From an uncultured Bacillota bacterium (GTDB lineage Bacteria > Bacillota > Clostridia > Peptostreptococcales > Anaerovoracaceae): 64,000 bases of DNA. Numbering within the stretch: position 1 is the stretch's first letter; each line of letters starts with the position of its first letter. A model generated the notes under the pieces. It saw only the letters and a list, made by a program, of their open reading frames with translations. It made no database searches and was not told the origin of the DNA. This document shows positions 1 through 64,000 of this stretch, one piece after another. The stretch is from positions 62,001 through 126,000 of the forward strand of contig CAKMKG010000032.1 in NCBI GenBank assembly GCA_927441425.1, given 5' to 3'. The translations under genes and the position numbers were made by a program.

Positions 1-2
1 TT

Positions 3-884
3 ACGCCAAATTGGGATCGTATTTTCGATTCAAGTGTTTGGGTTGCTGCTTATGGTCAGGTATTCTTCAGCTTGAGTATCGCTTTCGCAATCATGATTGC
101 TTACTCCAGCTATCTTCCAAAAGATACTGACGTCGTAAACAGCGCATTCATTACAGCAACTGCAAATCATGGCTTCGAGCTGTTTGCAGGCATCGGCGTG
201 TTCAGCATCCTAGGCTATATGGCTTTCACACAGGGTGTTGGTGTAGAAGAAGTAGCAGCAGGCGGCGTAGGCTTGGCCTTCATGGTCTTCCCTGCAGCCA
301 TCAACGCATTGCCGGCGATGAACGGATTTATCGGAGTGTGCTTCTTCGGAGCATTGCTGTTCGCAGGCTTTACATCACTGATTTCTATTATTCAGGCTGT
401 TATTTCAGGTATTGAAGATAAATTTGAACTTGCGCATAAGAAGGCAACAACGATTGTTTTGATCCCTGCTTTCCTGATCAGCATCCTGTTTATTACAGGT
501 GCCGGTCTCAACATTCTGGATATCATGGATGCATTTATCAACAATATCGGCGTTGCAGGTGCAGGACTGCTTGAGGTTATCCTGATTGGCTGGTTCTTCA
601 ATACAGAAAAACTTCGCCAAGAAGCAAACCAATTCTCCAACTACAGCGTTGGAAAATGGTGGATCTATGCACTGAAAATCGTTACTGTTGTCGTACTTGG
701 CTTCATGGTAATCTCCAATACCATCGGCTATATGATGAACGGTTATGGCGGCTATGCTAGCATTGACGTCGCGGTCTTTGGCTGGGGTACTATGCTGGTA
801 TGTGTCATCGTAACGATCATTCTGACATTCATGAAGGGCAAAGAGGGTTATGCAGACCTGTCCAAACATAAGGAGGTTGAATAA
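3..884 (+). CDS. Sodium-dependent amino-acid symporter (NSS/SNF family), C-terminal part
   Basis: The reading frame is open to the left edge, so the gene begins outside the window; the TTG at 72 is internal. The visible 293 residues begin in TM6 of a neurotransmitter:sodium symporter, with the family signature WVAAYGQVFFSLS followed by about six hydrophobic helices. NSS carriers of the MhsT/MetP type move amino acids inward with sodium across the cytoplasmic membrane. The C-terminal tail is short and charged. One base after the stop starts a 35-residue MetS-like small subunit, which points to the methionine/alanine-importing branch of the family. The substrate itself cannot be read from the sequence. 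Confidence 0.9.
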   Translation, partial: TPNWDRIFDSSVWVAAYGQVFFSLSIAFAIMIAYSSYLPKDTDVVNSAFITATANHGFELFAGIGVFSILGYMAFTQGVGVEEVAAGGVGLAFMVFPAAINALPAMNGFIGVCFFGALLFAGFTSLISIIQAVISGIEDKFELAHKKATTIVLIPAFLISILFITGAGLNILDIMDAFINNIGVAGAGLLEVILIGWFFNTEKLRQEANQFSNYSVGKWWIYALKIVTVVVLGFMVISNTIGYMMNGYGGYASIDVAVFGWGTMLVCVIVTIILTFMKGKEGYADLSKHKEVE

Positions 885-885
885 C

Positions 886-993
886 ATGACTACCGGAGCA
901 ATCTTAATGATGATTATCGGATGTGGAGGCCTGTGGGGCGGATGTATCGTTGCCACCTCCATTGCTTTAAAGAATAGTAAGAAAAACGCATAA
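886..993 (+). CDS. MetS-like small subunit of NSS transporter (35 aa)
   Basis: A 35-codon gene starts one base after the transporter stop, with the Shine-Dalgarno AGGAGG at 871-876 inside the upstream gene. It encodes a single hydrophobic helix (GAILMMIIGCGGLWGGCIVA) followed by a short basic tail. This is the pattern of the small subunit that accompanies NSS methionine/alanine importers such as MetP-MetS of Corynebacterium, where MetS is needed for uptake. Translation is probably coupled to the transporter. A perfect terminator follows 18 bases after the stop. The family call rests on size, position and the GxxWGG helix. Confidence 0.8.
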   Translation: MTTGAILMMIIGCGGLWGGCIVATSIALKNSKKNA

Positions 994-1010
994 AAAAAAA
1001 TTAAAAATTA

Positions 1011-1047
1011 AAAAGGAAAGTCTGCATGCAGACTTTCCTTTTTTTAT
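1011..1047 (+). terminator. Rho-independent terminator of the NSS transporter operon
   Basis: A perfect 16-bp inverted repeat (1011-1026 and 1027-1042, centre GCATGC) runs into a T tract. The flanking A and T runs would let it work in both directions. Confidence 0.9.
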
Positions 1048-1107
1048 ATTGCGTAAAAATTAAAATACCGCAAATAATATAACTGAGAAAGAGAGGAGAT
1101 GAAAGAA

Positions 1108-1428
1108 TTGAAAAACAGGAAGATTTTTCTTATGCTTTTATTGGTTTTAACTCTTGTGACCTTTACCGCTGCATGCAGCCCGACGGATACTCCGAATGTG
1201 CCCAACACCACAGATAACGGAGACGGTGGAATCGACGGCGGCAACGGGAATGGGAATGGGAATGGTATCGACAATACAAACGGTAACGGCGTAAACAATG
1301 ACGGAACCGGAGGTATTGGCGGAGGTGCCGGCGGAAACGGAAATACTCCCGGAACTGGAATAAATAGTGACACAGGAGTTAACGGCGTAGGCACAGGAAA
1401 CGCGATCAACAACAATGTAAATCAATAA
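1108..1428 (+). CDS. Small Gly/Asn-rich lipoprotein
   Basis: A signal peptide with a long leucine-rich core ends in a lipobox (TAAC, followed by S), so the mature protein should be lipid-anchored to the outer face of the membrane. The remaining roughly 80 residues are almost only Gly, Asn, Asp and Thr in imperfect GNG/GGI repeats and have no recognisable fold. The GAGAGGAG at 1091-1098 sits directly against the ATG at 1099 but about nine bases before an in-frame TTG at 1108, so TTG is the better start (106 residues). It is a stand-alone gene between two terminators. No function can be assigned; a flexible surface spacer is possible. Confidence 0.65.
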   Translation: MKNRKIFLMLLLVLTLVTFTAACSPTDTPNVPNTTDNGDGGIDGGNGNGNGNGIDNTNGNGVNNDGTGGIGGGAGGNGNTPGTGINSDTGVNGVGTGNAINNNVNQ

Positions 1429-1434
1429 CTGCCA

Positions 1435-1500
1435 AGAGCACAAAGGAACCGTACCTTTGTGCTCTTTGTGTATTCAGAAAAAATAGAATACCTTTTTTTT
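1435..1500 (+). terminator. Double terminator after the lipoprotein gene
   Basis: A 12-bp stem (AGAGCACAAAGG at 1435-1446 with CCTTTGTGCTCT at 1454-1465) is followed by a second small hairpin (GTATTC at 1470-1475 with GAATAC at 1486-1491) and a long T run from 1493. Confidence 0.8.
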
Positions 1501-1643
1501 ATTATGGATAATAATATACTAAAGATAAGATTTGCAACGTCCTTGTTTAGAAGCGGAAGAATATGGTAGAATAAGAGATATTAGGTGCAAATATTGTACG
1601 CTATTCATTATGAGAGCAAAGATAGATTTAAATGGAGATAAAG

Positions 1644-3629
1644 ATGAATGTTAATACAGAATTGATCAAGAAAAAACTACACGTCAAAAAACGAAAAGAG
1701 GAACTCATCAGCGGAATCCTTTCCAAACATAAAAAGGGATTCGGTTTTGTTATCCCCGAGACAGATCAGGGTGGTGATGTTTTTATTTCTCCAAACAGCA
1801 TCAACGACGCAATGAATGGAGATTCTGTAGTGGTAAGGCTGCTTCCTCCGGGAGAAACAAGCCGAACGAGAGAAGGTGTCATTCAGCAAATTTTGACGAG
1901 AGCGGCAACGGAAATCGTTGGTACCTTTGAAAAGAGCAAGCGATTCGGGTTTGTTGTTCCCGACGATCGAAGATTCAACGATGATATTTTTATAATGAAA
2001 AAAGACTTCAACGGCGCGCATACTGGGGACAAGGTTGTTGTCAAAATTACCAAGTATCCTGAAAGGGGCAATAGCGCAGAAGGCAAAGTGGAAGAAATCA
2101 TCAGTAGAAGCGGCGAAGCCGGAGGTGATATCAAGGCGTTGATCCGACAGTATAATCTGACACAGGAATTTCCTGAAAAAGTAGAAATGGAAGCAAAGAA
2201 AATCCCGTTGAAAATAGCTGAAGAAGAAATTATAAATAGAGTGGATCTAAGGGAGAAGAATATCATTACAATAGACGGTGCTGATGCCAAGGATTTGGAT
2301 GATGCCGTGTCAGTTGAAACGCTTTCCAATGGAAACTACTTGCTTGGTGTTCATATTGCTGATGTGAGCCAATATGTTACTGACAGCAGCCAGCTTGACA
2401 AAGAGGCACTTAAGAGAGGCAACAGCGTCTATCTTATCGATCAAGTCATCCCTATGCTGCCCAAAATCTTATCAAATGGGATTTGCAGTTTGAACCCGAA
2501 AGTTGACAGGCTTACCCTATCTGTAACCATGGAAATCGACAATAAAGGAAAAGTTGTCAATCACGAAATTTATGAAAGTGTCATTCATTCAAAAGCCAGA
2601 ATGGTTTACGGAGAGGTGTCGGACATGCTGGAAAATAAGTCAGCTGAACTGATTGCGAAATATCAGGACATTTATCAGGATATTCTGCGCATGGATGAGC
2701 TGGCAAGTATCTTAAGAAAAGCAAGAGATGTTCGGGGAAGCCTTGATTTTGATTTTGACGAAGCCTATATCAACCTGAACGAACAAGGAATCCCGATCAG
2801 TGTAGAAACAGCCGAAAGAAGAGTGGCAAACCGTATTATTGAGGAATTTATGCTTGTCGCAAACGAAACCATAGCGGAGCATTTTTATTGGATGGAAGCG
2901 CCTTTTGTTTATCGTGTTCATGAGAAACCTTCTTTGGAAAAAATCGAGGAGTTTAAACGATTTATCGTGAGCTTTGGATTGAATCTGAAGGGGAATCCGG
3001 AAAGTATCCATCCGAAAGCTTTGAATGAAATCATTAAAAGTGTAGAAGGTAAACCGGAAGAGCATGTTGTCAATACAGTCATGCTGCGATCAATGAAAAA
3101 AGCATTTTACGGAACAGAGTGTGAAGGGCATTTCGGATTAGGAGTTAAATATTATTGTCATTTTACATCCCCCATCCGAAGATATCCGGACCTGATCGTT
3201 CACCGCATTATAAAGGAATCTCTTCACGGAAAACTGGATATCAAGCGCGCCAAGGTACTAAGAAGGAGAACAGATCGTGCTGCGGAAATTTCATCCGGTA
3301 CGGAGCGGCAGGCCCAGGAACTGGAACGAGAAGTTGAGAAGCTGAAAAAGGCTGAGTACATGACCTATCATGTAGGAGAAACATATGATGGTATCATTAA
3401 CGGCGTTGCAAGCTTTGGTTTCTTTGTAGAAATAGAAAATACCATTGAAGGAATGGTAAGGGTGGATTATCTGAATGATGATTATTACGACTATGAAGCC
3501 ACAAAGTATCGTTTAATTGGGCGAAGAACCAACAAGATTTATGCTCTGGGAGACAAGGTAACCATTAAGGTTCATTCCGTAGAGCTCCAGAATCGGGAAA
3601 TCAATTTTACTGTCGTAGATGCAAGATAA
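1644..3629 (+). CDS. rnr: Ribonuclease R
   Basis: Processive 3'-5' exoribonuclease of the RNB family that degrades structured RNA in the cytoplasm. Domains in order, numbered from the upstream ATG at 1632: two cold-shock domains (about residues 28-72 and 93-140, both with the KGFGFV/KRFGFV RNA-binding motif), the RNB catalytic domain from about 200 to 540 with the acidic active site DGADAKDLDDA at 215-225, and a C-terminal S1 domain (about 578-662). It lacks the N-terminal helix-turn-helix of longer homologues. A GGAG at 1635-1638 sits directly after the upstream ATG and is well spaced for the ATG at 1644, so the latter is taken as the start (661 residues). The usual neighbours secG and smpB are absent. 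Confidence 0.95.
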   Translation: MNVNTELIKKKLHVKKRKEELISGILSKHKKGFGFVIPETDQGGDVFISPNSINDAMNGDSVVVRLLPPGETSRTREGVIQQILTRAATEIVGTFEKSKRFGFVVPDDRRFNDDIFIMKKDFNGAHTGDKVVVKITKYPERGNSAEGKVEEIISRSGEAGGDIKALIRQYNLTQEFPEKVEMEAKKIPLKIAEEEIINRVDLREKNIITIDGADAKDLDDAVSVETLSNGNYLLGVHIADVSQYVTDSSQLDKEALKRGNSVYLIDQVIPMLPKILSNGICSLNPKVDRLTLSVTMEIDNKGKVVNHEIYESVIHSKARMVYGEVSDMLENKSAELIAKYQDIYQDILRMDELASILRKARDVRGSLDFDFDEAYINLNEQGIPISVETAERRVANRIIEEFMLVANETIAEHFYWMEAPFVYRVHEKPSLEKIEEFKRFIVSFGLNLKGNPESIHPKALNEIIKSVEGKPEEHVVNTVMLRSMKKAFYGTECEGHFGLGVKYYCHFTSPIRRYPDLIVHRIIKESLHGKLDIKRAKVLRRRTDRAAEISSGTERQAQELEREVEKLKKAEYMTYHVGETYDGIINGVASFGFFVEIENTIEGMVRVDYLNDDYYDYEATKYRLIGRRTNKIYALGDKVTIKVHSVELQNREINFTVVDAR

Positions 3630-3654
3630 AGACTGAAATTTTGGAGGTATTGAA

Positions 3655-4038
3655 ATGATAACGGCATATCTGACTGCAACCCCATCCAGCTATGAAGGGG
3701 AAGATATCGAAATACGATACGGGATCTACGAAGATCAATTGCTATTACACAAGGACTCTGTTCTTTTGGAGTATAAGAAACCGGCTATCGTCGGACAAGT
3801 TGCATTGTTAACGCTTTTAAAAGAATTGGAAGCATACCCGGACAAAGAGATTACGATAATCATTCATGATCCGGCACTTTATGAATTTGTAAGGGGAACA
3901 TCGACAACGAAGAATAAGGATGTCCTGAAAATGGGAAGAGAAACTCGAAAAGAATTGAACAAACATGAGAATATTACTGTGAAAGATATCCATGGAGATC
4001 GCATGTTATTGGCGAAATGGAAAGAAGCATTGGCATAG
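3655..4038 (+). CDS. Conserved protein of unknown function (127 aa)
   Basis: A 127-residue soluble protein with a good Shine-Dalgarno (GGAGG) 25 bases after rnr, so probably cotranscribed with it. The pattern is two beta hairpins, a helix (IVGQVALLTLLKELEAY), a strand with a conserved-looking EITIIIHDPALYEFV segment, then a basic helix. A remote RNase H-like fold is conceivable from the strand-helix order and the rnr neighbourhood, but no catalytic DEDD set can be pointed to. No function is assigned. Confidence 0.7.
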   Translation: MITAYLTATPSSYEGEDIEIRYGIYEDQLLLHKDSVLLEYKKPAIVGQVALLTLLKELEAYPDKEITIIIHDPALYEFVRGTSTTKNKDVLKMGRETRKELNKHENITVKDIHGDRMLLAKWKEALA

Positions 4039-4043
4039 TCAGT

Positions 4044-4083
4044 TAGGGGGTAAGACGGTAAAGATTATCTTCCCCCTTTTTTA
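4044..4083 (+). terminator. Terminator of the rnr transcript
   Basis: Stem AGGGGG-T-AAGA paired with TCTT-CCCCCT (one bulged T), followed by TTTTTTAT. It separates rnr from the convergent CBS gene. Confidence 0.85.
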
Positions 4084-4117
4084 TTCAATAGGAATACTGT
4101 GGCGTCAGCCAACTTAT

Positions 4118-4540
4118 TTAACTCAAGGTACTTTGTTTGGATATTGCCGATAATGCATCCCCGGCTTCATCTACATAAATTGGTTTTCTTGCGATATCCG
4201 CCATGGCTAGCATGCCAACGATTTGATTATTCTCTAAAACAGGGAGCCTTCTAACTTGATATTTAGCCATAAGCAAGGCTGCTTGATGTGTATCCATATT
4301 TGGTTCAGCGGAAATAAGAGTTTTTGTCATGATTTCCTTCACTGTTTTTGGACCATTCTCGTTTGATACAGACCGAATTACAATATCACGGTCTGTTATG
4401 ATGCCCAACGCTTCTCCCCGATCATTGCAGACAGGGATAGAGCCTATATTTTCTTGCTTCATTTGTTTAGCAACCTGTTCAATGGAAGTCTCAGGTCTTA
4501 CACAGGTTACAGAGGTTGCCATTAAGTCTTTTACTCGCAT
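4118..4540 (-). CDS. Two-CBS-domain protein
   Basis: 140 residues made almost entirely of two CBS domains (about 1-60 and 68-128), each ending in the typical GIITDRD or GMLAMAD segment. Paired CBS domains form a Bateman module that binds adenine nucleotides. This stand-alone type is often annotated as an oxidative-stress or IMP-dehydrogenase-like protein, without a proven role. The start has a strong AAGGAGG six bases upstream. It lies downstream of trkH on the same strand but is separated from it by a terminator, so it is probably its own unit. A link to potassium or c-di-AMP sensing would be inference only. Confidence 0.85.
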   Translation of the reverse strand: MRVKDLMATSVTCVRPETSIEQVAKQMKQENIGSIPVCNDRGEALGIITDRDIVIRSVSNENGPKTVKEIMTKTLISAEPNMDTHQAALLMAKYQVRRLPVLENNQIVGMLAMADIARKPIYVDEAGDALSAISKQSTLS

Positions 4541-4557
4541 ATTTGCCTCCTTAGAAT

Positions 4558-4603
4558 TAAAAAAAGGTGAAATCTATACAAATAGACTTCCCTTTTTTCT
4601 TTT
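4558..4603 (-). terminator. Terminator of the trkA-trkH-trkH operon
   Basis: Read on the minus strand, an imperfect stem (AAAAGGGAAGTCTAT with ATAGATTTCACCTTTT, including a G-U pair) ends in a T run. It lies between the second trkH and the CBS gene. Confidence 0.65.
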
Positions 4604-4647
4604 CTTTATACCAAGGCGCCATAGCCTTCTGAATAAGCTTTGGCAGA

Positions 4648-6108
4648 CTACCGGGCTCTCCAGAAAGAAGGTGACAATAACATGATGATCGCAAACAATT
4701 CCAAACGTCCGGCTATCATCAGTATTCCGAGATAAAGTCGCGAGGCCTGGGAAAAAATACTGTAATTCCCATCCGGGCCAAGAAGACCAAAGCCCATACC
4801 GGTATTTGAGAGCGCGCTGGCAACTGCACTGATCGTCGTCAGTAAATCATAACCCTCCAACGATAGGAGTAAACAACTGAAGACAAATATTGTGAAATAT
4901 AGGATCACAAAGGAGCTGACCTTAGAAACGGTTTCAGCCGATATCGTCTTGCTTCCGATTTTGACCGGAACGACGGCGTTGGGGTGCAGCCGCTTATACA
5001 TTCCTCTTACAATAAGCTTAAAAATGATCATGACTCGGATCACCTTTATGGATCCACAGGTTGATGCAGAACAGCCACCGATAAACATTAAGCAGAAAAG
5101 CAGCATCTGACTGAAACTTGGCCAATAAGTATAATCTGTAATAGCAAAGCCGGAGGTGGATATAAATGCAGTGGTTTGAAATAAGGAATGTCTGATGGTA
5201 AGCCCCAGGGAATCGTAAGTACCGAATGCCCATAAATTGAGGGTAATCAACAGAGTGGACACGGCCAGAATTATCAGAAAGGTACGAAGCTCCCAGTCTT
5301 TGAAAAACTCCCTCCATTTCCCTTCGAGGATATGATGATACAAGACAAAATTGATGGAAGCTACAATACTGAACAAAATAATTACAAATTCAATAAAGAA
5401 ACTGTCAAAGTGTGAAATGCCTTTTGCATAATTGGATAGGCCTCCGGTCCCTATGCTTGAAAAAGCATGAATCATTGAATCAAATAAATTCATGCCCCCC
5501 AGCAGGAGCAGGATTATTTGGATCAAGGTAAGCGAAACATACATTTTGTATAGAATTCTTGAGGAATCTGAAATTCGTGTTGTCATTTTTTCCACAGTTG
5601 GACCTGGTGCTTCCGCACGAGCAATCAATAGGCCGCCGATTCCAAGTGCAGGCAATAGGGAAATGGCAAGGATCAGGATTCCCATTGCACCAAGCCAATG
5701 GCTGAAGGAACGCCAGAACTGAATTGCTTTCGGTGCTGCGGATAAATCGGAGATAATCGTTGAACCTGTTGTTGTAAATCCCGAAATTGATTCGAAAAGT
5801 GCATCAACATAAGAAGGAATGATTCCGGAAAATAGGTATGGGAAAGCGCCGATGACCGATGCGGCCAACCAGCAAAGCGCAGCAATCAGATATCCGTCCC
5901 GCATTTTTAATATATTTGTGGAAGGTCTGACTACAATTAAAATGATAGAACCTATGGCCATGGCGAGCAGAATTGACTGTATGAATGCAACCCCAACTGC
6001 TTTTTCCCCGTAATAATAAGCAATGATTACAGAGGGTACCATTGCGATTCCAATAATGATTGAGATCATGCCTATGATCTTTAAGATCACTTTATAATTA
6101 AACGACAT
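4648..6108 (-). CDS. trkH: Trk-type potassium uptake protein TrkH, copy 2
   Basis: 486-residue membrane subunit of a TrkH/KtrB potassium channel-transporter. All four pore loops of the family are visible: SGFTTTGST, SIGTGGLSNY, FISTSGFA and SNTGMGFG. Each supplies a selectivity-filter glycine. The cytoplasmic gate region reads GGCSASTCGSIKVIRV, with Cys-Gly-Ser where the neighbouring paralogue has Gly-Gly-Gly. It is the last gene of the trkA-trkH-trkH operon, nine bases after copy 1. Function depends on the cytoplasmic TrkA ring that binds NAD(H)/ATP. The two copies are clearly homologous but well diverged, suggesting different affinities or ion preference rather than a recent duplication. 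Confidence 0.95.
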   Translation of the reverse strand: MSFNYKVILKIIGMISIIIGIAMVPSVIIAYYYGEKAVGVAFIQSILLAMAIGSIILIVVRPSTNILKMRDGYLIAALCWLAASVIGAFPYLFSGIIPSYVDALFESISGFTTTGSTIISDLSAAPKAIQFWRSFSHWLGAMGILILAISLLPALGIGGLLIARAEAPGPTVEKMTTRISDSSRILYKMYVSLTLIQIILLLLGGMNLFDSMIHAFSSIGTGGLSNYAKGISHFDSFFIEFVIILFSIVASINFVLYHHILEGKWREFFKDWELRTFLIILAVSTLLITLNLWAFGTYDSLGLTIRHSLFQTTAFISTSGFAITDYTYWPSFSQMLLFCLMFIGGCSASTCGSIKVIRVMIIFKLIVRGMYKRLHPNAVVPVKIGSKTISAETVSKVSSFVILYFTIFVFSCLLLSLEGYDLLTTISAVASALSNTGMGFGLLGPDGNYSIFSQASRLYLGILMIAGRLELFAIIMLLSPSFWRAR

Positions 6109-6117
6109 AAGAATACC

Positions 6118-7581
6118 TCACTTATCCGGATTCCAGAAATATCTGGTAAACAGCAATATGATCGTAAATAATTCTAAACGGCCCACCAGCATCAGGATTG
6201 ACAGCATCAATTTGGACAGATCAGAGAAAATGCTGTAATTTAAAACAGGCCCAACCAGATTGAAGCCCGGACCGATGTTTCCCAGGCAAGCCGCAACTGC
6301 ACTGGCGGTGGTAATCAAATCAAAGTTTTCCAGTGAAAGCAGCAGTGTTCCGACAAAATATATCCCCATATAAAGGAAAATAAAACTTACTACAGCAGAT
6401 ATGGTATCAGCAGGAATCGGCTTCTCATTGATCTTAGTAGAGAAAACTGCTCTTGGATGCAAACGGATTCCAACGCCTCTTCTTAACAGCTTAAATAGAA
6501 GGAGGATGCGGATCACCTTAATGCCGCCCCCTGTTGAGGAAGAACATCCCCCGATAAACATGAGAATAAACAGGATCATTTTACTGAAGGCAGGCCATAA
6601 ATCATAATTTGCCGATGCATAACCTGTCGTTGTTATGATGGAAGCACTTTGAAACAAGGCATAGCGGACTGATTGCCCCATGGAATTGTAAGAATCGTTG
6701 AGCCACAGATTGAAAGCGATCAGCAATACTGATATCGCAACGATAAGAAGATAAAGCCTCAGCTCACTGTCTGAGAAAAAATCCTTCCAACGGCCTTTCA
6801 GGACATAATAATATAACGTAAAATTTGTTGCAGCCAGCAGCATAAAGACTGATATTACAATTTCATAATACGCATTGTCGTAATGTGCGATACTGGTATT
6901 ATAATTGGAAAAGCCTCCGGTGCCTACAGAACCAAAGGTGTGGATCATGGCGTCAAAAAGGGTCATTTCACCGGGAAGAAGTAGTATGATTTCAAGAAGG
7001 GTCATACCAACATAAATCGTATATAGGATCTTGGAGCTTTCTGATATTTTTGGAGTTAATTTCCCAAAGATTGGACCGGTGGTTTCCGCCCTAGCGATCC
7101 GCTGACCGTTAATGCCTAGCATAGGCAGGAGTGCAATTGCAAGAACGAGGATCCCCATTCCTCCAACCCAGTGCGTAAAGGAGCGCCAGAACAGAAGTCC
7201 CTTGGGCAGAGCTTCAATATCAGTGAGAATGGAGCTCCCCGTAGTGGTAAAGCCTGAAACGGTTTCAAAAAATGCGTCAAAGAAATTGGGGATATACCCT
7301 GATATGATAAAAGGGATCGCCCCCAGCAGGGAGCTGAGTGTCCAGCAAAGTGCAACGATGGCAAACCCATCTCTTATTTTCAGGTGAGCGAAGTCCGCTT
7401 TGACAGTAAATGTGATCATGCTCCCGACGAGAAGCATCGAGAAGATAGACAGAAGAAATGCATTGATTGCGTCACCTTCACCGTAAAAAAAGGAGACCAA
7501 AAGCGAAGGAAGCATTAAGCCAGCCAGAATAAGGATCAAAATTCCGCTAATTTTAATGATTGCTCTATAATTTAAAATCAT
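6118..7581 (-). CDS. trkH: Trk-type potassium uptake protein TrkH, copy 1
   Basis: 487-residue paralogue of the next gene with the same topology. Pore loops: SGFTTTGSS, SVGTGGFSNYN, TTTGYASA and GNIGPGFN; gate loop GGCSSSTGGGIKVIRI, which is the canonical form. It starts 46 bases after trkA and is read with it on the minus strand. It would form a dimer in the cytoplasmic membrane sitting on a TrkA tetramer. Having one trkA and two trkH genes implies that TrkA either serves both channels or that they form mixed dimers; the sequence does not decide this. Confidence 0.95.
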   Translation of the reverse strand: MILNYRAIIKISGILILILAGLMLPSLLVSFFYGEGDAINAFLLSIFSMLLVGSMITFTVKADFAHLKIRDGFAIVALCWTLSSLLGAIPFIISGYIPNFFDAFFETVSGFTTTGSSILTDIEALPKGLLFWRSFTHWVGGMGILVLAIALLPMLGINGQRIARAETTGPIFGKLTPKISESSKILYTIYVGMTLLEIILLLPGEMTLFDAMIHTFGSVGTGGFSNYNTSIAHYDNAYYEIVISVFMLLAATNFTLYYYVLKGRWKDFFSDSELRLYLLIVAISVLLIAFNLWLNDSYNSMGQSVRYALFQSASIITTTGYASANYDLWPAFSKMILFILMFIGGCSSSTGGGIKVIRILLLFKLLRRGVGIRLHPRAVFSTKINEKPIPADTISAVVSFIFLYMGIYFVGTLLLSLENFDLITTASAVAACLGNIGPGFNLVGPVLNYSIFSDLSKLMLSILMLVGRLELFTIILLFTRYFWNPDK

Positions 7582-7627
7582 GATTGAATTGGCACCTCTA
7601 GTGAAAAGTCACTTGTCTTTTCAGCCT

Positions 7628-8992
7628 CTATTTAAAAAATCCTGTCCTGCCGGAACGAATAAACTTTTCCAGATCGGGTATTTCGGATAAGAGGCAGATA
7701 ATGATGACTTTATCATTCTTTAGTATTTCGGTATCCCCATTGGGGATAATCACATCATTGCCGCGGTGGATTGCGGCGATAATTACATCATCAGGCAGAC
7801 CGATATGTTCAATTGGCCGGTTCGTAATACGCATATGATCATCGGCTATAATTTCGATCATTTCTGCCTGTCCTTGAATCAACTGAGAAGAAAGGACACG
7901 CTTGGAACCCTGAATAAATCGGAGGATGTTGCTGGCAGTCATATCCAATGGATTCAAAGCCATATCGATCCCCATACTTTCGATGAGTGTCGCATAGCTT
8001 TCCCTGCTTACCTTTGCAATCACATCTTCAATGCCGTGCTGCTTTGCCATGAGCGCTAAAAGAAGATTCTCCTCATCAAAACCCGTTGCAGTAACCACAG
8101 CATCCATCTCATCGATATTTTCCTCTTGTAGCAGATCCATATCCGTTGCATCGCCGTTCAACACCAAAACGTCGTCAAGATGATTGGACAGGTATTGACA
8201 GCGTGCTTTATCCTTTTCAATGAGTTTCACTGAAATGCCGAATTCAGATAGTTTCTGGGCAAGATAAAGGCCGGTTTTTCCGCCGCCAAGAATCATCACC
8301 TTTTGAAGATTGGTGTATTTGCCCTTTTCATGAACCTGATTATTGAGGCGTGTAATTGGATTTTTCTCACCAACCACATAAAGAGAATCGTCCTTCATGA
8401 TGACTGTATTTCTTTTCGGAATGATAACTTTACCGTTTCTGGAAATGGAAACGACGTGCATATTTCCCAGAGATTCATTCACAAAATAAACCGTTCTCCC
8501 CACGATTTCGGGCATCCTATCAGTAGAGAATTCGATCAGCGAAATCTTTCCGCTTGTGAATATTCCATTGCTCAAAGTATATTTTTCGACCAAAAACTTA
8601 TAGATTTCCAGTGTTATAGCCAAATCGGGATTCACAATATAATCGATCCCCATTAAATCCTTTACAAAATCGATCTGGTTCATATGCTCAGGGTCACGGA
8701 CACGGGCAATTACCTTTTTGCAGCCCAGACGCTTTGCAAAGGAACAGATTACAATATTTTTTTCATCAGAATTCGTTGAGGATATCAAATAATCATATGT
8801 ATTGATTCCGATATTCTCTAAAAGACTGATTTGCTTTGCGTTTCCTGTAACTGTCATCAGATCCATCTGTGAACTTAGCTTTTGCAGCAGTGCTTCATTC
8901 TTATCTATAATTGTAACTGAATGATCTCCACCCAGCAGGGCTTCTGTTATTTTAATTCCCAGTTTCCCGGCACCAACGATGGCTATTTTCAT
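7628..8992 (-). CDS. trkA: Trk system potassium uptake regulatory protein TrkA
   Basis: Cytoplasmic gating subunit with two RCK modules: Rossmann domain 1 starts at MKIAIVGAGKLG, domain 2 has MILGGGKTGLYLAQKL, and each is followed by a TrkA-C domain. It binds NAD(H)/ATP and opens the TrkH pore. The open frame extends 20 residues further upstream, but an AGAAGG ribosome site and the Rossmann consensus place the start at 8992 (454 residues, the normal length). It is the first gene of a trkA-trkH-trkH operon. The 149-base gap to the divergent hydrolase gene must hold its promoter. Confidence 0.95.
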   Translation of the reverse strand: MKIAIVGAGKLGIKITEALLGGDHSVTIIDKNEALLQKLSSQMDLMTVTGNAKQISLLENIGINTYDYLISSTNSDEKNIVICSFAKRLGCKKVIARVRDPEHMNQIDFVKDLMGIDYIVNPDLAITLEIYKFLVEKYTLSNGIFTSGKISLIEFSTDRMPEIVGRTVYFVNESLGNMHVVSISRNGKVIIPKRNTVIMKDDSLYVVGEKNPITRLNNQVHEKGKYTNLQKVMILGGGKTGLYLAQKLSEFGISVKLIEKDKARCQYLSNHLDDVLVLNGDATDMDLLQEENIDEMDAVVTATGFDEENLLLALMAKQHGIEDVIAKVSRESYATLIESMGIDMALNPLDMTASNILRFIQGSKRVLSSQLIQGQAEMIEIIADDHMRITNRPIEHIGLPDDVIIAAIHRGNDVIIPNGDTEILKNDKVIIICLLSEIPDLEKFIRSGRTGFFK

Positions 8993-9141
8993 GAACGATA
9001 CCTTCTTTCTGAAGCATGTTTCCCAACTTTGTAATAAACAATATTGTACCACTATTTAAAATGAAAGCAACATCTATTTGTTATTTCGTCCAATATCGGC
9101 TAAAATATAATATAAAGATGTAGAAATTGAGGTAGTTAATA

Positions 9142-9735
9142 ATGAAAATTAAGAGATTGATTGGCGGCAATCTGGAAAGTAACGGTTATGTGATATATGA
9201 TAAGGAGCAGGGAGAATGCTATATTATCGATCCTGGTTACAACGGTGAAAAATTCCTGAAGCTTGTAGATGATCTGGGTCTTACGTTAAAAGGGATTCTG
9301 TTGACCCACCACCATTACGATCATGTGGGCGGCGTGGATAAAATCAAAGGGACGACAGGCTGCAGTGTTTATATTCACAGAGCCGATAGCGATATGTATA
9401 AAAAGCAGGCAGATGTGTTGCTGGAGAACGGCGATAAACTGCTGCTGGGAGAGGAAGAAATCAGAGTGATTCATACGCCGGGACACACCAGGGGTGGTGT
9501 TTGCTATTATTCAGATCAGAGCAAGCTAGCCTTCACCGGAGATACGATCTTTAATGTTGATTTGGGAAGAACGGATATGAGCGACGGATCCCCATCGGAC
9601 ATGGAATACTCGATCCGGAATATTATCGACTTATGGAGCAACGAAATAACGATTTATCCGGGTCACGGGGATTCCTGCAACATGAAGTATGTCAGGAAAT
9701 ATAACCAGGAGTTTCTGGATATAATTGGAAAATAA
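9142..9735 (+). CDS. Metallo-beta-lactamase-fold hydrolase (glyoxalase II-like)
   Basis: 197-residue single-domain MBL-fold hydrolase. The metal-binding set is complete: THHHYDHVGG (the HxHxDH motif), HTPGHTRGG, FTGDTIF and a late YPGHGD. The small size and lack of an extra C-terminal domain match the YcbL/glyoxalase II-like group found in many anaerobes, which hydrolyse thioesters such as S-lactoylglutathione in vitro. The true substrate in an organism that may lack glutathione is unknown. It stands alone, divergent from trkA. Confidence 0.9.
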   Translation: MKIKRLIGGNLESNGYVIYDKEQGECYIIDPGYNGEKFLKLVDDLGLTLKGILLTHHHYDHVGGVDKIKGTTGCSVYIHRADSDMYKKQADVLLENGDKLLLGEEEIRVIHTPGHTRGGVCYYSDQSKLAFTGDTIFNVDLGRTDMSDGSPSDMEYSIRNIIDLWSNEITIYPGHGDSCNMKYVRKYNQEFLDIIGK

Positions 9736-9751
9736 AACTGATAAAAGTATT

Positions 9752-9900
9752 TTCACGAAAACCACAGTCTTTCAATGCTTCGCATACTAGCCCGCCCAAT
9801 CTGTGAAACAGGTTGTCGGCGGACTTATGCAAGGAAATCACAAATCTCTGATTTGTAGATTTCTACTGAGAAAGACTGTAATATGTTTCACGGTTTTCTA
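9752..9900. repeat. Structured intergenic element I
   Basis: Two arms, ACAGTCTTTC (9764-9773) and GAAAGACTGT (9870-9879), form a perfect 10-bp inverted repeat. It is continued outward by GAAAACC (9757-9763) and GGTTTTC (9892-9898). Inside are two further hairpins: CCGCC...GGCGG around 9790-9826, and AAATCACAAATCT with its partner ATTTGTAGATTT at about 9837-9862. No open reading frame fits. This nested structure is typical of short intergenic repeats or a structured RNA; copy number elsewhere cannot be seen here. Confidence 0.55.
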
Positions 9901-9922
9901 AGAAAACGCTTTTTTCAATCTG

Positions 9923-10033
9923 AGGTTATTACAACAGTATTCCGAAGGAGCTTTGGCAGCATTCTGCGCCGCGAGGTGCAGCTTAATGATGCGATTTGCC
10001 ACTGGCGAGTGAGGAAACCTGTTGTAATAACCT
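9923..10033. repeat. Structured intergenic element II bounded by a 15-bp inverted repeat
   Basis: AGGTTATTACAACAG (9923-9937) and its exact reverse complement (10019-10033) enclose 81 bases that are GC-richer than the flanks and contain TCTGCGCCGCGAGGTGCAGC. The right arm abuts the stop codon of a small minus-strand gene, so the element could act as its 3' end. It resembles a mobile intergenic repeat or hairpin element. Confidence 0.6.
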
Positions 10034-10165
10034 TTATTTTTCGTAGGCGACCAGGACGACATCCTTTTCGTCCATCGTTTTAATTCTGGCCTGAATGCTG
10101 TTGATTTCCTCTATGTTCGATTCCGAGATGACAGCAATTTTCATCTGATTTTGATTTTGACCCAT
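10034..10165 (-). CDS. Small protein of unknown function (43 aa)
   Basis: A 43-codon gene on the minus strand with a strong AGGAG seven bases before the ATG at 10165. The product starts with a Gln/Asn-rich tail (MGQNQNQ), then a strand (MKIAVISES), a helix (NIEEINSIQARIKTM) and a second strand (KDVVLVAYEK), a compact beta-alpha-beta layout. It overlaps no other credible gene and ends exactly at structured element II. Function unknown. The ribosome site and regular secondary-structure pattern make it more likely real than chance. Confidence 0.6.
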   Translation of the reverse strand: MGQNQNQMKIAVISESNIEEINSIQARIKTMDEKDVVLVAYEK

Positions 10166-10359
10166 TTTGAGGCTCCTTTCTTGATTTTATTTCCACTGGT
10201 ATTAGCATAAACAATTTCTTTCATTTTATTTATTTCAGGCTGCACTTTGTAATCGCGAAGCCTTAATTTTTGCAGGTACGGAATTTGATGAATTGACAAA
10301 TAAAATATAAATTGGTACAATATGTAAATATTATAGAAAAGAAAGATGGTGCTGCAGAG

Positions 10360-10704
10360 ATGAAGCTTGGAAGGTGGGGTGAGGATATTGCAGAAAAATA
10401 CCTGAAAAAGAAGGGTTATCTTATTGTGGAACGGAATTTTCGTTGCAGGCTCGGAGAGATCGACATCATTGCCCGGGACGGAGCGGATCTGGTATTCGTC
10501 GAAGTGAAAACCAGACAAAATCAAAGCTACGGACTGCCCTGCGAAGCGATCAATGCTGCGAAAGTCAGACATATCAAAAGAACCGCGGTTTATTATATGA
10601 CGGGCTGTGCCATGGAATATCAGGACGTAAGACTTGACGTGATCGAAATATTGACGCAGGAAGGAAAAACCTACCTGCACCATATAGAAAATATCACGGG
10701 CTAA
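10360..10704 (+). CDS. YraN/UPF0102 family endonuclease-like protein
   Basis: 114 residues with the family features KLGRWGEDIAEKYLKKKGY, GEIDIIARDG and FVEVKTRQ. The last two carry the D...ExK acids of a PD-(D/E)xK nuclease fold of the Holliday-junction-resolvase-like group. Its cellular role is unproven. The frame is open further upstream from a TTG at 10312, but alignment with the family points to the ATG at 10360, although only a weak GAG precedes it. It precedes the comM-like gene and dprA, the usual Firmicutes context linked to DNA uptake and recombination. Confidence 0.85.
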   Translation: MKLGRWGEDIAEKYLKKKGYLIVERNFRCRLGEIDIIARDGADLVFVEVKTRQNQSYGLPCEAINAAKVRHIKRTAVYYMTGCAMEYQDVRLDVIEILTQEGKTYLHHIENITG

Positions 10705-10761
10705 TGTATGGTATCACACATTGCTGCCTTCTATCACGCGTATATTTAAAGGGGTAAACTT

Positions 10762-12324
10762 ATGTATTCACAAGTAATAAGCGGAACGTTATACGGGCTG
10801 GCGTCGGAGCAGGTAATTGTGGAAACCGATTTATCTGCCGGACTTCCGGTCTTCAATGTAGTGGGCCTTCCCGATGCAACTGTCCGAGAATCCAAGGAAA
10901 GAATCCGCGCTGCAATCATGAATTCTGGCTTTAAATTTCCGGCTAAAAGGATCACCATCAATTTAGCTCCTGCAGGGACAAAGAAGGAAGGGACACACTT
11001 CGACCTTCCCATTGCAATTGGGGTAATGACGTCAGCCGGTTTTATCGAAAAGAATCAAACAGCGGGATTTGCTTTTTTAGGGGAACTCTCTCTAGACGGA
11101 TGCGTCAATCGGATCAATGGCGCGCTTCCGTTGGTCATCGGGTTACGAAATCAGGGGATTGAAAAAATCATCCTGCCAAAAGCAAATGCAGAAGAGGCTT
11201 CTGCCATTGATGATGTTATGCTTTATCCTGCCGGGAGTCTGAAAGATATTGCATCATATTTTGATGGAGGAAATGAAATAACGCCCTATGAAAGGAGTAA
11301 AAAAGGGCAGCCTAAGCTGATCAGGAACGAATTGGATTTCTGTGATGTGGCGGGTCAGGAGTCTGTAAAAAGAGCTTTGCAGATCGCTGCAGCAGCTTCA
11401 CACAATGTTCTTTTAATTGGATCGCCCGGAGCGGGAAAAACAATGATGGCAAGAAGAATTTCAAGCATCCTGCCTGCCATGACCTATGATGAGAAGCTAG
11501 AGGTAACGAAAATCTATAGCATTGCCGGAGAATTATCTGACCATCGTCCGATGATTACAGCAAGACCGTTCCGTTCCCCTCATCATACGATATCGGGGTC
11601 GGCTTTGGTGGGCGGTGGGGCTAGCCCGAAACCGGGAGAAGTATCCCTAGCTCACTATGGCGTATTATTTCTGGATGAGTTGCCGGAGTTCAACCGATAC
11701 GTGCTGGAGATGCTTAGGCAGCCTTTGGAGGATGAAAGGGTTACCATATCCAGAATCAAAGGAAGCACAGCCTTTCCCTCCAAGTTTCTGCTGCTGGCAA
11801 GCATGAATCCATGTCCTTGCGGTTACTACGGCGATCCTACGCATGAATGCAGCTGCAGCCCAACACAGATTCGAAATTACCTTTCAAAAATTTCGGGACC
11901 TTTACTGGATCGGATCGATATGCACATCGAGATCATGCCGGTGAAGTACAGAGAATTGGTAGAAATAGAAGATTTGGATGGGAATGCAGCAAAATCAATA
12001 CCTGTGAGAGATTCTGAATGTATGAGGCTGGAAGTGGAAACGGCAAGACAGATCCAACTTAAGCGGTATCAAGAGGAAGAAATATCCTATAATTCCCAGT
12101 TGACGCCAGATTTGATGAGAAAATACTGCGTATTGGACAAGGAAACAAAAAAATTGATGGAAACGGCCTTTCAGCAACTGTCTCTCAGCGCAAGGGCACA
12201 TCATAAAATCATAAAGATGGGTAGGACCATTGCTGATATGGAAGGGGCAGAAAAGATTGGAGTCAGGCATATTGCAGAAGCGATCCGTTACCGTAGCCTG
12301 GACAAGTTGTATAGAGGTTTATGA
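10762..12324 (+). CDS. ComM/YifB family Mg-chelatase-like AAA+ ATPase
   Basis: 520 residues: an N-terminal Lon-protease-like domain (to about 170), then an AAA+ domain with Walker A GSPGAGKT, Walker B LFLDELPEF and the SPHHTIS segment, and a C-terminal Mg-chelatase-like helical domain with CPCGYYGDPTHECSC cysteines. ComM in Haemophilus and Vibrio is a hexameric helicase that promotes branch migration during natural transformation. In Clostridia the same gene is common and its role is inferred. The stop and the dprA start are separated by one base, indicating a shared transcript and function. Confidence 0.92.
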   Translation: MYSQVISGTLYGLASEQVIVETDLSAGLPVFNVVGLPDATVRESKERIRAAIMNSGFKFPAKRITINLAPAGTKKEGTHFDLPIAIGVMTSAGFIEKNQTAGFAFLGELSLDGCVNRINGALPLVIGLRNQGIEKIILPKANAEEASAIDDVMLYPAGSLKDIASYFDGGNEITPYERSKKGQPKLIRNELDFCDVAGQESVKRALQIAAAASHNVLLIGSPGAGKTMMARRISSILPAMTYDEKLEVTKIYSIAGELSDHRPMITARPFRSPHHTISGSALVGGGASPKPGEVSLAHYGVLFLDELPEFNRYVLEMLRQPLEDERVTISRIKGSTAFPSKFLLLASMNPCPCGYYGDPTHECSCSPTQIRNYLSKISGPLLDRIDMHIEIMPVKYRELVEIEDLDGNAAKSIPVRDSECMRLEVETARQIQLKRYQEEEISYNSQLTPDLMRKYCVLDKETKKLMETAFQQLSLSARAHHKIIKMGRTIADMEGAEKIGVRHIAEAIRYRSLDKLYRGL

Positions 12325-12325
12325 C

Positions 12326-13213
12326 ATGAGTTTAAAATATGAAAAAATCAATACAGAGCGGATCAAAAAAGTACAGATTGGAGAGGAAGATTATCCGGAA
12401 ATGTTGAATTATATCGGCAACCCTCCGGAAAAGCTATATTATATAGGAGATATTAAGATTGCAAGCATGCCGTCCGTCGCTATTGTGGGAGCAAGAAAGG
12501 CTACCGCATATGGAAAATGGGCTGCCTACGGCTTTGCAAAAAAATTGTCCGAGTACGAAATTTGTGTGGTGAGCGGAATGGCGTATGGTATCGATGCGTA
12601 TGCGCATAAAGGGGCAGTCGAAAATCAGGGAAAGACAATCGCCGTGCTGGGTTGTGGAATTGATACCTGTTATCCCGCGTCAAATTTAATGCTGAGAGAG
12701 AATATATTAAAGGAAGGATTGATCCTTTCCGAGTATGAGCCGGGTGTGCCTCCGCTACCCTATCGATTCCCCATGCGAAACCGTATTATCAGCGGACTCA
12801 GTATCGGAACCATTATCATTGAAGCGGGTCTTTCTAGTGGTTCCCTGATCACAGCCGAATGTGCAGCGGAACAAGGAAGGAATATTTATGCTTTGCCAGG
12901 GAATATAAATAGTATGTACAGCTTCGGCACGAATAAACTCATTCAAGACGGTGCAACACCCTTGATCGTTTTCGACGATATCATCGACGAGTTGGGGATT
13001 AAAAAGTCGAGTTCAGGCTCCACATTGGAAATCGTCCTCGGGAAAGATGAAAGGATCGTGTATGAGGCTATCCTCCAATCAGGGGAAACAACGACGGATT
13101 CCATCTGCAGAAGGACCGGAAAACTGCCGTCGGATGTCAATGCGATGGTAACAATATTAGAGATGAAAGGACTACTTCAGACTGCACTTGGAAAAATTTT
13201 TATTGCAAAATAA
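12326..13213 (+). CDS. dprA: DNA-processing protein DprA
   Basis: 295 residues starting one base after the comM-like stop; an open frame extends upstream, but the ATG at 12326 is the coupled start. The extended Rossmann domain shows SVAIVGARKATAYGKWAA, VVSGMAYGIDAYAHKGA, GCGIDTCYP and GTIIIEAGLSSGSLITA, the single-strand-DNA binding core of DprA/Smf. A C-terminal winged helix follows (about 230-293). The N-terminal SAM-like domain of longer homologues is missing. DprA loads RecA on incoming single-stranded DNA during transformation. Confidence 0.94.
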   Translation: MSLKYEKINTERIKKVQIGEEDYPEMLNYIGNPPEKLYYIGDIKIASMPSVAIVGARKATAYGKWAAYGFAKKLSEYEICVVSGMAYGIDAYAHKGAVENQGKTIAVLGCGIDTCYPASNLMLRENILKEGLILSEYEPGVPPLPYRFPMRNRIISGLSIGTIIIEAGLSSGSLITAECAAEQGRNIYALPGNINSMYSFGTNKLIQDGATPLIVFDDIIDELGIKKSSSGSTLEIVLGKDERIVYEAILQSGETTTDSICRRTGKLPSDVNAMVTILEMKGLLQTALGKIFIAK

Positions 13214-13283
13214 ATATTTTGGAAATATAATCTCTTCTTGTAATAGTAAAACATAATTGTAGACACATTAAAGGAGGCTTATT

Positions 13284-15356
13284 ATGGCCGATAAACATCT
13301 GGTAATCGTGGAATCTCCATCGAAAGCGAAGACCATAGGCAAGTTTTTGGGGAGCAAATATAAAGTGGTTGCGTCCGTAGGACATATCAGAGATTTACCC
13401 AAAAGCAAGCTGGGAATCAATATTGAGCAAAACTTTGAACCTGAATATATTTCCATCAGAGGAAAAGGTGACGTAATCAAAGCAATGAAGAAGGAAGCGA
13501 AGGATGCGGGTAAAATATACCTGGCAACCGACCCTGACCGTGAAGGGGAGGCGATTTCCTGGCACATTGCTTATTTGCTAGGCATTGATGAAAAAGAGCC
13601 GTGCAGAATCGTATTCAATGAGATCACCAAGGGTGCGATACAAAATGCGGTAAAGCATCCGAGAGCAATTGACAAAAAACTGGTGGATGCACAACAGGCC
13701 AGACGTGTTCTAGATCGCCTTGTAGGCTACAAAATCAGTCCTCTACTTTGGCGTAAGGTGAGGAGAGGCTTAAGCGCGGGTCGCGTACAGTCCGCCGCAC
13801 TGAAAATCATTTGTGACAGAGAAAAAGCAATTCTGGCTTTTATACCAAAGGAATATTGGAACATCACCGCAATTCTGCTGAATGAAGCCAAAGGCAAGGA
13901 GAAGCAGAAGCCCTTTTCCGCAAAGCTGTCGGAGTATCAAGGGAAGAAACTGACCGTCACCTCAAAGACGGAAGCAGATAAGGTTTTATCTGCGCTGGAT
14001 CCAAAGGGTTATGTTATCAGAAAAACCGAAGAAAAGGAAAGAATTAAGAAACCAAATCCACCATTTACAACGAGCAGTCTACAGCAGGAAGCTTCCAATA
14101 AGTTGAACTTCTATACGAAGAAAACCATGCTGATCGCACAGCAACTCTATGAAGGAATCGAAATCAAAGGTCACGGTACGATCGGTCTAGTTACTTATAT
14201 CCGTACCGATTCAGTGAGAATATCCGAGGAGGCACAGCAAGCTGTAACGGAGTATATTAAAGAAAGGTATTCATCCACATATCTGGGAAATAATGTGTTT
14301 TCCAACAAGAAAAAAGATGTACAGGATGCCCACGAAGCCATCCGTCCGAGTATCGTCACGCTGCATCCTGATGAAATCAAAGATTCTCTGACCAAGGACC
14401 AGTATAATCTTTACCGGCTGATCTGGTCCCGATTCGTGGCCAGCCGCATGACGTCTGCTGTTTATGACAGTGTCAGTGCGGAGATTGCAAACGGCGACTA
14501 TGTTTTTAAGGCGAACGGATCAAAACTTAAATTTGACGGTTATCTAAAAGTGTATAATAATATAAATGAGGAAGATGAAGAAAAAATGCTTCCTCATATT
14601 CAGGAAGGAGATAAACCGAACCAGTTAGATCTGCAAAACGAGCAGAACTTCACTCAGCCCCCTTCCAGATACAGTGAAGCATCTCTTGTCAAGGATTTGG
14701 AGGAAAAGGATATCGGTAGGCCGAGTACTTATGCACCGATTATTGCCACCCTGATTGAGCGGAAATATATCACCAGAGAAAAGAAGATGCTCATGCCAAC
14801 GGACCTGGGATTTATCGTAACTGACTTGATGGAAACATACTTCAAGGAAATTGTAGATGCGGGATTTACTGCGGATATGGAAGAAAAACTGGACGATATT
14901 GAAGTTAAGAACACAGAATGGAAAGCCATCGTCGCTGAATTTTATAAAATACTGGAAGAGGAGCTGAAGATCGCCGACGAGGCAATTGAAAAAGTGACCA
15001 TTGAAGACGAACTAACCGATGAACTTTGCGAGCTGTGCGGAAAACAAATGGCCATCAAGCATGGAAGATTTGGAGAGTTTTTGGCATGCAGCGGCTATCC
15101 GGATTGCAAAAATACAAAACCCATCGTCAGCAAGACTGATGTAAAATGCCCGGATTGCGGTAAGGATATCATTGTAAGAAAGAGTAAAAAGGGCAGACTG
15201 TTTTATGGCTGCAGCGGTTATCCGGAATGTAATAAACTCTATTGGAACAAACCGGTGGATAAAAAGTGTCCAAATTGCAATTCATTATTGACGGAGAAGA
15301 AGACAAAAACGTCAAGTTACATGTGTTCAAATTCTGAATGCGGGTATAAAGAATAG
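13284..15356 (+). CDS. topA: DNA topoisomerase I
   Basis: 690-residue type IA topoisomerase that relaxes negative supercoils. It has the TOPRIM domain (VIVESPSKAKTIGKFLG and DPDREGEAISWH), the catalytic tyrosine in GLVTYIRTDSVRIS, and three C-terminal four-cysteine zinc ribbons starting near residues 585, 625 and 665. AAAGGAGG precedes the ATG by ten bases. It heads the topA-hslV-hslU-codY run common in Firmicutes. Confidence 0.97.
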   Translation: MADKHLVIVESPSKAKTIGKFLGSKYKVVASVGHIRDLPKSKLGINIEQNFEPEYISIRGKGDVIKAMKKEAKDAGKIYLATDPDREGEAISWHIAYLLGIDEKEPCRIVFNEITKGAIQNAVKHPRAIDKKLVDAQQARRVLDRLVGYKISPLLWRKVRRGLSAGRVQSAALKIICDREKAILAFIPKEYWNITAILLNEAKGKEKQKPFSAKLSEYQGKKLTVTSKTEADKVLSALDPKGYVIRKTEEKERIKKPNPPFTTSSLQQEASNKLNFYTKKTMLIAQQLYEGIEIKGHGTIGLVTYIRTDSVRISEEAQQAVTEYIKERYSSTYLGNNVFSNKKKDVQDAHEAIRPSIVTLHPDEIKDSLTKDQYNLYRLIWSRFVASRMTSAVYDSVSAEIANGDYVFKANGSKLKFDGYLKVYNNINEEDEEKMLPHIQEGDKPNQLDLQNEQNFTQPPSRYSEASLVKDLEEKDIGRPSTYAPIIATLIERKYITREKKMLMPTDLGFIVTDLMETYFKEIVDAGFTADMEEKLDDIEVKNTEWKAIVAEFYKILEEELKIADEAIEKVTIEDELTDELCELCGKQMAIKHGRFGEFLACSGYPDCKNTKPIVSKTDVKCPDCGKDIIVRKSKKGRLFYGCSGYPECNKLYWNKPVDKKCPNCNSLLTEKKTKTSSYMCSNSECGYKE

Positions 15357-15383
15357 GATTGATAGTATTAGGGAGGTAATAGA

Positions 15384-15923
15384 ATGGGAGAATTCCATGC
15401 AACTACGATTGTAGCTGTCAGACGAAATGAGAATGACATTTGTATTGGGGGAGATGGACAGGTTACAATGGGACAGAGCTCCATCATGAAGCAGACTGCA
15501 AAAAAAGTCCGAAAAATATATAAGAACACAGTGGTTACCGGCTTTGCGGGATCCGTGTCCGATGCATTTACGCTGACAGAAAAATTTGAGAAAAAGCTGG
15601 AAGAACATTCCGGTAATCTGAAGCGAGCGGCAGTTGCACTGGCGCAGACATGGAGATCGGACAAGATGATGAGAAATCTGGAGGCACTGATGGTGGCTGC
15701 AGATACGGAAAGCCTGCTGGTCATATCCGGAAACGGAGAAGTGATCGAGCCCGATGAGAACTTTATTGCAATCGGATCGGGTGGAAACTATGCCTATGCA
15801 GCAGCACATGCTTTATATAAGCATACCGACATGAGTGCGGAGGAAATTGTCAGAGAAGCATTGGCGATAGCGGCTTCAATATGTGTATTTACAAATAACA
15901 ATATTTCCGTTGAAAAGCTGTAG
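15384..15923 (+). CDS. hslV: ATP-dependent protease subunit HslV
   Basis: 179 residues; peptidase of the HslUV proteasome-like complex. Processing would expose the catalytic threonine in HATTIVAV. Family motifs [26 protein letters not shown] and AIGSGGNYA are all present. The start has GGGAGG eight bases upstream. It lies 27 bases after topA and 12 before hslU. Confidence 0.97.
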
Positions 15924-15935
15924 GGGGGATTAGAA

Positions 15936-17369
15936 ATGAGTACGTTGTACAATATGACTCCGAAAGAGATTGTGAAGGAGCTTGATAAATATATCATCGG
16001 TCAGGACAGTGCTAAAAAATCCGTCGCAGTTGCACTTCGTAATCGGTATCGCCGAAGTCTTTTGCCTGATGAGATGAGAGAAGAAATCACGCCGAAGAAT
16101 ATTCTTATGATGGGTCCAACCGGTGTAGGTAAGACAGAAATCGCCAGAAGGCTGGCAAAACTGCTGGATGCACCTTTTGTAAAGGTGGAAGCTACAAAAT
16201 TCACCGAGGTCGGTTATGTCGGAAGAGATGTGGACTCCATGGTGAGAGATCTGGTGGAAGCCTCCATCCGTATCACAAAGCAAATGAGATTACAGGAAAA
16301 ATATTCCATTGCCGAGGAAATCGCCGATGAAAAAATCATCGAGGCAATCATTCCGGGCAAGAAAAAGCCTGCACAAAATGGCGGCGGCGTAAGAGGACCC
16401 TTTGACTTTATCCTGGGTGGCGGTTTCCAAGTAAACCAGAATCAACAAACCACGTCAGGTGCAAAGGACGAACAGACAACGGAAAAGGGAGATATCGAAC
16501 TTGCAAGAGAGCAGGTAAGACAGCAGTTGAAGGATGGTTTGCTGGAAGAGCAGTTCATTGAAATTGAAGTCAACGATATGCCCAAAGGCAACAACCTTGA
16601 TATGGGTAATGAAGGAATGAGCATCGCCATCGGAAATATATTCGGTGATATGATGCCGCAAAAGAAGAAGAAGAAAAAGGTTCGCGTTAAGGATGCAAGG
16701 AAGATCCTGAGAGAACAGGAAGCGCAAAACCTCATTGATATGGATCAGGTAACCATGGAAGCCTTGGAAAATGCGGAACAAAATGGGATCATCTTTATCG
16801 ATGAAATCGATAAGATTGCTTCCGGTGGCGGTTATCGATCTGGTGCAGATGTTTCGAGGGAAGGCGTGCAGCGAGATATCCTGCCCATCGTGGAGGGAAG
16901 TGTTGTCAATACCAAATATGGTCCGGTAAAGACAGACCATGTACTGTTTATCGGAGCAGGAGCTTTCCATATATCAAAACCCACCGACTTGATTCCGGAG
17001 CTTCAGGGAAGGTTTCCGATCCGGGTTGAATTGGAAAATTTGACGAAGGATGCTTTTGTACAAATTCTGACCGTTCCGGAAAATGCACTGCTGAAGCAGC
17101 ATAAAATGCTTCTGGAGACGGAGGGCATTAAAGTGACGTTTACAGACGACGCGGTGGAAGAAATCGCTACCATGGCATTCCTGACAAACGAGCAGACCGA
17201 GAATATCGGAGCCAGAAGGCTTCACACCGTTATGGAAAAGCTGCTGGAGGAAATTTCATTCAATATTCCCGAAATGGAGCAGGATGAAATCGTTATCGAT
17301 AAGGAATATGTGAAAGAAAAGTTTATCGACAGGATCCATGCCGACGACATCGACCGATATATCTTGTAA
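15936..17369 (+). CDS. hslU: ATP-dependent protease ATPase subunit HslU
   Basis: 477-residue AAA+ unfoldase that feeds substrates to HslV. Walker A is [11 protein letters not shown], Walker B is [11 protein letters not shown], and between them is the I-domain with a long lysine-rich stretch near residues 240-250. The C-terminus DDIDRYIL is the segment that docks into HslV and activates it. A hairpin terminator follows. Confidence 0.97.
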
Positions 17370-17378
17370 AGTGATTTT

Positions 17379-17415
17379 GAGTACCCTTAGAAATAAGGGT
17401 ACTCTGTTGATTTTA
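17379..17415 (+). terminator. Terminator after hslU
   Basis: GAGTACCCTT (17379-17388) pairs with AAGGGTACTC (17395-17404), a perfect 10-bp stem with a six-base loop. The following T tract is interrupted, so termination may be partial. Confidence 0.65.
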
Positions 17416-17465
17416 ATGCAAGAACACGGATTTTTTAAATAATTGTGCCAAAACGAGAAACTTTT

Positions 17466-17495
17466 TTGAACAATCAAAAAAATATCTTTTATAAT
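17466..17495 (+). promoter_or_regulatory. SigA-type promoter of codY
   Basis: TTGAAC (17466-17471), 18-base spacer, TATAAT (17490-17495), about 85 bases before the codY ATG. It lets codY be transcribed apart from hslVU. Confidence 0.7.
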
Positions 17496-17578
17496 GGATT
17501 AATATCATATATAATACATCTGTTGGAATAAAAAATTAACAATCATAATTACGAATTTATATAATATGGAGGAACTAT

Positions 17579-18358
17579 ATGGAAAAGGATATACTTACCA
17601 AAGTCAGAAAGCTGAACTGGGTATTGCAGGAGAGCGCATCCGGAGTATTCTCTTTTAATGACCTTTGTGGAATTCTGAGTGATCTGATGGATGCAAATGT
17701 CTATATCGCAAATCGAAGAGGAAAGGTCATCGGGGTTCACTATAAGATCAAATCCGACAGTTCGACTATCACAGATCCTGAAACGGGCAGCGAAAAATTC
17801 CCGAACGAATACAACGAAGCCCTTCTCAAGGTAGTGGAAACCGAAGCAAATCTCAAGGCGGAAGAAGCACTCGAAATCTTTAAATACGACTATGATACCT
17901 ATGACAAGCTGCATACGATTGTTCCTATTTTAGGTGGTGGTCAGAGACTTGGAACATTAATTCTGACAAGATATAATCCGGAATTTACTGACGAGGATCT
18001 GGTGCTGGGAGAATACGGTGCGACGGTTGTCGGTTTGGAAATACAGCGACGCAAAACGCTAGAGATCGAAGAGGATGCAAGAAAGAGAGCCGTAGTGCAA
18101 ATGGCCATTGGTACCTTGTCCTATTCTGAAATTGAAGCAGTACAGCAGATTTTCGCTGAACTCAAGGGTACAGAGGGACTTTTGGTTGCAAGTAAGATTG
18201 CTGATCGGTCCGGCATTACGAGATCCGTTATCGTCAACGCGTTGAGAAAGCTGGAAAGTGCCGGTGTTATTGAATCCCGTTCCCTCGGCATGAAGGGTAC
18301 GCATATAAAGATCCTTAACGGAAAGTTCACAGAAGAATTAGGGAAGTTAGACATATAA
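17579..18358 (+). CDS. codY: Global transcriptional regulator CodY
   Basis: 259 residues; GTP- and branched-chain-amino-acid-sensing repressor of nutrient and stationary-phase genes in Firmicutes. The N-terminal GAF domain carries the effector pocket (about 1-155). The C-terminal winged helix holds the recognition segment [34 protein letters not shown], here described by its key [14 protein letters not shown] start at about residue 203. It has its own promoter and terminator, and lies directly downstream of hslVU as in Bacillus. Confidence 0.97.
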
Positions 18359-18388
18359 CATAGCGATGCAAAATAAATTGTAACAAAT

Positions 18389-18430
18389 CAACCCCATGTA
18401 TCATATTCTGAATTACATGGGGGTTTTTTT
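18389..18430 (+). terminator. codY terminator overlapping the yunB ribosome site
   Basis: ACCCCATGTA pairs with TACATGGGGGT around a 10-base loop, followed by seven Ts. The ATG of yunB starts right after the T run. The only purine-rich ribosome site for yunB, GGGGG at 18419-18423, lies within the 3' arm of the stem. Confidence 0.8.
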
Positions 18431-19111
18431 ATGCGAAGAAGGCGAAAAAAAGACAAGCAGAATAATGGGAAATGGTTTGTTTGCCTGGTACTATTAATGG
18501 TGCTGGCTGTTTATAGTGTCGTATTCACCGAACGAATCATTAAGCCCAATGTAGCGGCTATCGCCGAGGTCAGGGTGAAGGCGATGATTACAAAGATCGT
18601 AAATGACGCCGTTCACGAGCAATTCAGAGCAGAGTCTGGGGTCAGTGATTTATTAACAATAAAAACGGATCAGGAGGGCAACATAACCTATGTCGAATCC
18701 AATACGACTGCGATGAATAATTTGGCCACTGAACTGACGCAGGCAGTGCAAAAACAATACAGATGGACGGAAGCGGTGAGTTTGGAGGTTCCCGTTGGAA
18801 GTATCATAGGAAGCCAGATTTTATCACAAATGGGGCCATACATAAGCCTGAAGGTACTTCCCATAGGCATGTCCAGAGCAAACTTCAAAACGGAATTTGA
18901 AAGCATGGGCATCAACCAGACAAAATATAAGGTTTATTTGCAGATGGACAGTCAAGCGAGAGTACTTGCTCCTTTTTCGATCAATACTATTGAAATACAG
19001 AATACGATTCTCGTAGCCGAGGCAATTATTGTAGGTGAGGTTCCGGAAGCTTATATCAATGTGCCGGGCGGAAGTGCCTTGGATGCCACTAACTTTTTCC
19101 CAGATAATTAG
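18431..19111 (+). CDS. yunB: Sporulation protein YunB
   Basis: 226 residues: a basic N-terminus (MRRRRKKDKQNNGK), one membrane helix (about 15-35), and an extracytoplasmic domain with the YunB pattern RVKAMITKIVNDAVHEQF, VPVGSIIGSQILSQMGP and the late TIEIQNTILVAEAIIVGEVPEAY motif. YunB is a mother-cell sporulation protein in Bacillus of unclear mechanism; its presence supports a spore-forming host. There is no free Shine-Dalgarno: the G-rich site is part of the codY terminator hairpin. Confidence 0.9.
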   Translation: MRRRRKKDKQNNGKWFVCLVLLMVLAVYSVVFTERIIKPNVAAIAEVRVKAMITKIVNDAVHEQFRAESGVSDLLTIKTDQEGNITYVESNTTAMNNLATELTQAVQKQYRWTEAVSLEVPVGSIIGSQILSQMGPYISLKVLPIGMSRANFKTEFESMGINQTKYKVYLQMDSQARVLAPFSINTIEIQNTILVAEAIIVGEVPEAYINVPGGSALDATNFFPDN

Positions 19112-19187
19112 AAATGTGGTATAATATAAATATCAGACCATTTATGAAATTTATGAGAGAAACAGATTAAAGCAAAGAGGTGTTAGT

Positions 19188-20465
19188 TTGAAATTTACTG
19201 ATGATAATGTGATTATAAAGACGGAAGAGTATCGTGCAATCCTGGTTGGAGTTCAACTCAACGAGGATATTTCCTATTCCATGGAGGAGCTTTGGGCGTT
19301 AGCTGTGGCAGGTGGTGTGGATGTGGCAGGCGAGATGGTCCAAAACAAGGAAAAACCCAATACGGCGACGTATATTGGAAAAGGTAAAGTGGACGAGCTC
19401 TTAGAGATGTGTACCAACATGGAGGCAGACACAGTAATTTTCAATGATGAACTGTCCGGAAGGCAGCTTCGAAATCTGGAAGATCGGCTGGGGATCAGAG
19501 TCATTGACAGAACGATTCTGATTCTGGATATCTTCGCATCCCGCGCTGTTTCCAGAGAAGGAAAGCTTCAGGTGGAACTGGCCCAGCTTCAGTACCGGCT
19601 GCCCAGACTGACCGGATTTGGAAAGAGCTTATCAAGACTCGGTGCAGGCATCGGGACCAGAGGTCCTGGTGAAAAAAAGCTGGAAACAGACCGTCGTCAT
19701 ATCTCCAAAAGAATGGATGAAATCAAAAGAGAACTCCTGGAGGTAAAAAGCAACCGAGGTACCCAAAGAGCAAAAAGACTGAAATCAGGCATACCGGTGG
19801 TGGCAATTGTTGGGTATACCAACTCCGGCAAATCCGCTTTGATGAATCGGCTGCTGCAAATGACGGAAAAAGAGGAAAAGAGCGTTCTTGAGAAGGACAT
19901 GCTCTTTGCAACTCTGGATACGGCTCAAAGAAATGTTAAGTTTGATACGAATCAGGAATTTATCCTCATCGATACCGTAGGGTTTGTTAGCAAGCTGCCT
20001 CATTCGCTGATCAAGGCGTTCAAGGGAACACTGGAAGAGGTTACCTATGCAGACTTGCTCCTTCATGTTGTTGATGTTTCCTATCCCGATCATGACTTCC
20101 ACATCAATGTCACCAATAAGGTTCTAAAGGAAATCGGTGCCGGTGAGAAGGAAAAGCTGTTGATCTACAATAAAATTGATATTGCAAGGGACATGAGTTT
20201 GCCGCAGAATGGTGATGAAATCTTATATATTTCTGCCACAAGGGGTGACAATATGGAACAATTGATTCAAAGGATCAAGGAAAAGATCTTTTCGGACAGA
20301 ATCATTGTATCCATGCTAGTGCCTTTTGATCGCGGTGATATTTCATCCTATCTGTGTGATAAGAGCAGGGTGATCCGGATGGAATACATGGAGAGTGGGA
20401 CAGAATTTGAGGTGGAAATATCAAAAAAAGAGTATGGCAGATTGGAGCAGTTTATCATAAGATAA
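19188..20465 (+). CDS. hflX: Ribosome-associated GTPase HflX
   Basis: 425 residues from a TTG start with AGAGG nine bases upstream. The N-terminal HflX domain contains YIGKGKVDEL and VIDRTILILDIFA; the linker has the GTRGPGEKKLETDRR signature; the G domain has GYTNSGKSALMNRL (G1), DTVGFVSKLPHSL (G3) and YNKID (G4). HflX splits stalled ribosomes under stress. It runs into the YigZ gene with an 11-base gap. Confidence 0.96.
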   Translation: MKFTDDNVIIKTEEYRAILVGVQLNEDISYSMEELWALAVAGGVDVAGEMVQNKEKPNTATYIGKGKVDELLEMCTNMEADTVIFNDELSGRQLRNLEDRLGIRVIDRTILILDIFASRAVSREGKLQVELAQLQYRLPRLTGFGKSLSRLGAGIGTRGPGEKKLETDRRHISKRMDEIKRELLEVKSNRGTQRAKRLKSGIPVVAIVGYTNSGKSALMNRLLQMTEKEEKSVLEKDMLFATLDTAQRNVKFDTNQEFILIDTVGFVSKLPHSLIKAFKGTLEEVTYADLLLHVVDVSYPDHDFHINVTNKVLKEIGAGEKEKLLIYNKIDIARDMSLPQNGDEILYISATRGDNMEQLIQRIKEKIFSDRIIVSMLVPFDRGDISSYLCDKSRVIRMEYMESGTEFEVEISKKEYGRLEQFIIR

Positions 20466-20476
20466 GGGGGATCCTC

Positions 20477-21115
20477 TTGATTAAGTATAGAACAATCATG
20501 AAAGAAGCTGAAACGGAACAGGTTATTGATAAATCCAGGTTCATCGGTCATGTGAAACCGGTGGAATCAAGAGAAGAGGCAGAGGAATTCATTGCGACAA
20601 TCAGAACGAAACATAAGGCAGCGACCCACAATGTGCCGGCCTTTGTGATCGGAGACCAGTTCCAGATCCAGTGGGCAAGCGACGACGGCGAGCCACAGGG
20701 TACCTCGGGAGCACCCATCGTGCAGATGCTTGTTAAGGAAGGGATCACAAACATCGCAGTCGTCATTACAAGGTATTTTGGCGGAATCAAGCTGGGAACC
20801 GGAGGGTTGGTAAGAGCTTATACCGGAACCACCAAGTTAGCGTTGGCGGCAAGTGGAATTGGCGCTGTAAAAGAGCTGGATGAATTAAAAATGAAGCTGG
20901 ACTACACTTTCCATGGAAAATTGCAGAATCTCGCGCTAAATGGCAAATTTGAGGTCCGCAACACGGTTTTTGAGGATATGGTCACCGTCGATCTGATTAT
21001 GGAACCTGAAAAAACCGAGGAAATAAAAACGATGATTTCAAATCTGATGGGAGGTAGTGAAATCCTCCTTTCGGAGAGAAAAAAACTGGAAAAAGTTTCA
21101 TTTGAACGGGACTGA
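20477..21115 (+). CDS. YigZ/IMPACT family protein
   Basis: 212 residues with the UPF0029/IMPACT N-terminal domain (KSRFIGHV, KHKAATHNVPAF, SDDGEPQGTSGAP, VVITRYFGGIKLGTGGL) and a ferredoxin-like C-terminal domain. Eukaryotic IMPACT controls Gcn2; the bacterial role is not established. TTG start with AAGGGGGA upstream, cotranscribed with hflX. Confidence 0.93.
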   Translation: MIKYRTIMKEAETEQVIDKSRFIGHVKPVESREEAEEFIATIRTKHKAATHNVPAFVIGDQFQIQWASDDGEPQGTSGAPIVQMLVKEGITNIAVVITRYFGGIKLGTGGLVRAYTGTTKLALAASGIGAVKELDELKMKLDYTFHGKLQNLALNGKFEVRNTVFEDMVTVDLIMEPEKTEEIKTMISNLMGGSEILLSERKKLEKVSFERD

Positions 21116-21145
21116 GAAATTTCAGTGAAAAAACAGATTTTACCG

Positions 21146-21174
21146 TTGACATTGAAATTCTCATATGCTAAGAT
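21146..21174 (+). promoter_or_regulatory. Promoter of the tRNA cluster (first)
   Basis: TTGACA (21146-21151), 17-base spacer, TAAGAT (21169-21174), 37 bases before tRNA-Asn. Near-consensus SigA spacing. Confidence 0.8.
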
Positions 21175-21210
21175 AGAAAACGGCTCACAAAACGGAGCCA
21201 AGCCAAACGT

Positions 21211-21285
21211 TCCAAGGTAGCTCAATGGTGGAGCACTCGGCTGTTAACCGATAGGTTGTGGGTTCGAGCCCCACCCTTGGAGCCA
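21211..21285 (+). tRNA. tRNA-Asn (GTT)
   Basis: Acceptor TCCAAGG pairs with CCTTGGA; anticodon loop CTGTTAA; T arm GGTTCGAGCC; encoded CCA. First gene of the 16-gene cluster. Confidence 0.95.
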
Positions 21286-21350
21286 TTTATGACCCAAAAC
21301 CGTTGGCGTCGGCAGCCATTTAAAAAATTGCCGAAAAAGATAATTAAGTA

Positions 21351-21379
21351 TTGACACGAAGAGACAAGCAAGGTATACT
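21351..21379 (+). promoter_or_regulatory. Internal promoter of the tRNA cluster
   Basis: TTGACA (21351-21356), 17-base spacer, TATACT (21374-21379), 37 bases before tRNA-Val. Its spacing and distance match the first tRNA promoter. Confidence 0.85.
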
Positions 21380-21415
21380 AAATAAATGTGTCAACCAGTT
21401 AAATACACATTTCCA

Positions 21416-21491
21416 GGGCGCATAGCTCAGCTGGGAGAGCGCCTGCCTTACAAGCAGGATGTCAGAGGTTCGAGCCCTCTTGTGCCCACCA
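21416..21491 (+). tRNA. tRNA-Val (TAC)
   Basis: Acceptor GGGCGCA with TGTGCCC (one G-U pair); anticodon loop CTTACAA; T arm GGTTCGAGCC; CCA encoded. Confidence 0.95.
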
Positions 21492-21539
21492 TTTATACCA
21501 TAGAAAGACCCTCTAAACATAGCTTAGCGGGTGCAATAT

Positions 21540-21616
21540 GGCCTGGTAGTTCAGTTGGTTAGAATGCCAGCCTGTCACGCTGGAGGTCGTCGGTTCGAGC
21601 CCGATCCAGGTCGCCA
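21540..21616 (+). tRNA. tRNA-Asp (GTC)
   Basis: Acceptor GGCCTGG with CCAGGTC; anticodon loop CTGTCAC; T arm GGTTCGAGCC; CCA encoded. Confidence 0.95.
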
Positions 21617-21638
21617 TTTATTATTTAGCAGTTATCAT

Positions 21639-21713
21639 GCTGGTGTGGCTCAACGGTAGAGCAGCTGATTTGTAATCAGCAGGTTGGGGGTTCGATTCCC
21701 TCCACCAGCTCCA
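21639..21713 (+). tRNA. tRNA-Thr (TGT)
   Basis: Acceptor GCTGGTG with CACCAGC; anticodon loop TTTGTAA; T arm GGTTCGATTCC; CCA encoded. Its 3' end plus nine downstream bases recur exactly 157 bases later. Confidence 0.95.
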
Positions 21714-21879
21714 TGATATAAACAAATTAAGAGGGAAGCGAACCCAAAAGGGCGCGAGCGCAGTGAAAAAGTCCGGTGGACTTTTGAGCAGCGAGAGGTC
21801 CGAGCCGACTGAAAGAGAAGGCGAAGGACAGCGGATGCGGAGCAGACGCGAATTCCCTCCACCAGCTCCATGATATAAA
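21714..21879 (+). repeat. tRNA-tail repeat element after tRNA-Thr
   Basis: The 28 bases 21695-21722 (T-arm 3' side, acceptor 3' strand, CCA and nine more) are repeated exactly at 21852-21879. The unit begins with an inverted copy of the T arm (GAGGGAAGCGAACCC, compare the reverse complement of the tRNA-Thr T arm). It then carries the motif AAAGGGCG, a hairpin AAAAGTCC-ggt-GGACTTTT, then GCGAGAGGTCCGAG and a purine-rich stretch, and ends with the direct copy of the tRNA tail. No credible protein is encoded. The same layout follows tRNA-Ser(TGA). Confidence 0.75.
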
Positions 21880-21950
21880 AACTTTGAAGGATGCGAAACC
21901 GGAAGGGCGCGCAGACAACATAAGTTGGATGTAGGGAGTGACTCTCCCGT
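21880..21950 (+). repeat. Degenerate start of a second tRNA-tail element
   Basis: Directly after the duplicated tRNA-Thr tail comes GAAGGATGCGAAACCGGAAG followed by GGCGCGC, a decayed match to the left end of the preceding element. It breaks off before the hairpin and tail. It suggests a tandem second insertion that later decayed. Confidence 0.45.
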
Positions 21951-21975
21951 TAAAAATATAATAATCCAATAATTT

Positions 21976-22060
21976 GGGGGGATTCCCGAGTGGCTAAAGG
22001 GGGCGGACTGTAAATCCGTTAGCGGAGCTTTCGGTGGTTCGAATCCACCTCCCCCCACCA
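21976..22060 (+). tRNA. tRNA-Tyr (GTA)
   Basis: Acceptor GGGGGGA with TCCCCCC; anticodon loop CTGTAAA; long variable arm as expected for tRNA-Tyr; CCA encoded. Confidence 0.95.
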
Positions 22061-22067
22061 ATTACAT

Positions 22068-22142
22068 GCGGAAGTGGCTCAGGGGTAGAGCATCGCCTTG
22101 CCAAGGCGAGGGTCGCGAGTTCGAATCTCGTCTTCCGCTCCA
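22068..22142 (+). tRNA. tRNA-Gly (GCC)
   Basis: Acceptor GCGGAAG with CTTCCGC; anticodon loop TTGCCAA; T arm GTTCGAATC; CCA encoded. Confidence 0.95.
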
Positions 22143-22146
22143 ATTC

Positions 22147-22220
22147 GCGGATGTCGTACAATGGTAGTACTTCAGCCTTCCAAGCTGATAGCGCGGGTTC
22201 GATTCCCGCCATCCGCTCCA
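22147..22220 (+). tRNA. tRNA-Gly (TCC)
   Basis: Acceptor GCGGATG with CATCCGC; anticodon loop CTTCCAA; T arm GGTTCGATTCC; CCA encoded. Confidence 0.95.
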
Positions 22221-22239
22221 TATTCTCAACATCATATTT

Positions 22240-22316
22240 GGGCTCATAGCTCAGCTGGATAGAGCATCGGCCTTCTAAGCCGTGTGTCCGGGGTTCGAAT
22301 CCCTGTGGGCTCGCCA
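22240..22316 (+). tRNA. tRNA-Arg (TCT)
   Basis: Acceptor GGGCTCA with TGGGCTC (G-U pairs); anticodon loop CTTCTAA; T arm GGTTCGAATCC; CCA encoded. Confidence 0.95.
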
Positions 22317-22330
22317 ATTTTTTTTGAGAA

Positions 22331-22406
22331 TGGGGTATAGCCAAGCCGGTAAGGCAACGGACTTTGACTCCGTCATTCGTAGGTTCGAGTCCTGCTACCC
22401 CAGCCA
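22331..22406 (+). tRNA. tRNA-Gln (TTG)
   Basis: Acceptor TGGGGTA with TACCCCA; anticodon TTG within ACTTTGACT; T arm GGTTCGAGTCC; CCA encoded. Confidence 0.95.
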
Positions 22407-22410
22407 ACAG

Positions 22411-22486
22411 GACCCATTAGCTCAGTCGGTAGAGCACTTGACTTTTAATCAAGGTGTCCCGCGTTCGAATCGCGGATGGGTCACCA
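22411..22486 (+). tRNA. tRNA-Lys (TTT)
   Basis: Acceptor GACCCAT with ATGGGTC; anticodon loop CTTTTAA; T arm CGTTCGAATCG; CCA encoded. Confidence 0.95.
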
Positions 22487-22520
22487 ATTCAATTTGATGG
22501 ATGTAGTAGAACCTAACGAT

Positions 22521-22770
<250 letters not shown>

Positions 22771-22804
22771 CCACATAGATAAGATATAGGAATCGACCAG
22801 CCAT

Positions 22805-22896
22805 GGAGAAGTACTCAAGCAGGTTCAAGAGGACGGTTTGCTAAACCGTTAGGCCGGGTAACTGGTGCATGGGTTCGAATCCCATCTTCTCCGCCA
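22805..22896 (+). tRNA. tRNA-Ser (GCT)
   Basis: Acceptor GGAGAAG with CTTCTCC; anticodon loop TTGCTAA; long variable arm; CCA encoded. Confidence 0.95.
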
Positions 22897-22899
22897 TAT

Positions 22900-22975
22900 A
22901 GGGGCATAGCTCAGTTGGTAGAGCAGTGGTCTCCAAAACCACGTGCCGTGGGTTCAAGTCCTACTGCCCCTGCCA
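22900..22975 (+). tRNA. tRNA-Trp (CCA)
   Basis: Acceptor AGGGGCA with TGCCCCT; anticodon loop CTCCAAA; T arm GGTTCAAGTCC; CCA encoded. Confidence 0.95.
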
Positions 22976-23012
22976 ATTTCGATTTAGGCAGCGAGTTCAG
23001 ACAATTTAGCAT

Positions 23013-23089
23013 CGGAGTGTAGCGCAGCTTGGTAGCGCATCTGGTTTGGGACCAGAGGGCCGAAGGTTCGAATCCTTTCACTCCGACCA
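23013..23089 (+). tRNA. tRNA-Pro (TGG)
   Basis: Acceptor CGGAGTG with CACTCCG; anticodon loop TTTGGGA; T arm GGTTCGAATCC; CCA encoded. Confidence 0.95.
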
Positions 23090-23098
23090 TTTTTTTAC

Positions 23099-23175
23099 GG
23101 GCCATTAGCTCAGTTGGTCAGAGCGTCCGGCTCATAACCGGCAGGTCCGGGGTTCAAGTCCCTGATGGCCCACCA
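23099..23175 (+). tRNA. tRNA with CAT anticodon (Ile2 or Met)
   Basis: Acceptor GGGCCAT with ATGGCCC; anticodon loop CTCATAA; T arm GGTTCAAGTCC; CCA encoded. It lacks the three G-C pairs at the anticodon stem and the unpaired first base of an initiator tRNA. The CTCATAA loop and GGNCC acceptor resemble lysidine-modified tRNA-Ile2 more than elongator Met, but the choice needs a comparison. Confidence 0.9.
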
Positions 23176-23193
23176 TTTCATAATTATATTCAT

Positions 23194-23269
23194 GCCCAGA
23201 TAGCTCAGTAGGTAGAGCAGTAGACTGAAAATCTACGTGTCCTTGGTTCAATTCCGAGTCTGGGCACCA
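23194..23269 (+). tRNA. tRNA-Phe (GAA)
   Basis: Acceptor GCCCAGA with TCTGGGC; anticodon loop CTGAAAA; CCA encoded. Last gene of the cluster, followed by a terminator. Confidence 0.95.
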
Positions 23270-23276
23270 CTAGAAA

Positions 23277-23328
23277 CCTTCGAGAACGATTGGATTAGCA
23301 ACGTTTTCGGAGGATTTTCTTTTTTTAT
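23277..23328 (+). terminator. Terminator of the tRNA cluster
   Basis: CCTTCGAGAACG (23277-23288) pairs with CGTTTTCGGAGG (23302-23313) with two G-U pairs, followed by ATTTTC and seven Ts. Confidence 0.85.
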
Positions 23329-23368
23329 AGTATTCGCATAATTCTTTCAGCACAAAGGAGAAAATAAT

Positions 23369-23842
23369 ATGGCAGATGAATTAATTTTAACACAAGAAGG
23401 TTTTAATAAGATTGAAGCAGAGTATGAAGAACTTGTTTCTGTTAGAAGAGGAGAAATCTCCGCAAGAATAAAAGAAGCACTATCTTTTGGGGATATTTCT
23501 GAAAATGCAGAGTTTGATGTTGCAAAAAATGAGCAGGCAGAAGTTGAGGGAAGAATCATTAAACTGGAAGGTTTGTTGCGGATTGCCAAGATTGTCGATG
23601 AGGGTTCAATGTCGAAAGACCGAGTCAGTATTGGCATGAAGACGAAAGTCAAGAATACTGACACGAAGGAAGAGATAGAGTTTCTCATCGTGGGCGCTAC
23701 GGAATCAGATCCCTTTGAAAATAAGATATCGAATGAATCACTTGTAGGTGCAGGACTACTTGGGAAGAAAGTCGGCGAAATTGCAGAGATTCGTGTTCCC
23801 GATGGCTTGTCAAAATATGAAGTTTTAGAGATTTACAAATAA
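23369..23842 (+). CDS. greA: Transcription elongation factor GreA
   Basis: 157 residues: N-terminal coiled coil with the acidic tip (DISENAEFDVAKNEQ) that enters the RNA polymerase secondary channel to stimulate transcript cleavage, then the FKBP-like C-terminal domain (VGATESDPFENKISNESLVGAGLLGKKVG). AAAGGAG precedes the ATG. Followed six bases later by the YwbE open frame. Confidence 0.97.
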   Translation: MADELILTQEGFNKIEAEYEELVSVRRGEISARIKEALSFGDISENAEFDVAKNEQAEVEGRIIKLEGLLRIAKIVDEGSMSKDRVSIGMKTKVKNTDTKEEIEFLIVGATESDPFENKISNESLVGAGLLGKKVGEIAEIRVPDGLSKYEVLEIYK

Positions 23843-23860
23843 ATTATATTGGAGAGAAAA

Positions 23861-24052
23861 ATGGATGAAAAAAAACGCATCAATATAAAGCCGGGGATTC
23901 CTGTTCAAATTATACAGAAGCAGGACCAGCGGACGGGGAACCTAACGGAGGGAATTGTAAAGGATATCCTTACCAATTCCTCTACCCATCCCCATGGCAT
24001 TAAAGTCAGACTGGAAAATGGGAATGTCGGCAGAGTTCAGAAAATTCTATAA
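23861..24052 (+). CDS. ywbE: YwbE family protein
   Basis: 63 residues in the DUF2196/YwbE pattern: INIKPGIPVQIIQKQDQRTG, LTEGIVKDILTNSSTHPHG, IKVRLENGNVGRVQKI, a small SH3-like beta barrel of unknown function. An in-frame TTG lies at 23849, but GGAGAG at 23851-23856 selects the ATG at 23861. Probably cotranscribed with greA. Confidence 0.9.
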   Translation: MDEKKRINIKPGIPVQIIQKQDQRTGNLTEGIVKDILTNSSTHPHGIKVRLENGNVGRVQKIL

Positions 24053-24250
24053 CATTTTTCTAAGAATGACAGTCACTTTTTCGGTTAATATAGTATATTT
24101 CGTTTTTTGACTGCTGAAACACAGGGAATTTGTTGCTATTATTCAGTTGAATTGTGGGTTTTACAAGGCTGATAATGAAAGATAGAAGGGATTGATTCTA
24201 AGGAGCATATTAGGAAAAAAAAGAGCTTAATTGGGTTATAGGGGGGAACC

Positions 24251-25042
24251 ATGAAAAGAAGGCCAAAGAGCAGGGGGATTTTGGTAGTTGCGTATATTGC
24301 TGTTCTTATTGCAGCGGCTGGAATACCGATCAACGGGACGAGCTTTGCTACTGTAGATAATCAGGTTTTGACACCATCGCCAGCACTGAATAAAATAGAT
24401 CATTTTGCATACGTTATTGGTTACCCCGACAATGAGGTAAAGCCTTTGGGAGAGATAACCAGAGAAGAGGCAGCGGTGATCTTTTACCGAATTATGACGG
24501 AAGAAAACCGAAAGGCATTTGCTGCAACCTACCAACCATTTACAGATGTTGAGAGCGGTCGCTGGTCTAATGATGAAATCGCTACACTATGTAATGCAAA
24601 TATCATACAAGGGAATCTGGACGGAAGCTTCAACCCTGAAAAACCGATTACAAGAGGGGAGTTTGCGGCGTTAGCAGCAAGATTTGATAAGCTGAAGGAA
24701 TCGCAGGAAAACAAATTTTCGGATATTGAAAACCACTGGGCGAAAGACTTTATCAATTCTTCGGCAGAAAAAGGCTGGATCAAAGGGTACGGTGATGGAA
24801 CCTTTCGACCGGATCATATCATCATCCGCTGTGAAGCAATGATGCTGATTAACGAAATGCTGGATCGCAGAGTCAATATGGAAGGACTGCACAAGGATAT
24901 GAAGCAGTGGATCGATAACACAGAGGATAAATGGTATTATGAGATCGTACTTGAAGCAACCAATTCTCATGATTATGAACGCGCAAACAAACCCAAATCC
25001 ATCGAAAAGTGGACAAAAATGAAAGATAATCCGGTTTGGTGA
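24251..25042 (+). CDS. SLH-domain surface protein (263 aa)
   Basis: Secreted protein with a signal peptide (basic MKRRPKSR, hydrophobic core to about residue 30) and three S-layer-homology repeats covering most of the mature chain. Key segments: GEITREEAAVIFYRIM; FTDVESGRWSNDEI then GSFNPEKPITRGEFAAL; FSDIENHWAKDFI then GDGTFRPDHIIIRCEAMMLI. SLH domains bind pyruvylated secondary wall polymer. There is no additional effector domain, so it may act as an anchor or coat component. The 198 bases upstream show no clear promoter, but GGGGGGAA precedes the ATG. Confidence 0.88.
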   Translation: MKRRPKSRGILVVAYIAVLIAAAGIPINGTSFATVDNQVLTPSPALNKIDHFAYVIGYPDNEVKPLGEITREEAAVIFYRIMTEENRKAFAATYQPFTDVESGRWSNDEIATLCNANIIQGNLDGSFNPEKPITRGEFAALAARFDKLKESQENKFSDIENHWAKDFINSSAEKGWIKGYGDGTFRPDHIIIRCEAMMLINEMLDRRVNMEGLHKDMKQWIDNTEDKWYYEIVLEATNSHDYERANKPKSIEKWTKMKDNPVW

Positions 25043-25067
25043 AATAATCATAACCGGTTGCATAAAT

Positions 25068-25108
25068 GAGAGACGGCTTTTTCCCGCAAAAGCCGTCTCT
25101 CTTTGTTG
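25068..25108 (+). terminator. Terminator of the SLH gene
   Basis: Perfect 13-bp stem GAGAGACGGCTTT (25068-25080) with AAAGCCGTCTCTC (25089-25101), then TTTGTTGTT. Confidence 0.9.
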
Positions 25109-25167
25109 TTGATTTTGATGCCTTGTTCCAGTAAAATAGAATTACAATAATATGAGGAGGATAAGAC

Positions 25168-25767
25168 GTGGCACAATTATATTATAGATATAGCACAATG
25201 AATGCAGGAAAGTCTATTGAACTGATCAAGGTAGCTTACAATTACGAGGAACGTGGTAAAAGAGTCCTTGTCCTTACCCCAAGTGTGGATGACCGGTTCG
25301 GGATCGGTGTCATTGCATCTAGAATCGGTGTAACGAGAGAGGCCGTCGCGATCAATGAAGATACCAATATTTTAGAACTGTTTATGAAGGAAAATAAAAA
25401 AAGTCTGATAGACTGTGTCCTCGTGGATGAGTGCCAATTTCTGAAAAAGCATCATGTCCAGGAGTTGGTGGAAATCGTAGACAGCTGTGATGTGCCGGTG
25501 CTTGCCTATGGCCTTAAGAATGACTTCAAAAACGAGCTTTTCGAAGGATCCTACTATATGCTTGTTTATGCAGATAAGATCGAAGAAATTAAAACGATCT
25601 GCTGGTGCGGCAGAAAAGCGACCATGGTTGCCAGAATAGTCGAGGGTAAATTTGTTAAAACAGGAGAACAAATCGTTGTTGGTGGAAATGACATGTATAT
25701 TTCCTTATGCAGAAAGCATTATAATGATGGGCGGCTTGGTGAAGAATCATTGAACACAATTCCCTGA
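25168..25767 (+). CDS. tdk: Thymidine kinase
   Basis: 199-residue type II thymidine kinase (salvage of thymidine to dTMP). Motifs: P-loop [14 protein letters not shown] (Walker B with catalytic Glu), and zinc-ribbon cysteines CWCGRKA plus a late C-RKHY. GTG start with AGGAGG upstream. Its last 49 bases overlap the 3' end of the convergent radical SAM gene. Confidence 0.95.
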
Positions 25768-26645
25768 TAACTGCCTCGCCGTTTGAACTCTTTTTGGATC
25801 CCGTTCAAGATGGATCGCTTTTCATAGCCCCATTCGGGAGCGATGAGAAGGTGCCTTGGTGCATCGGCGGTAACCCTGTGAATCGTAATATGTTGCGGAA
25901 TGATTTCGAGTGCATCAACCACCAGATTGATGTACTCCTCTTTTTTGGGGATATGAATGCGATCAGGGTAGAATTCTGCCAGCTTTGTGTCTTTTAAAAC
26001 GTTCATTAGATGCAATTTTATACCAAAAATATCCTTGCTGCAGCTCCTATGGATCGATGTAAGCATATCCTCGCGGCTTTCTCCAGGCAGCCCAAGAATT
26101 AGGTGGACGACGGTTTTGATGTCCAGTACCGAAAGCGCGGACACAGCCTGATCAAAGACGGAGAGTGGGTAGCAGCGGTTTATCAGTCGGGCGGTATCTT
26201 CATGTATGGTTTGTAGACCCAGTTCAACCCATAGAAAGGTCTTCTGATTCAATTCCGCAAGTAGTTCCAGGATCGCCGGAGATAGACAGTCTGGTCTTGT
26301 AGCGATGGCAAGGCCGATGACGTCGGGATATTCCAATGCCTGATAATATTTCTCCCGAAGGATCTCCACAGGGGCATAGGTGTTTGTATGACTTTGAAAA
26401 TAGGCAATGTATTTTCCGGAGGGCCATTTCTTGGAGAGGAGCTTGATTTGCCCGGGGATATCGCTTGCGAAGTCGCCGGAGCCTTCGGCGGAACAGAAAA
26501 TACAGCCGCCGGTTCCTTTGGTACCGTCTCTGTTGGGACAGGTAAAGCCGGCGTCGAGAGAAAGCTTGATCACCCTGCAGCCAAAACGCTCCTTTAAATA
26601 TTTACCTATTGAATTGAAATATTGTTCGCCGAAAATAGAAGCCAC
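25719..26645 (-). CDS. YhcC-type (TIGR01212) radical SAM protein
   Basis: 308 residues. The cluster motif is the spaced YhcC form, [17 protein letters not shown], with the first cysteine well before the CxxC pair. The family also shows [33 protein letters not shown] and HLILGLPGE. Radical SAM chemistry is expected, but the substrate is unknown in the literature known to me. It converges on tdk with a 49-base overlap of the coding ends and is divergent from queH. Confidence 0.92.
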
Positions 26646-26705
26646 AGAAACACCTCATATCTCAATAAAATTTATCCAATTTTCGATTTCTACTGCTGTA
26701 ATTAT

Positions 26706-26738
26706 ATGATATAATTAACTCTATATTGATTATATCAT
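26706..26738. promoter_or_regulatory. Inverted repeat in the divergent radical SAM / queH promoter region
   Basis: ATGATATAATTA (26706-26717) and TGATTATATCAT (26727-26738) match as an inverted repeat in 11 of 12 positions with a nine-base gap. The left arm includes a TATAAT. It could be an operator or simply overlapping -10 regions. Confidence 0.35.
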
Positions 26739-26797
26739 GCGGGGACGTAGCTTGCATGATTAAAACGAATTAATTAAATTGAGGATGAACATAACCC

Positions 26798-27460
26798 ATG
26801 AAAAAAGGAAAAGATAAGGATTGCATTTCAGAAAGATTGGAATCTGTCCAAAAGAATCAATTTATCAGCTTGGAGGATATGAACGAGGTTCGTATGTGCA
26901 GGCCAAAAATTCTGCTGCATAGCTGCTGTGGCCCCTGTAGTACCGCTGTTGTGGAGAGGCTGAGCGGACGGTTCGATATAACGATCTTCTTTTATAATCC
27001 GAACATCACCGATAAGGATGAATATGAAAAGAGGCGAAAGACCCAACTTGATTTTATTGAAAAATATAATAACCGGATCAATTCGAAGGACCGTATTGCA
27101 TATCTGGAAGGTCCCTATGAGACGGCAATATTTTATACGGCGGTAAAGGGATTTGAGCAGGAGTTGGAAGGCGGAAAAAGATGTATACCATGCTTTCAGC
27201 TGCGACTTGAAAAAACGGCAGAGACAGCTATTATTTCAGGATTTGACACCTTTGGAACGACACTATCTGTAAGTCCGTATAAAAATTTCGAGCTGATCTA
27301 CAAGCTTGGCATGCAATTGGGGATGCGTTACGGATTGACTTTTTTAGGTGAGGATTTTAAGAAGCAGGGAGGCTATCAAAGATCTGTTGAACTTTCAAAG
27401 GAATACCATCTCTATCGGCAGCATTATTGCGGCTGCGAATTTTCAAATACGACAACATAA
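26798..27460 (+). CDS. queH: Epoxyqueuosine reductase QueH
   Basis: 220 residues of the DUF208/QueH family, which reduces epoxyqueuosine to queuosine in tRNA where QueG is absent. The cysteine set is intact: LLHSCCGPCS near the N-terminus, a central GKRCIPCFQLRL, and a terminal HYCGCEFS. FGTTLSVSPYKN is also conserved. The start ATG lacks a strong ribosome site. It lies 27 bases before asnA. Confidence 0.93.
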   Translation: MKKGKDKDCISERLESVQKNQFISLEDMNEVRMCRPKILLHSCCGPCSTAVVERLSGRFDITIFFYNPNITDKDEYEKRRKTQLDFIEKYNNRINSKDRIAYLEGPYETAIFYTAVKGFEQELEGGKRCIPCFQLRLEKTAETAIISGFDTFGTTLSVSPYKNFELIYKLGMQLGMRYGLTFLGEDFKKQGGYQRSVELSKEYHLYRQHYCGCEFSNTTT

Positions 27461-27487
27461 AAATTTAAATATTGGAGGAAAAAAATC

Positions 27488-28501
27488 ATGGCAAGAGGAT
27501 TAATGATTCCCGAAGGCTATACGCCTGTAATTGACTTCATGGAAAGCCAGAGAGCGATTAAGAAAATTAAGGACTTTTTTCAGCAGGAGCTTGCTTACGG
27601 TCTCAATCTCAGAAGAGTGTCAGCACCGTTGTTTGTTGCTCCGGAAAGTGGTCTTAATGATAATCTCAACGGAGTTGAAAGAACTGTAGCCTTTACGTTA
27701 AAGGATATGGACGAGAAAACAGTGGAGATTGTTCAGTCCTTGGCAAAGTGGAAGAGAATGGCGCTGGGCAAATATCAGATTGACCCAGGTAAGGGTATCT
27801 ACACTGATATGAATGCCATCAGAAGAGACGAAGACCTTGATAACCTACACTCTATTTATGTCGACCAGTGGGACTGGGAAAAGTCCATCCATCAGTCCAA
27901 CAGAACCGAAGAATACCTGAAGGAAACGGTCATCACGATATATAATGCAATGAAAAATTTGGGCGACTATGTGAATCGGATTTACAGAGGCTTGCAGACT
28001 GAGATGCCCAATGAAATTTTCTTTATCACTACCCAGGAGTTGGAGGACCTTTATCCTGAATTGACGCCGAAGCAGAGGGAAGATGCTATTACGGAAGAAA
28101 AAAGAGCAGTTTTCATCATGAAGATCGGGGGCCAGTTACAGTCAGGAATCAAGCACGACGGTAGAGCGCCCGACTATGACGACTGGGAGCTGAACGGAGA
28201 TATCGTGCTTTGGAACGATGTTCTGGGCATTTCTTATGAAATTTCTTCCATGGGGATTCGAGTCGACGAAAAAAGTATGATGAAACAGCTTAAGCAGGCA
28301 AATGCGGAAGACAGAATGGAGCTGCCGTTTCATAAGGCCATCATAAACAAAGAACTGCCCTATAGTATCGGCGGCGGAATCGGACAATCAAGACTTTGCA
28401 TGTTCTTCCTGAGAAAAGCACATATCGGCGAAGTTCAGGTATCTGTATGGCCCGATGATATGATTGAGGAGTGCAAGGCAAATAATATTTTCCTTCTGTA
28501 A
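27488..28501 (+). CDS. asnA: Aspartate-ammonia ligase (asparagine synthetase A)
   Basis: 337 residues; makes asparagine from aspartate, ammonia and ATP. It has the class II aminoacyl-tRNA-synthetase-like fold, with RRVSAPLFV, WKRMALGKY, GKGIYTDMNAIRRDE, YVDQWDWEK and the C-terminal GGGIGQSRLCMFFL (motif 3 type). GGAGG lies before the ATG. No T-box leader is visible upstream. Confidence 0.96.
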   Translation: MARGLMIPEGYTPVIDFMESQRAIKKIKDFFQQELAYGLNLRRVSAPLFVAPESGLNDNLNGVERTVAFTLKDMDEKTVEIVQSLAKWKRMALGKYQIDPGKGIYTDMNAIRRDEDLDNLHSIYVDQWDWEKSIHQSNRTEEYLKETVITIYNAMKNLGDYVNRIYRGLQTEMPNEIFFITTQELEDLYPELTPKQREDAITEEKRAVFIMKIGGQLQSGIKHDGRAPDYDDWELNGDIVLWNDVLGISYEISSMGIRVDEKSMMKQLKQANAEDRMELPFHKAIINKELPYSIGGGIGQSRLCMFFLRKAHIGEVQVSVWPDDMIEECKANNIFLL

Positions 28502-28633
28502 ATGCTACGCATAAAAAACGGTAATAGGATTCACGCTTATCATAGAAAATACTTCTGATAACTGAATCCCGCGGCGCGATGCTTTCAATAATTAAAATAA
28601 AAATTTTTTTGCTAGTAACGTAAAAGGAAAAAA

Positions 28634-30649
28634 ATGAAATATGTAAATGTGGTAATCGACAACAATACGGATCATACGGACAATTTATTTACCTACCTTT
28701 GCGTGGATGACAAGGTTAAGGTTGGGGACAAAGTATTCGTACCTTTTGCTAAGGGTAACCGTATTAGGGAGGCCTATGTGTTTCAGGTTGCGGATCAGCT
28801 ACCGGAAGTGATCAAAGGTATAAAAACCATCGAGGCAATCGATCCTGACATCTCCCTGAGCGAAGAAGCGGTTGCAACATGTGTATGGATGAGAAGACAA
28901 TATCTCTGCAGGTATATCGACACCATCAAGTGCTTCACACCTGCAGGGACGTCATCAAAGAGAGGTAGAATTAGAACGCCTTATAAAGAAGCAATCGGTG
29001 AGGTATCCACGGCAAGAAACCTAACCAATGAACAGAGGCGTGCGGTTGAAAAGATTCATCCGTCATTGAAAGAACGGGAACATAAGATTTTTCTAATTCA
29101 CGGGGTAACAAGCAGCGGGAAGACGGAAATCTATATGCAGGTCATCGAGACGTGTATTTCAGAGGGCCGTACCGCCATCATGCTTGTACCGGAAATTTCT
29201 TTGACACCCCAAACCATTGATCGCTTCATTGGCAGATTCGGAGCAGAACAGATTGCCGTGCTCCACAGCAAGCTTTCCATGGGAGAACGGTATGACGAAT
29301 GGATGCGGATCAAAAGTGGTGAGGTGAAAATAGTCATCGGCGCCCGTTCTGCAGTATTTGCACCTCTTTCCGACATCGGCGTCATCGTTCTCGATGAAGA
29401 ACACGAAACGACCTACAAATCAGATATGACCCCCAAATACGACACCATTGAAGTGGCTGGCAGGAGGGCTAAGAAAAACAGGGCGATCGTGCTTTTGGGA
29501 AGTGCTACACCTTCTCTGGTTTCCGCATACAAAGCGGAACAGGGAGAATATCAGAAAATCCTTCTGACGGAACGGTTCAATAAGACTCCACTTCCAACCG
29601 TTGAAATCATCGACATGCGGGAGGAACTTAAAAATGGAAATAAATCTATTTTCAGCGTTTCCCTTTACCAGGAAATGAAGAAGAATCTTGATGAAAAGAG
29701 ACAGGTAATACTGTTTTTAAATAGACGGGGCTATTCTACCTTTGTCTCTTGCAGATCCTGCGGTTATGTGATGAAATGTAAGGAATGCGGAATTTCTCTA
29801 ACCTACCATAAGGCAAGAAACGAAGCAATTTGTCATTTTTGCGGATACAGAGAAAGAATTCCATCGGCTTGTCCGGTCTGCGGAGGGAAATATCTGAAAC
29901 ATTTCGGCACCGGCACGGAAAAGGTGGAAGAAGTAACGAGAGAAATCTTCCCTGAATATACTGTGGATCGACTGGATTTGGATACGATCACAAAAAAAGG
30001 CAGTATTGACAAGATATTAAACTCCTTCAGAAAGGGTAAAACCAATATATTGATCGGAACGCAGTTGGTAGCAAAGGGTCTGGATTTTTCTAACGTGGGG
30101 TTGGTAGGGATTGTTTCTGCAGATATTTCCCTGAATGTACCCGATTTCCGGTCTACAGAGCGAACCTTTCAGTTGATTACGCAGGCGGCAGGCAGGGCAG
30201 GAAGAGGCGACTTGACGGGAAAGGTAGTGATTCAAACATATAGTCCGGATCACTACTCTATCATAGCCGCGGCAGACCATGATTACGAAGCATTTTACCG
30301 AGCGGAAACAAGAATCAGAAAACAGATTGGGTATCCGCCTTTCAGTGATTTGATCCAGATTATACTGTCCTCGGAGAAGGAACCGGAGGCGTTAGAAAGA
30401 TGCAGGCAAGTTGCAGCTGATTTTGTTAGGAATGCAGGGAAGAGCGAAGAACGTTTTGTTTTCGGCCCCCAAGCGGCGCCGATGAATAAAATCAAGGGCA
30501 TATACCGGTATCAGCTGTTAATAAAATGCTTCCCTGGAAAAAGAAAGGAATACTCCAGGATTTTAAACGAAATAAAAGTGGGAATAAATACAAATAGGAA
30601 TGCGAAATATCTCATTTCTATCGACATAAATCCATATAGTTTTTTATAG
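28634..30649 (+). CDS. priA: Primosomal protein N' (replication restart helicase PriA)
   Basis: 671 residues, on the short side for PriA. The N-terminal DNA-binding domain runs to about residue 125. The helicase core has LIHGVTSSGKTE (Walker A), VIVLDEEHE (Walker B), LLGSATPSL and QAAGRAGRG. Eight zinc-binding cysteines lie in four CxxC pairs between about 372 and 415, starting at CRSCGY. PriA reloads the replisome at stalled forks. It opens the priA-def-fmt cluster. Confidence 0.95.
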   Translation: MKYVNVVIDNNTDHTDNLFTYLCVDDKVKVGDKVFVPFAKGNRIREAYVFQVADQLPEVIKGIKTIEAIDPDISLSEEAVATCVWMRRQYLCRYIDTIKCFTPAGTSSKRGRIRTPYKEAIGEVSTARNLTNEQRRAVEKIHPSLKEREHKIFLIHGVTSSGKTEIYMQVIETCISEGRTAIMLVPEISLTPQTIDRFIGRFGAEQIAVLHSKLSMGERYDEWMRIKSGEVKIVIGARSAVFAPLSDIGVIVLDEEHETTYKSDMTPKYDTIEVAGRRAKKNRAIVLLGSATPSLVSAYKAEQGEYQKILLTERFNKTPLPTVEIIDMREELKNGNKSIFSVSLYQEMKKNLDEKRQVILFLNRRGYSTFVSCRSCGYVMKCKECGISLTYHKARNEAICHFCGYRERIPSACPVCGGKYLKHFGTGTEKVEEVTREIFPEYTVDRLDLDTITKKGSIDKILNSFRKGKTNILIGTQLVAKGLDFSNVGLVGIVSADISLNVPDFRSTERTFQLITQAAGRAGRGDLTGKVVIQTYSPDHYSIIAAADHDYEAFYRAETRIRKQIGYPPFSDLIQIILSSEKEPEALERCRQVAADFVRNAGKSEERFVFGPQAAPMNKIKGIYRYQLLIKCFPGKRKEYSRILNEIKVGINTNRNAKYLISIDINPYSFL

Positions 30650-30707
30650 GAGCGAATGACTCCAGAATTAAGGTTAGCTGATTTAGTTAGATGAGGAGAG
30701 GATTGGA

Positions 30708-31175
30708 ATGGCTTTAAGAAACATCGTCTTGGAAGGCGACGAGATTTTAAGGAAAAGAGCAAGAGAAGTTGCGGAGATCAATTCACATGTCTGCATGATT
30801 CTTGACGATATGCTAGAGACGATGAGAGAGCACGACGGCGTCGGTCTTGCAGCTCCGCAGGTCGGTATTATGAAAAGAATGCTGATTGTGGAGGTTGATG
30901 AACAGATCATTGAGCTCATTAATCCTGAAATTATAGAAACTGACGGAATTCAGATAGAGGATGAGGGCTGCCTCAGCATTCCGGGAAGGATCGGAACAGT
31001 GGAGCGTCCGGCTTATATCAAGATTAAGGGCTTGAACAGGGAAGGCCAGGAAGTTACTTATGAGGGAACAGGACTGCTTTCTGTTGCGTTAAGCCATGAA
31101 TATGATCATTTGGAAGGGATATTATATACGGATAAAGCCTCCAATGTTCGAGAACCGGAAAACCGGGACCGGTGA
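30708..31175 (+). CDS. def: Peptide deformylase
   Basis: 155 residues; metal-dependent removal of the formyl group from new proteins. The three active-site motifs are GLAAPQVG, EGCLSIP and HEYDHLEG (Tyr in place of the more common Phe). Followed four bases later by fmt, the transformylase of the same cycle. Confidence 0.96.
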   Translation: MALRNIVLEGDEILRKRAREVAEINSHVCMILDDMLETMREHDGVGLAAPQVGIMKRMLIVEVDEQIIELINPEIIETDGIQIEDEGCLSIPGRIGTVERPAYIKIKGLNREGQEVTYEGTGLLSVALSHEYDHLEGILYTDKASNVREPENRDR

Positions 31176-31179
31176 AAAT

Positions 31180-32109
31180 ATGAAAATAATTTATATGGGG
31201 ACGCCTGAGTTTGCAGTTCCACCGCTACAGAAGCTCTGTGAGAATGGGTATCAGGTCGAATTGGTCATAACCCAGCCGGATAAAGCCAGAGACAGAGGGA
31301 AAAAGATTCAAAACACGCCTGTCAAGGAATATGCTCTGAAGCATGGCTTAGTGGTTTTGCAGCCCGAACGCATTAAGGGGAACGAAGAATTTATCACTCG
31401 GGTCAAAGAAATCAACCCCGATTTGATCATCGTGGCAGCCTATGGGAAACTACTGCCACCAGAACTGCTCGAGATACCCCAACTTGGCTGTATCAATATT
31501 CATGCATCTTTGCTTCCCAAATTCCGTGGTGCTGCGCCCATACACAGAAGCATCATCGAAGGAGAAAAAACAACGGGGGTAACCCTGATGTATATGGAAG
31601 AGGGACTAGATATGGGAGACATGATCGCGGCTAGGTCAACTGAAATCGATAGAAAGACAACGGCTGAGCTTCATGATGAATTATCAATGCTGGGCGCGGA
31701 TCTGCTGATCACATCTCTGCCCTACATTGAAAAGAAAATCAACGGCAGGACGAAGCAGGATGAAAGCAAAGCGACCTATGCACCGATGATTTTCAAGCAG
31801 GATGGCCTGATTGATTTTGCTCAATCTCCCGAGGAGCTTGAGCGGTTGATCAGAGGTCTCAACTCCTGGCCTGGCGCTTATACAATATACCATGGAGAGC
31901 CGATGAAGCTCTGGCAGGCGGAAGCCATAGAAGAAATGACGAATATGCCTCACGGAACGGTGACAGACGTTTCGGATGAGGGAATCAAAGTAGCTGCGGG
32001 GGGACGTGTGCTGCTCTTAAAAAGGATACAGCTGCCGGGGAAAAAAGCCATGCAGGTATCCGATTATCTAAAAGGGAATAAAATTACCATCGGAGAAATA
32101 TTAGGCTGA
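31180..32109 (+). CDS. fmt: Methionyl-tRNA formyltransferase
   Basis: 309 residues from the ATG at 31180; an open frame extends upstream inside def but is not the gene. Motifs: MKIIYMGTPEFAVPPL, VVAAYGKLLPPELL, and the formyl-transferase signature NIHASLLPKFRGAAPI with the catalytic Asn-His, then GVTLMYMEEGLDMGDM. The C-terminal OB-like domain is complete. Confidence 0.96.
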   Translation: MKIIYMGTPEFAVPPLQKLCENGYQVELVITQPDKARDRGKKIQNTPVKEYALKHGLVVLQPERIKGNEEFITRVKEINPDLIIVAAYGKLLPPELLEIPQLGCINIHASLLPKFRGAAPIHRSIIEGEKTTGVTLMYMEEGLDMGDMIAARSTEIDRKTTAELHDELSMLGADLLITSLPYIEKKINGRTKQDESKATYAPMIFKQDGLIDFAQSPEELERLIRGLNSWPGAYTIYHGEPMKLWQAEAIEEMTNMPHGTVTDVSDEGIKVAAGGRVLLLKRIQLPGKKAMQVSDYLKGNKITIGEILG

Positions 32110-32174
32110 CCGAAAGTCACGATCAGGCAGAAGTATACCCGGTGAATTGAGGGTTATAGAAAGGATGGAGAATA

Positions 32175-32879
32175 ATGTATTTTGGAATGTTTGATCCTAC
32201 AATTATCATATTAATACCGGCGATTATTTTTACCTTTTATGCACAAAGCAGGGTAAATTCAGCCTATAATAAATATGCGACCGTGCGAAACAGAAGAGGA
32301 ATCACGGGAGCGCAGGCAGCCAGAAGAATTCTTGACAGCAATGGACTTACGGCTGTGCACATTGAGGTTACAAACCGCAGATTATCGGATCACTATGATC
32401 CTAGAAAAAGAATTATGAGACTTTCTCCGCAGGTTTTCAATGATGCTTCCATTGCCTCCGTCAGCATCGCTGCACACGAGGCAGGGCATGCCATTCAGCA
32501 TGCAAAAAGCTATACGCCTCTCAAAGTGCGGAATTTGATGGCGCCACTGGTATCTATCGTTTCCAATCTTGCCTGGCCGATTTTAATCGTCGGACTGATG
32601 ATCATAAGTGCGGGAAATGCATTTCAAGGAAACATGATATTTAATATCGGTATTATTTGTTATGCATCGGCAGTTTTGTTTCAGGCAATCACACTGCCGG
32701 TGGAATTCAATGCCAGCAACAGAGCGATACAACAGATGAATGAATTGGATATTATATATATAGAAGAGACTGCAAGTGCAAAAAAAGTTCTATCGGCGGC
32801 TGCTTTGACCTATGTCGCCGCACTGGCTGCTTCCATTGCAACTCTTCTGAGAATTCTAGCGCTGAGGGGGCGTCGATAA
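32175..32879 (+). CDS. YugP-type membrane zinc metallopeptidase
   Basis: 234 residues with an N-terminal membrane helix, the zincin motif HEAGHAIQHA near residue 102, and three further helices. A conserved late segment LPVEFNASNRA supplies the third ligand in this family. Neutral zinc metallopeptidase of unknown substrate, usual in the Firmicutes fmt-rsmB region. One base separates it from rsmB. Confidence 0.9.
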   Translation: MYFGMFDPTIIILIPAIIFTFYAQSRVNSAYNKYATVRNRRGITGAQAARRILDSNGLTAVHIEVTNRRLSDHYDPRKRIMRLSPQVFNDASIASVSIAAHEAGHAIQHAKSYTPLKVRNLMAPLVSIVSNLAWPILIVGLMIISAGNAFQGNMIFNIGIICYASAVLFQAITLPVEFNASNRAIQQMNELDIIYIEETASAKKVLSAAALTYVAALAASIATLLRILALRGRR

Positions 32880-32880
32880 T

Positions 32881-34179
32881 ATGGATAAGAACAGAAGAAC
32901 AGCATATTTTACACTAATGGACGTAGAAACAAAACAAGCTTATTCCAACTTGTCACTAAACCATCATATCATCAGCGGCAATCCGGATGCTCCGGCCTTT
33001 GTGCGGGAATTAGTCTATGGTGTTCTGGAAAATAAAATTTTTCTGGATTACATCATTGAGCAATATATAAAAACATCGATCCATAAAATGATAGCTAGCG
33101 ATCTGACGGTTTTAAGGATGGGCATTTATCAATTGAAATATCTGGACGGTGTTCCAGACTATGCTGCTGTGAATGAAAGCGTTGAACTTGCTAAGAGATT
33201 TTGCCGCGGCAAGGAAGGCTTCATCAACGGTGTGCTGAGAAGCTTTCTGAGGGCAGGCAAAGAGGTTGAACTACCTGACCGAGCAAAGGATGAAGTGAAG
33301 TATCTGGCGATCAAATATTCCTATGAACCATGGATCGTAGAACTTTGGCTGGAGCAATTTGCCCCTGATTTTGTGGAAGCGTTGCTGGCTGCCGGAAATC
33401 TTACCCCGGACTTGGTGATCCGGGTGAATTTCCTGAAAACCACTAGGGATGATGTAAAAAGAAGAATTATTGCCAAGGGTTTTAAGGCAGAAGATGGACT
33501 ATTATGCAAGGAGGCGCTCCATGTGGAGGGAAGAGGCCTTCTGGGCGGTAAGCTCTATAACAGCGGAATGTTTTCCGTACAGGACGAGAGCTCCCTGCTT
33601 GCGGTCAATATGCTAGATCCCCAGCCTGATGAAGCGATCATGGATATCTGTGCAGCGCCCGGCGGGAAAACGCTGGCCATAGCAGAAAAAATGAAAAACA
33701 GAGGAACGGTGTATGCCTGGGATATTTATAAGAGAAAGCTATCCATCATCGATAAGGAAGCCAAAAGACTTGGAATTTCCATCGTCACAACGAGATCTTG
33801 GGATGCAACCCGCGTCGATTCATCCATGTTACAAAAGGCGGATCGGGTTCTTGTGGACGCGCCTTGTTCTGGTTTGGGCGTTGTAAGAAGAAAACCGGAA
33901 ATCAAGTATAAAAAGAGAAGCAATGATTTCGATGAGCTGCCAAAAAAGCAGCTGGCAATCCTTTCGGCATCCTCAAAATATCTGAAGCCGGGTGGCACTC
34001 TGGTATACAGCACCTGCACCATTTCACCCTATGAAAATCAGCAGGTAGTCAAAGATTTCTTGAAGAAAAATCCGGGCTTCAGCAAGCTGGAAGAGCTGCA
34101 GTTGCTTCCAAATATCAATAACACAGATGGTTTCTTTATCTGCAAAATGAAGAAAGACGATTGTCTGATTTGTAATTAG
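32881..34179 (+). CDS. rsmB: 16S rRNA (cytosine-967-C5) methyltransferase RsmB
   Basis: 432 residues: an N-terminal NusB-like RNA-binding domain (1-135) and a C-terminal SAM methyltransferase domain with CAAPGGKTLAIAE (motif I), DAPCSGLG (motif IV, first cysteine) and YSTCTISPYEN (motif VI, catalytic cysteine). The rlmN gene that normally follows in Firmicutes is not here; stp comes next. Confidence 0.95.
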   Translation: MDKNRRTAYFTLMDVETKQAYSNLSLNHHIISGNPDAPAFVRELVYGVLENKIFLDYIIEQYIKTSIHKMIASDLTVLRMGIYQLKYLDGVPDYAAVNESVELAKRFCRGKEGFINGVLRSFLRAGKEVELPDRAKDEVKYLAIKYSYEPWIVELWLEQFAPDFVEALLAAGNLTPDLVIRVNFLKTTRDDVKRRIIAKGFKAEDGLLCKEALHVEGRGLLGGKLYNSGMFSVQDESSLLAVNMLDPQPDEAIMDICAAPGGKTLAIAEKMKNRGTVYAWDIYKRKLSIIDKEAKRLGISIVTTRSWDATRVDSSMLQKADRVLVDAPCSGLGVVRRKPEIKYKKRSNDFDELPKKQLAILSASSKYLKPGGTLVYSTCTISPYENQQVVKDFLKKNPGFSKLEELQLLPNINNTDGFFICKMKKDDCLICN

Positions 34180-34282
34180 CAGCAGTGAATTTTGACATTT
34201 CATCCTTTTTTCTATATAATTAGTACTTGGATCGTGCGTTTTACGAAACGTTCCTATGAAACATTTTAGTAAAGGATATAAT

Positions 34283-35011
34283 ATGACACAAGTTGGATTT
34301 AAAACTGATAAAGGGAAGAAGAGAGACAGGAATGAGGACTCTCTTTTTGTCATGCCGCAGGAAAGCATTTATATCGTCGCAGATGGCGTAGGGGGGCAGA
34401 ACTCCGGAGAGCTTGCCAGTTCCATGGCTGTGAAAAGCATCGCTGAGTACATAAAAGCGAATCCTTTGCATGGCATTGAAGATGAAGAGGAGCTGAAAGG
34501 CTATTTCTTGGAATGCATGAAAAAGGCAAATAAAATGATCTATCAAGCAGCACAACTTTCCCAGGAGAATGCCGGTATGGCAACCACTGTTGTGCTGCTT
34601 CATCTTATCAATGGATATGCGTATATCGTCAATGTAGGAGACAGTAGAGCCTATATTTGCAGGGATGGCCGAATCAGCCAGATCACAGAGGACCATACCT
34701 ATGTGAATGAATTGGTCAGAGGAGGCTCTATCACAAAGGAACAGGCGGAAAATCATCCGCAGAAAAATATGATTACGAGAGCACTGGGAGGAGAGGAAAA
34801 GATTCTTCCAGATTTTTATCGATTGGAAACAAAGAAAAATGATATTATTATTCTCTGCACAGACGGCCTTTCCGGTGAGCTGTCTGCAGAAGAAATCTGC
34901 GGCTTGATTGCCGTATCAAATTCCATGAGCGCCCTGAGCAAGAGCCTTGTCCAGCGAGCAAACGGGAATGGCGGAAATGACAATATTACAGTGATTTGTT
35001 TAAAAATATAA
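34283..35011 (+). CDS. stp: PP2C-type serine/threonine phosphatase Stp/PrpC
   Basis: 242 residues. Metal-binding motifs RDRNEDSLF, VADGVGG, NVGDSRAY, CTDGLSGEL and GGNDNITV are all present. It reverses phosphorylation by the neighbouring PASTA kinase. An ATG nine codons upstream (34256) lacks a ribosome site, while AAAGGA precedes the ATG at 34283, so that start is used. Confidence 0.93.
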   Translation: MTQVGFKTDKGKKRDRNEDSLFVMPQESIYIVADGVGGQNSGELASSMAVKSIAEYIKANPLHGIEDEEELKGYFLECMKKANKMIYQAAQLSQENAGMATTVVLLHLINGYAYIVNVGDSRAYICRDGRISQITEDHTYVNELVRGGSITKEQAENHPQKNMITRALGGEEKILPDFYRLETKKNDIIILCTDGLSGELSAEEICGLIAVSNSMSALSKSLVQRANGNGGNDNITVICLKI

Positions 35012-35137
35012 CGGTCGCAGCCATCAAGATGCAGCGTTGCTCCAAGGAAGCGACCGTTGGAATCGCGCAGATGTAAGAATATTTTCTACAGTCGAAAATT
35101 TTCTATGGATGCGTTTATAGACAGGAGGAGGACTTAT

Positions 35138-37108
35138 ATGAGCAGCAGAATACTTGCTGGAAGGTATGAATTACTTGAAAAAATCGGCGATGGCGGTATG
35201 GCGGTTGTGTATAAAGCAAGATGCCGATTACTGAATCGCTTCGTTGCAATAAAAATATTAAAGCCTGAATTTACGAAGGATTTGAAGTTTATTGAAAACT
35301 TCCGTAGGGAATCTCAATCCGCAGCAAGCCTTACACATCCCAATATCGTCAATATTTACGATGTCGGAAAGGAAGGAAACATTCATTATATCGTGATGGA
35401 ACTGATTGAAGGACAGGTCTTAAGCGATATCATAAAAAATGAAGGACCGATGGAGTTTACCAAGGCAGTCGATATTGTGAAACAGATTGCGTTGGCCCTT
35501 AGTGTTGCACACAAAAACCACATCATACATAGGGATGTCAAACCGCACAATATTCTCATTACGCGTGAGGGTACTGCGAAGATTACCGACTTTGGAATCG
35601 CAAAGGCTGTAAACGCAGGAACGATTGTAGGCAATACGGGTACGATCATGGGTTCCGTTCATTATTTCTCTCCGGAGCAAGCAAGAGGTGGATATGTGGA
35701 TGAAAAATCCGATATCTATTCTCTGGGTATTGTTCTATATGAACTGATAACCGGAAAAGTGCCTTTTGATGCAGATAATCCGGTAACGGTTGCTCTCATG
35801 CATATGAATAACGAAATGACACCACCATCTCGGTATGTCGTTGATATTCCTCCTGCCTTGGAAGAGACCATCATGAAGGCCACAAATAAATATCAGGTCA
35901 ACCGCTTTAAATCGGCCAACGAAATGTATGATGCATTAAACAGCATCGATATGGTATCAGATGCTTTATCAGGTTTTGGCTATCATACGCGCGTCGACTT
36001 AGATGCAACGAGGGTCATGAATGCCGTGAATGGATCAATGACAGGGGCTGCTTATACAGAGACTAGGGAGGAGATTGCAGGGGATATGAGAAAGAAGGAC
36101 AGTAAGGAAGTAAAATCCAAAAAGAAGGTTAAAATTAACAAGGTTAAGGTTGCCGCGATCATACTGGCATTGGCCTGTGCGATTCCGGTGAGCCAGCTGA
36201 TTCTTTCGGCCTTCGAGAATTTCGGTGCCGCCAAGGAAGTTGTGGTACCGGATTTGGTAGGAATGACGGTAGAGGAAGCGAACATGAAATTGGATGAATT
36301 CAATCTGAACCTGGAGGTTGGGGATGAGGTTGCCAGCACAGAATATCAAGAAGGTGAAATCGTATCCCAGGATCCAAAGGCAGAAATGACGGTGAAGGAA
36401 GGCTTTACAATCACCGTAAATATAAGCAAGGGCAAGGTTAAGGAAGGTACCATACCGCCTGTTGTGAACCGGACCCTTACCGATGCGGAATTCGTTCTGG
36501 AGAGCTATGGATATGCACTTGGTGGGGTTGCGACAGAAAACAGCGATATGCCAAAGGATGTAGTCATTAGGCAGAGTCCGGATGCCGGAACAGTTGCAGC
36601 ACCGGGAACAAAAGTAAATGTGGTGGTCAGCCTTGGCAGTGCTGTGGAACAGGTACCAATGCCGAACGTTTTGAATATGGGCATTGATGCTGCCAAAGAG
36701 GAACTGGAAAAGGCAGGACTCTCGATTGGTGCAGTCGGGTATGAAATGAGCACAGCCTATGAGATCAATACGGTAATGTGGCAGCAATATGAACCGGGCA
36801 TCATGGTAGACAAGGGAGCCGGTGTGAACCTGAAAGTAAGTACCGGTGATCAGCCGCCGGCAAGTTCAATATCCATTCCCCTTACGATAGATTTCAGTAA
36901 AGCGAATAATGAAGTATTCTACCTCTCGGTAGTCATTTCTGATGAATCAGGTGTAAGAACCGTCATTAACCGGGAGCAGAGAATCAAGAGTGATGGTTCT
37001 GAAATCCTTTCCTTGAACGGCGATGGTGTTGGCTCTGTGAAGGTAATCTTCGACAACGATGTTGTCTTGGAAAAGGACGTTAATTTTAATTCTGGAGAGC
37101 TTAATTGA
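35138..37108 (+). CDS. prkC: PASTA-domain serine/threonine kinase PrkC
   Basis: 656 residues. Hanks-type kinase domain (about 7-270) with GDGGMAVVYKA, the invariant Lys in VAIKIL, HRDVKPHNILI and DFGIAKA. A basic linker and one membrane helix follow (about 340-360), then three extracellular PASTA domains beginning VVPDLVGMT, TIPPVVNRT and PMPNVLNMG, and a beta-rich C-terminal tail. The kinase senses muropeptides or lipid II and governs spore germination and wall metabolism. AGGAGG selects the ATG at 35138 over an earlier in-frame start at 35057. Confidence 0.95.
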   Translation: MSSRILAGRYELLEKIGDGGMAVVYKARCRLLNRFVAIKILKPEFTKDLKFIENFRRESQSAASLTHPNIVNIYDVGKEGNIHYIVMELIEGQVLSDIIKNEGPMEFTKAVDIVKQIALALSVAHKNHIIHRDVKPHNILITREGTAKITDFGIAKAVNAGTIVGNTGTIMGSVHYFSPEQARGGYVDEKSDIYSLGIVLYELITGKVPFDADNPVTVALMHMNNEMTPPSRYVVDIPPALEETIMKATNKYQVNRFKSANEMYDALNSIDMVSDALSGFGYHTRVDLDATRVMNAVNGSMTGAAYTETREEIAGDMRKKDSKEVKSKKKVKINKVKVAAIILALACAIPVSQLILSAFENFGAAKEVVVPDLVGMTVEEANMKLDEFNLNLEVGDEVASTEYQEGEIVSQDPKAEMTVKEGFTITVNISKGKVKEGTIPPVVNRTLTDAEFVLESYGYALGGVATENSDMPKDVVIRQSPDAGTVAAPGTKVNVVVSLGSAVEQVPMPNVLNMGIDAAKEELEKAGLSIGAVGYEMSTAYEINTVMWQQYEPGIMVDKGAGVNLKVSTGDQPPASSISIPLTIDFSKANNEVFYLSVVISDESGVRTVINREQRIKSDGSEILSLNGDGVGSVKVIFDNDVVLEKDVNFNSGELN

Positions 37109-37974
37109 TGAAGGGTATTATCATTAAGGGGATTGCAGGCTTTTACTATGTAAAGGTTGGGGAGAAAATCTATCAATGCAAAGCGAGGGGTATCTTTAAG
37201 AAGGATGGAATCATACCCTATGTGGGTGATGAAGTCGTGATTGAGGATACCAATAAGGATGAAGCAGTGATTAATGAAATCCTGCCGAGGAAGAATTGCT
37301 TTATTCGTCCCCCCATCGCCAATGTTGATTGCTTTGTCATCGTTGTGGCAGCGGCGAGACCCGACCCGAATCCCGAAATTATCAATAAATTTCTCGTCAT
37401 GGCTGAGAAAAATCATACAGATATCGTGATTTGCATCAACAAAATCGATCTGATCACAGACGAGAAGAGAAACGAAATTGAAGATATATATCAGGGCCTG
37501 TATCCCCTTGTCTGTGTCTGTGGAAAGACTGGTCAAGGGCTTGAGGAACTGGCGGCTTTATTAAGAGATAAAAAGAGTGCTTTGGCGGGACCTTCGGGCG
37601 CCGGCAAGTCTACACTGCTGAATAGGCTTCAGACTCGTTTTACGGCAGAAACAGGGGATATCAGCGAAAAGACAAAGCGAGGGAAGCATACCACAAGACA
37701 CGTAGAAATTTTCGAAACGGATTTTGGCGCGATGCTTTTCGATACACCGGGCTTCACCTCCTTTGACATCCTGGATGCGGAAGAAGATGAACTGCATTTT
37801 TTCTACCCGGAAATATCCTCCCGCGTTGGTGGATGCAAATATGACGACTGCCGCCATATCAAGGAACCCGAATGCTGTATCCGTGAAGCGGTGCAGCAGG
37901 GGAAAATTCATGCATCCCGTTATGAATCCTATGTGAATCAATTGAAAGAAATACAGGAAAAGAAAAAGTATTAG
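37108..37974 (+). CDS. rsgA: Ribosome small-subunit GTPase RsgA
   Basis: 288 residues: N-terminal OB fold, a circularly permuted G domain with the order NKIDL (G4), GPSGAGKSTLLNRL (G1), DTPGF (G3), and a C-terminal zinc knuckle with CKYDDCRHIKEPECCIREA. It helps late 30S maturation. Its ATG overlaps the prkC stop in TGATG, so translation is coupled. Confidence 0.96.
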   Translation: MKGIIIKGIAGFYYVKVGEKIYQCKARGIFKKDGIIPYVGDEVVIEDTNKDEAVINEILPRKNCFIRPPIANVDCFVIVVAAARPDPNPEIINKFLVMAEKNHTDIVICINKIDLITDEKRNEIEDIYQGLYPLVCVCGKTGQGLEELAALLRDKKSALAGPSGAGKSTLLNRLQTRFTAETGDISEKTKRGKHTTRHVEIFETDFGAMLFDTPGFTSFDILDAEEDELHFFYPEISSRVGGCKYDDCRHIKEPECCIREAVQQGKIHASRYESYVNQLKEIQEKKKY

Positions 37975-37998
37975 ATACTGATCAGAGAGGGAGACACA

Positions 37999-38652
37999 AT
38001 GAACCGATTAGCACCATCCTTATTATCCGCAGATTTTTCAAAGCTGGAAGAGCAGGTCGCTCTCATCGAAAGGGCCGGAGCGCAGGTCATACATGTTGAT
38101 GTGATGGACGGTCATTTCGTACCGAATATCAGCTTTGGCGCTGCCGTAATGAAGAGTCTTCTCGGAAAGACAAAGCTGCCCTTTGACGTACATTTGATGA
38201 TCGAAAATCCGGATCAGTATCTGGAGGACTTTGCAACGGAAAATACGGAATATATTACGGTGCATGCGGAAGCCTGTACCCATCTCCACCGTACCGTACA
38301 ACATATCAAATCGTTGGGAATCAAGGCGGGTGTTTCATTGAACCCTGCTACACCGGTTTCCGTCCTGGAGGCCATCTTCGAAGAGCTTGACCTTGTACTG
38401 GTTATGTCGGTCAACCCCGGCTTCGGCGGACAGAGTTTCATTCCCTCAGCCTTGGATAAGATCAAAGCATTACATGAGCTGAAGGCACAGAGAAATCCAA
38501 ATCTCGTGATCGAGGTTGATGGAGGGATTACTCTTGAAAATATCAAAAGCGTAACCGAGGCAGGGGTAGAGCTTGTGGTAGCCGGTTCCACTGTTTTTTG
38601 CGCCCCCAATATCGAGACCCGTGTGAAGGAAATGCTTGAGCTGATCAAATAA
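37999..38652 (+). CDS. rpe: Ribulose-phosphate 3-epimerase
   Basis: 217-residue TIM barrel interconverting ribulose-5-phosphate and xylulose-5-phosphate. Metal-site motifs HVDVMDGHFVPNISFG, DVHLMIENP, VMSVNPGFGGQSFI and VDGGI are intact. Last gene of the stp-prkC-rsgA-rpe unit. The thiamine pyrophosphokinase gene that often follows is absent. Confidence 0.96.
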   Translation: MNRLAPSLLSADFSKLEEQVALIERAGAQVIHVDVMDGHFVPNISFGAAVMKSLLGKTKLPFDVHLMIENPDQYLEDFATENTEYITVHAEACTHLHRTVQHIKSLGIKAGVSLNPATPVSVLEAIFEELDLVLVMSVNPGFGGQSFIPSALDKIKALHELKAQRNPNLVIEVDGGITLENIKSVTEAGVELVVAGSTVFCAPNIETRVKEMLELIK

Positions 38653-38750
38653 CCAGCTACGGTTACTATTAATACAGGCAATGAAATGAATGGAGATATG
38701 ACAGCCTCAAAAGCTGGTTTCCAACGGAGCAAGAGTGGATTATTTTGAAG
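38653..38750 (+). other. Intergenic stretch after rpe
   Basis: No clear gene. It contains a 16-codon open frame starting at the ATG at 38698 (MTASKAGFQRSKSGLF) preceded by GGAG, which could be a leader peptide or chance. No riboswitch fold was recognised. Confidence 0.25.
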
Positions 38751-38803
38751 TACACCCCAAATGTCGGATTATAAAAACGAACATTTGGAAGTGTGCTTTT
38801 TCA
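38751..38803 (+). terminator. Terminator before the pilus locus
   Basis: CCAAATGT (38757-38764) pairs with ACATTTGG (38781-38788), and outside a short mismatch ACAC pairs with GTGT. A TTTTT run follows. Confidence 0.7.
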
Positions 38804-38847
38804 TTTCTTTAGAACAAAAAATAAATGTAAATAAATGTAAATAATGG

Positions 38848-38876
38848 TTGACAAATGGGAAATATATCCTTATTAT
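38848..38876 (+). promoter_or_regulatory. SigA-type promoter of the pilus locus
   Basis: TTGACA (38848-38853), exactly 17 bases, TATTAT (38871-38876), about 55 bases before the CpaB-like gene. Confidence 0.75.
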
Positions 38877-38931
38877 TAAATTACAAAATATGGGAAATGG
38901 TGCGGAGATTTGAATGGTGTGGAGATTTAAA

Positions 38932-39606
38932 ATGAAAGACAATTCTTTGAGAAAAATAAGGTCAATCCTGGGCATACTGCTGATTCTATTGTCCATTGTA
39001 GGCTTGTTCCTTTGGGAATGGAAAGGAAGGGAAATAATTCTAATGGATGAAGTAATCGTTGCGCGGGAAGAAATCAAGAAGGGAACCAAAGTGAGCAGTG
39101 ATCTGTTTCACACAAAGGGCGTTCCGAAAACAAATCTGTTGGAAGGTGCACTCACTCCAGATGATATGGAGCTTTTACAGGGAAAAGAAACATCCCAGCT
39201 CATTGCAAAAAATAATCAAATCATTACGGCCTATTTCAGGGAGGATACTTTTTATCTGGGAAAGGAGGAATCCGTATTTGTGATCGATTCAAACTGGATT
39301 GCAATGAGAAGCAGTGCGCTAAGAAGAGGGGATATAGTAGACATTTATGGGAGCAATGGGATGGTACTATTGGGTACATTTCAGATCGCCTTTGTGAAGG
39401 ACGCATCTGAAAGAGAGGTACGGAATGTGGCGGAGGAAACAATGGGTAAGCCTGGAAATGAAATTCTGGAAAGAACCGACAGCACTTCCGTCATCGACCA
39501 TATCGAGATCATATCGACTTTTGATGAATACGAAAATATTTTGAACAGCGTCAATGGAACCACACCGACGGCGCTGATCATTGTACAGAGGGGGGGAGCG
39601 TATTGA
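38932..39606 (+). CDS. CpaB/RcpC-like pilus assembly protein with SAF domain
   Basis: 224 residues: N-terminal membrane helix (about 12-28), then a SAF-type region (EVIVAREEIKKGTKVSSDLF) and an RcpC-like stretch with ALRRGDIVDIYG. This matches CpaB/RcpC of Tad/Flp pilus systems, which acts outside the membrane on pilus assembly. Two starts compete, the ATGs at 38914 and 38932, each preceded by GGAGATTT; the second is used here. Its stop overlaps the TTG start of the interrupted CpaE-like gene, so the pilus genes formed one operon before the insertion. Confidence 0.8.
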   Translation: MKDNSLRKIRSILGILLILLSIVGLFLWEWKGREIILMDEVIVAREEIKKGTKVSSDLFHTKGVPKTNLLEGALTPDDMELLQGKETSQLIAKNNQIITAYFREDTFYLGKEESVFVIDSNWIAMRSSALRRGDIVDIYGSNGMVLLGTFQIAFVKDASEREVRNVAEETMGKPGNEILERTDSTSVIDHIEIISTFDEYENILNSVNGTTPTALIIVQRGGAY

Positions 39607-39652
39607 TTCATAATCTGTTTGCTTTTTTCGGAGCGGATCATAAGGTCGGAAC
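39603..39652 (+). pseudogene. 5' fragment of the interrupted CpaE/TadZ-like gene
   Basis: A TTG overlapping the upstream stop opens a frame reading MIHNLFAFFGADHKVGT. The element junction then interrupts it, and the frame runs into element DNA and stops after 25 codons. Joined to 60463 it continues as TMIAQSVAE, restoring the start and P-loop-like region of the CpaE-like protein (259 residues in all). Confidence 0.85.
39646..39652 (+). repeat. attL core TCGGAAC
   Basis: Seven-base direct repeat with attR. The rebuilt host site reads GGTCGGAACGACC, a perfect inverted repeat of GGTCG/CGACC around GAA, as expected for a tyrosine-recombinase core site. Confidence 0.8.
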
Positions 39653-39751
39653 ATTGGTTAAGCGGTTTTTACGACTTTAAACACCTTTCAATACATGGTT
39701 ATATCTTCGCATTTATAGGCATATTCTACTTCATACCTTTAAGCAGTATTT

Positions 39752-39791
39752 GTTGAATTATTATAAGTTAGTTGAATTATAATTGAATTAT
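39752..39791 (+). repeat. Left arm-type integrase sites
   Basis: GTTGAATTAT at 39752-39761 and 39771-39780, and ATTGAATTAT at 39782-39791, all in the same direction. The same decamer occurs twice at the right end of the element. Best read as arm-binding sites of the integrase N-terminal domain. Confidence 0.65.
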
Positions 39792-39799
39792 AAATAATA

Positions 39800-39830
39800 A
39801 AAAAGACGAGGTTTTCCGCCCCATCTTCTT
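39800..39830 (-). terminator. Terminator of the integrase gene
   Basis: On the minus strand AAGATGGGG pairs with CCTCGTCTT (two G-U pairs) around seven bases, followed by TTTTTTA. Confidence 0.7.
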
Positions 39831-39835
39831 AAATT

Positions 39836-41053
39836 TTATTTTGCTCTTTTCAATACCACATCGGATATACATTTCGACGCTTCTTCATTGGCCTGTTTCA
39901 TCAATTCCGCATATACGTCAACTGTTGTGCTAACCTTTTCATGCCCCAGGGATTTCGATACTGTAACAATGTCAATACCCTTTGAAATTAATATGCTCGC
40001 ATAGGTATGCCGGAAAGCGTGGGGGTTTAGGTGGGGGAGGCCATTTTCCTTTGTGAAATCGTTCAGCCAGTGGTTAATGCTTGCTGGGTGCATTGGGTTG
40101 CCGGGGTTTCCTTCCTCCTGGACGAAGATCAATTTACTGTCTTTCCACTTGGGGTCACTCTGCCATCTATCGCCGTTTTTTAGCTTCTGTTCCGCATAAT
40201 AGGCCTTATATTGCGTGAAGAGCTGCATTACTTCATCGGGGAGCTTAATCATTCTAGATTTACCCGATTTGGTAGTGTCGAGGTATAGGCCATCTTTAGG
40301 GGTGTACTGTAGATTATTTGTGACTCTGATCTGTTTCTTCACGTAGTCTACATCATCCCATGTTAGGCCTAAAATTTCGCCCTTACGGCATCCAGTAATC
40401 AAGAGCAAATAGGTAAAGAGTTTCCACTTAATCGGCTGCTCATTCAAGCAATCAACGATCCTGTCGACCTCTTCGACCTGATACGGTTTGACGTTGGCCC
40501 TTTCCTTTTTAGGAGAGGTGGCTTTTTCGGCTGGGTTGTATGGGATCAGCATTTCCTTTTCGGCCTGTCCTAGAATAGCAGAAATCAAAGAATGATGCTG
40601 TTTTATTACTCCACCAGATAGCTTGCCGCCAGTTCTTTTATTTAAGCCGTCTTTAGATAATTCCTCATAGAGAAGGTTCAAGTGTTGCGGCCTTATGTCA
40701 GAAATTTTAATATGACCAATGCCATCCTTGATTCTACCGATCAGAGCATCATAACGGTTCAAGGTGCTTTTTTTAACTCCTGCGCGCTCTTTTAGTTTCA
40801 GGACATAATCAGCGTACTGAGCAAAGTTTTGCTTGCTGTCTGGAGCAGTTCCTTCCTTACATTGCCTTTCATATATAATAGCCTGTTTGCTTGCCTCTTT
40901 TATTGCCCTCGCTTCTGTCCAACCCTCCGGCACTTCAAAGGTAGTGGAGAAAGGCTTAAGCTGCTTGCCGGAAGAATCCCTTCCCCGGTGTACCCTTATT
41001 GAAAACGATATCAATTCTCCGCTTTTATTTCTGCGTTCCTGAATGTTCGCCAT
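39836..41053 (-). CDS. int: Tyrosine site-specific integrase
   Basis: 405 residues: an N-terminal AP2-like arm-binding domain (1-60), SAM-like core-binding domain (about 75-175), and catalytic domain with Arg223 in TGCRKGE, His345 and Arg348 in HAFRH, His371 in GHEKVSTT and nucleophile Tyr381 in VDVYAEL. It lies just inside the left end and reads toward it, as usual for Int of low-GC phages and PICIs. It would catalyse integration at the CpaE-like target and excision together with the excisionase-like protein. Confidence 0.95.
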   Translation of the reverse strand: MANIQERRNKSGELISFSIRVHRGRDSSGKQLKPFSTTFEVPEGWTEARAIKEASKQAIIYERQCKEGTAPDSKQNFAQYADYVLKLKERAGVKKSTLNRYDALIGRIKDGIGHIKISDIRPQHLNLLYEELSKDGLNKRTGGKLSGGVIKQHHSLISAILGQAEKEMLIPYNPAEKATSPKKERANVKPYQVEEVDRIVDCLNEQPIKWKLFTYLLLITGCRKGEILGLTWDDVDYVKKQIRVTNNLQYTPKDGLYLDTTKSGKSRMIKLPDEVMQLFTQYKAYYAEQKLKNGDRWQSDPKWKDSKLIFVQEEGNPGNPMHPASINHWLNDFTKENGLPHLNPHAFRHTYASILISKGIDIVTVSKSLGHEKVSTTVDVYAELMKQANEEASKCISDVVLKRAK

Positions 41054-41131
41054 TTCTCTGTTCCTCCTTAAATTCTTTCAGTCGGGTTGCTAGCTGTGAG
41101 TCGTTGTCTTGCTGTCTAGGCGTCCAACTGC

Positions 41132-42064
41132 TCATTTATTTTTATATTTCTTCTGGGATATAAGCCATTTTATATATTCTTCTTCACTCATTTTTTCTTT
41201 TAGATCATCAGAGGTTATCATAAATGCTTTTAGATGTATTTCTGCCGCTTCTTGCTTTCGTAAGTCTCTTGTAAGTGTGCGCCTATATAACGCATTATAG
41301 GTACGTTTATATTCCTGGTATATGGGGTTTTGGCTTTCTCTCTCTAATTGTTTTTTGTACTTCATCGCTTCTTTACATGTTTTATCTGTATATTCGGGGC
41401 TTAGTCCATTGCAGTATTGCTCATTTGCCCTTTGGGGGACAAATATCTTTCCGCAATGCTGGCATTTTTTTATTATGTTTTCGCTTCTAAATATATGATC
41501 CAATGTTGCAAGAGGAACGTCAATTATATGCGCACAATTATAAACAATAGGCTTTTGCCCCTCGCTTATATAGTATAAAAAAATTCTGTCTAATTCATTA
41601 TTGCTTATAGGTGAATAATTAAGTCCATCGGAAAAAAAACCACTATGCAACATGTCCGATCTCGACATGCTCATATATTCATCACTGAAAAGAACCTTAC
41701 ATATTGCCCCATAACATTCAGATGTACAATACTCTTTGTGTTCAGTCAAATAATTAATTAGATTGGCCATATGAAAGTATTGCAATTCTTTGTGTGCTAC
41801 ACCAATCCAACCCTTAGTGCTTTCTACCTTTTCTACTCGTTGTTTTCTCTTTTCTACAAATGCCATAAAACAATTTAGCTGATTACATATTTCAAATTCT
41901 TCTCTTTTTTCATCTATTAAATCAGTATTTATCTCTTCCAAGAAATGAAGCGTAGGCATTGCCTCTTTTAAAATGCTCTTTTTTGATTTTGAAGCAAATA
42001 AAAAACCAATACTTTCTTCATTCTCTTTAAAATTCATTGAAAATGGAAGGTTTAATGCATACAT
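41132..42064 (-). CDS. DUF6076-like protein with C-terminal zinc-finger motif
   Basis: 310 residues. The N-terminal two thirds is helical without a recognised motif. The C-terminal part carries KKCQHCGKIFVPQR and, after 12 more residues, a further cysteine pair region (YCNG...TDKTCKE), a zinc-ribbon pattern. Proteins of this layout (DUF6076) are frequent beside integrases in Clostridia; function unknown. GAAGGG nine bases upstream selects the ATG at 42064 over an earlier open start. AT-rich codon use sets it apart from the flanking chromosome. Confidence 0.7.
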   Translation of the reverse strand: MYALNLPFSMNFKENEESIGFLFASKSKKSILKEAMPTLHFLEEINTDLIDEKREEFEICNQLNCFMAFVEKRKQRVEKVESTKGWIGVAHKELQYFHMANLINYLTEHKEYCTSECYGAICKVLFSDEYMSMSRSDMLHSGFFSDGLNYSPISNNELDRIFLYYISEGQKPIVYNCAHIIDVPLATLDHIFRSENIIKKCQHCGKIFVPQRANEQYCNGLSPEYTDKTCKEAMKYKKQLERESQNPIYQEYKRTYNALYRRTLTRDLRKQEAAEIHLKAFMITSDDLKEKMSEEEYIKWLISQKKYKNK

Positions 42065-42150
42065 TTGTTGTTTCCCTTCAAATACAGTAAAATAAAAACA
42101 ATTAAACACTTGTTGTTTCCTTGATTATATTTTAGAATAAAAACAACAAT
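42063..42150. promoter_or_regulatory. Divergent regulatory region with TTGTTGTTT repeats
   Basis: TTGTTGTTTCC occurs at about 42065 and 42110 and the inverted AAACAACAA at 42141-42149. Together they lie between the minus-strand DUF6076-like gene and the HTH gene. They are candidate operators of the element's genetic switch. Confidence 0.45.
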
Positions 42151-42184
42151 AATGCAACAACTATTTATTGAAAGGAGAAAAAAC

Positions 42185-42361
42185 ATGGCAAACCAGGAAA
42201 TCAGAGAATTGGCAAACAAGAGCGGCATTAGACTTTGGCGGATCGCAGACAGGATGGGGATCAATGACGGTAATTTATCCCGAAGGCTAAGACGCGAACT
42301 CCCCGAAGCAGAAAAAGAAAGAGTTGTCAAGATCATCGAAGAATTGAAAAAGGAGGCGTAA
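42185..42361 (+). CDS. Small HTH DNA-binding protein
   Basis: 58 residues. The core reads ELANKSGIRLWRIADRMGINDGNLSRRLR, a helix-turn-helix like those of phage Cro/repressor-type proteins, followed by a charged helix. GAAAGGAG precedes the ATG at 42185. It is first in the rightward early operon, next to the repeat-rich control region, so a switch regulator is likely. Confidence 0.75.
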   Translation: MANQEIRELANKSGIRLWRIADRMGINDGNLSRRLRRELPEAEKERVVKIIEELKKEA

Positions 42362-42364
42362 TGG

Positions 42365-42619
42365 ATGGAACAACTGATGAATACCATTAACGGAACGTAT
42401 GAGAGAGCCGTTAAGGAAGGGTTAGGCATATCAAAGAACCTCCTCCGCAGCTTGGTCAAGTCTAACACGATCCCCTATGTGCGAGTGGGGAACAATCAAG
42501 TACTTATTAATTTTTCGGTGCTGCAAAACTTTCTTATTACTGGTACGGCTCAACCTCCAGAGCTAAAAGCAAACGGAGAAATAAGGCGGATACCGGAAAG
42601 ATTGACGGCGGCACGATGA
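42365..42619 (+). CDS. Excisionase-like DNA-binding protein
   Basis: 84 residues with the MerR-like winged-helix pattern of excisionases: GLGISKNLLRSLVKSNTIPYVRVGNNQVLINFSVLQNFL, seen here from about residue 20. A basic C-terminal tail follows. Located right after the HTH gene, it is the likely directionality factor for Int or an early regulator. Confidence 0.7.
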   Translation: MEQLMNTINGTYERAVKEGLGISKNLLRSLVKSNTIPYVRVGNNQVLINFSVLQNFLITGTAQPPELKANGEIRRIPERLTAAR

Positions 42620-42661
42620 AGGGGGGCGGCAAATGAATTATAAGCAGACAGAAACGGGGTG

Positions 42662-43396
42662 ATGGGCTTGCAAGGTTACATTAAATTATATAGGAAGCTA
42701 CTTGAAAACCCTGTATTCCAGAATTCCAGCTTATTGAAAGTATTTATCTGGTGCCTGTTGAAAGCCACTCATAAAGAGCGTATCCAGGTTGTTGGATTAC
42801 AAAAAGTTAAGTTGTTACCGGGCCAATTCGTTTATGGAAGAAATAAGGCAGCGGAAGAATTGAAGCTAAAACCATCAACGGCGCACAAATACATGCTGTG
42901 GTTAAAAGATGATGGAATTTTGAACATCCACGGTAACAACAGATTTTCTCTTGTAACCGTTGCAAATTGGGAGTTGTACCAAGTAAAGGATGATGAAAAT
43001 AACAGCAAAAGTGACAGCAAAATAACAGCAACGGAACAGCAACGTGACACAAACAAGAATGTAAAGAATATAAAGAATAATATATATGTCGATTTCCTTG
43101 AACAAATATGGAAACTGTACCCGATAAAAAAGGGTAAGGCCAGCATAAACAATACCCAAATAAAAAAACTCTACCATATTGGTTTAGAAGAAATTACAAG
43201 AGCAATCGACCGCTATAAAAAAGAAATTGAAACCAAGCAAACGGAAAAACAGTTCATCAAACACGGAAGTACGTTCTTCAATAGTGGCTATGTGGATTAC
43301 TTAGATGCTAACTACCAGCCAGAAGAAGCGGACAAGCCGAAGACAAGTACAAAAGAAGTAATTATCCCCGAGTGGTATAAGGAAGGTGACAAATGA
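42662..43396 (+). CDS. DnaD-type replication initiator
   Basis: 244 residues. The N-terminal winged helix (GYIKLYRKLLENPVF, GQFVYGRNKAAEELKLKPST, LKDDGILNIHG) is typical of phage and plasmid DnaD-like initiators. A low-complexity basic linker follows and then a C-terminal DnaD-like helical domain. Its ATG overlaps the stop of a nine-codon upstream open frame (42633-42662) in TGATG, suggesting translational coupling. It overlaps the helicase start by four bases. Confidence 0.75.
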   Translation: MGLQGYIKLYRKLLENPVFQNSSLLKVFIWCLLKATHKERIQVVGLQKVKLLPGQFVYGRNKAAEELKLKPSTAHKYMLWLKDDGILNIHGNNRFSLVTVANWELYQVKDDENNSKSDSKITATEQQRDTNKNVKNIKNNIYVDFLEQIWKLYPIKKGKASINNTQIKKLYHIGLEEITRAIDRYKKEIETKQTEKQFIKHGSTFFNSGYVDYLDANYQPEEADKPKTSTKEVIIPEWYKEGDK

Positions 43397-44562
43397 AAGA
43401 CTGTGAGCAAATACTACTATCTGCATGGATCAGTGGAGATAACAAGGAACATATTAAAGAATTCGACCATTTTACATATTTTCCTGAACTGTTTGAGGCA
43501 ATCCGCAAGATGAGGCCGAAGGACATAAACATCTTAACAGTATCAAAGACAGCCAGAATTAAATTATCCGAACTCGCGAAGTTTACTTCCGAGTATATGC
43601 CGGTCATGTATGATCCATACTACCGCACCAAAAAAGAAGAAAAAATAAAGGCTATGCTGCTTGACCTCGCCAAAGACCCGAACAGCATAACCCAAGAGTC
43701 GGTTGAAGCGGTCTACAAAGAGTTTGACACACTCCATGCCGTAAGAGTAAAGGAACCTACCGACCTATGCGAATCTTACAAGAATGAGCTTGAAAAGCGC
43801 AAAACGGTTGAGCCTTTAAAATACGGACTGCCTACGTTGGATTTTATCACAGGCGGAATCAGAAGACAAGAACTAACCACGATAGCAGCAAGGCCGAGCG
43901 TTGGTAAGACCGCAATTTCCCTTCAAATTGCTTTCAATCTTGCACTTAAAAAACATAAGGTTTTGTTCTTCCCGCTGGAAATGGCACCATTTCAGCTCAT
44001 GGAAAGAATTGCATGCAGGGAAACAAATATCAAACATGAGAAGCTGAAAAATCCTTCCAAGATGGACGAGAAAGATAAGGAAATGCTGAAAAACTTTTTC
44101 GAGATATACGGCCCGGTTGTGAATCCATATCTGTATATTATCGACGGGGTTTCACGCCTTGCGGAGATCAAGCGGTATATTGAACACTACAAGCCGGAAG
44201 TTGTGTTTATAGATCAACTGACACAACTTGACGAAAACAAGAAATTTAATACGATCAGAGAACAGTTTTCTTATATGACCCAAAATCTAAAGGCATTTAC
44301 AATGTCAATGGACATTCCCATCATTCTGCTTTGCCAGATAAGCAGATCAGGCGAGAACAAGGCGCCTACATTTACTGACCTAAAGGAGTCGGGAAGTATT
44401 GAAGAGACCAGCGACAACATAATCGCCCTACATCAAACGGACGAAGCTATTGGGGATTGCACCCCGACAGACTTAATAATCCTAAAGCAAAGAAACGGCA
44501 AGCGTGATGTAAAAATCCCGTGCATGTACCGCAACGAGAAGTTTATTTTTCAAGAAGTTTAA
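43393..44562 (+). CDS. DnaB-type replicative helicase
   Basis: 389 residues: a shortened N-terminal domain and a RecA-like core with GLPTLDFITGGIRRQELTTIAARPSVG leading into GKTAISL (Walker A), FFPLEMAPFQLMERI, VVFIDQLTQL (Walker B) and CQISRSGENKAPTFTDLKESGSIEE. It is much like the element-encoded DnaB helicases of prophages and is expected to work with the preceding initiator. Confidence 0.9.
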   Translation: MKDCEQILLSAWISGDNKEHIKEFDHFTYFPELFEAIRKMRPKDINILTVSKTARIKLSELAKFTSEYMPVMYDPYYRTKKEEKIKAMLLDLAKDPNSITQESVEAVYKEFDTLHAVRVKEPTDLCESYKNELEKRKTVEPLKYGLPTLDFITGGIRRQELTTIAARPSVGKTAISLQIAFNLALKKHKVLFFPLEMAPFQLMERIACRETNIKHEKLKNPSKMDEKDKEMLKNFFEIYGPVVNPYLYIIDGVSRLAEIKRYIEHYKPEVVFIDQLTQLDENKKFNTIREQFSYMTQNLKAFTMSMDIPIILLCQISRSGENKAPTFTDLKESGSIEETSDNIIALHQTDEAIGDCTPTDLIILKQRNGKRDVKIPCMYRNEKFIFQEV

Positions 44563-44583
44563 AAAAAGGAGAGGGGAACTGAT

Positions 44584-44880
44584 ATGAAAGCTAAAACGCA
44601 GGACGGGCTTACCGTTATACCCTGCCAGGCCATTAGTAGCCAGTACAACGATCAATATAAAGCATGGGAAATCAATTGTATTAGCCCGTTCACGGGCAAG
44701 GAAATCAAGTTGCTTGGAACATATTCAGACGAGGCACAGCACCGAAACGTCTTCTCCGAGCTACAGGGTTGGCTTGAAGATAGGAGCCGGAAGTATCGGA
44801 CGTATTATATGCCACCGGATATTCAGGCCATTACAGAGACAGGCATATCATTTACAGACCTAACGCTTGAAATGGAATAA
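44584..44880 (+). CDS. Hypothetical protein of the replication module (98 aa)
   Basis: 98 residues, beta-rich then helical (ISSQYNDQYKAWEINCISPFTG). GGAGAGGGG lies upstream. No recognised family. Same operon as the helicase. Confidence 0.6.
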   Translation: MKAKTQDGLTVIPCQAISSQYNDQYKAWEINCISPFTGKEIKLLGTYSDEAQHRNVFSELQGWLEDRSRKYRTYYMPPDIQAITETGISFTDLTLEME

Positions 44881-44945
44881 CTTGATATCCGATAAAAACG
44901 AACCAACCGTTACAGTAAATAAAAGTATTTGAAAGGTGTAAAAAA

Positions 44946-45470
44946 ATGTTAAAAGACAAAATTATGAATTTCATGATCATAGAGGGAGTAAGCACAAAGG
45001 ATATTGAAAAGGCATTGCGGGAAATCGAACTTGAATCAACTCCATTTACTGACATTCCAAAAGATGAACAGATCGATTATTTTATCGGACGGCTAAGCGC
45101 CAGCGACCATGAGGCTGAAATTGCAGATATGCTATGCACGTGCACGGCTTATAACGACAAAACGTTTGAAATGATAGCAAATAATCCGGCGTATCAGAAA
45201 TACTGTGAGCACGACAGCAGCTCACTAAAAGAGTTGTTAAATGGCGGTATTTTAAGTGCAGACGATCCATTTGAAGAACAAGATGTTTGGGATCTGATTT
45301 TTAATGTGTTGGGAATCAATATGATTTTTAAATGCTTTGACGATGATCAATTCAGATGGCATTACCTTGAAAAAATAATCAGAATCACCTCATGCAATGA
45401 AAAAGAATTAAGAAAAGCCGCAGATGAGATTTTGAAAGAGGCAGAGATTGAATACGGTGTAAAAGAATAA
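44946..45470 (+). CDS. Hypothetical protein (174 aa)
   Basis: Acidic, mainly helical protein of 174 residues with AAAGGTG upstream of the ATG. No cysteine cluster or nucleotide motif. Not recognised. Confidence 0.6.
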   Translation: MLKDKIMNFMIIEGVSTKDIEKALREIELESTPFTDIPKDEQIDYFIGRLSASDHEAEIADMLCTCTAYNDKTFEMIANNPAYQKYCEHDSSSLKELLNGGILSADDPFEEQDVWDLIFNVLGINMIFKCFDDDQFRWHYLEKIIRITSCNEKELRKAADEILKEAEIEYGVKE

Positions 45471-45494
45471 TCCCGGAATGAAAATCTAGGGGGA

Positions 45495-45556
45495 GGGGGT
45501 TGCCTAATCAGCGTAAAACCAAGCAAGTATTAATCCTCTTGTTAGGTTTCCCCCTT
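45495..45556 (+). other. G-rich / C-rich inverted repeat between operon parts
   Basis: GGGGG-ttg-CCTAA (from 45495) faces TTAGG-ttt-CCCCC (to 45555). The long internal loop and lack of a clean T run make this either a weak terminator or a structured leader of the next small gene. Confidence 0.35.
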
Positions 45557-45615
45557 TATATAGGGTTGGCGTAGCTGCCCCTGGTTGAAATTGACATAAG
45601 AAAGGAGATGAATAC

Positions 45616-45795
45616 ATGAGCGGAAAAGAACTGATAGAGGCACTCGCTACCGGCGTTATCCTTGCATCAGATGATATATCGAGTATTGAGAAAACACCTG
45701 CGGAAGAAATCAAGGAAGCGCTTATCGACAGATTTAAACAGCAATATACGTTAGTTCTTACCAGGGAGCAGGAAAGGAGAAAGGGTATTGGATAA
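45616..45795 (+). CDS. Small acidic protein upstream of terS (59 aa)
   Basis: 59 codons with AAAGGAG upstream. The product is a two-helix protein (GKELIEALATGVILAS, PAEEIKEALIDRFKQQYTLVL). It overlaps the terminase start by eight bases, so the two are translationally linked. Function unknown. Confidence 0.6.
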   Translation: MSGKELIEALATGVILASDDISSIEKTPAEEIKEALIDRFKQQYTLVLTREQERRKGIG

Positions 45796-46348
45796 TTCAG
45801 AATTGAAAAATGAAAAAGCGGCTACTTTAACGATAAAGCAAGAGTTATTTGTAGATGAATACATGACAAACGGCTTCAATGCCACACAAGCCGCTATTAA
45901 AGCGGGATATAGCGAAGCAACAGCACGATCACAGGGGCAAAGACTGTTGACAAATGTTGACGTGAAAGAAGAAATCAATAAGCGTTGTCAGGATATAACC
46001 GCCGAGTTTCCATTGCTGCGTAAAAAGATTGTCGAGAAGCTTCAACGGGTGGCATTTAGTGACATAGGGGACTATTTGGAATACAAAACAGTTAAGACAG
46101 AGGTTGCCAACATAGACGGTAAGCCTATTTTGGGATTCCGGGCAGTGGTTGATTTAAAAGACTCAGACCAGGTTGATACCAGCTTGATATCAGAAGTACA
46201 GGAAACGCCGTCCGGCCTTAAGTTTAAGCGTATGGATCCGGTAAAGGCATTGGAGCTACTGGCTAAATTTACCGGGTTGGATAATGCTGACCGCGAAGAA
46301 ATCCTTGAACGGATAGAGCACCTTGAAGAAGTAGCAGGGAAAAAATAA
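45788..46348 (+). CDS. terS: Phage terminase small subunit
   Basis: 186 residues. The N-terminal helix-turn-helix reads LTIKQELFVDEYMTNGFNATQAAIKAGYSEATARSQG, key part KAGYSEATARSQGQRLL, the signature of the Terminase_2 (XtmA-like) family. The C-terminal part is helical with a Glu-rich tail for oligomerisation. TTG start with AGGAAAGGAG upstream. TerS recognises packaging sites. A lone terS without large subunit or capsid genes is the hallmark of Gram-positive PICIs, which use it to divert a helper phage's packaging machine. Confidence 0.9.
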   Translation: MDNSELKNEKAATLTIKQELFVDEYMTNGFNATQAAIKAGYSEATARSQGQRLLTNVDVKEEINKRCQDITAEFPLLRKKIVEKLQRVAFSDIGDYLEYKTVKTEVANIDGKPILGFRAVVDLKDSDQVDTSLISEVQETPSGLKFKRMDPVKALELLAKFTGLDNADREEILERIEHLEEVAGKK

Positions 46349-46386
46349 GCGATTATTGCGAGAATACGCGGAAAGGAGAATGAGCA

Positions 46387-46629
46387 ATGATTTTCACATT
46401 TATAAGGTGCTTTGTCGGTTGTTTAGTGGGACAGGCATTAATTGAAGTCATAAAGCACTATAGGAAAAAAGTAGATTTAGAACCCAAAACGATAGCCGAC
46501 AAAGCCAGAGAAGCTGATAATCAGCTATCGCATGGAGAAAAGACGCTAAATCAAGTGCGCGAAGAATTCGGACTTGCGCCGATAGACGACGAAAGCGCAA
46601 ACACTCTTTTTGTTGTCAGTAAAGAATAA
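46387..46629 (+). CDS. Small membrane-anchored protein (80 aa)
   Basis: 80 residues with a hydrophobic N-terminal helix (MIFTFIRCFVGCLVGQALIE) and a soluble tail. The last 30 residues (KTLNQVREEFGLAPIDDE) resemble the C-terminal end of phage portal proteins, where a TxNExR-LGLxPI motif is common. That likeness is short and could be chance. AAAGGAG upstream. Confidence 0.55.
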   Translation: MIFTFIRCFVGCLVGQALIEVIKHYRKKVDLEPKTIADKAREADNQLSHGEKTLNQVREEFGLAPIDDESANTLFVVSKE

Positions 46630-46942
46630 TCCGATATCCAGACAACGGGCGTTTTGCCTTTTTAACGTCAGACGCATTGGCCGTAGATTCACAACTCATT
46701 CCAATGGCGATACAAAGATCTGGAATGGCCTGATTTAAGGTTTCCTGAGCAATAACCATACCTTGCGTAGATAAGTAATGGCATAAATCGCTGGTATAAA
46801 TAGCATTAAATCGGTTGCCAAGAAAAAGAATATCATATTTCTGTATCAGTTGTTTGACCGAATCTTCGGAAGGATTCGCGCCTAATGAAATACTGGCATT
46901 GCGCAATTCCATAAGAACTTCAGCCAATTTTTGAACACTCAA
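46616..46942 (-). CDS. Hypothetical protein on the opposite strand (108 aa)
   Basis: A TTG start at 46942 is preceded by GAGGAGGT, which argues for a real gene. The 108-residue product is mixed alpha/beta with KLAEVLMELRNASISLGANPS and YLSTQGMVIAQETLNQAI. No family recognised. It is the only rightward-module gene on the minus strand and overlaps the previous gene's end by 14 bases. Confidence 0.55.
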   Translation of the reverse strand: MSVQKLAEVLMELRNASISLGANPSEDSVKQLIQKYDILFLGNRFNAIYTSDLCHYLSTQGMVIAQETLNQAIPDLCIAIGMSCESTANASDVKKAKRPLSGYRIILY

Positions 46943-47025
46943 AAAAAACACCTCCTCACAACAGGAGTGTATCACAGATAAAAATCAAAAGGAAATATTT
47001 AATATAACTGAAAGGAAAATTTACA

Positions 47026-47199
47026 ATGAAGAGTATCGAAAGTAGATTATCAAAATTAGAACTAAGGACAGTATCTGAGAGCGGTCCTTTACCCATAGAA
47101 ACAGTTATAAGAGAAGCCGATAACCCTGAATTTATGGAACGGCATAAAGACAATCTAACCGTTAAGTATTTAAAGTCTTTCGAAGGTGAGGAATTCTAA
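47026..47199 (+). CDS. Small paralogue 1 of the KLE family (57 aa)
   Basis: 57 codons, AAAGGA upstream. It starts MKSIESRLSKLELRT and ends in KYLKSFEGEEF. The N-terminus matches those of the next two genes (MKxIxxRLxKLE), a short coiled-coil-like helix. Unknown function. Confidence 0.6.
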   Translation: MKSIESRLSKLELRTVSESGPLPIETVIREADNPEFMERHKDNLTVKYLKSFEGEEF

Positions 47200-47200
47200 T

Positions 47201-47494
47201 ATGAAGAACATTGAGAATAGACTGGAAAAGCTAGAATCTACTATTAAACCCACCGGAGAGCAAGAAGATCTTTCTCTTTTGACAGACGAAGAACTTGACC
47301 TTGAGCTTGCTGGTTTGATTTATAACAATCTCCAAGAGGATGATTGTATTTATCCTGATGTCGGGCAGGAAGTTAAGGCAATGAGCCGGGAAGAATTTAT
47401 AAGTATGTATATCTCAATGGACAAATGTGAAGAACAACGTTTATATCGTGATCCGCTCTATGAATGGGCGAGGAAGGAAGGAATAGAAGTATGA
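47201..47494 (+). CDS. Small paralogue 2 of the KLE family (97 aa)
   Basis: 97 residues from the ATG at 47201 (GTGAGG upstream). N-terminus MKNIENRLEKLEST, then an acidic domain with LTDEELDLELAGLIYNNL and EEFISMYISMDKCEEQRLY. Its stop overlaps the start of paralogue 3 in ATGA. Confidence 0.65.
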   Translation: MKNIENRLEKLESTIKPTGEQEDLSLLTDEELDLELAGLIYNNLQEDDCIYPDVGQEVKAMSREEFISMYISMDKCEEQRLYRDPLYEWARKEGIEV

Positions 47495-47790
47495 AAAACA
47501 TTGATAACCGATTGGTAAAGTTAGAAATGGCGCTGGGAAAAGAAAACGATCTGGATTTGGAGTTAAGTGCCATGACACCAGAAGAAAGAGAACACAGAAT
47601 AGCAGAATTGATTTATAAAGGGTTGATTGACACCGACCCAAAAGTAAAGCTAATGACCGAAGCGGATTTTATTGAGCTTTATTTGTCATCCGGTCCAAGG
47701 GAAAGAGCCACCCTTTGCGGATATGATTTCACAAAAGGCAGTATAGAAGACCAACTTCTCGATAGCCTCAAGGCTAGATACGAGGTGTAG
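47491..47790 (+). CDS. Small paralogue 3 of the KLE family (99 aa)
   Basis: 99 residues, N-terminus MKNIDNRLVKLEMALG, with an acidic body aligned to paralogue 2 (RIAELIYKGLI, EADFIELYLSSGPRERATL). The radical SAM gene starts two bases after its stop, so the three small genes and the enzyme form a translationally coupled unit. Confidence 0.65.
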   Translation: MKNIDNRLVKLEMALGKENDLDLELSAMTPEEREHRIAELIYKGLIDTDPKVKLMTEADFIELYLSSGPRERATLCGYDFTKGSIEDQLLDSLKARYEV

Positions 47791-47792
47791 GA

Positions 47793-49241
47793 ATGAAGAT
47801 ACTATTTGTAACAGATAAATGCCACTGTCTATACCGCGCGCAAATGACAACAAACCTTCAGGCAATACTTGGCGAAAGGCACGATGTGGTATTTTTCAAG
47901 GCCACCAGCAAGAAGTACCTTGAACGGATAAAGACCGAGAACCCAGATATCATATATCTGCTCATTGGAGGAACTCAACATAATGAGATTGCAGAACAAT
48001 ATAAGGGCACAAACACCGTGATTGTTTCGGATATGGCTGGCAATCTTGATATCCAGATAAATGGAGAGCCGGAACTAGTCTTTCCTCTTCTGGTTGAAGC
48101 AATTGAAACAGGAGCAGACCTTTCAACCGTACCGGGCATTACATACGAACATAAAACCAAGAAAGCTGAGAAATGGGATATAAACCAAGTTGTGAGCAAT
48201 GAAAGCTTTGTGACTTTCTCAAGCAGAGGCTGCAAGGGTAAGTGCTCCTTTTGTTCAATAAGGAATTATCAAGGCTCATTAAGGCTCAGGGAGATCCCGG
48301 TTATTGTTGAAGATATAATACGGTTCGGAAAATATGACGATTTCCACGGGGACTTTTACTTCTCTGATCCGTCTTTCGATAGCAACCCAAAGAAGCGGAT
48401 GAAAGAGCTGTTGAAAACGCTGATTAAGGAATTCTGCGTATATACATATCAGGCTAACTTTCGGCCGGACTTTCATAAAATGGTCGACGATGAAATGATT
48501 CAACTTTTATTTGATTCAGGGCTCACAAGAGCATTCATTGGTGTAGAGTCCGGAAATGAATCTGATCTGCAGCTATACAATAAGGGCACAACCGTCGAAG
48601 ATGCACAAAAGACTATCGACCTGTTTAAAAACCTGGACTGCGCTGTCGATGCAGGGTTTATAATGTTCAACCCGTTTTCGGATTTTGATAGATTGAGGCA
48701 AAACATTGCTTTCTTGAAAAAGAATCATCTGGCCACATTTGAAACATTAACAAGACAGCTCTCAATAGCCCCAGCAGCACCAATAGAGCAGATTACCATA
48801 GAGGCAGGGCTGCTGATCTCTGGGCAATCTTGCTACTTATTTAAGGACGAGAAAATGCTACTGCTTACGCAAACAATCAAACTAATAGAAAAAGGGTTGC
48901 ATCAAAATGCGCTTGCACAATACAGGGATTTAGGTCTGAAAGCCGTTAAAAGACTTAAACGCGAAATATTGTTCAGAGATAGCATAGAAAAATATAACAA
49001 GCTGATTGAGTATGACCAGCGGCTTACCGAGATCGTTGAAAGGGAGTCGGACCGGCTTTGCGAGTGGTTTCTTAATCTGCTTGATCTGATGGAACAGAAA
49101 CGGCCTTACATCGAGTTCTTTCAGATGACCAACAACTACATCACGACCGAACATATAAAAAGTGTCGTTAAGGAATATCACGCCATTTCGAAAGAAATGT
49201 ATGGAGCATATGGGGGGGCGACTTTTTTAAAGCGGATATAG
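47793..49241 (+). CDS. B12-type radical SAM protein
   Basis: 482 residues. The N-terminal Rossmann-like domain (MKILFVTDKC to about 110) is in the place of a cobalamin-binding domain but lacks the DxHxxG histidine, so base-off B12 binding of the usual kind is doubtful. The radical SAM core has Cys147, Cys151 and Cys154 in CKGKCSFC, then FYFSDPSFD and FIGVESGNE. A long helical C-terminal part follows. The enzyme's substrate is unknown. Its tight coupling to three small acidic proteins raises the option that they are substrates or partners. Confidence 0.85.
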   Translation: MKILFVTDKCHCLYRAQMTTNLQAILGERHDVVFFKATSKKYLERIKTENPDIIYLLIGGTQHNEIAEQYKGTNTVIVSDMAGNLDIQINGEPELVFPLLVEAIETGADLSTVPGITYEHKTKKAEKWDINQVVSNESFVTFSSRGCKGKCSFCSIRNYQGSLRLREIPVIVEDIIRFGKYDDFHGDFYFSDPSFDSNPKKRMKELLKTLIKEFCVYTYQANFRPDFHKMVDDEMIQLLFDSGLTRAFIGVESGNESDLQLYNKGTTVEDAQKTIDLFKNLDCAVDAGFIMFNPFSDFDRLRQNIAFLKKNHLATFETLTRQLSIAPAAPIEQITIEAGLLISGQSCYLFKDEKMLLLTQTIKLIEKGLHQNALAQYRDLGLKAVKRLKREILFRDSIEKYNKLIEYDQRLTEIVERESDRLCEWFLNLLDLMEQKRPYIEFFQMTNNYITTEHIKSVVKEYHAISKEMYGAYGGATFLKRI

Positions 49242-49256
49242 AAAGAAGGGGAACCA

Positions 49257-49340
49257 ATGAACAAAACAAAACTATTCTTGCAGCAGCACCATCCAGAATT
49301 GGATTGTCATCGTAGCCCAGACCAAAATTGGGCTGAGTGA
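49257..49340 (+). CDS. Possible 27-aa peptide
   Basis: A 27-codon frame (MNKTKLFLQQHHPELDCHR at its start) with GAAGGGG upstream, 15 bases after the radical SAM gene. No family. The ribosome site is its only support. Confidence 0.3.
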   Translation: MNKTKLFLQQHHPELDCHRSPDQNWAE

Positions 49341-49430
49341 AAGATGGCAAGATAATAGCATGGTAAATTAATTCTTTCCCACTATAAAAAGGCCTTGATA
49401 TATGCAAGGTTAGTACAAGGAGGTACATAA

Positions 49431-49724
49431 ATGAGCCAATATAAATTATCCTTACTGGAGCAAGAAACAATTATCCTCTTCAACCGTGAGGAAAAAGAGG
49501 CCGATGTTTACACCCATGAGTCGGGCCTTAAAAAGAAGCTGGATAAACTTAGCAAGTCCTCTCCAGATGTATTCATAAAAAGAGAGGAAAACGGTGCAGA
49601 GGGTGTCACATATACATTGCCGAAGAACTTAATCAGTATAAGAACACCGAGGGAAAAGAAAACGCTATCAGAAGAGCAGAAAAAGGCTTTACGAAAGCAG
49701 CTGACTAAAAACATATCCAAGTAA
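49431..49724 (+). CDS. Small conserved mobile-element protein (97 aa)
   Basis: 97 residues with AAGGAGG upstream. Pattern LSLLEQETIILFNREEKEAD then VYTHESGLKKKLDKL, a small winged-helix-like protein found, as far as I recall, in many conjugative and phage elements of gut Firmicutes. Function unknown. Confidence 0.65.
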   Translation: MSQYKLSLLEQETIILFNREEKEADVYTHESGLKKKLDKLSKSSPDVFIKREENGAEGVTYTLPKNLISIRTPREKKTLSEEQKKALRKQLTKNISK

Positions 49725-49754
49725 CAGACACAAGACACGCGAGAAGGTAAAAAC

Positions 49755-49852
49755 CCCTTGTATTATACAGTAAATTTTAATATGAAATTAAAAAGTGGTA
49801 TTCTTCTATACCACTCCAAAAAGTTTATATCAAAAAGCCTATAATACAAGGG
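49755..49852. repeat. Nested inverted repeat upstream of the GHKL gene
   Basis: CCCTTGTATTATA (49755-49767) and its exact reverse complement (49840-49852) flank AT-rich DNA. This contains a second perfect hairpin, AGTGGTAT (49794-49801) with ATACCACT (49808-49815). The 229 bases from 49725 to 49953 hold no other feature. Confidence 0.6.
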
Positions 49853-49953
49853 TTTTAAATAAGAACTTATTTAGTAAAACTGATTATAAGTATAACTTTT
49901 CTTTAAAATATGTTAGAATATATTTACATTTTACGAAAGTAGGTAAGTATATT

Positions 49954-51933
49954 ATGGAATCGTTAAAGGGTTTTTCGTCTGAATACCAGTTTACGCAATT
50001 TGAAGAAGATTATCTTACTAGAACTTACGGAAAAATAACAAATCGCCCGGATTTGGCTTTGACAGAGTTGGTTGCAAATGCATGGGACGGTGGGGCTGAG
50101 AGTGTTTCTATTAATATATCTCCCATAAGTACAGTTGAGCAAATGACCATTTCTATCCATGATGATGGAGTTGGCATGACGGAACAGGAATTCTACAATC
50201 GTTGGATGACTTTGGCCTATAATCGGCTCAGACATCAAGGAGAGTATGCGGAGATGCCTCCGGAACGTATTGATCAAAAGAGAAGGGCTTACGGAAGGAA
50301 TGGCATTGGAAGGCATAGTATGCTTTGCTTTGGCAATACATATACAGTCGAAACATTGAAAAATGGTTTATGCAATGTTTTTACATTAGAGCAAAGTGGC
50401 GGAAAAACAGCGTTAAAAATAACATCGCATAACTCATATTCCAAAGATGGACACGGTACTATTATTTCGGCTACAATAAATAAAAATTATCCGAATGTTT
50501 ATGAATTGAAAACAGTTTTATCAGCGAGATTTATTTTTGATCCACAATTTAAGATATCCATTAATGGTACCCTTATAGGGATTGATCAGTTTGATGGTTT
50601 TTTAAAAAGAGAAGAAGCTACAATCTTAGATGATATAAATATTACAATGACTGCTTTATCTTCGAATAAAACTGCTAAAGACTCACAGCAACATGGCGTT
50701 GCCTTTTGGGTTAATAAAAGGCTTGTAGGCGAACCCTCATGGCATCTTAATAAAAAATACTTAGCCGACGGAAGAACAACCACGGCAAAACAGTATACAA
50801 TTATTGTTCAAACGAACGATTTATTATCAGATATTAATCCTGATTGGACTGCTTTTAAGGAAAATGATAGGATGGATGCCGTTTATAAAGTTGTGGAGTC
50901 ATTCACAAATGATGTGCTCAAAGGGGCAAATGCTATGAAAAATGAAGACTTTAAACATAACATAATACGAAAGTATGCAAAAGAAATACAGAACTTGGAG
51001 TACACATCAAGACGTAATATTTTGCAATTGGTTGATAAAGTTGTTGATGAGATTCCCGAACTATCAAAAAGTTTTTTAGATGTTACGATATCAAAATTGC
51101 TTGATATAAATAAATCTATGAATAAGAGGGCCTTGCTTGAAAAGATCTTCATATTAAATGAAAAAGACGCTGAGGCTTTAAATAAAGTCTTGGATGATTG
51201 GGATGTTTCGGATTTAGAATACGTCTTAGACGAAGTTGATCGTAGAATAACTGCCATTGAGGCTATTCGAAGATTTTCAACAATGGAAGGTGCTGACGAA
51301 CTCCATGTTTTACATCCTTTAGTATTAGAAGCAAAATGGCTTTTTGGCGCTGAGTTTGATTCTTCTTTCTATGTTTCTAACAAAAGATTATCAACAATAC
51401 TAAAAAAGCATCTAAAAAAACCTGAAAATGTAAAAAGCCTAGTAGTTCCAATGAAACGTCCAGATATAATAGTATTTGATGATGGAAGTCTTATGGGTTA
51501 TGCGACAGAGGATCATAATCCCGATACAGGTCTTGTTGAGTATAAGAGACTGCTATTGATAGAATTAAAATGTGGCGGAAAAGAAATAACTACAAAAGAA
51601 ATGAATCAAACTGAAGAATATATAAATGAACTATTTTTTTCTAATGCTTTTAATAGTTATGTTGAAATTAATGCATTTACCGTAGGTACTTCTGTAAGTG
51701 CACGAATGAGTAGAGGAAAAGAATTAAAGGATAGTGGGAATATAACATTTGGAAAAATAACAGCAGCTTCATACGAGCAATTAGTAGCTACAGCTGAAAG
51801 AAGGTTGTTTGGATTGAAAGAACAATTATCTCAAAGGTATGAAAGTCTAGATGAGGATAATTTATTAAAGAAAGCTTTAAGCCCAGAAACGGCACAAGCT
51901 GCAATGGCTTATATATTAGAAAAAGACAAATAG
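49954..51933 (+). CDS. GHKL ATPase fused to a PD-(D/E)xK nuclease-like domain
   Basis: 659 residues. N-terminal GHKL (HSP90/MORC-type) ATP-binding domain: N-box ELVANAWD (38-45), DDGVGM (70-75), RNGIGRHS (115-122). The middle part is helical. The C-terminal domain has the restriction-nuclease-fold pattern RPDIIVFDDG with Asp504, then LLLIELKCGGKEI with Glu537 and Lys539. ATP-gated nucleases of this build are typical of anti-phage defence proteins. The longer open frame from 49795 overlaps a hairpin; family alignment favours the ATG at 49954, with only a weak AGGT upstream. Very AT-rich compared with the chromosome, so acquired. Confidence 0.85.
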   Translation: MESLKGFSSEYQFTQFEEDYLTRTYGKITNRPDLALTELVANAWDGGAESVSINISPISTVEQMTISIHDDGVGMTEQEFYNRWMTLAYNRLRHQGEYAEMPPERIDQKRRAYGRNGIGRHSMLCFGNTYTVETLKNGLCNVFTLEQSGGKTALKITSHNSYSKDGHGTIISATINKNYPNVYELKTVLSARFIFDPQFKISINGTLIGIDQFDGFLKREEATILDDINITMTALSSNKTAKDSQQHGVAFWVNKRLVGEPSWHLNKKYLADGRTTTAKQYTIIVQTNDLLSDINPDWTAFKENDRMDAVYKVVESFTNDVLKGANAMKNEDFKHNIIRKYAKEIQNLEYTSRRNILQLVDKVVDEIPELSKSFLDVTISKLLDINKSMNKRALLEKIFILNEKDAEALNKVLDDWDVSDLEYVLDEVDRRITAIEAIRRFSTMEGADELHVLHPLVLEAKWLFGAEFDSSFYVSNKRLSTILKKHLKKPENVKSLVVPMKRPDIIVFDDGSLMGYATEDHNPDTGLVEYKRLLLIELKCGGKEITTKEMNQTEEYINELFFSNAFNSYVEINAFTVGTSVSARMSRGKELKDSGNITFGKITAASYEQLVATAERRLFGLKEQLSQRYESLDEDNLLKKALSPETAQAAMAYILEKDK

Positions 51934-52061
51934 TAATTGTATGAATAGGGCCATCATCGCGGTGGTTCTTTTCTTATGTCTGAATAACAGAAGTGTCGAA
52001 TCAATTATGTTGAAGTCTGACATATTTTGGAGTAAGCTGAAAGCAAAAAGGGGAGAGCATA

Positions 52062-52385
52062 TTGGAAACAAAAGATATTATTCTTGAAATACTTAAAAAA
52101 CTAGAAAAGTCATTAGACGATGATAATTTTGATCAACAACTGATAAGCGCTGAAACCTTTGGAATTACAGTAAATAGAAGAAATTATATTCTACAAATAA
52201 TGGAAGATGCAGGGTTGATCAAAGGAGTAAAGGCCCTGTCGGCAAATGATAGAGCTCCGTATGGTATAATGTTGAAAAATCTAAAAATAACTCTACAGGG
52301 CATAATGTATCTGGATGAGAATACAACAACAGCCAAGATTATAAAAGCCGCAAAAATATTAAAAGATACAATCCCCATGATATAA
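52062..52385 (+). CDS. YjcQ-family phage protein
   Basis: 107 residues, small winged-helix protein of the YjcQ type (DIILEILKKLEKSLDD, INxRNYILQIMEDAGLIKG-like segment, LKNLKITLQGIMYLDEN). TTG start with AAGGGGAGAG upstream. Common in Firmicutes prophages, role unknown, possibly regulatory. Confidence 0.8.
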   Translation: METKDIILEILKKLEKSLDDDNFDQQLISAETFGITVNRRNYILQIMEDAGLIKGVKALSANDRAPYGIMLKNLKITLQGIMYLDENTTTAKIIKAAKILKDTIPMI

Positions 52386-52483
52386 ATTCGAGCTACCCCG
52401 GTAGTTCTAAACTTTCTCCTATTGCCTCAGGAGTATGATGAAGGCAAAATCGGTATTTTATTTATTTCCAGAGGGAGGAAAAA

Positions 52484-53053
52484 ATGGTTGTTAATATCCT
52501 ATTGGTGGGTTGTGAGTTAATCGCATTATTGTACATAGTATCCTTGATCATAGCTCTTGTAATTACCGTTTATAAAAAAATAAAATTTGGCACTCCTTTC
52601 TCGGAATTCCAGTTTAATTTATTCGGAAAAGACAATAACGCCAATAAGGCAGGCATAACCTTGGTTCTGATAGCAATATCAATTATTGGGTTGGCGGCTC
52701 TTATTGTGCCAAATACAGCTTTTGGGGTTGAAGAAATTGGCGCCATACTTGAAAAGAATGATTATACGGCATACTACTATGTTTCTATGTTCCCAGAGGA
52801 TTCTGAAAGTAAAAACTATAAAGTGGTTGCTGAAATCTGGGCAACCGACAAAAATTATATTATACGAAAAGCGTACTTCCCAAATGAAGGATATTTAACT
52901 TTCGATGGCTATGTGTTTGGGCTGCCTGATGATTCACTAAAATTTGATGAAATGATTTATATATATGACGATAATGACGACTATTGGAACATACAACTAC
53001 TGGACGAGCGCCCATCAAATTATAAATTGAAAGAAATTGGTGTAGAATTTTAA
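52484..53053 (+). CDS. Two-helix membrane protein of unknown function
   Basis: 189 residues: one membrane helix at 5-30, a short cytoplasmic loop, a second helix at about 57-76 (ITLVLIAISIIGLAALIVP), and an acidic exported or cytoplasmic beta-rich domain. Good GAGGGAGG upstream. It lies between the YjcQ and HEPN-like genes. A membrane effector is one possibility. Confidence 0.7.
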   Translation: MVVNILLVGCELIALLYIVSLIIALVITVYKKIKFGTPFSEFQFNLFGKDNNANKAGITLVLIAISIIGLAALIVPNTAFGVEEIGAILEKNDYTAYYYVSMFPEDSESKNYKVVAEIWATDKNYIIRKAYFPNEGYLTFDGYVFGLPDDSLKFDEMIYIYDDNDDYWNIQLLDERPSNYKLKEIGVEF

Positions 53054-53116
53054 TATAACTGGCGATCTTATTGGTACAAGAAATAAATGCCACAATAATA
53101 AAGGAGGTACGCTTAT

Positions 53117-53944
53117 ATGTCTGATTTTGATGGCTTAACCGAAGAAGAACAAATTGAAAAGATGAGAGAGTGGTTTTATGAAAACTATGAGGATCCGGCT
53201 GAAAGAACGCCATATGAGGGGGAATATATTTGGATATATGGCGGACCATATGATGCATATGAAGAGTTACTTGATAAATTCGAGGGGCAGGTTGATGAGC
53301 GATTAATTCTTGATTTGGCCGACGACCTTAATTCTGAATGCACTGATTGGACTTCGACTAGTGACGAAGGCTTTTATGATGAATATTTTAATAATGATCC
53401 CATTGAAGCATTAAGACGATCATTAGAAAAATTTCGAAGCTTATCAAGTCAGCAAATACCGGACCAGCTTAAAACAAATTTCTACGCTTTGCTTTTCATT
53501 AATTGTATTACAATTATGGAAGTGTTTTTATCAGACACTTTTATAAATGAGATATTAATAGATCAAAATAAAAAAGTTAATTATTTACGCTCAGATCCAT
53601 ATTTCAAAGAAAGGTCATTAAAATATAGCGATCTTTATGATGAATATGAGAAAATAGATGATCTGATTAAATACCGCTTATCTAACATAGTATGGCATAA
53701 GCTAAATACTGTCAGAGAATTATATAAAGATGCTCTTGGCGTTGATATTAAGGACTTTATTAGATTAATAGAGCCAAAAGTTGTGTTGCGTCATCATATT
53801 GCCCATCGAAATGGAAAAAACAAAGAGGGTGAAGACATTCTTGTGGATCTAGCCCAACTGAATGAACTTGCTGATCTAGTTGACGAATTAGCTAGTTATA
53901 TTGAAGGGGTGCTACGTCCAATCGTATACCCGACCGAATTTTAA
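53117..53944 (+). CDS. HEPN-like protein
   Basis: 275 residues. The N-terminal part has the recurring segment WFYENYEDPAERTPYEGEYI leading to WIYGGPYDAYEELLDKF. The C-terminal half is all-helical with LRHHIAHRNGKN, which fits the R-x4-6-H motif of HEPN RNases, preceded by helices with FINCITIMEVFLSDTF. HEPN proteins cleave RNA in toxin and defence systems. AAAGGAGG before the ATG. It follows the GHKL-nuclease, YjcQ and membrane genes in the same direction. Confidence 0.75.
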   Translation: MSDFDGLTEEEQIEKMREWFYENYEDPAERTPYEGEYIWIYGGPYDAYEELLDKFEGQVDERLILDLADDLNSECTDWTSTSDEGFYDEYFNNDPIEALRRSLEKFRSLSSQQIPDQLKTNFYALLFINCITIMEVFLSDTFINEILIDQNKKVNYLRSDPYFKERSLKYSDLYDEYEKIDDLIKYRLSNIVWHKLNTVRELYKDALGVDIKDFIRLIEPKVVLRHHIAHRNGKNKEGEDILVDLAQLNELADLVDELASYIEGVLRPIVYPTEF

Positions 53945-53954
53945 TAAAAAATTA

Positions 53955-54090
53955 CATCCGGTACACTTATTCGTACATTTCGTCAATCCGTCCTTGATTC
54001 CTCTATGAGCCTGTGATATGTTGATGTCATCCACTTCCAGAAGGCCGTGATAGGAGCACAAAGATGCCGGGTTAACGCCCGGCTTTTTTA
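53955..54090 (+). repeat. Repeat element A ending in a terminator
   Basis: About 135 bases, starting near CACTTATTCGTACATTTC and ending in TAGGAGCACAAAGATGCCGG plus a GCCGGG/CCCGGC hairpin and six Ts (54066-54090). A diverged copy lies at 56,660-56,790. It may be a small RNA gene or terminator cassette. The rest of the 300-base gap (54091-54207) shows nothing recognisable. Confidence 0.5.
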
Positions 54091-54207
54091 ATTCCTAAAA
54101 TCGAGCCTTGGAACGTGCGTTCTTTTTCAGCGGCCAGTTATGCCAAAATTCGGTTTTCGTTTGTCTATGACGAGATTAGAGGCTCGTACAGACCTTTTTA
54201 TTGCATA

Positions 54208-54237
54208 ATTAAAGCCGGACGTTTTGCCCGGCTCAAA
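54208..54237 (-). terminator. Terminator of the SLH cargo gene
   Basis: On the minus strand AGCCGG pairs with CCGGCT around nine bases, followed by TTTAATT. Confidence 0.6.
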
Positions 54238-54244
54238 GGGTTTG

Positions 54245-55612
54245 TTATTGAACTACTGTAAACTTACTTTCAGCTATCTTATTATCAAAGGCATAGGCGG
54301 TAACAGTGTAAGTCCCGGCTTGGTATTTCTTAGCGTCAAACTGACCGTAATAGATGCCTGCCTCAATCAATGTTGTAGTTGTGCCTTTTTCAAAAGTATA
54401 ACTGTAGTTAATTTCCCCGAAATCGTAACCCTTATAGGAGTAAATTACAGTCATGGGCACTTCCATTGTTTCAGTCAACTGCTCATGCTTCAACCAGATT
54501 TCAGTGCCTATTATGGATAAGACTGGCGTTTTTAAGAAGCTTACGGCGTATTCCCTGTCGGGATAATCAATCCAATCCTGGCTATTCCCTGAGAAGAATT
54601 TTATATCATTAACCGTACAGCTATTTATTAAAGCCTGTTCTTTTGACATATCAACATACAGCTCCAAAGTGTCTACATCGAGGATTGTGTTGTTCGCCTT
54701 TATCTCAATTTTATATTGTTTAACATTGAGATTGTCGGTTACGAGATCCTTAATTGATATTGAAGTTGATATATCCGTACTTTCTGTACTTGCAAGAAGC
54801 TTGATATATTTTGTTTCGTTCTCAATGACTTTCTTCTCTACGGTTGGAGAAATAAGGATCTGGACTGGAATGCTTTTATCTGTGTCAATAAGACCGTATT
54901 TGAGGGTAAATTTTATAAACATTTCAGAATCAAGATTTCTTGCGAATTTATCAGTATCGATCAATTTGCCATCGTCCATCCGGAAAAGAGATAGTTCGCT
55001 TACAGTTAATTCGCCATCATATGAAGAATCGGAATTTAGAGCGTTGTATAATAATATGGCCGCATTGCCTCGGTTTATATCGCCTCCGGAAGCCACCACA
55101 TTGTCTGTAAGCCCATGTTTTGTAGCTATATCAATATAATTTGTCGGCCAGCTTAAAGAGGGATTTAATTCTGATTCAAGCCCAAGAGTCCTTACCAACA
55201 TAGTAACTGCTTGTCCGTAGGTGATTGTATTGCCCGGCATAGCGTTACCTTTACCATCACCAGTGATTATTCCTTTCTCGGCACAATAACCAAAGTATGG
55301 AATAGACCAGCTATACCCTTTCATGTCTTTAAAATCAGTCTCCGTATAGCCTACCAAAGTGGAATCGGGAACTCCCAAAAATCTTGTAATCATTGCTGAA
55401 AACTCTGCCCTTGTTAAGCCTTTCAAAGGTTGATAGGTGCCGTCAGGATTACCTCCGATAATTCCCATGTTGGAAAGTGTTTCAACGGCAGTTTGATATG
55501 GAGTGCCGGCAACATCGGAATATGATGTAGCATACGTTAAACTTGTCCCACAGACTAGCATGATTAAAAGTAAAAATAAAACTGTCAAATGGCGTAATGA
55601 CTTAATTTTCAT
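54245..55612 (-). CDS. Secreted SLH-domain protein carried by the element (455 aa)
   Basis: Signal peptide (hydrophobic core about 9-26, cleavage near TYATS), then three SLH repeats: YSDVAGTPYQTAVETLSN to ITRFLG, FKDMKGYSWSIPYFGYCAEKG to LVRTLG, and YIDIATKHGLTDN to LYNALN. About 250 residues of beta-rich sequence without a known domain follow. Expected to bind wall polymer and display the C-terminal part. AAGGAG before the ATG at 55612. It is on the minus strand between plus-strand cargo genes, i.e. an independent cassette. Confidence 0.85.
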   Translation of the reverse strand: MKIKSLRHLTVLFLLLIMLVCGTSLTYATSYSDVAGTPYQTAVETLSNMGIIGGNPDGTYQPLKGLTRAEFSAMITRFLGVPDSTLVGYTETDFKDMKGYSWSIPYFGYCAEKGIITGDGKGNAMPGNTITYGQAVTMLVRTLGLESELNPSLSWPTNYIDIATKHGLTDNVVASGGDINRGNAAILLYNALNSDSSYDGELTVSELSLFRMDDGKLIDTDKFARNLDSEMFIKFTLKYGLIDTDKSIPVQILISPTVEKKVIENETKYIKLLASTESTDISTSISIKDLVTDNLNVKQYKIEIKANNTILDVDTLELYVDMSKEQALINSCTVNDIKFFSGNSQDWIDYPDREYAVSFLKTPVLSIIGTEIWLKHEQLTETMEVPMTVIYSYKGYDFGEINYSYTFEKGTTTTLIEAGIYYGQFDAKKYQAGTYTVTAYAFDNKIAESKFTVVQ

Positions 55613-55764
55613 CTTTATTAATCTCCTTTCCTTGGTAACTCCAATATATTCTCATAATATTATGATGTCAATATTTACCTAAAATATGTTGAATAGGCTC
55701 AACTGTTGAAGTAAACTATGAAGGGGAAGATGTTTTTGGGTGATGGTTTATTCGGAGGTTGATT

Positions 55765-56610
55765 ATGCATAATATCGAAGATTATATCGCTAAAAGAAAA
55801 AAAGAAGATGCCCTTGATGAATTTAGTAAACAACTGAAGGACGAGAACATTAAGAAGTGCATAGATTATGTATTCGAGTATTTTAACATTTACTTGAACA
55901 TGACAAAATCAGAAGAAAGGACCATTTTAAAAGAGGATCAAATAGAAGCTTTTCGGAAGACTATATCGGAATATGATCCGGATATTCAAGAGTGGTTAGT
56001 CAATATTTTCGAGGAAAGTGGCCACCGTGCTCACAGGACTTTAAAAAATTTGATTTCGAAATACGAATTATTTTTACTATGTTATTCAGACGCTGACTTT
56101 AGAGAAGCTTCCTATGAGATATATCCTAAAGCTGCTAAAAGAATACCGATTCTTAAAGGGCAGTCGGAGATGATATATTTGTTTATTAAGGATTATCATA
56201 GACTGCATAGCCACGAGGATGATTTTGACGAATATGTGTTTTCGGAGGAAATTAAAGATTGGCTGTATAAAACTTATGCGAAATATCACGTGAATCTGCC
56301 GTACTTTGCCACTACATGGGTTATGAATTTCCATGCAAATTATAGATCGTGGCCCTTGTCCTACAGACTAAAAAGCGCTAATCCCCTGCCGAATGATAAA
56401 CATTGGCCTCCGTACGACTATAATTATAAGCAGAAGCGTAACTTATTTAACTTAGATACGCTTTACCCAAGAATATCTAACAGGCCGTTTATTAAGGGAA
56501 GAAAGCAAGAATTAGAAATAATGATGATGAAAGAATGGATGGAAGTATATGCAAAAGATGATTTCTTCTATTGGGGCGATTACTTAAATAGGGTACTCCT
56601 AAAAATATAA
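55765..56610 (+). CDS. Unknown protein (281 aa)
   Basis: 281 residues, charged and mainly helical, with a Trp/Tyr/His-rich region near LPYFATTWVMNFHANYRSWP and HWPPYDYNY. GGAGG at 55754-55758 selects the ATG at 55765. No family recognised, no nucleotide-binding or protease motif. Flanked by the SLH cassette and repeat element B. Confidence 0.65.
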   Translation: MHNIEDYIAKRKKEDALDEFSKQLKDENIKKCIDYVFEYFNIYLNMTKSEERTILKEDQIEAFRKTISEYDPDIQEWLVNIFEESGHRAHRTLKNLISKYELFLLCYSDADFREASYEIYPKAAKRIPILKGQSEMIYLFIKDYHRLHSHEDDFDEYVFSEEIKDWLYKTYAKYHVNLPYFATTWVMNFHANYRSWPLSYRLKSANPLPNDKHWPPYDYNYKQKRNLFNLDTLYPRISNRPFIKGRKQELEIMMMKEWMEVYAKDDFFYWGDYLNRVLLKI

Positions 56611-56659
56611 GGGGAATCCCCTCAAAGAAACATTATAGTAAACGCATTCTTACATTTCG

Positions 56660-56790
56660 CGCACTTGTTCTTACATTTCAACCTTTTCATATTGCACCGA
56701 AACCGCTTAGGTGGTAGTATTAGCTTATTGAAATAGGGCAGTGTTAGTGGGAGCAAGAAGATGCCGGGTTAAATACCCGGTTCTTTTTTA
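56660..56790 (+). repeat. Repeat element B ending in a terminator
   Basis: Diverged copy of the element at 53,955: CACTTGTTCTTACATTTC near its start and GGGAGCAAGAAGATGCCGGG at its end. A GCCGGGT/ACCCGG hairpin and a T run follow (56763-56790). The shared ends with a variable middle suggest one ancestral element. Confidence 0.5.
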
Positions 56791-56876
56791 CAAAAAAAAC
56801 AATTGACTAATGACATAAAGTGATATACTATGATATAGTAAGATGCGATAAGCCATCAGAAAGGAGGGGGTTAAAC

Positions 56877-57050
56877 TTGGGCCTTGACAATCTTCCAGAC
56901 ATACTGACAGTAAAACAATTAGCTGAATTTTTACAGGTTAGCGAACTCACTATTAAAAGGGCAATAAAAACTGGAGAACTAGAAGCATTTAAAGCGGGAC
57001 GAGACTGGCGAATTGAAAGAGAAAGCGTTTTGAAGTGGGTAAAGAAATAA
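56877..57050 (+). CDS. Excisionase-family helix-turn-helix protein
   Basis: 57 residues from a TTG with AAAGGAGGGGG upstream. Sequence ILTVKQLAEFLQVSELTIKRAIKTGEL followed by FKAGRDWRIERESVLKWVKK is the classic HTH_17 / excisionase DNA-binding domain. It could regulate the adjacent small-gene cassette; it is far from the integrase. Confidence 0.85.
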   Translation: MGLDNLPDILTVKQLAEFLQVSELTIKRAIKTGELEAFKAGRDWRIERESVLKWVKK

Positions 57051-57055
57051 TAAAA

Positions 57056-57150
57056 GTGAGCCATGCAACCGGCAAGTTACATAATGGCTCACAATCCAAA
57101 ACAACCCACAAGGGGAAGCCTGTACCCTTATTATACTTGCTACAGGCAAA
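57056..57150 (+). promoter_or_regulatory. Two hairpins before the small-gene cassette
   Basis: GTGAGCCAT (57056-57064) with ATGGCTCAC (57084-57092), then GCCTGTA (57118-57124) with TACAGGC (57141-57147). The second spans TTATTATACT, a possible -10. Neither is followed by a T run, so operator or leader structures are more likely than terminators. Confidence 0.35.
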
Positions 57151-57172
57151 AAGTAAATAGGAGGGTTAAGTA

Positions 57173-57352
57173 ATGGGATACGAAGAAATTAAAAAATTAA
57201 CCGATTTACAGACACCGGAGGATGAAATGATCAACATCATCTCTCAAATCGTTAAGCATGAAAATAGCTTGTACATAATGGTGCTACGTGCATATTTTAT
57301 CGGTTTAATAAATGGCAAGCGATCAGAGAGAATCAGGAGGGTACAAAGATGA
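57173..57352 (+). CDS. Small protein (59 aa)
   Basis: 59 codons with AGGAGGG upstream. Helical; PEDEMINIISQIVKHENSLY then a hydrophobic helix and a basic tail. Its stop overlaps the next start in ATGA. Not recognised. Confidence 0.6.
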   Translation: MGYEEIKKLTDLQTPEDEMINIISQIVKHENSLYIMVLRAYFIGLINGKRSERIRRVQR

Positions 57353-57576
57353 ACGGAAAGAATGAAGAAATCAACATGGTTGATCTTAAAGACAACATCG
57401 GGCATTTGTCTGACTATATCGAAATCCTCTACCTTACCCATCTAGCCATTGAGAATGGCGACTATGACGAAAAGCCATCGATTGGAAGCATTATACTGTT
57501 CGATTACCTCGTAAAGTCAAAAGATGCCCTCGAGACGATTAAAGACGTTATGGATGGCGGAAGGGCGCAGCAATAA
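57349..57576 (+). CDS. Small acidic helical protein (75 aa)
   Basis: 75 residues, translationally coupled to the previous gene. Pattern DLKDNIGHLSDYIEILYLTH and SIILFDYLVKSKDALETIKD. No family recognised. Confidence 0.6.
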   Translation: MNGKNEEINMVDLKDNIGHLSDYIEILYLTHLAIENGDYDEKPSIGSIILFDYLVKSKDALETIKDVMDGGRAQQ

Positions 57577-57621
57577 AGGTTGAGTTCCCACTTTAGAAGT
57601 CCCGAATATGAAGTGATTAAG

Positions 57622-57652
57622 GATACCTGGTATTGTGCTGGGTATCTTTTCT
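57622..57652 (+). terminator. Terminator / hairpin heading repeat unit 1
   Basis: GATACC (57622-57627) pairs with GGTATC (57641-57646), then TTTTCTT. The same hairpin in altered form heads unit 2 at 58,056. Confidence 0.6.
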
Positions 57653-57698
57653 TCGCGCTTGAAAGCCACTATAATAAAAATAAAAAAGGAGAAAGGTA

Positions 57699-57836
57699 AT
57701 GAAAACTAAAAAAGTGACGGTTCCGCTTGTTACTCACCGCGATGCCGCCGGAAACATAACGCACGATTACATAGAAATTCCCGTAACGGTGTACGAGCAG
57801 TGGTTAAAGAAATGCTATGACCTAAACGGCAATTAG
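57699..57836 (+). CDS. Tandem small protein, copy 1 (45 aa)
   Basis: 45 codons, GGAGAAAGG upstream. Product: TVPLVTHRDAAGNITHDYIE, then IPVTVYEQWLKKCYDLNGN. It is a close relative of the next gene; a two-strand plus helix mini-domain. Unknown role. Confidence 0.6.
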   Translation: MKTKKVTVPLVTHRDAAGNITHDYIEIPVTVYEQWLKKCYDLNGN

Positions 57837-57848
57837 GAAGGAGTATCC

Positions 57849-58022
57849 ATGGATAATAATACAGTAAAACAAAGAAGAACAGACGAAGCGAAGACAATCA
57901 AATTTCCGGCTGTTGCGCATTGTGACTCAGAGGGAAATGTCACCTATGATTATATAGAGATTCCAGTCTCCGCATACGAGCAGTGGCTTAAAAGATGCTA
58001 CGAGCTAAGTGGGATTTATTGA
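57849..58022 (+). CDS. Tandem small protein, copy 2 (57 aa)
   Basis: 57 codons, AAGGAG upstream. It has an extended basic N-terminus, then FPAVAHCDSEGNVTYDYIE and IPVSAYEQWLKRCYELSGI, aligned with copy 1 over 40 residues. Confidence 0.6.
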   Translation: MDNNTVKQRRTDEAKTIKFPAVAHCDSEGNVTYDYIEIPVSAYEQWLKRCYELSGIY

Positions 58023-58055
58023 GAGAATAAGCAGTATCAGAACGCACAATCGAGG

Positions 58056-58084
58056 GATACCCGTTTAATATCGGGTATCTTTTC
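58056..58084 (+). terminator. Terminator heading repeat unit 2
   Basis: Perfect GATACCCG (58056-58063) / CGGGTATC (58072-58079) stem, then TTTTCTC. It ends the copy 1-copy 2 transcript. Confidence 0.75.
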
Positions 58085-58133
58085 TCTGTACGTTAAAACC
58101 ACAATAATAAAAATTAAAATGGAGGAAGATTCT

Positions 58134-58280
58134 ATGAACGAAAAGTCATAAAAGGAAAAAAGGGTTAAGGTTCCGGTAGTGGCAAAGCTTGATTCTTCAG
58201 GAAAGTTTACAGTTACATATGCGGGCATATCGACCAAGAAAGGCGAGGCGTGGATAAAAAGATGCTACGATCTTTCATAG
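58134..58280 (+). pseudogene. Tandem small protein, copy 3, broken by an early stop
   Basis: ATG with GGAGGA upstream opens MNEKS, then TAA at codon 6. The frame continues as VKVPVVAKLDSSGKFTVTY then a diverged GISTKKGEAWIKRCYDLS, clearly the same family. No good internal start lies after the stop, so it is likely dead. Confidence 0.65.
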
Positions 58281-58591
58281 AAATTAGGAAGGGCAAAAAT
58301 CAAGAGATGAGGGGAGCCTTTAAGGCTCCCTAATCATATCACGACGATAAACAGTTAAACACACATTGTGGAGGATTGAGAATGGCTTTTATTCTGCCGA
58401 TATTACCTCGTTAAGCGTCATTGGATTACTGCTCTTAAAATAGCTGTTGCTTGCTTTATGATATTGTAACTTTTAATAGGGGAATATGTTGAAATCAACC
58501 CAAAGTGAAAATTAATCTTTTGATATAATTTAATAGCAACATTCCATTTAATAGTTGAAGTAATTAAAACAGTAAGAAAGAAGGTAGTAAA
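58281..58591. other. Gap before the Kelch gene
   Basis: It holds a hairpin GGGAGCCTT/AAGGCTCCC (58312-58332), probably a terminator, and a possible ten-codon frame with GGAGG upstream at 58382. Nothing else is recognised apart from the promoter listed separately. Confidence 0.4.
58521..58529 (+). promoter_or_regulatory. Extended -10 promoter of the Kelch gene
   Basis: TGATATAAT: a TGn extension directly before TATAAT, about 63 bases upstream of the ATG. No good -35 is seen. Confidence 0.5.
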
Positions 58592-59944
58592 ATGAAAAGA
58601 TTATTGGCGATTATTATGACACTATGTATGATCTTTGGATTATCAAGTGTTGGTGTATGGGCGACAGATGCTTGGACATCAATGACTCCGATGTTATCAG
58701 CAAGGGTATTATTTCAAACTGCAGTAGTTGATGAGAAAATATATGCTATAGGAGGCCGTGATTCTGGAACAGGTCCGGTACTGACAATGGAAGTATATGA
58801 CCCTTCAAACAATACGTGGACGTGGAAGGCGTCTATGTTAACAAGTAGGCGGGAGTTCCAAGCGGTAGTATTAAATGGCAAAATATATGTAATAGGTGGT
58901 AATGGCGGTGGAACATTAAATAGAGTTGAAGAATACGATCCAACAACAAATACGTGGACAACAAAGGCAGATATGTCAACTGCTAGAGAAAATTTCCAAG
59001 CAGAGGTAATTGATGGTAAAATCTATGTTATTGGAGGGAATGGCAACCGCGGTAATTCTTTTGCGACGTTAAGTTCTGTAGAAGTTTACGACCCAACAAC
59101 AAACACGTGGACAACAAAGGCATCTATGTCAACGGGTAGGGAATTTTTTCAAACAACAGTCCTAGATGGGAAAATTTATGCTATTGGAGGAAGTGGTGCA
59201 AGTTCTTCCACCTCAATTGCATCTGCAGAGGTCTATGATCCAACAGCAAATACATGGACAGTATTAGCATCTATGTCAAATGCTAGAATGAATTTGAAAA
59301 CAGTGATTTTAGATGGAAAAATATATGCTATTGGGGGATATAATTTTGGGCTGGGACATTTAAACTCACTGGAAATGTATGATCCGGCCACAAATACTTG
59401 GACTACTAAGGCATCAATGTCAACTCCTCGGTATGCTCATCAAGCTGTTACTGTTAATGGACAAATATATGCCTTTGGTGGAGCTTCAACTTCTGGATTG
59501 ACTAACACTGCTGAAAAATATGATTCAAGTACAAATACCTGGGCGACAATAGCCTCAATCTCTGAAGCAAAGTATTTTCTAGAATCTGCGGTTGTTGGCA
59601 ATGACATTTATGCTCTCGGTGGATCTAATGTTTACTCAACTGGACGTAATACAGTTGATAAGTATGCAACAGATACAGCACCATCATCAATAACATCATT
59701 AACTGCCACTATCAACAATGACAGTGTTTCGTTGGCATGGCCATCTGTAACTGGCGCAACTTGTTATAATGTCAAGAGAGCAACATCGTTAGATGGAGCT
59801 TATACAACGATATCGACTGGTATGACAAATACTACATATACTGACAGTTCAATTACAAGTGGAACCACTTATTATTATAATGTAACCGCCGTTAACTCTG
59901 CTGGCGAAAGCGGATTTCGTATTACGGCCGTTGTATACTTCTAA
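58592..59944 (+). CDS. Secreted Kelch-repeat protein with C-terminal FN3 domain
   Basis: 450 residues. The signal peptide (core about 4-20) cleaves near VWATD. Then come six Kelch repeats of about 47 residues, each with the pattern KIYAIGG...YDPTTNTWT...MSTARxxFQ, forming a six-bladed propeller. A fibronectin type III domain follows (about 365-448, SITSLTATINNDSVSLAW to YYYNVTAVNSAGES). No anchor or sortase motif is present. Kelch propellers bind proteins or glycans. It sits in the element as a free cassette with its own promoter. Confidence 0.88.
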   Translation: MKRLLAIIMTLCMIFGLSSVGVWATDAWTSMTPMLSARVLFQTAVVDEKIYAIGGRDSGTGPVLTMEVYDPSNNTWTWKASMLTSRREFQAVVLNGKIYVIGGNGGGTLNRVEEYDPTTNTWTTKADMSTARENFQAEVIDGKIYVIGGNGNRGNSFATLSSVEVYDPTTNTWTTKASMSTGREFFQTTVLDGKIYAIGGSGASSSTSIASAEVYDPTANTWTVLASMSNARMNLKTVILDGKIYAIGGYNFGLGHLNSLEMYDPATNTWTTKASMSTPRYAHQAVTVNGQIYAFGGASTSGLTNTAEKYDSSTNTWATIASISEAKYFLESAVVGNDIYALGGSNVYSTGRNTVDKYATDTAPSSITSLTATINNDSVSLAWPSVTGATCYNVKRATSLDGAYTTISTGMTNTTYTDSSITSGTTYYYNVTAVNSAGESGFRITAVVYF

Positions 59945-60057
59945 ATAGTTTTTAAAAGTGAGTTCATTAATAAAAAATGCCCTCTATCAGCTTCTGTATT
60001 ATTAATCCAGTATATAGAGACAGAACAAAAAACTTCTGGTATAGATATGAAGTTATA

Positions 60058-60098
60058 AACGGAGAAGCGGTGTGGAAGCAGCGCTTCTCCGTTTTCTT
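60058..60098 (+). terminator. Terminator after the Kelch gene
   Basis: Perfect 12-bp stem AACGGAGAAGCG (60058-60069) with CGCTTCTCCGTT (60082-60093), then TTCTTT. Confidence 0.8.
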
Positions 60099-60363
60099 TA
60101 GTTTGCTGAGCCAGAAACGGAGGGTGCCATGAGGATCTTACGGTTCTTTCATCATTCTTCCTGTGCCATCCCGCTGTCATTTTAAATCACAAATCCCGGA
60201 AAACCACAGCTGTTGATATTTTTCCTTTCTCATCTGCTTCATAAAACCATGCTCCTTTTGTCTACACTTTGCCGTGCTAACCCAGGAGCATGAGCATTTT
60301 CTCATATTTCTTAGTTCCGGTCTAGGTGCGCATTATTTGACTCTTATGTAAAAATGAGGAGGT

Positions 60364-60384
60364 GTTGAATTATAGTTGAATTAT
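60364..60384 (+). repeat. Right arm-type integrase sites
   Basis: GTTGAATTAT at 60364-60373 and 60375-60384, identical to the decamers near attL and in the same direction. Confidence 0.65.
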
Positions 60385-60455
60385 CAATAGCAAAATGATT
60401 ATATTTGGCTGAAATGGCTTAAAAAATGAGGGTTTATATATTTCATACCATAGTT

Positions 60456-60462
60456 TCGGAAC
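60456..60462 (+). repeat. attR core TCGGAAC
   Basis: Second copy of the seven-base core, directly followed by GACCATGATT, the continuation of the CpaE-like gene. Confidence 0.8.
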
Positions 60463-61192
60463 GACCATGATTGCTCAATCCGTTGCGGAAACCATATCAA
60501 CCAATCATCCGAATCTGAAAATTTTGCTGATTGCCATGAATGGAAGAGAGAGTACCGAATATGTCCGAGAAGCACCTGCGAGTATCGACGGGATTAAGAT
60601 CCACATCGACAATAAGATGGTCAGTGGAGAGGACTTTGTGAAAACCTGCACCCATAAGGGCAACTTGTATATCATGGCGGGAATTTCCAATGAAACAGAA
60701 GAACGGTACTACCACCCGGACATGGCGAAATATCTGCTGGAAGAGATTGCTCCTGAATTTGATCTGGTAATTGCAGACTGTGGAAACAAACTGGATAACG
60801 GACTCGCCATAGGTACCTTAACCATAGCGGAGGATCGATTTCTTGTTGCCACCCAACAGGAGACGGTGATCAGAAGACACGAGAAAAACAGGAAACTGCT
60901 TGAGGATTTGGGTATTAAAATATCGGCATTGATTGTTAACAAGTACTTTGATCAGGATCCCTATGAGATTTCCTACATTGCGAGCAGACTAGAGATGGAG
61001 GTGGAACAATTCTTAAAAATCGATTCAGCAGGCTATTCTAGGCTAGCGGAGATCGATTATAAAACACTACTGAACTATAAAAATGGTGCTTATCAGCTTG
61101 ATATCATCACCGTAGCAAATGTGATCCTGATTAGAAGTGGACTGACAGAAATCCAAAGACAAAGGAAAAGCAGATGGAAAAGTTTTATTTAG
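60463..61192 (+). CDS. CpaE/TadZ-like pilus ATPase, 3' part of the gene split by the element
   Basis: The frame from the ATG at 60467 (241 residues) lacks the first 18 residues, which lie at 39603-39652. The fold is MinD/ParA-like: TMIAQSVAETISTNHPNLKI, LLIAMNGRES, and FDLVIADCGNKLDNG (Walker-B-like), as in CpaE/TadZ proteins that place the Tad pilus. The rebuilt P-loop region reads GADHKVGTT, lacking the canonical GKT. While the element is integrated the product is truncated or unexpressed unless an element promoter reads in; excision would repair it. It overlaps the CpaF-like start by 19 bases. Confidence 0.8.
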
Positions 61193-62553
61193 AGGACTAT
61201 TTGAAATCCCGGACAAAAGAAACCGACCAGCATGGTTTGGACTTTCAGAAGCTTTGCCGCCGAGTGAATACGGAGTTTCTCAGGGCATGGGAAGATGGAA
61301 ACGAAAACCTTGATTCTGCTTTGCGAATTCAGAAAAAAGCGATTATTGGTTATGAAAACGAGGTCGCATACTTCAAGAGTAGAATTCGCCAGCTCATAAA
61401 GAAATATGGGGCGGAGAATTCATCCTATCCCGCGTGGTACGGGAGCTTGGAGGATGGGATTTATCAGGAAAACTGGGGTCTCGCCGGCGTTTCAGAATGG
61501 TTCACGGAGAAATTCAGAGAGAGCAGTTCTGCAAAGATCATCGGTGATCGTATTTATTTCCTGGATGAAGGGAAGATGTGCCTCAAGCCTCAGATCATAT
61601 CAAAAGATAGGCGGGAACAGATGATAAGAGCCTTTCTTCTTTTAACTCCGGAGGAAAGGCTGGACAAGGAGTTCCATGAGGTTTACATGTTGGACGGCAC
61701 CCGCGTCACGATCTTCGGAGGCAGCATGACAAAGAGAGGGCAGGATGTCATCATTTTTCGAAGATATATTATTCCGAATTACAGCTTTGAGGAGCAGGCT
61801 GCTCGAGGTACAATCCCTCTGAATTCCATCCCATTATTCAAGGCTATGGTCAGACTTGGCTACAATGTGGCTTTTACCGGTGCGGTCAGAACTGCGAAGA
61901 CTACCTTTCTCTCAACCTGGCAGAGTTATGAGGACAGAAATTTGGAAGGGGTTATGGTGGAGACGGATCCAGAAATACCCATCCATACGCTAATGCCTGA
62001 AGCACCCATATTACAGCTGATTGCAGATAATGAGAAGCTGAAACATATTTCAAAGAATTTGCTGAGAAGCGATGCTGATTACTTTATTTTGGCCGAAGCC
62101 CGGGATGGTATCGCACTGGATACCGCCGTTAAAATTGCCAGCAAGGGAACCAGAAGGATGAAGATTACTTATCACACGAGGGAGCCTCAGGATTTTTCAT
62201 ATGATGTTGCTTTTGAAATTGTGAAGAGTCTTGGCGGAAGTCTGGATGGCACAGCGAGAAAAGTCGCTGCAAGCTTTGACTACATCTTTCATTTTATTCA
62301 GTTGAAGAACAAAAATCAAAAGCGACTGAAGAGCATTTATGAATTGGGAATTGATAGGAATACGCGGGAAATTTCCATGAAGGAAATCTGCAGGTACGAC
62401 CATAAATCCAATGACTGGAAATGGGAATATGCTGTCAGTAATGATAAACTGATCATCGGGGAAGAAGAAAGTGCAGAACTGCTGGAGGTATTTCTAACGG
62501 AATTGAGGCGATTGTCAAATGCCGGCAAAGAAAGGAAACGGAATGCAAACTGA
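61174..62553 (+). CDS. CpaF/TadA-like secretion ATPase
   Basis: 459 residues. The N-terminal helical domain runs to about 130. The secretion-ATPase core has GYNVAFTGAVRTAKTTFLST in place of the canonical GxxGxGKT (alanine before the lysine), the acid-rich ETDPEIPIH, ADYFILAEARDG (Walker B with catalytic Glu) and the His-box-like TYHTREP. CpaF powers Tad/Flp pilus extension and retraction. The changed P-loop suggests altered nucleotide handling or a divergent subfamily. It is downstream of the interrupted CpaE-like gene and overlaps the TadB-like gene. Confidence 0.85.
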   Translation: MEKFYLEDYLKSRTKETDQHGLDFQKLCRRVNTEFLRAWEDGNENLDSALRIQKKAIIGYENEVAYFKSRIRQLIKKYGAENSSYPAWYGSLEDGIYQENWGLAGVSEWFTEKFRESSSAKIIGDRIYFLDEGKMCLKPQIISKDRREQMIRAFLLLTPEERLDKEFHEVYMLDGTRVTIFGGSMTKRGQDVIIFRRYIIPNYSFEEQAARGTIPLNSIPLFKAMVRLGYNVAFTGAVRTAKTTFLSTWQSYEDRNLEGVMVETDPEIPIHTLMPEAPILQLIADNEKLKHISKNLLRSDADYFILAEARDGIALDTAVKIASKGTRRMKITYHTREPQDFSYDVAFEIVKSLGGSLDGTARKVAASFDYIFHFIQLKNKNQKRLKSIYELGIDRNTREISMKEICRYDHKSNDWKWEYAVSNDKLIIGEEESAELLEVFLTELRRLSNAGKERKRNAN

Positions 62554-63505
62554 AATCGGCAGAATGGATCTGTGTTTTATCCTCATCTCAGCAACCATGT
62601 ATCTGATTTTTTTGCTGGGTATTTGGATGATCTATTCGGAAAGGATGAGATGCAGTTGGGCGAAAATCCTAATGCATAACCGGCTGAAAGCCAGACGAAA
62701 AGCGCTGAGGCCTGAGACTGCATTGGAAAAACATCTTCGCAAGGTTTTGTCAATTACGCTGAAGAAGCCCATGAATCCAAAAACCTTCCTCAGGTATACC
62801 GGAGCCATCTTTTCACTAATCCTGTTGGCGGGAATACAAACGGTGTCTGCTCCATCCGCTTTCTTCATGGCAACGCTCATTTCTTCAATGCCGTATCTGA
62901 TGCTGCGTGTACGTGTAGAAACCATACGCAGAAAAAGTAGCTATGAAGGAGAAAAACTAATTGCGGAGTTTCTTTGTCAGTACAGAATATCCGGTCTGAA
63001 TATCTATAAGACCATTGAGCAGGTAATCATTGCTTCCGAAGGACTTAAAATTACTGGGAAGCTGCTGTTCAAGCTCCTGTTGGAACTAAGAAATACTGGG
63101 AATTCAATGGTGATTAAGGAAGCGACGGAACGATTTGCCTACGGGATCAATACGGGTTGGAGCAGAATGCTTGCCAATTGTATTCGAATCTCGGCGGAAA
63201 ATGGAACGAATGTGACCTTGGCCCTGGAGGACATTCAGATCCAGCTGCGAGAAGCAAGGATGCTATTTGAAGAACGGAAAAGACTCAATTCTGAATCGGC
63301 AAGAATGGTTGTCTTTCTGGCGCCGGTCATGTACCTTGGCACCGTCGTCATGTCGGTAAAATACCTGGGGATGCCCTTTGATAGGCTCTTAAAAAATCAG
63401 TTTTATACAGAGCGGGGTTTTCTCCTGATCTTGCTGATTACTTTTCTGTTTCTGATTAATTTGGCGTTGATCGAAATCATCAATAATCAACGATTTGACT
63501 ATTAA
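62543..63505 (+). CDS. TadB-like pilus platform membrane protein
   Basis: 320 residues: N-terminal helix (about 8-28), a cytoplasmic stretch, two helices near 88-125, the GspF-like T2SSF domain with IAEFLCQYRISGLNIYKTIEQ, and two C-terminal helices (about 255-310). It matches TadB, half of the inner-membrane platform. AAAGGA selects the ATG at 62543; a start at 62519 lacks a ribosome site. Confidence 0.8.
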   Translation: MQTEIGRMDLCFILISATMYLIFLLGIWMIYSERMRCSWAKILMHNRLKARRKALRPETALEKHLRKVLSITLKKPMNPKTFLRYTGAIFSLILLAGIQTVSAPSAFFMATLISSMPYLMLRVRVETIRRKSSYEGEKLIAEFLCQYRISGLNIYKTIEQVIIASEGLKITGKLLFKLLLELRNTGNSMVIKEATERFAYGINTGWSRMLANCIRISAENGTNVTLALEDIQIQLREARMLFEERKRLNSESARMVVFLAPVMYLGTVVMSVKYLGMPFDRLLKNQFYTERGFLLILLITFLFLINLALIEIINNQRFDY

Positions 63506-63552
63506 GAACAGAAAGAAGGGAAGCTGGTTGAAAAGATACCCAGGAGGACATT

Positions 63553-64000
63553 ATGAATGTGGATTGGAATATTTTTATCGCAGTTGGATTTGTGCTGTGC
63601 CTTGCCATCGGAGTTTTTCTTTTGATGGACAACCGCCCTTGGGCTTGGAGTCTGAAGCAGCGCATCTATCTAAGAAATGGCATTGCAGACAGTATTATAA
63701 ATCATCGGAGCTGCGAATCGATGATGGAAAATAGGAACAAGACTGGTCCATTTGCTGTAATTTTTCGATGGATCCGTTCATATCGTGGCAAGAAAATGGA
63801 TAGAGAAATCTTTGAAGCGATCACATTCCTGCGAAATCTGGCATCCATTGAAAAGGGAAGGACCAGCAGTACCGATTCAATTATTGAAAAGCTGTCTGAG
63901 CACAACGGATTATTGCGGCCGATTTTCATCAGAATGCTAAATCTGCTGCGTGTCAATCAGCCGAAAGAAGCGGCAGCTTCTTTTTCCAAGAAGGTGGGGA
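63553..64000 (+). CDS. TadC-like pilus platform protein, N-terminal part
   Basis: The frame opens at the ATG at 63553 (AGGAGG upstream) and runs off the right edge without a stop (149 codons visible). It has an N-terminal membrane helix (IFIAVGFVLCLAIGVFLLM), then a cytoplasmic region with FEAITFLRNLASIEKGRTSS and LLRPIFIRMLNLLRVNQP, a T2SSF-like four-helix pattern. By position after the TadB-like gene it is the TadC partner. Confidence 0.75.
   Translation, partial: MNVDWNIFIAVGFVLCLAIGVFLLMDNRPWAWSLKQRIYLRNGIADSIINHRSCESMMENRNKTGPFAVIFRWIRSYRGKKMDREIFEAITFLRNLASIEKGRTSSTDSIIEKLSEHNGLLRPIFIRMLNLLRVNQPKEAAASFSKKVG

Follow-up and report, generated by a model that had tools for sequence, protein, structure and literature searches.

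Does a gene for the small terminase subunit (terS) that stands alone, away from any gene for the large subunit (terL) or the virion, mark a phage satellite, the remains of a prophage, or an integrative element unrelated to phage particles? This question is raised by a window of 64,000 bp (the whole stretch analysed here; contig CAKMKG010000032.1, positions 62,001 to 126,000) from an uncultured member of the Anaerovoracaceae, in which an original prediction had recognised the gene set of a Gram-positive phage-inducible chromosomal island (PICI). We propose, with a probability of about 0.65 and on the basis of gene content and order, that the element is a PICI-like phage satellite; strict membership of the PICIs is not claimed. 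With integration, control and replication genes of its own and one packaging gene, and no particle genes, it probably rides in the particles of another phage.

Borders and insertion site

The element spans 39653–60462 (20,810 bp between cores), and the originally predicted interval of 39836–46348 describes its phage-like block and not the element as a whole. Its borders are fixed by three features: a 7 bp core, four arm-type sites, and the closest congener, in which the target is unoccupied. The core TCGGAAC lies at 39646–39652 (attL) and recurs identically at 60456–60462 (attR), and the uninterrupted site in congener G770 reads GGTCGGAACGACCATG. The 10-mer GTTGAATTAT, which starts at 39752 and 39771 on the left (39752–39780) and at 60364 and 60375 on the right (60364–60384), probably serves as the arm-type site of the integrase; four of its five copies on both strands of the 64 kb are at the element ends.

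The element sits within a TadZ/CpaE-like gene, named by eye from its neighbours. Its 5′ remnant (39603–39680, plus strand) reads ...GADHKVGT before the element letters follow, where homologues in congeners read DHKVGTTM, and its 3′ remainder (60463–61192, plus strand) is severed from the start and the P-loop-like stretch, with ArsA_ATPase (0.001) as its sole Pfam match. The target gene is open and the site intact in all eight other genomes of the genus, and the intact motif in an open frame was found at 15 of 18 loci checked, the remaining three (L083, L084 and L086, from the wider family) having no match to the residue pattern used. The sequence indicates that integration is at the TCGGAAC core, in P-loop-like codons of a Tad-pilus-type gene, which the insertion breaks and excision would restore.

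Integration, switch and replication genes

The genes are arranged as int–DUF6076–divergent region–HTH–xis–rep–terS–cargo, and all early ORFs are open. As originally predicted, and as borne out by Pfam and PHROGs matches, the block comprises an integrase, a divergent switch, HTH and excisionase-like genes, DnaD and DnaB homologues and terS. The tyrosine integrase (405 aa; 39836–41053, minus strand; PF00589 Phage_integrase, 2.3e-30; phrog_1, 2.2e-68) adjoins a zinc-ribbon-like DUF6076 protein (310 aa; 41132–42064, minus strand; PF19553, 1.7e-16), which we propose as the switch protein from its location at the Stl/Rpr position. An alignment of 13 homologues has five invariant columns, four of them Cys, and int adjoins DUF6076 on the same strand in six of 14 homologous loci examined (from 16 genomes besides the window's own, with G633 and G034 left out). 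The AlphaFold model of this protein (mean pLDDT 57, confident in the C-terminal part alone) had no PDB fold match at E ≤ 0.001, a PDB sequence search gave none that was convincing, and there was no match among 50,697 phage records.

The divergent control region (42061–42146) contains a pair of 41 bp repeats (76% identical, with a spacing of 45 bp) that appear operator-like; promoter and terminator scans gave no improvement over shuffles. Downstream of it, on the plus strand, are a small HTH protein in a Cro-like position (59 aa; 42182–42361; phrog_17740, 3.2e-14), a weakly matched excisionase-like protein (84 aa; 42365–42619; HTH_17, 3.3e-4, at 21.3 bits below the Pfam cut-off of 27), a DnaD-like helicase loader or replication initiator (244 aa; 42662–43396; phrog_2514, 1.1e-31) and a DnaB-type replicative helicase (389 aa; 43393–44562; PF03796 DnaB_C, 1e-46). 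The helicase also matches a primase/helicase PHROG via its helicase part, and no primase family was called among the element proteins by Pfam or PHROGs.

A lone terS and the search for virion genes

The terS gene (186 aa; 45788–46348, plus strand) encodes a small subunit of SPP1/SF6 type, as its profile score (PF03592 Terminase_2, 1.7e-35; 123.1 bits against a curated cut-off of 26.1) and its TerS fold agree. By profile it matches PDB 3zqp (1e-28), and its predicted model matches 3zqq (1.7e-5) and, at 2–3e-3, 2cmp and 4zc3. It is thus like SPP1/SF6-type TerS in sequence and predicted fold, but has no partner terL in the element. No helper prophage could be shown in the same genome: the assembly (89.97% complete) holds two terL regions (C27 and C6), and its sole Terminase_2 TerS is that of the element, the TerS of the C27 region being of a different type.

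Scans of 29 element proteins against Pfam and PHROGs called no terL, portal, capsid, tail or lysis gene, and a terL HMM run over six frames of the element returned nothing at E ≤ 10. We further compared the element by tblastn with a set of 1,717 proteins (each ≥80 aa) drawn from 80 terS-bearing viral contigs, 11 regions in other genomes of the order and three regions of the own genome; the 107 matches fell on terS (87), rep (8), int (5), dnaB (5), rSAM (1) and YjcQ (1), and none on a virion or lysis gene. A laxer limit added three genes: a MutL-like protein from C2 matched the GHKL gene, an SLH protein from L169 matched the SLH gene, and a 278 aa protein with no assigned function, encoded about 6 kb after the terS of L193, matched the ORF at 44946–45470 (55 residues, E 0.001). 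In a control that marks the limits of this comparison, viral-contig proteins matched only four ORFs (terL, portal, major head and one more) among the 55 in the C27 region, which include chromosomal neighbours, and 12 of 50 ORFs of the C6 region. The terL HMM misses the TerL_ATPase class present in C6, which is covered by Pfam alone. The expectation that the 20.8 kb hold no virion genes is upheld by all these scans, and the profile searches suggested with it brought no hidden structural genes to light. Capsid-encoding satellites (cfPICIs) are compact and carry their own head genes; the element is likewise compact and satellite-like, yet no head genes of its own were found.

Downstream and cargo genes

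Three small paralogues (57, 97 and 99 aa; 47026–47790, plus strand) with an RLxKLE-like start, read by eye, precede a radical-SAM (rSAM) protein near B12-binding families (482 aa; 47793–49241, plus strand; PF04055, 3.8e-12), which lies 1.4 kb and five small ORFs downstream of terS. Its matches to NCBIfam B12/rSAM models are all far under cut-off. Close full-length relatives are confined to the window and one congener (G160, 43% identical) among 296 family genomes, with three more distant partial ones, and to the same two among 252 order genomes, with seven more partial. There were zero matches in 50,697 phage records and none in viral contigs with two peptide patterns; 35 plasmid records matched, every one at <60% identity.

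Also on the plus strand, a restriction-enzyme-like GHKL-ATPase protein (659 aa; 49954–51933; HATPase_c_3, 8.7e-17; BbrUII/HgiDII family, 8.3e-28, under cut-off; PADLOC REase_II, 3.9e-13) is a possible interference gene candidate, and is followed by a YjcQ-family protein (52062–52385; PF09639, 2.7e-25) and a 275 aa protein (53117–53944; phrog_17908, function unknown). The motif RHHIAHRNG in the latter, read by eye, we take to be HEPN-like; no HEPN profile matched. An SLH-domain protein (54245–55612, minus strand; PF00395, 2.2e-18) and a kelch-repeat/fn3 protein (58592–59944, plus strand; PF01344, 4.4e-84), both secreted as judged by eye, flank a second excisionase-type HTH_17 protein (57 aa; 56877–57050, plus strand; PF12728, 1.3e-13). 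The repeat domains of the kelch and SLH proteins account for matches to phage PHROGs labelled 'virion', 'tail' and 'endolysin', and we read both proteins as cargo.

Related elements

The PICI-like layout with a lone terS is supported by the window itself and strengthened by two further cases, one in the genus and a less complete one in the order. The congener G160 (C4) carries an element of 18,854 bp bounded by 50 bp perfect repeats, with an int–DUF6076–HTH–xis layout identical to that of the window element, a P4-type primase instead of DnaD/DnaB, a lone terS of family phrog_2538 with no terL match, and the rSAM gene as the next called gene downstream of terS. It differs in having a different integrase, a tRNA-like site (by eye), a TerS of another family and an Abi-type cargo gene. 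The comparison proteins gave six matches to it (four int, one Abi-type and one small ORF of unknown function) and revealed no late gene. We consider this element the best evidence for a system rather than wreckage. Its TerS matches the same PHROG as that of the C27 region, and because the pair fails to align we claim no helper link.

The third lone-terS case, less complete, is G134 from the same order, in which int, repressor, DnaD and terS are followed by helicase- and methyltransferase-like genes. There was no terL HMM match, one of ten scanned proteins had a marginal spanin match (0.0095), and a search for the element ends found none. G657 has the switch layout and the arm-site word in common with the window, an integrase 42% identical and a phrog_17740 protein at the place corresponding to the small HTH protein.

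Comparison with known satellites

In the available text of PMC6092414, Gram-positive PICIs, SaPIs among them, begin with a terminal int that shares its strand with the regulator and a divergent switch, followed by xis-like, replication, in some cases terS, and accessory genes; they are without structural or lytic genes, use a specific att site and are typically ~15 kb in size, with no cut-off stated. By the same account, most knowledge of PICIs in general comes from cocci and Gram-negatives. Helper-dependent induction, replication, packaging and interference are a further hallmark of Gram-positive PICIs. Satellites measure 7–20 kb according to the accessible part of PMC13376191. The window element fits in gene order, strands, absence of structural and lytic genes and specific att site, but is larger than is typical (20.8 kb), holds DUF6076 with no recognised Stl homologue at the repressor position, has a weak xis call, and carries a DnaD loader and DnaB where primase and initiator are expected. 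No recognised SaPI interference gene was found in it. PICI att sites are never occupied by prophages, and here the site is intact in the eight other genus genomes, with few occupied sites to judge by. With regard to genes unique to PICIs, rSAM and DUF6076 are absent from the phage records, although DUF6076 occurs in the head- and tail-bearing G657.

One earlier putative clostridial PICI was found in the literature, published for Clostridium novyi sensu lato (PMC8473940). It lies mostly in rnpB and carries, in the portion of that report available, a SaPI-type repressor, an rppC homologue, a minor capsid gene, and Cas14a/CRISPR and RM cargo; it shares with our element the clostridial host, int and terS, and anti-phage-type accessory genes. 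The suggestion that the known range is extended must accordingly be narrowed, since a clostridial case was already in print, to DnaD/DnaB, the DUF6076 switch and rSAM, in which the element differs from that account. The element adds a well-delimited satellite-like case to a lineage with that one putative precedent.

Satellite, remnant or non-phage element

The main rival is a cryptic prophage: deletion would have removed the late genes of an ordinary temperate phage from this lineage, leaving int, switch, replication genes and terS, and cargo would have come later. This explanation is rather unlikely but draws on several relatives. G657 agrees with the window element in switch layout, arm-site word and integrase type, and still has a major head and a tape-measure gene inside a pair of perfect 33 bp repeats; decay that leaves att sites intact thus seems to occur. 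The early module also occurs in phages, since the viral contig L122 joins related Int (40–48%), rep-like (33%, 1.6e-4) and DnaB (33%, 5.9e-26) proteins to terL (1.7e-79), and L123 joins a related Int to a Terminase_2-type terS. Neither L123 nor L169, both of which carry int and terS, has a terL HMM match, and the two share a large ORF that is tape-measure-like by eye. The window terS is placed as in phages, ahead of the terL position. G657 and L122 thus keep the remnant view alive, although no matching full prophage was found of which the element could be a plain deletion derivative. Its early ORFs are open and no known late-gene fragment was found across the 20.8 kb; G160, in addition, independently retains a terS of another family, with no terL match and the same rSAM downstream, and two random deletions with the same outcome seem unlikely.

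It is more improbable still that a non-phage integrative element (IME-like, or a defence or cargo island) acquired terS by chance and makes no use of phage particles. The right half of the element is largely cargo, the closest integrase relative found (L204, 54%) has no terL or terS HMM match in the 16.6 kb covered, and G690, with int and DUF6076, has no match to a Terminase_2-type terS, by an HMM that also misses the G160 type. However, Pfam called no relaxase or conjugation family of the IME/ICE kind among the element proteins, terS comes after the replication genes in three elements (window, G160 and G134), and both DnaB and the DnaD-like loader are consistent with phage PHROGs.

Under the preferred satellite reading, DUF6076 would silence the divergent promoters at the repeated operator-like sites, possibly in concert with the small HTH protein, until a helper phage relieved this silencing. 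Int and the excisionase-like protein could then excise the element, restoring the pilus gene, and DnaD and DnaB would power its replication. The element TerS would mark element DNA and recruit the large terminase of the helper, so that capsids of the helper would be filled with it by the headful mechanism. Candidates for interference or helper-modifying functions are the genes for the rSAM, GHKL and HEPN-like proteins, and the SLH and kelch proteins would be host cargo.

A new satellite lineage in the family, characterised by the DUF6076/HTH switch and a conserved rSAM downstream of a lone terS, is a tentative proposal that we would not yet favour; it would entail free exchange of replication and terS modules, as between the window and G160. 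The rSAM enzyme may act chemically on a component of the helper or produce a metabolite directed against phages, and we know of no such mode of phage parasitism in any satellite. As G160 shares the switch layout and this enzyme with the window element, and not the replication or terS genes, roles of DUF6076 as satellite repressor and of rSAM in phage parasitism become testable.

Wider distribution of the genes

A terS without terL is unusual: among the best 80 of 501 viral contigs with a related terS, 65 have terL by HMM. Twelve of the 15 others were viewed (L129, L175 and L188 were left out), and in 11 an unassigned ORF of 465–597 aa follows terS within ≤1.4 kb. L169 was dropped as a sister satellite because of its tape-measure-like ORF (by eye). 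A pattern scan that detects close relatives only found none of DnaB in 84,980 genomes (species), and the exact gene set has therefore been seen once; single-protein pattern scans of the same reach found no close relative of DnaB or TerS in viral contigs. The integrase does not track the satellite, since its relatives mix terL-bearing loci with loci that lack terL and terS: 37 of 39 genome loci have neither by HMM, L225 has a clear terL and a rep-like match, L242 has a marginal terL, and the four relatives in viral contigs include L122 (terL) and L123 (terS). Two sets of matches were set aside, an integrase match in C2 surrounded, by eye, by ordinary chromosomal genes, and those of a class-wide DnaB search, which lay mostly in frames of ~450 aa that we took for chromosomal DnaB.

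Boundaries and phage-like gene content

The element at window positions 39653-60462 is most likely a phage satellite, a reading to which we give a probability of about 0.65. Its extent (20,810 bp) follows from a pair of 7 bp cores (TCGGAAC, 39646-39652 and 60456-60462), an empty site in a congener and 10-mers located at its ends. The interrupted host gene, which starts at 39603, breaks off after ...DHKVGT and continues from 60463, appears by eye to be TadZ/CpaE-like, a name taken from its neighbouring genes; Pfam matched its 3' part to ArsA_ATPase only (0.001). At this site the closest congener (G770, 76% identical) carries the uninterrupted sequence GGTCGGAACGACCATG, as predicted for the empty site, and the same search found the gene open, at 265-296 aa, in 8/8 other genomes of the genus. 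The 64 kb contain five copies of the 10-mer GTTGAATTAT (both strands together), and the four within ~130 bp of the two cores we take to be putative integrase arm sites. GC content is ~0.41-0.46 in the flanks versus 0.34-0.41 within the element. Literature on prophages with Tad/Flp genes yielded no title concerning this insertion site. A cluster of 16 tRNA genes at 21211-23269 is not the target.

The phage-like block of the original prediction was confirmed, with genes for an integrase (Int), DUF6076, a small HTH protein, an excisionase-like protein, a DnaD-like protein, DnaB and TerS at 39836-46348. The excisionase-like gene is a weak call (HTH_17, 3.3e-4), and a second HTH_17 protein with a stronger match is encoded at 56877-57050. 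The predicted absence of virion genes also held: a Pfam and PHROGs search of 29 element proteins and of the host gene's 3' part left terS as the sole packaging gene. An HMM for terL, built from seven terL-like genes and blind to the TerL_ATPase class, had zero matches to the element in six frames. A tblastn comparison with 1,717 proteins (from 80 related-terS viral contigs, 11 regions of other order genomes and three own-genome regions) gave 107 matches, to terS (87), rep (8), int (5), dnaB (5), the radical-SAM gene (1) and YjcQ (1); a control showed the limits of this method, in that viral-contig proteins detected 4/55 and 12/50 ORFs of the own-genome terL regions C27 and C6. A laxer limit added the GHKL gene, the SLH gene and the ORF at 44946-45470, which matched a function-unassigned 278 aa protein of viral contig L193 over 55 residues (E 0.001).

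Small terminase and candidate helpers

TerS is well matched by Terminase_2 (123.1 bits) and, at profile level, by PDB 3zqp (1e-28). Its AlphaFold model (pLDDT 75.5, pTM 0.42) matched full-length SPP1-like TerS (3zqq, 1.7e-5) and SF6 DNA-binding domains (2-3e-3). SPP1 and SF6 use headful packaging that starts at a pac site, and by analogy we infer that the element TerS may do likewise. Among the best 80 of 501 viral loci with related terS, the HMM detected terL in 65. Twelve of the remaining 15 were viewed; in 11 of them, all except L169, terS is followed within 1.4 kb by an unassigned ORF of 465-597 aa. Viral contigs L169 and L123 encode int and terS without a terL HMM match. Each has a large ORF (649 aa and 695 aa respectively), the two being homologous (E 1e-85) and by eye tape-measure-like; L169 also encodes an SLH-domain surface protein. 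They could be either trimmed prophages or tape-measure-retaining satellites.

The element's terS is the sole Terminase_2 match in its genome, which contains two candidate helpers. C27 has a Terminase_3-type terL, a seed of the HMM that detected terL in those 65 viral loci and itself recognised by it, alongside a separate TerS (phrog_2538) and genes for portal, head and tape measure. These form a compact terS-terL-portal-head-tape measure-tail cluster at 30803-46358 with an integrase at the end; replication genes were not noticed nearby. C6 has a TerL_ATPase-type terL, by eye within a long stretch of phage genes.

The proposed DUF6076 switch and related elements

We infer that DUF6076 is a regulator. 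Literature searches found no paper under this name, none of 50,697 phage records matched the protein, and only its C-terminal part was modelled by AlphaFold, with no PDB match to the fold. Matches occur in 17/296 family genomes, own genome counted, and int adjoins DUF6076 on the same strand in six of 14 viewed loci (G657, G160, G690, G670, G139 and G746), with one small gene in between in G657. The control region of the window element contains two copies of a 41 bp repeat (76% identical) spaced by 45 bp. The G690 locus (contig C11) is a small element with int, DUF6076 and, by eye, two replication-type genes; end repeats of at least 13 bp were not found there.

G160, of the same genus, carries a sister element, with 18,854 bp between two perfect repeats of 50 bp that by eye resemble a tRNA 3' end. 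It encodes Int (467 aa), DUF6076, 63 aa and 79 aa genes in divergent orientation, a P4-type primase (714 aa), a 119 aa TerS (phrog_2538, 1.3e-10), and radical-SAM (492 aa), sigma-like and Abi-type proteins. The terL HMM did not match it, and the comparison proteins gave six matches (int four times, an Abi-type gene and a small function-unassigned ORF once each); its PHROGs scan covered ten proteins. The G134 element (C4, 185000-204999) has the order int, repressor, DnaD-like, terS, followed by helicase, methyltransferase-like and other genes, of which the helicase and methyltransferase-like genes look like a defence system on a lone-terS element. Ten of its proteins matched no terL or structural family, with one marginal spanin match (0.0095), and a search for its ends found none. 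The closest Int relatives are, where assemblies are named, mostly clostridial. A prophage in G243 (C11) shows its int-to-terL block twice, 40,160 bases apart, reflecting either a tandem prophage or assembly of a circular form.

Classification

The original prediction of a Gram-positive PICI layout stands in part. Judged by the available portion of PMC6092414, the element agrees with this class in virion-gene absence and, with DUF6076 in the repressor position and a weak excisionase call, in gene order, but differs in having no primase and a larger than typical size; we therefore use the term PICI-like and stop short of classing it as a PICI. The suggested extension of the known range by a clostridial satellite with a DnaB helicase and large surface-protein cargo was preceded, as far as clostridia are concerned, by a putative clostridial PICI, as described in the portion of PMC8473940 available.

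That the element is instead a prophage remnant seems unlikely, although two relatives speak for it. The 13.4 kb G657 element has the same switch layout, with DnaD-like and primase/helicase genes, and keeps genes for a major head protein and a tape measure as well as a sigma-like gene. With the window element it shares an Int, at 42% identity, and the arm-site word at the ends, and its divergent first gene belongs to the same PHROG as the window's small HTH gene. Viral contig L122 combines terL with related early genes (Int, 40-48%; rep-like; DnaB, 33%). The remnant reading draws its main support from these two relatives, which keep their weight against a satellite. A non-phage integrative element is less probable still.

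The radical-SAM gene

Window and G160 radical-SAM proteins are 43% identical over their length. In G160 the gene is the next one called after terS; in the window it lies further downstream, 1.4 kb and five small ORFs separating its start from terS. Close full-length versions were confined to these two among 296 family genomes (three others distant and partial) and among 252 order genomes (seven others partial); phage records gave no match, nor did a two-pattern scan of the viral contigs. By NCBIfam the protein lies near B12-type radical-SAM families, far under every cut-off. In the literature, radical-SAM enzymes in connection with phage satellites yielded a single paper, a review to judge from its title. 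Just upstream, three small paralogues with an RLxKLE-like start (47026-47790) are possible partners or substrates. Three further small paralogues, by eye, lie in tandem at 57699-58280, the third (from 58134) with a stop codon at 58149-58151.
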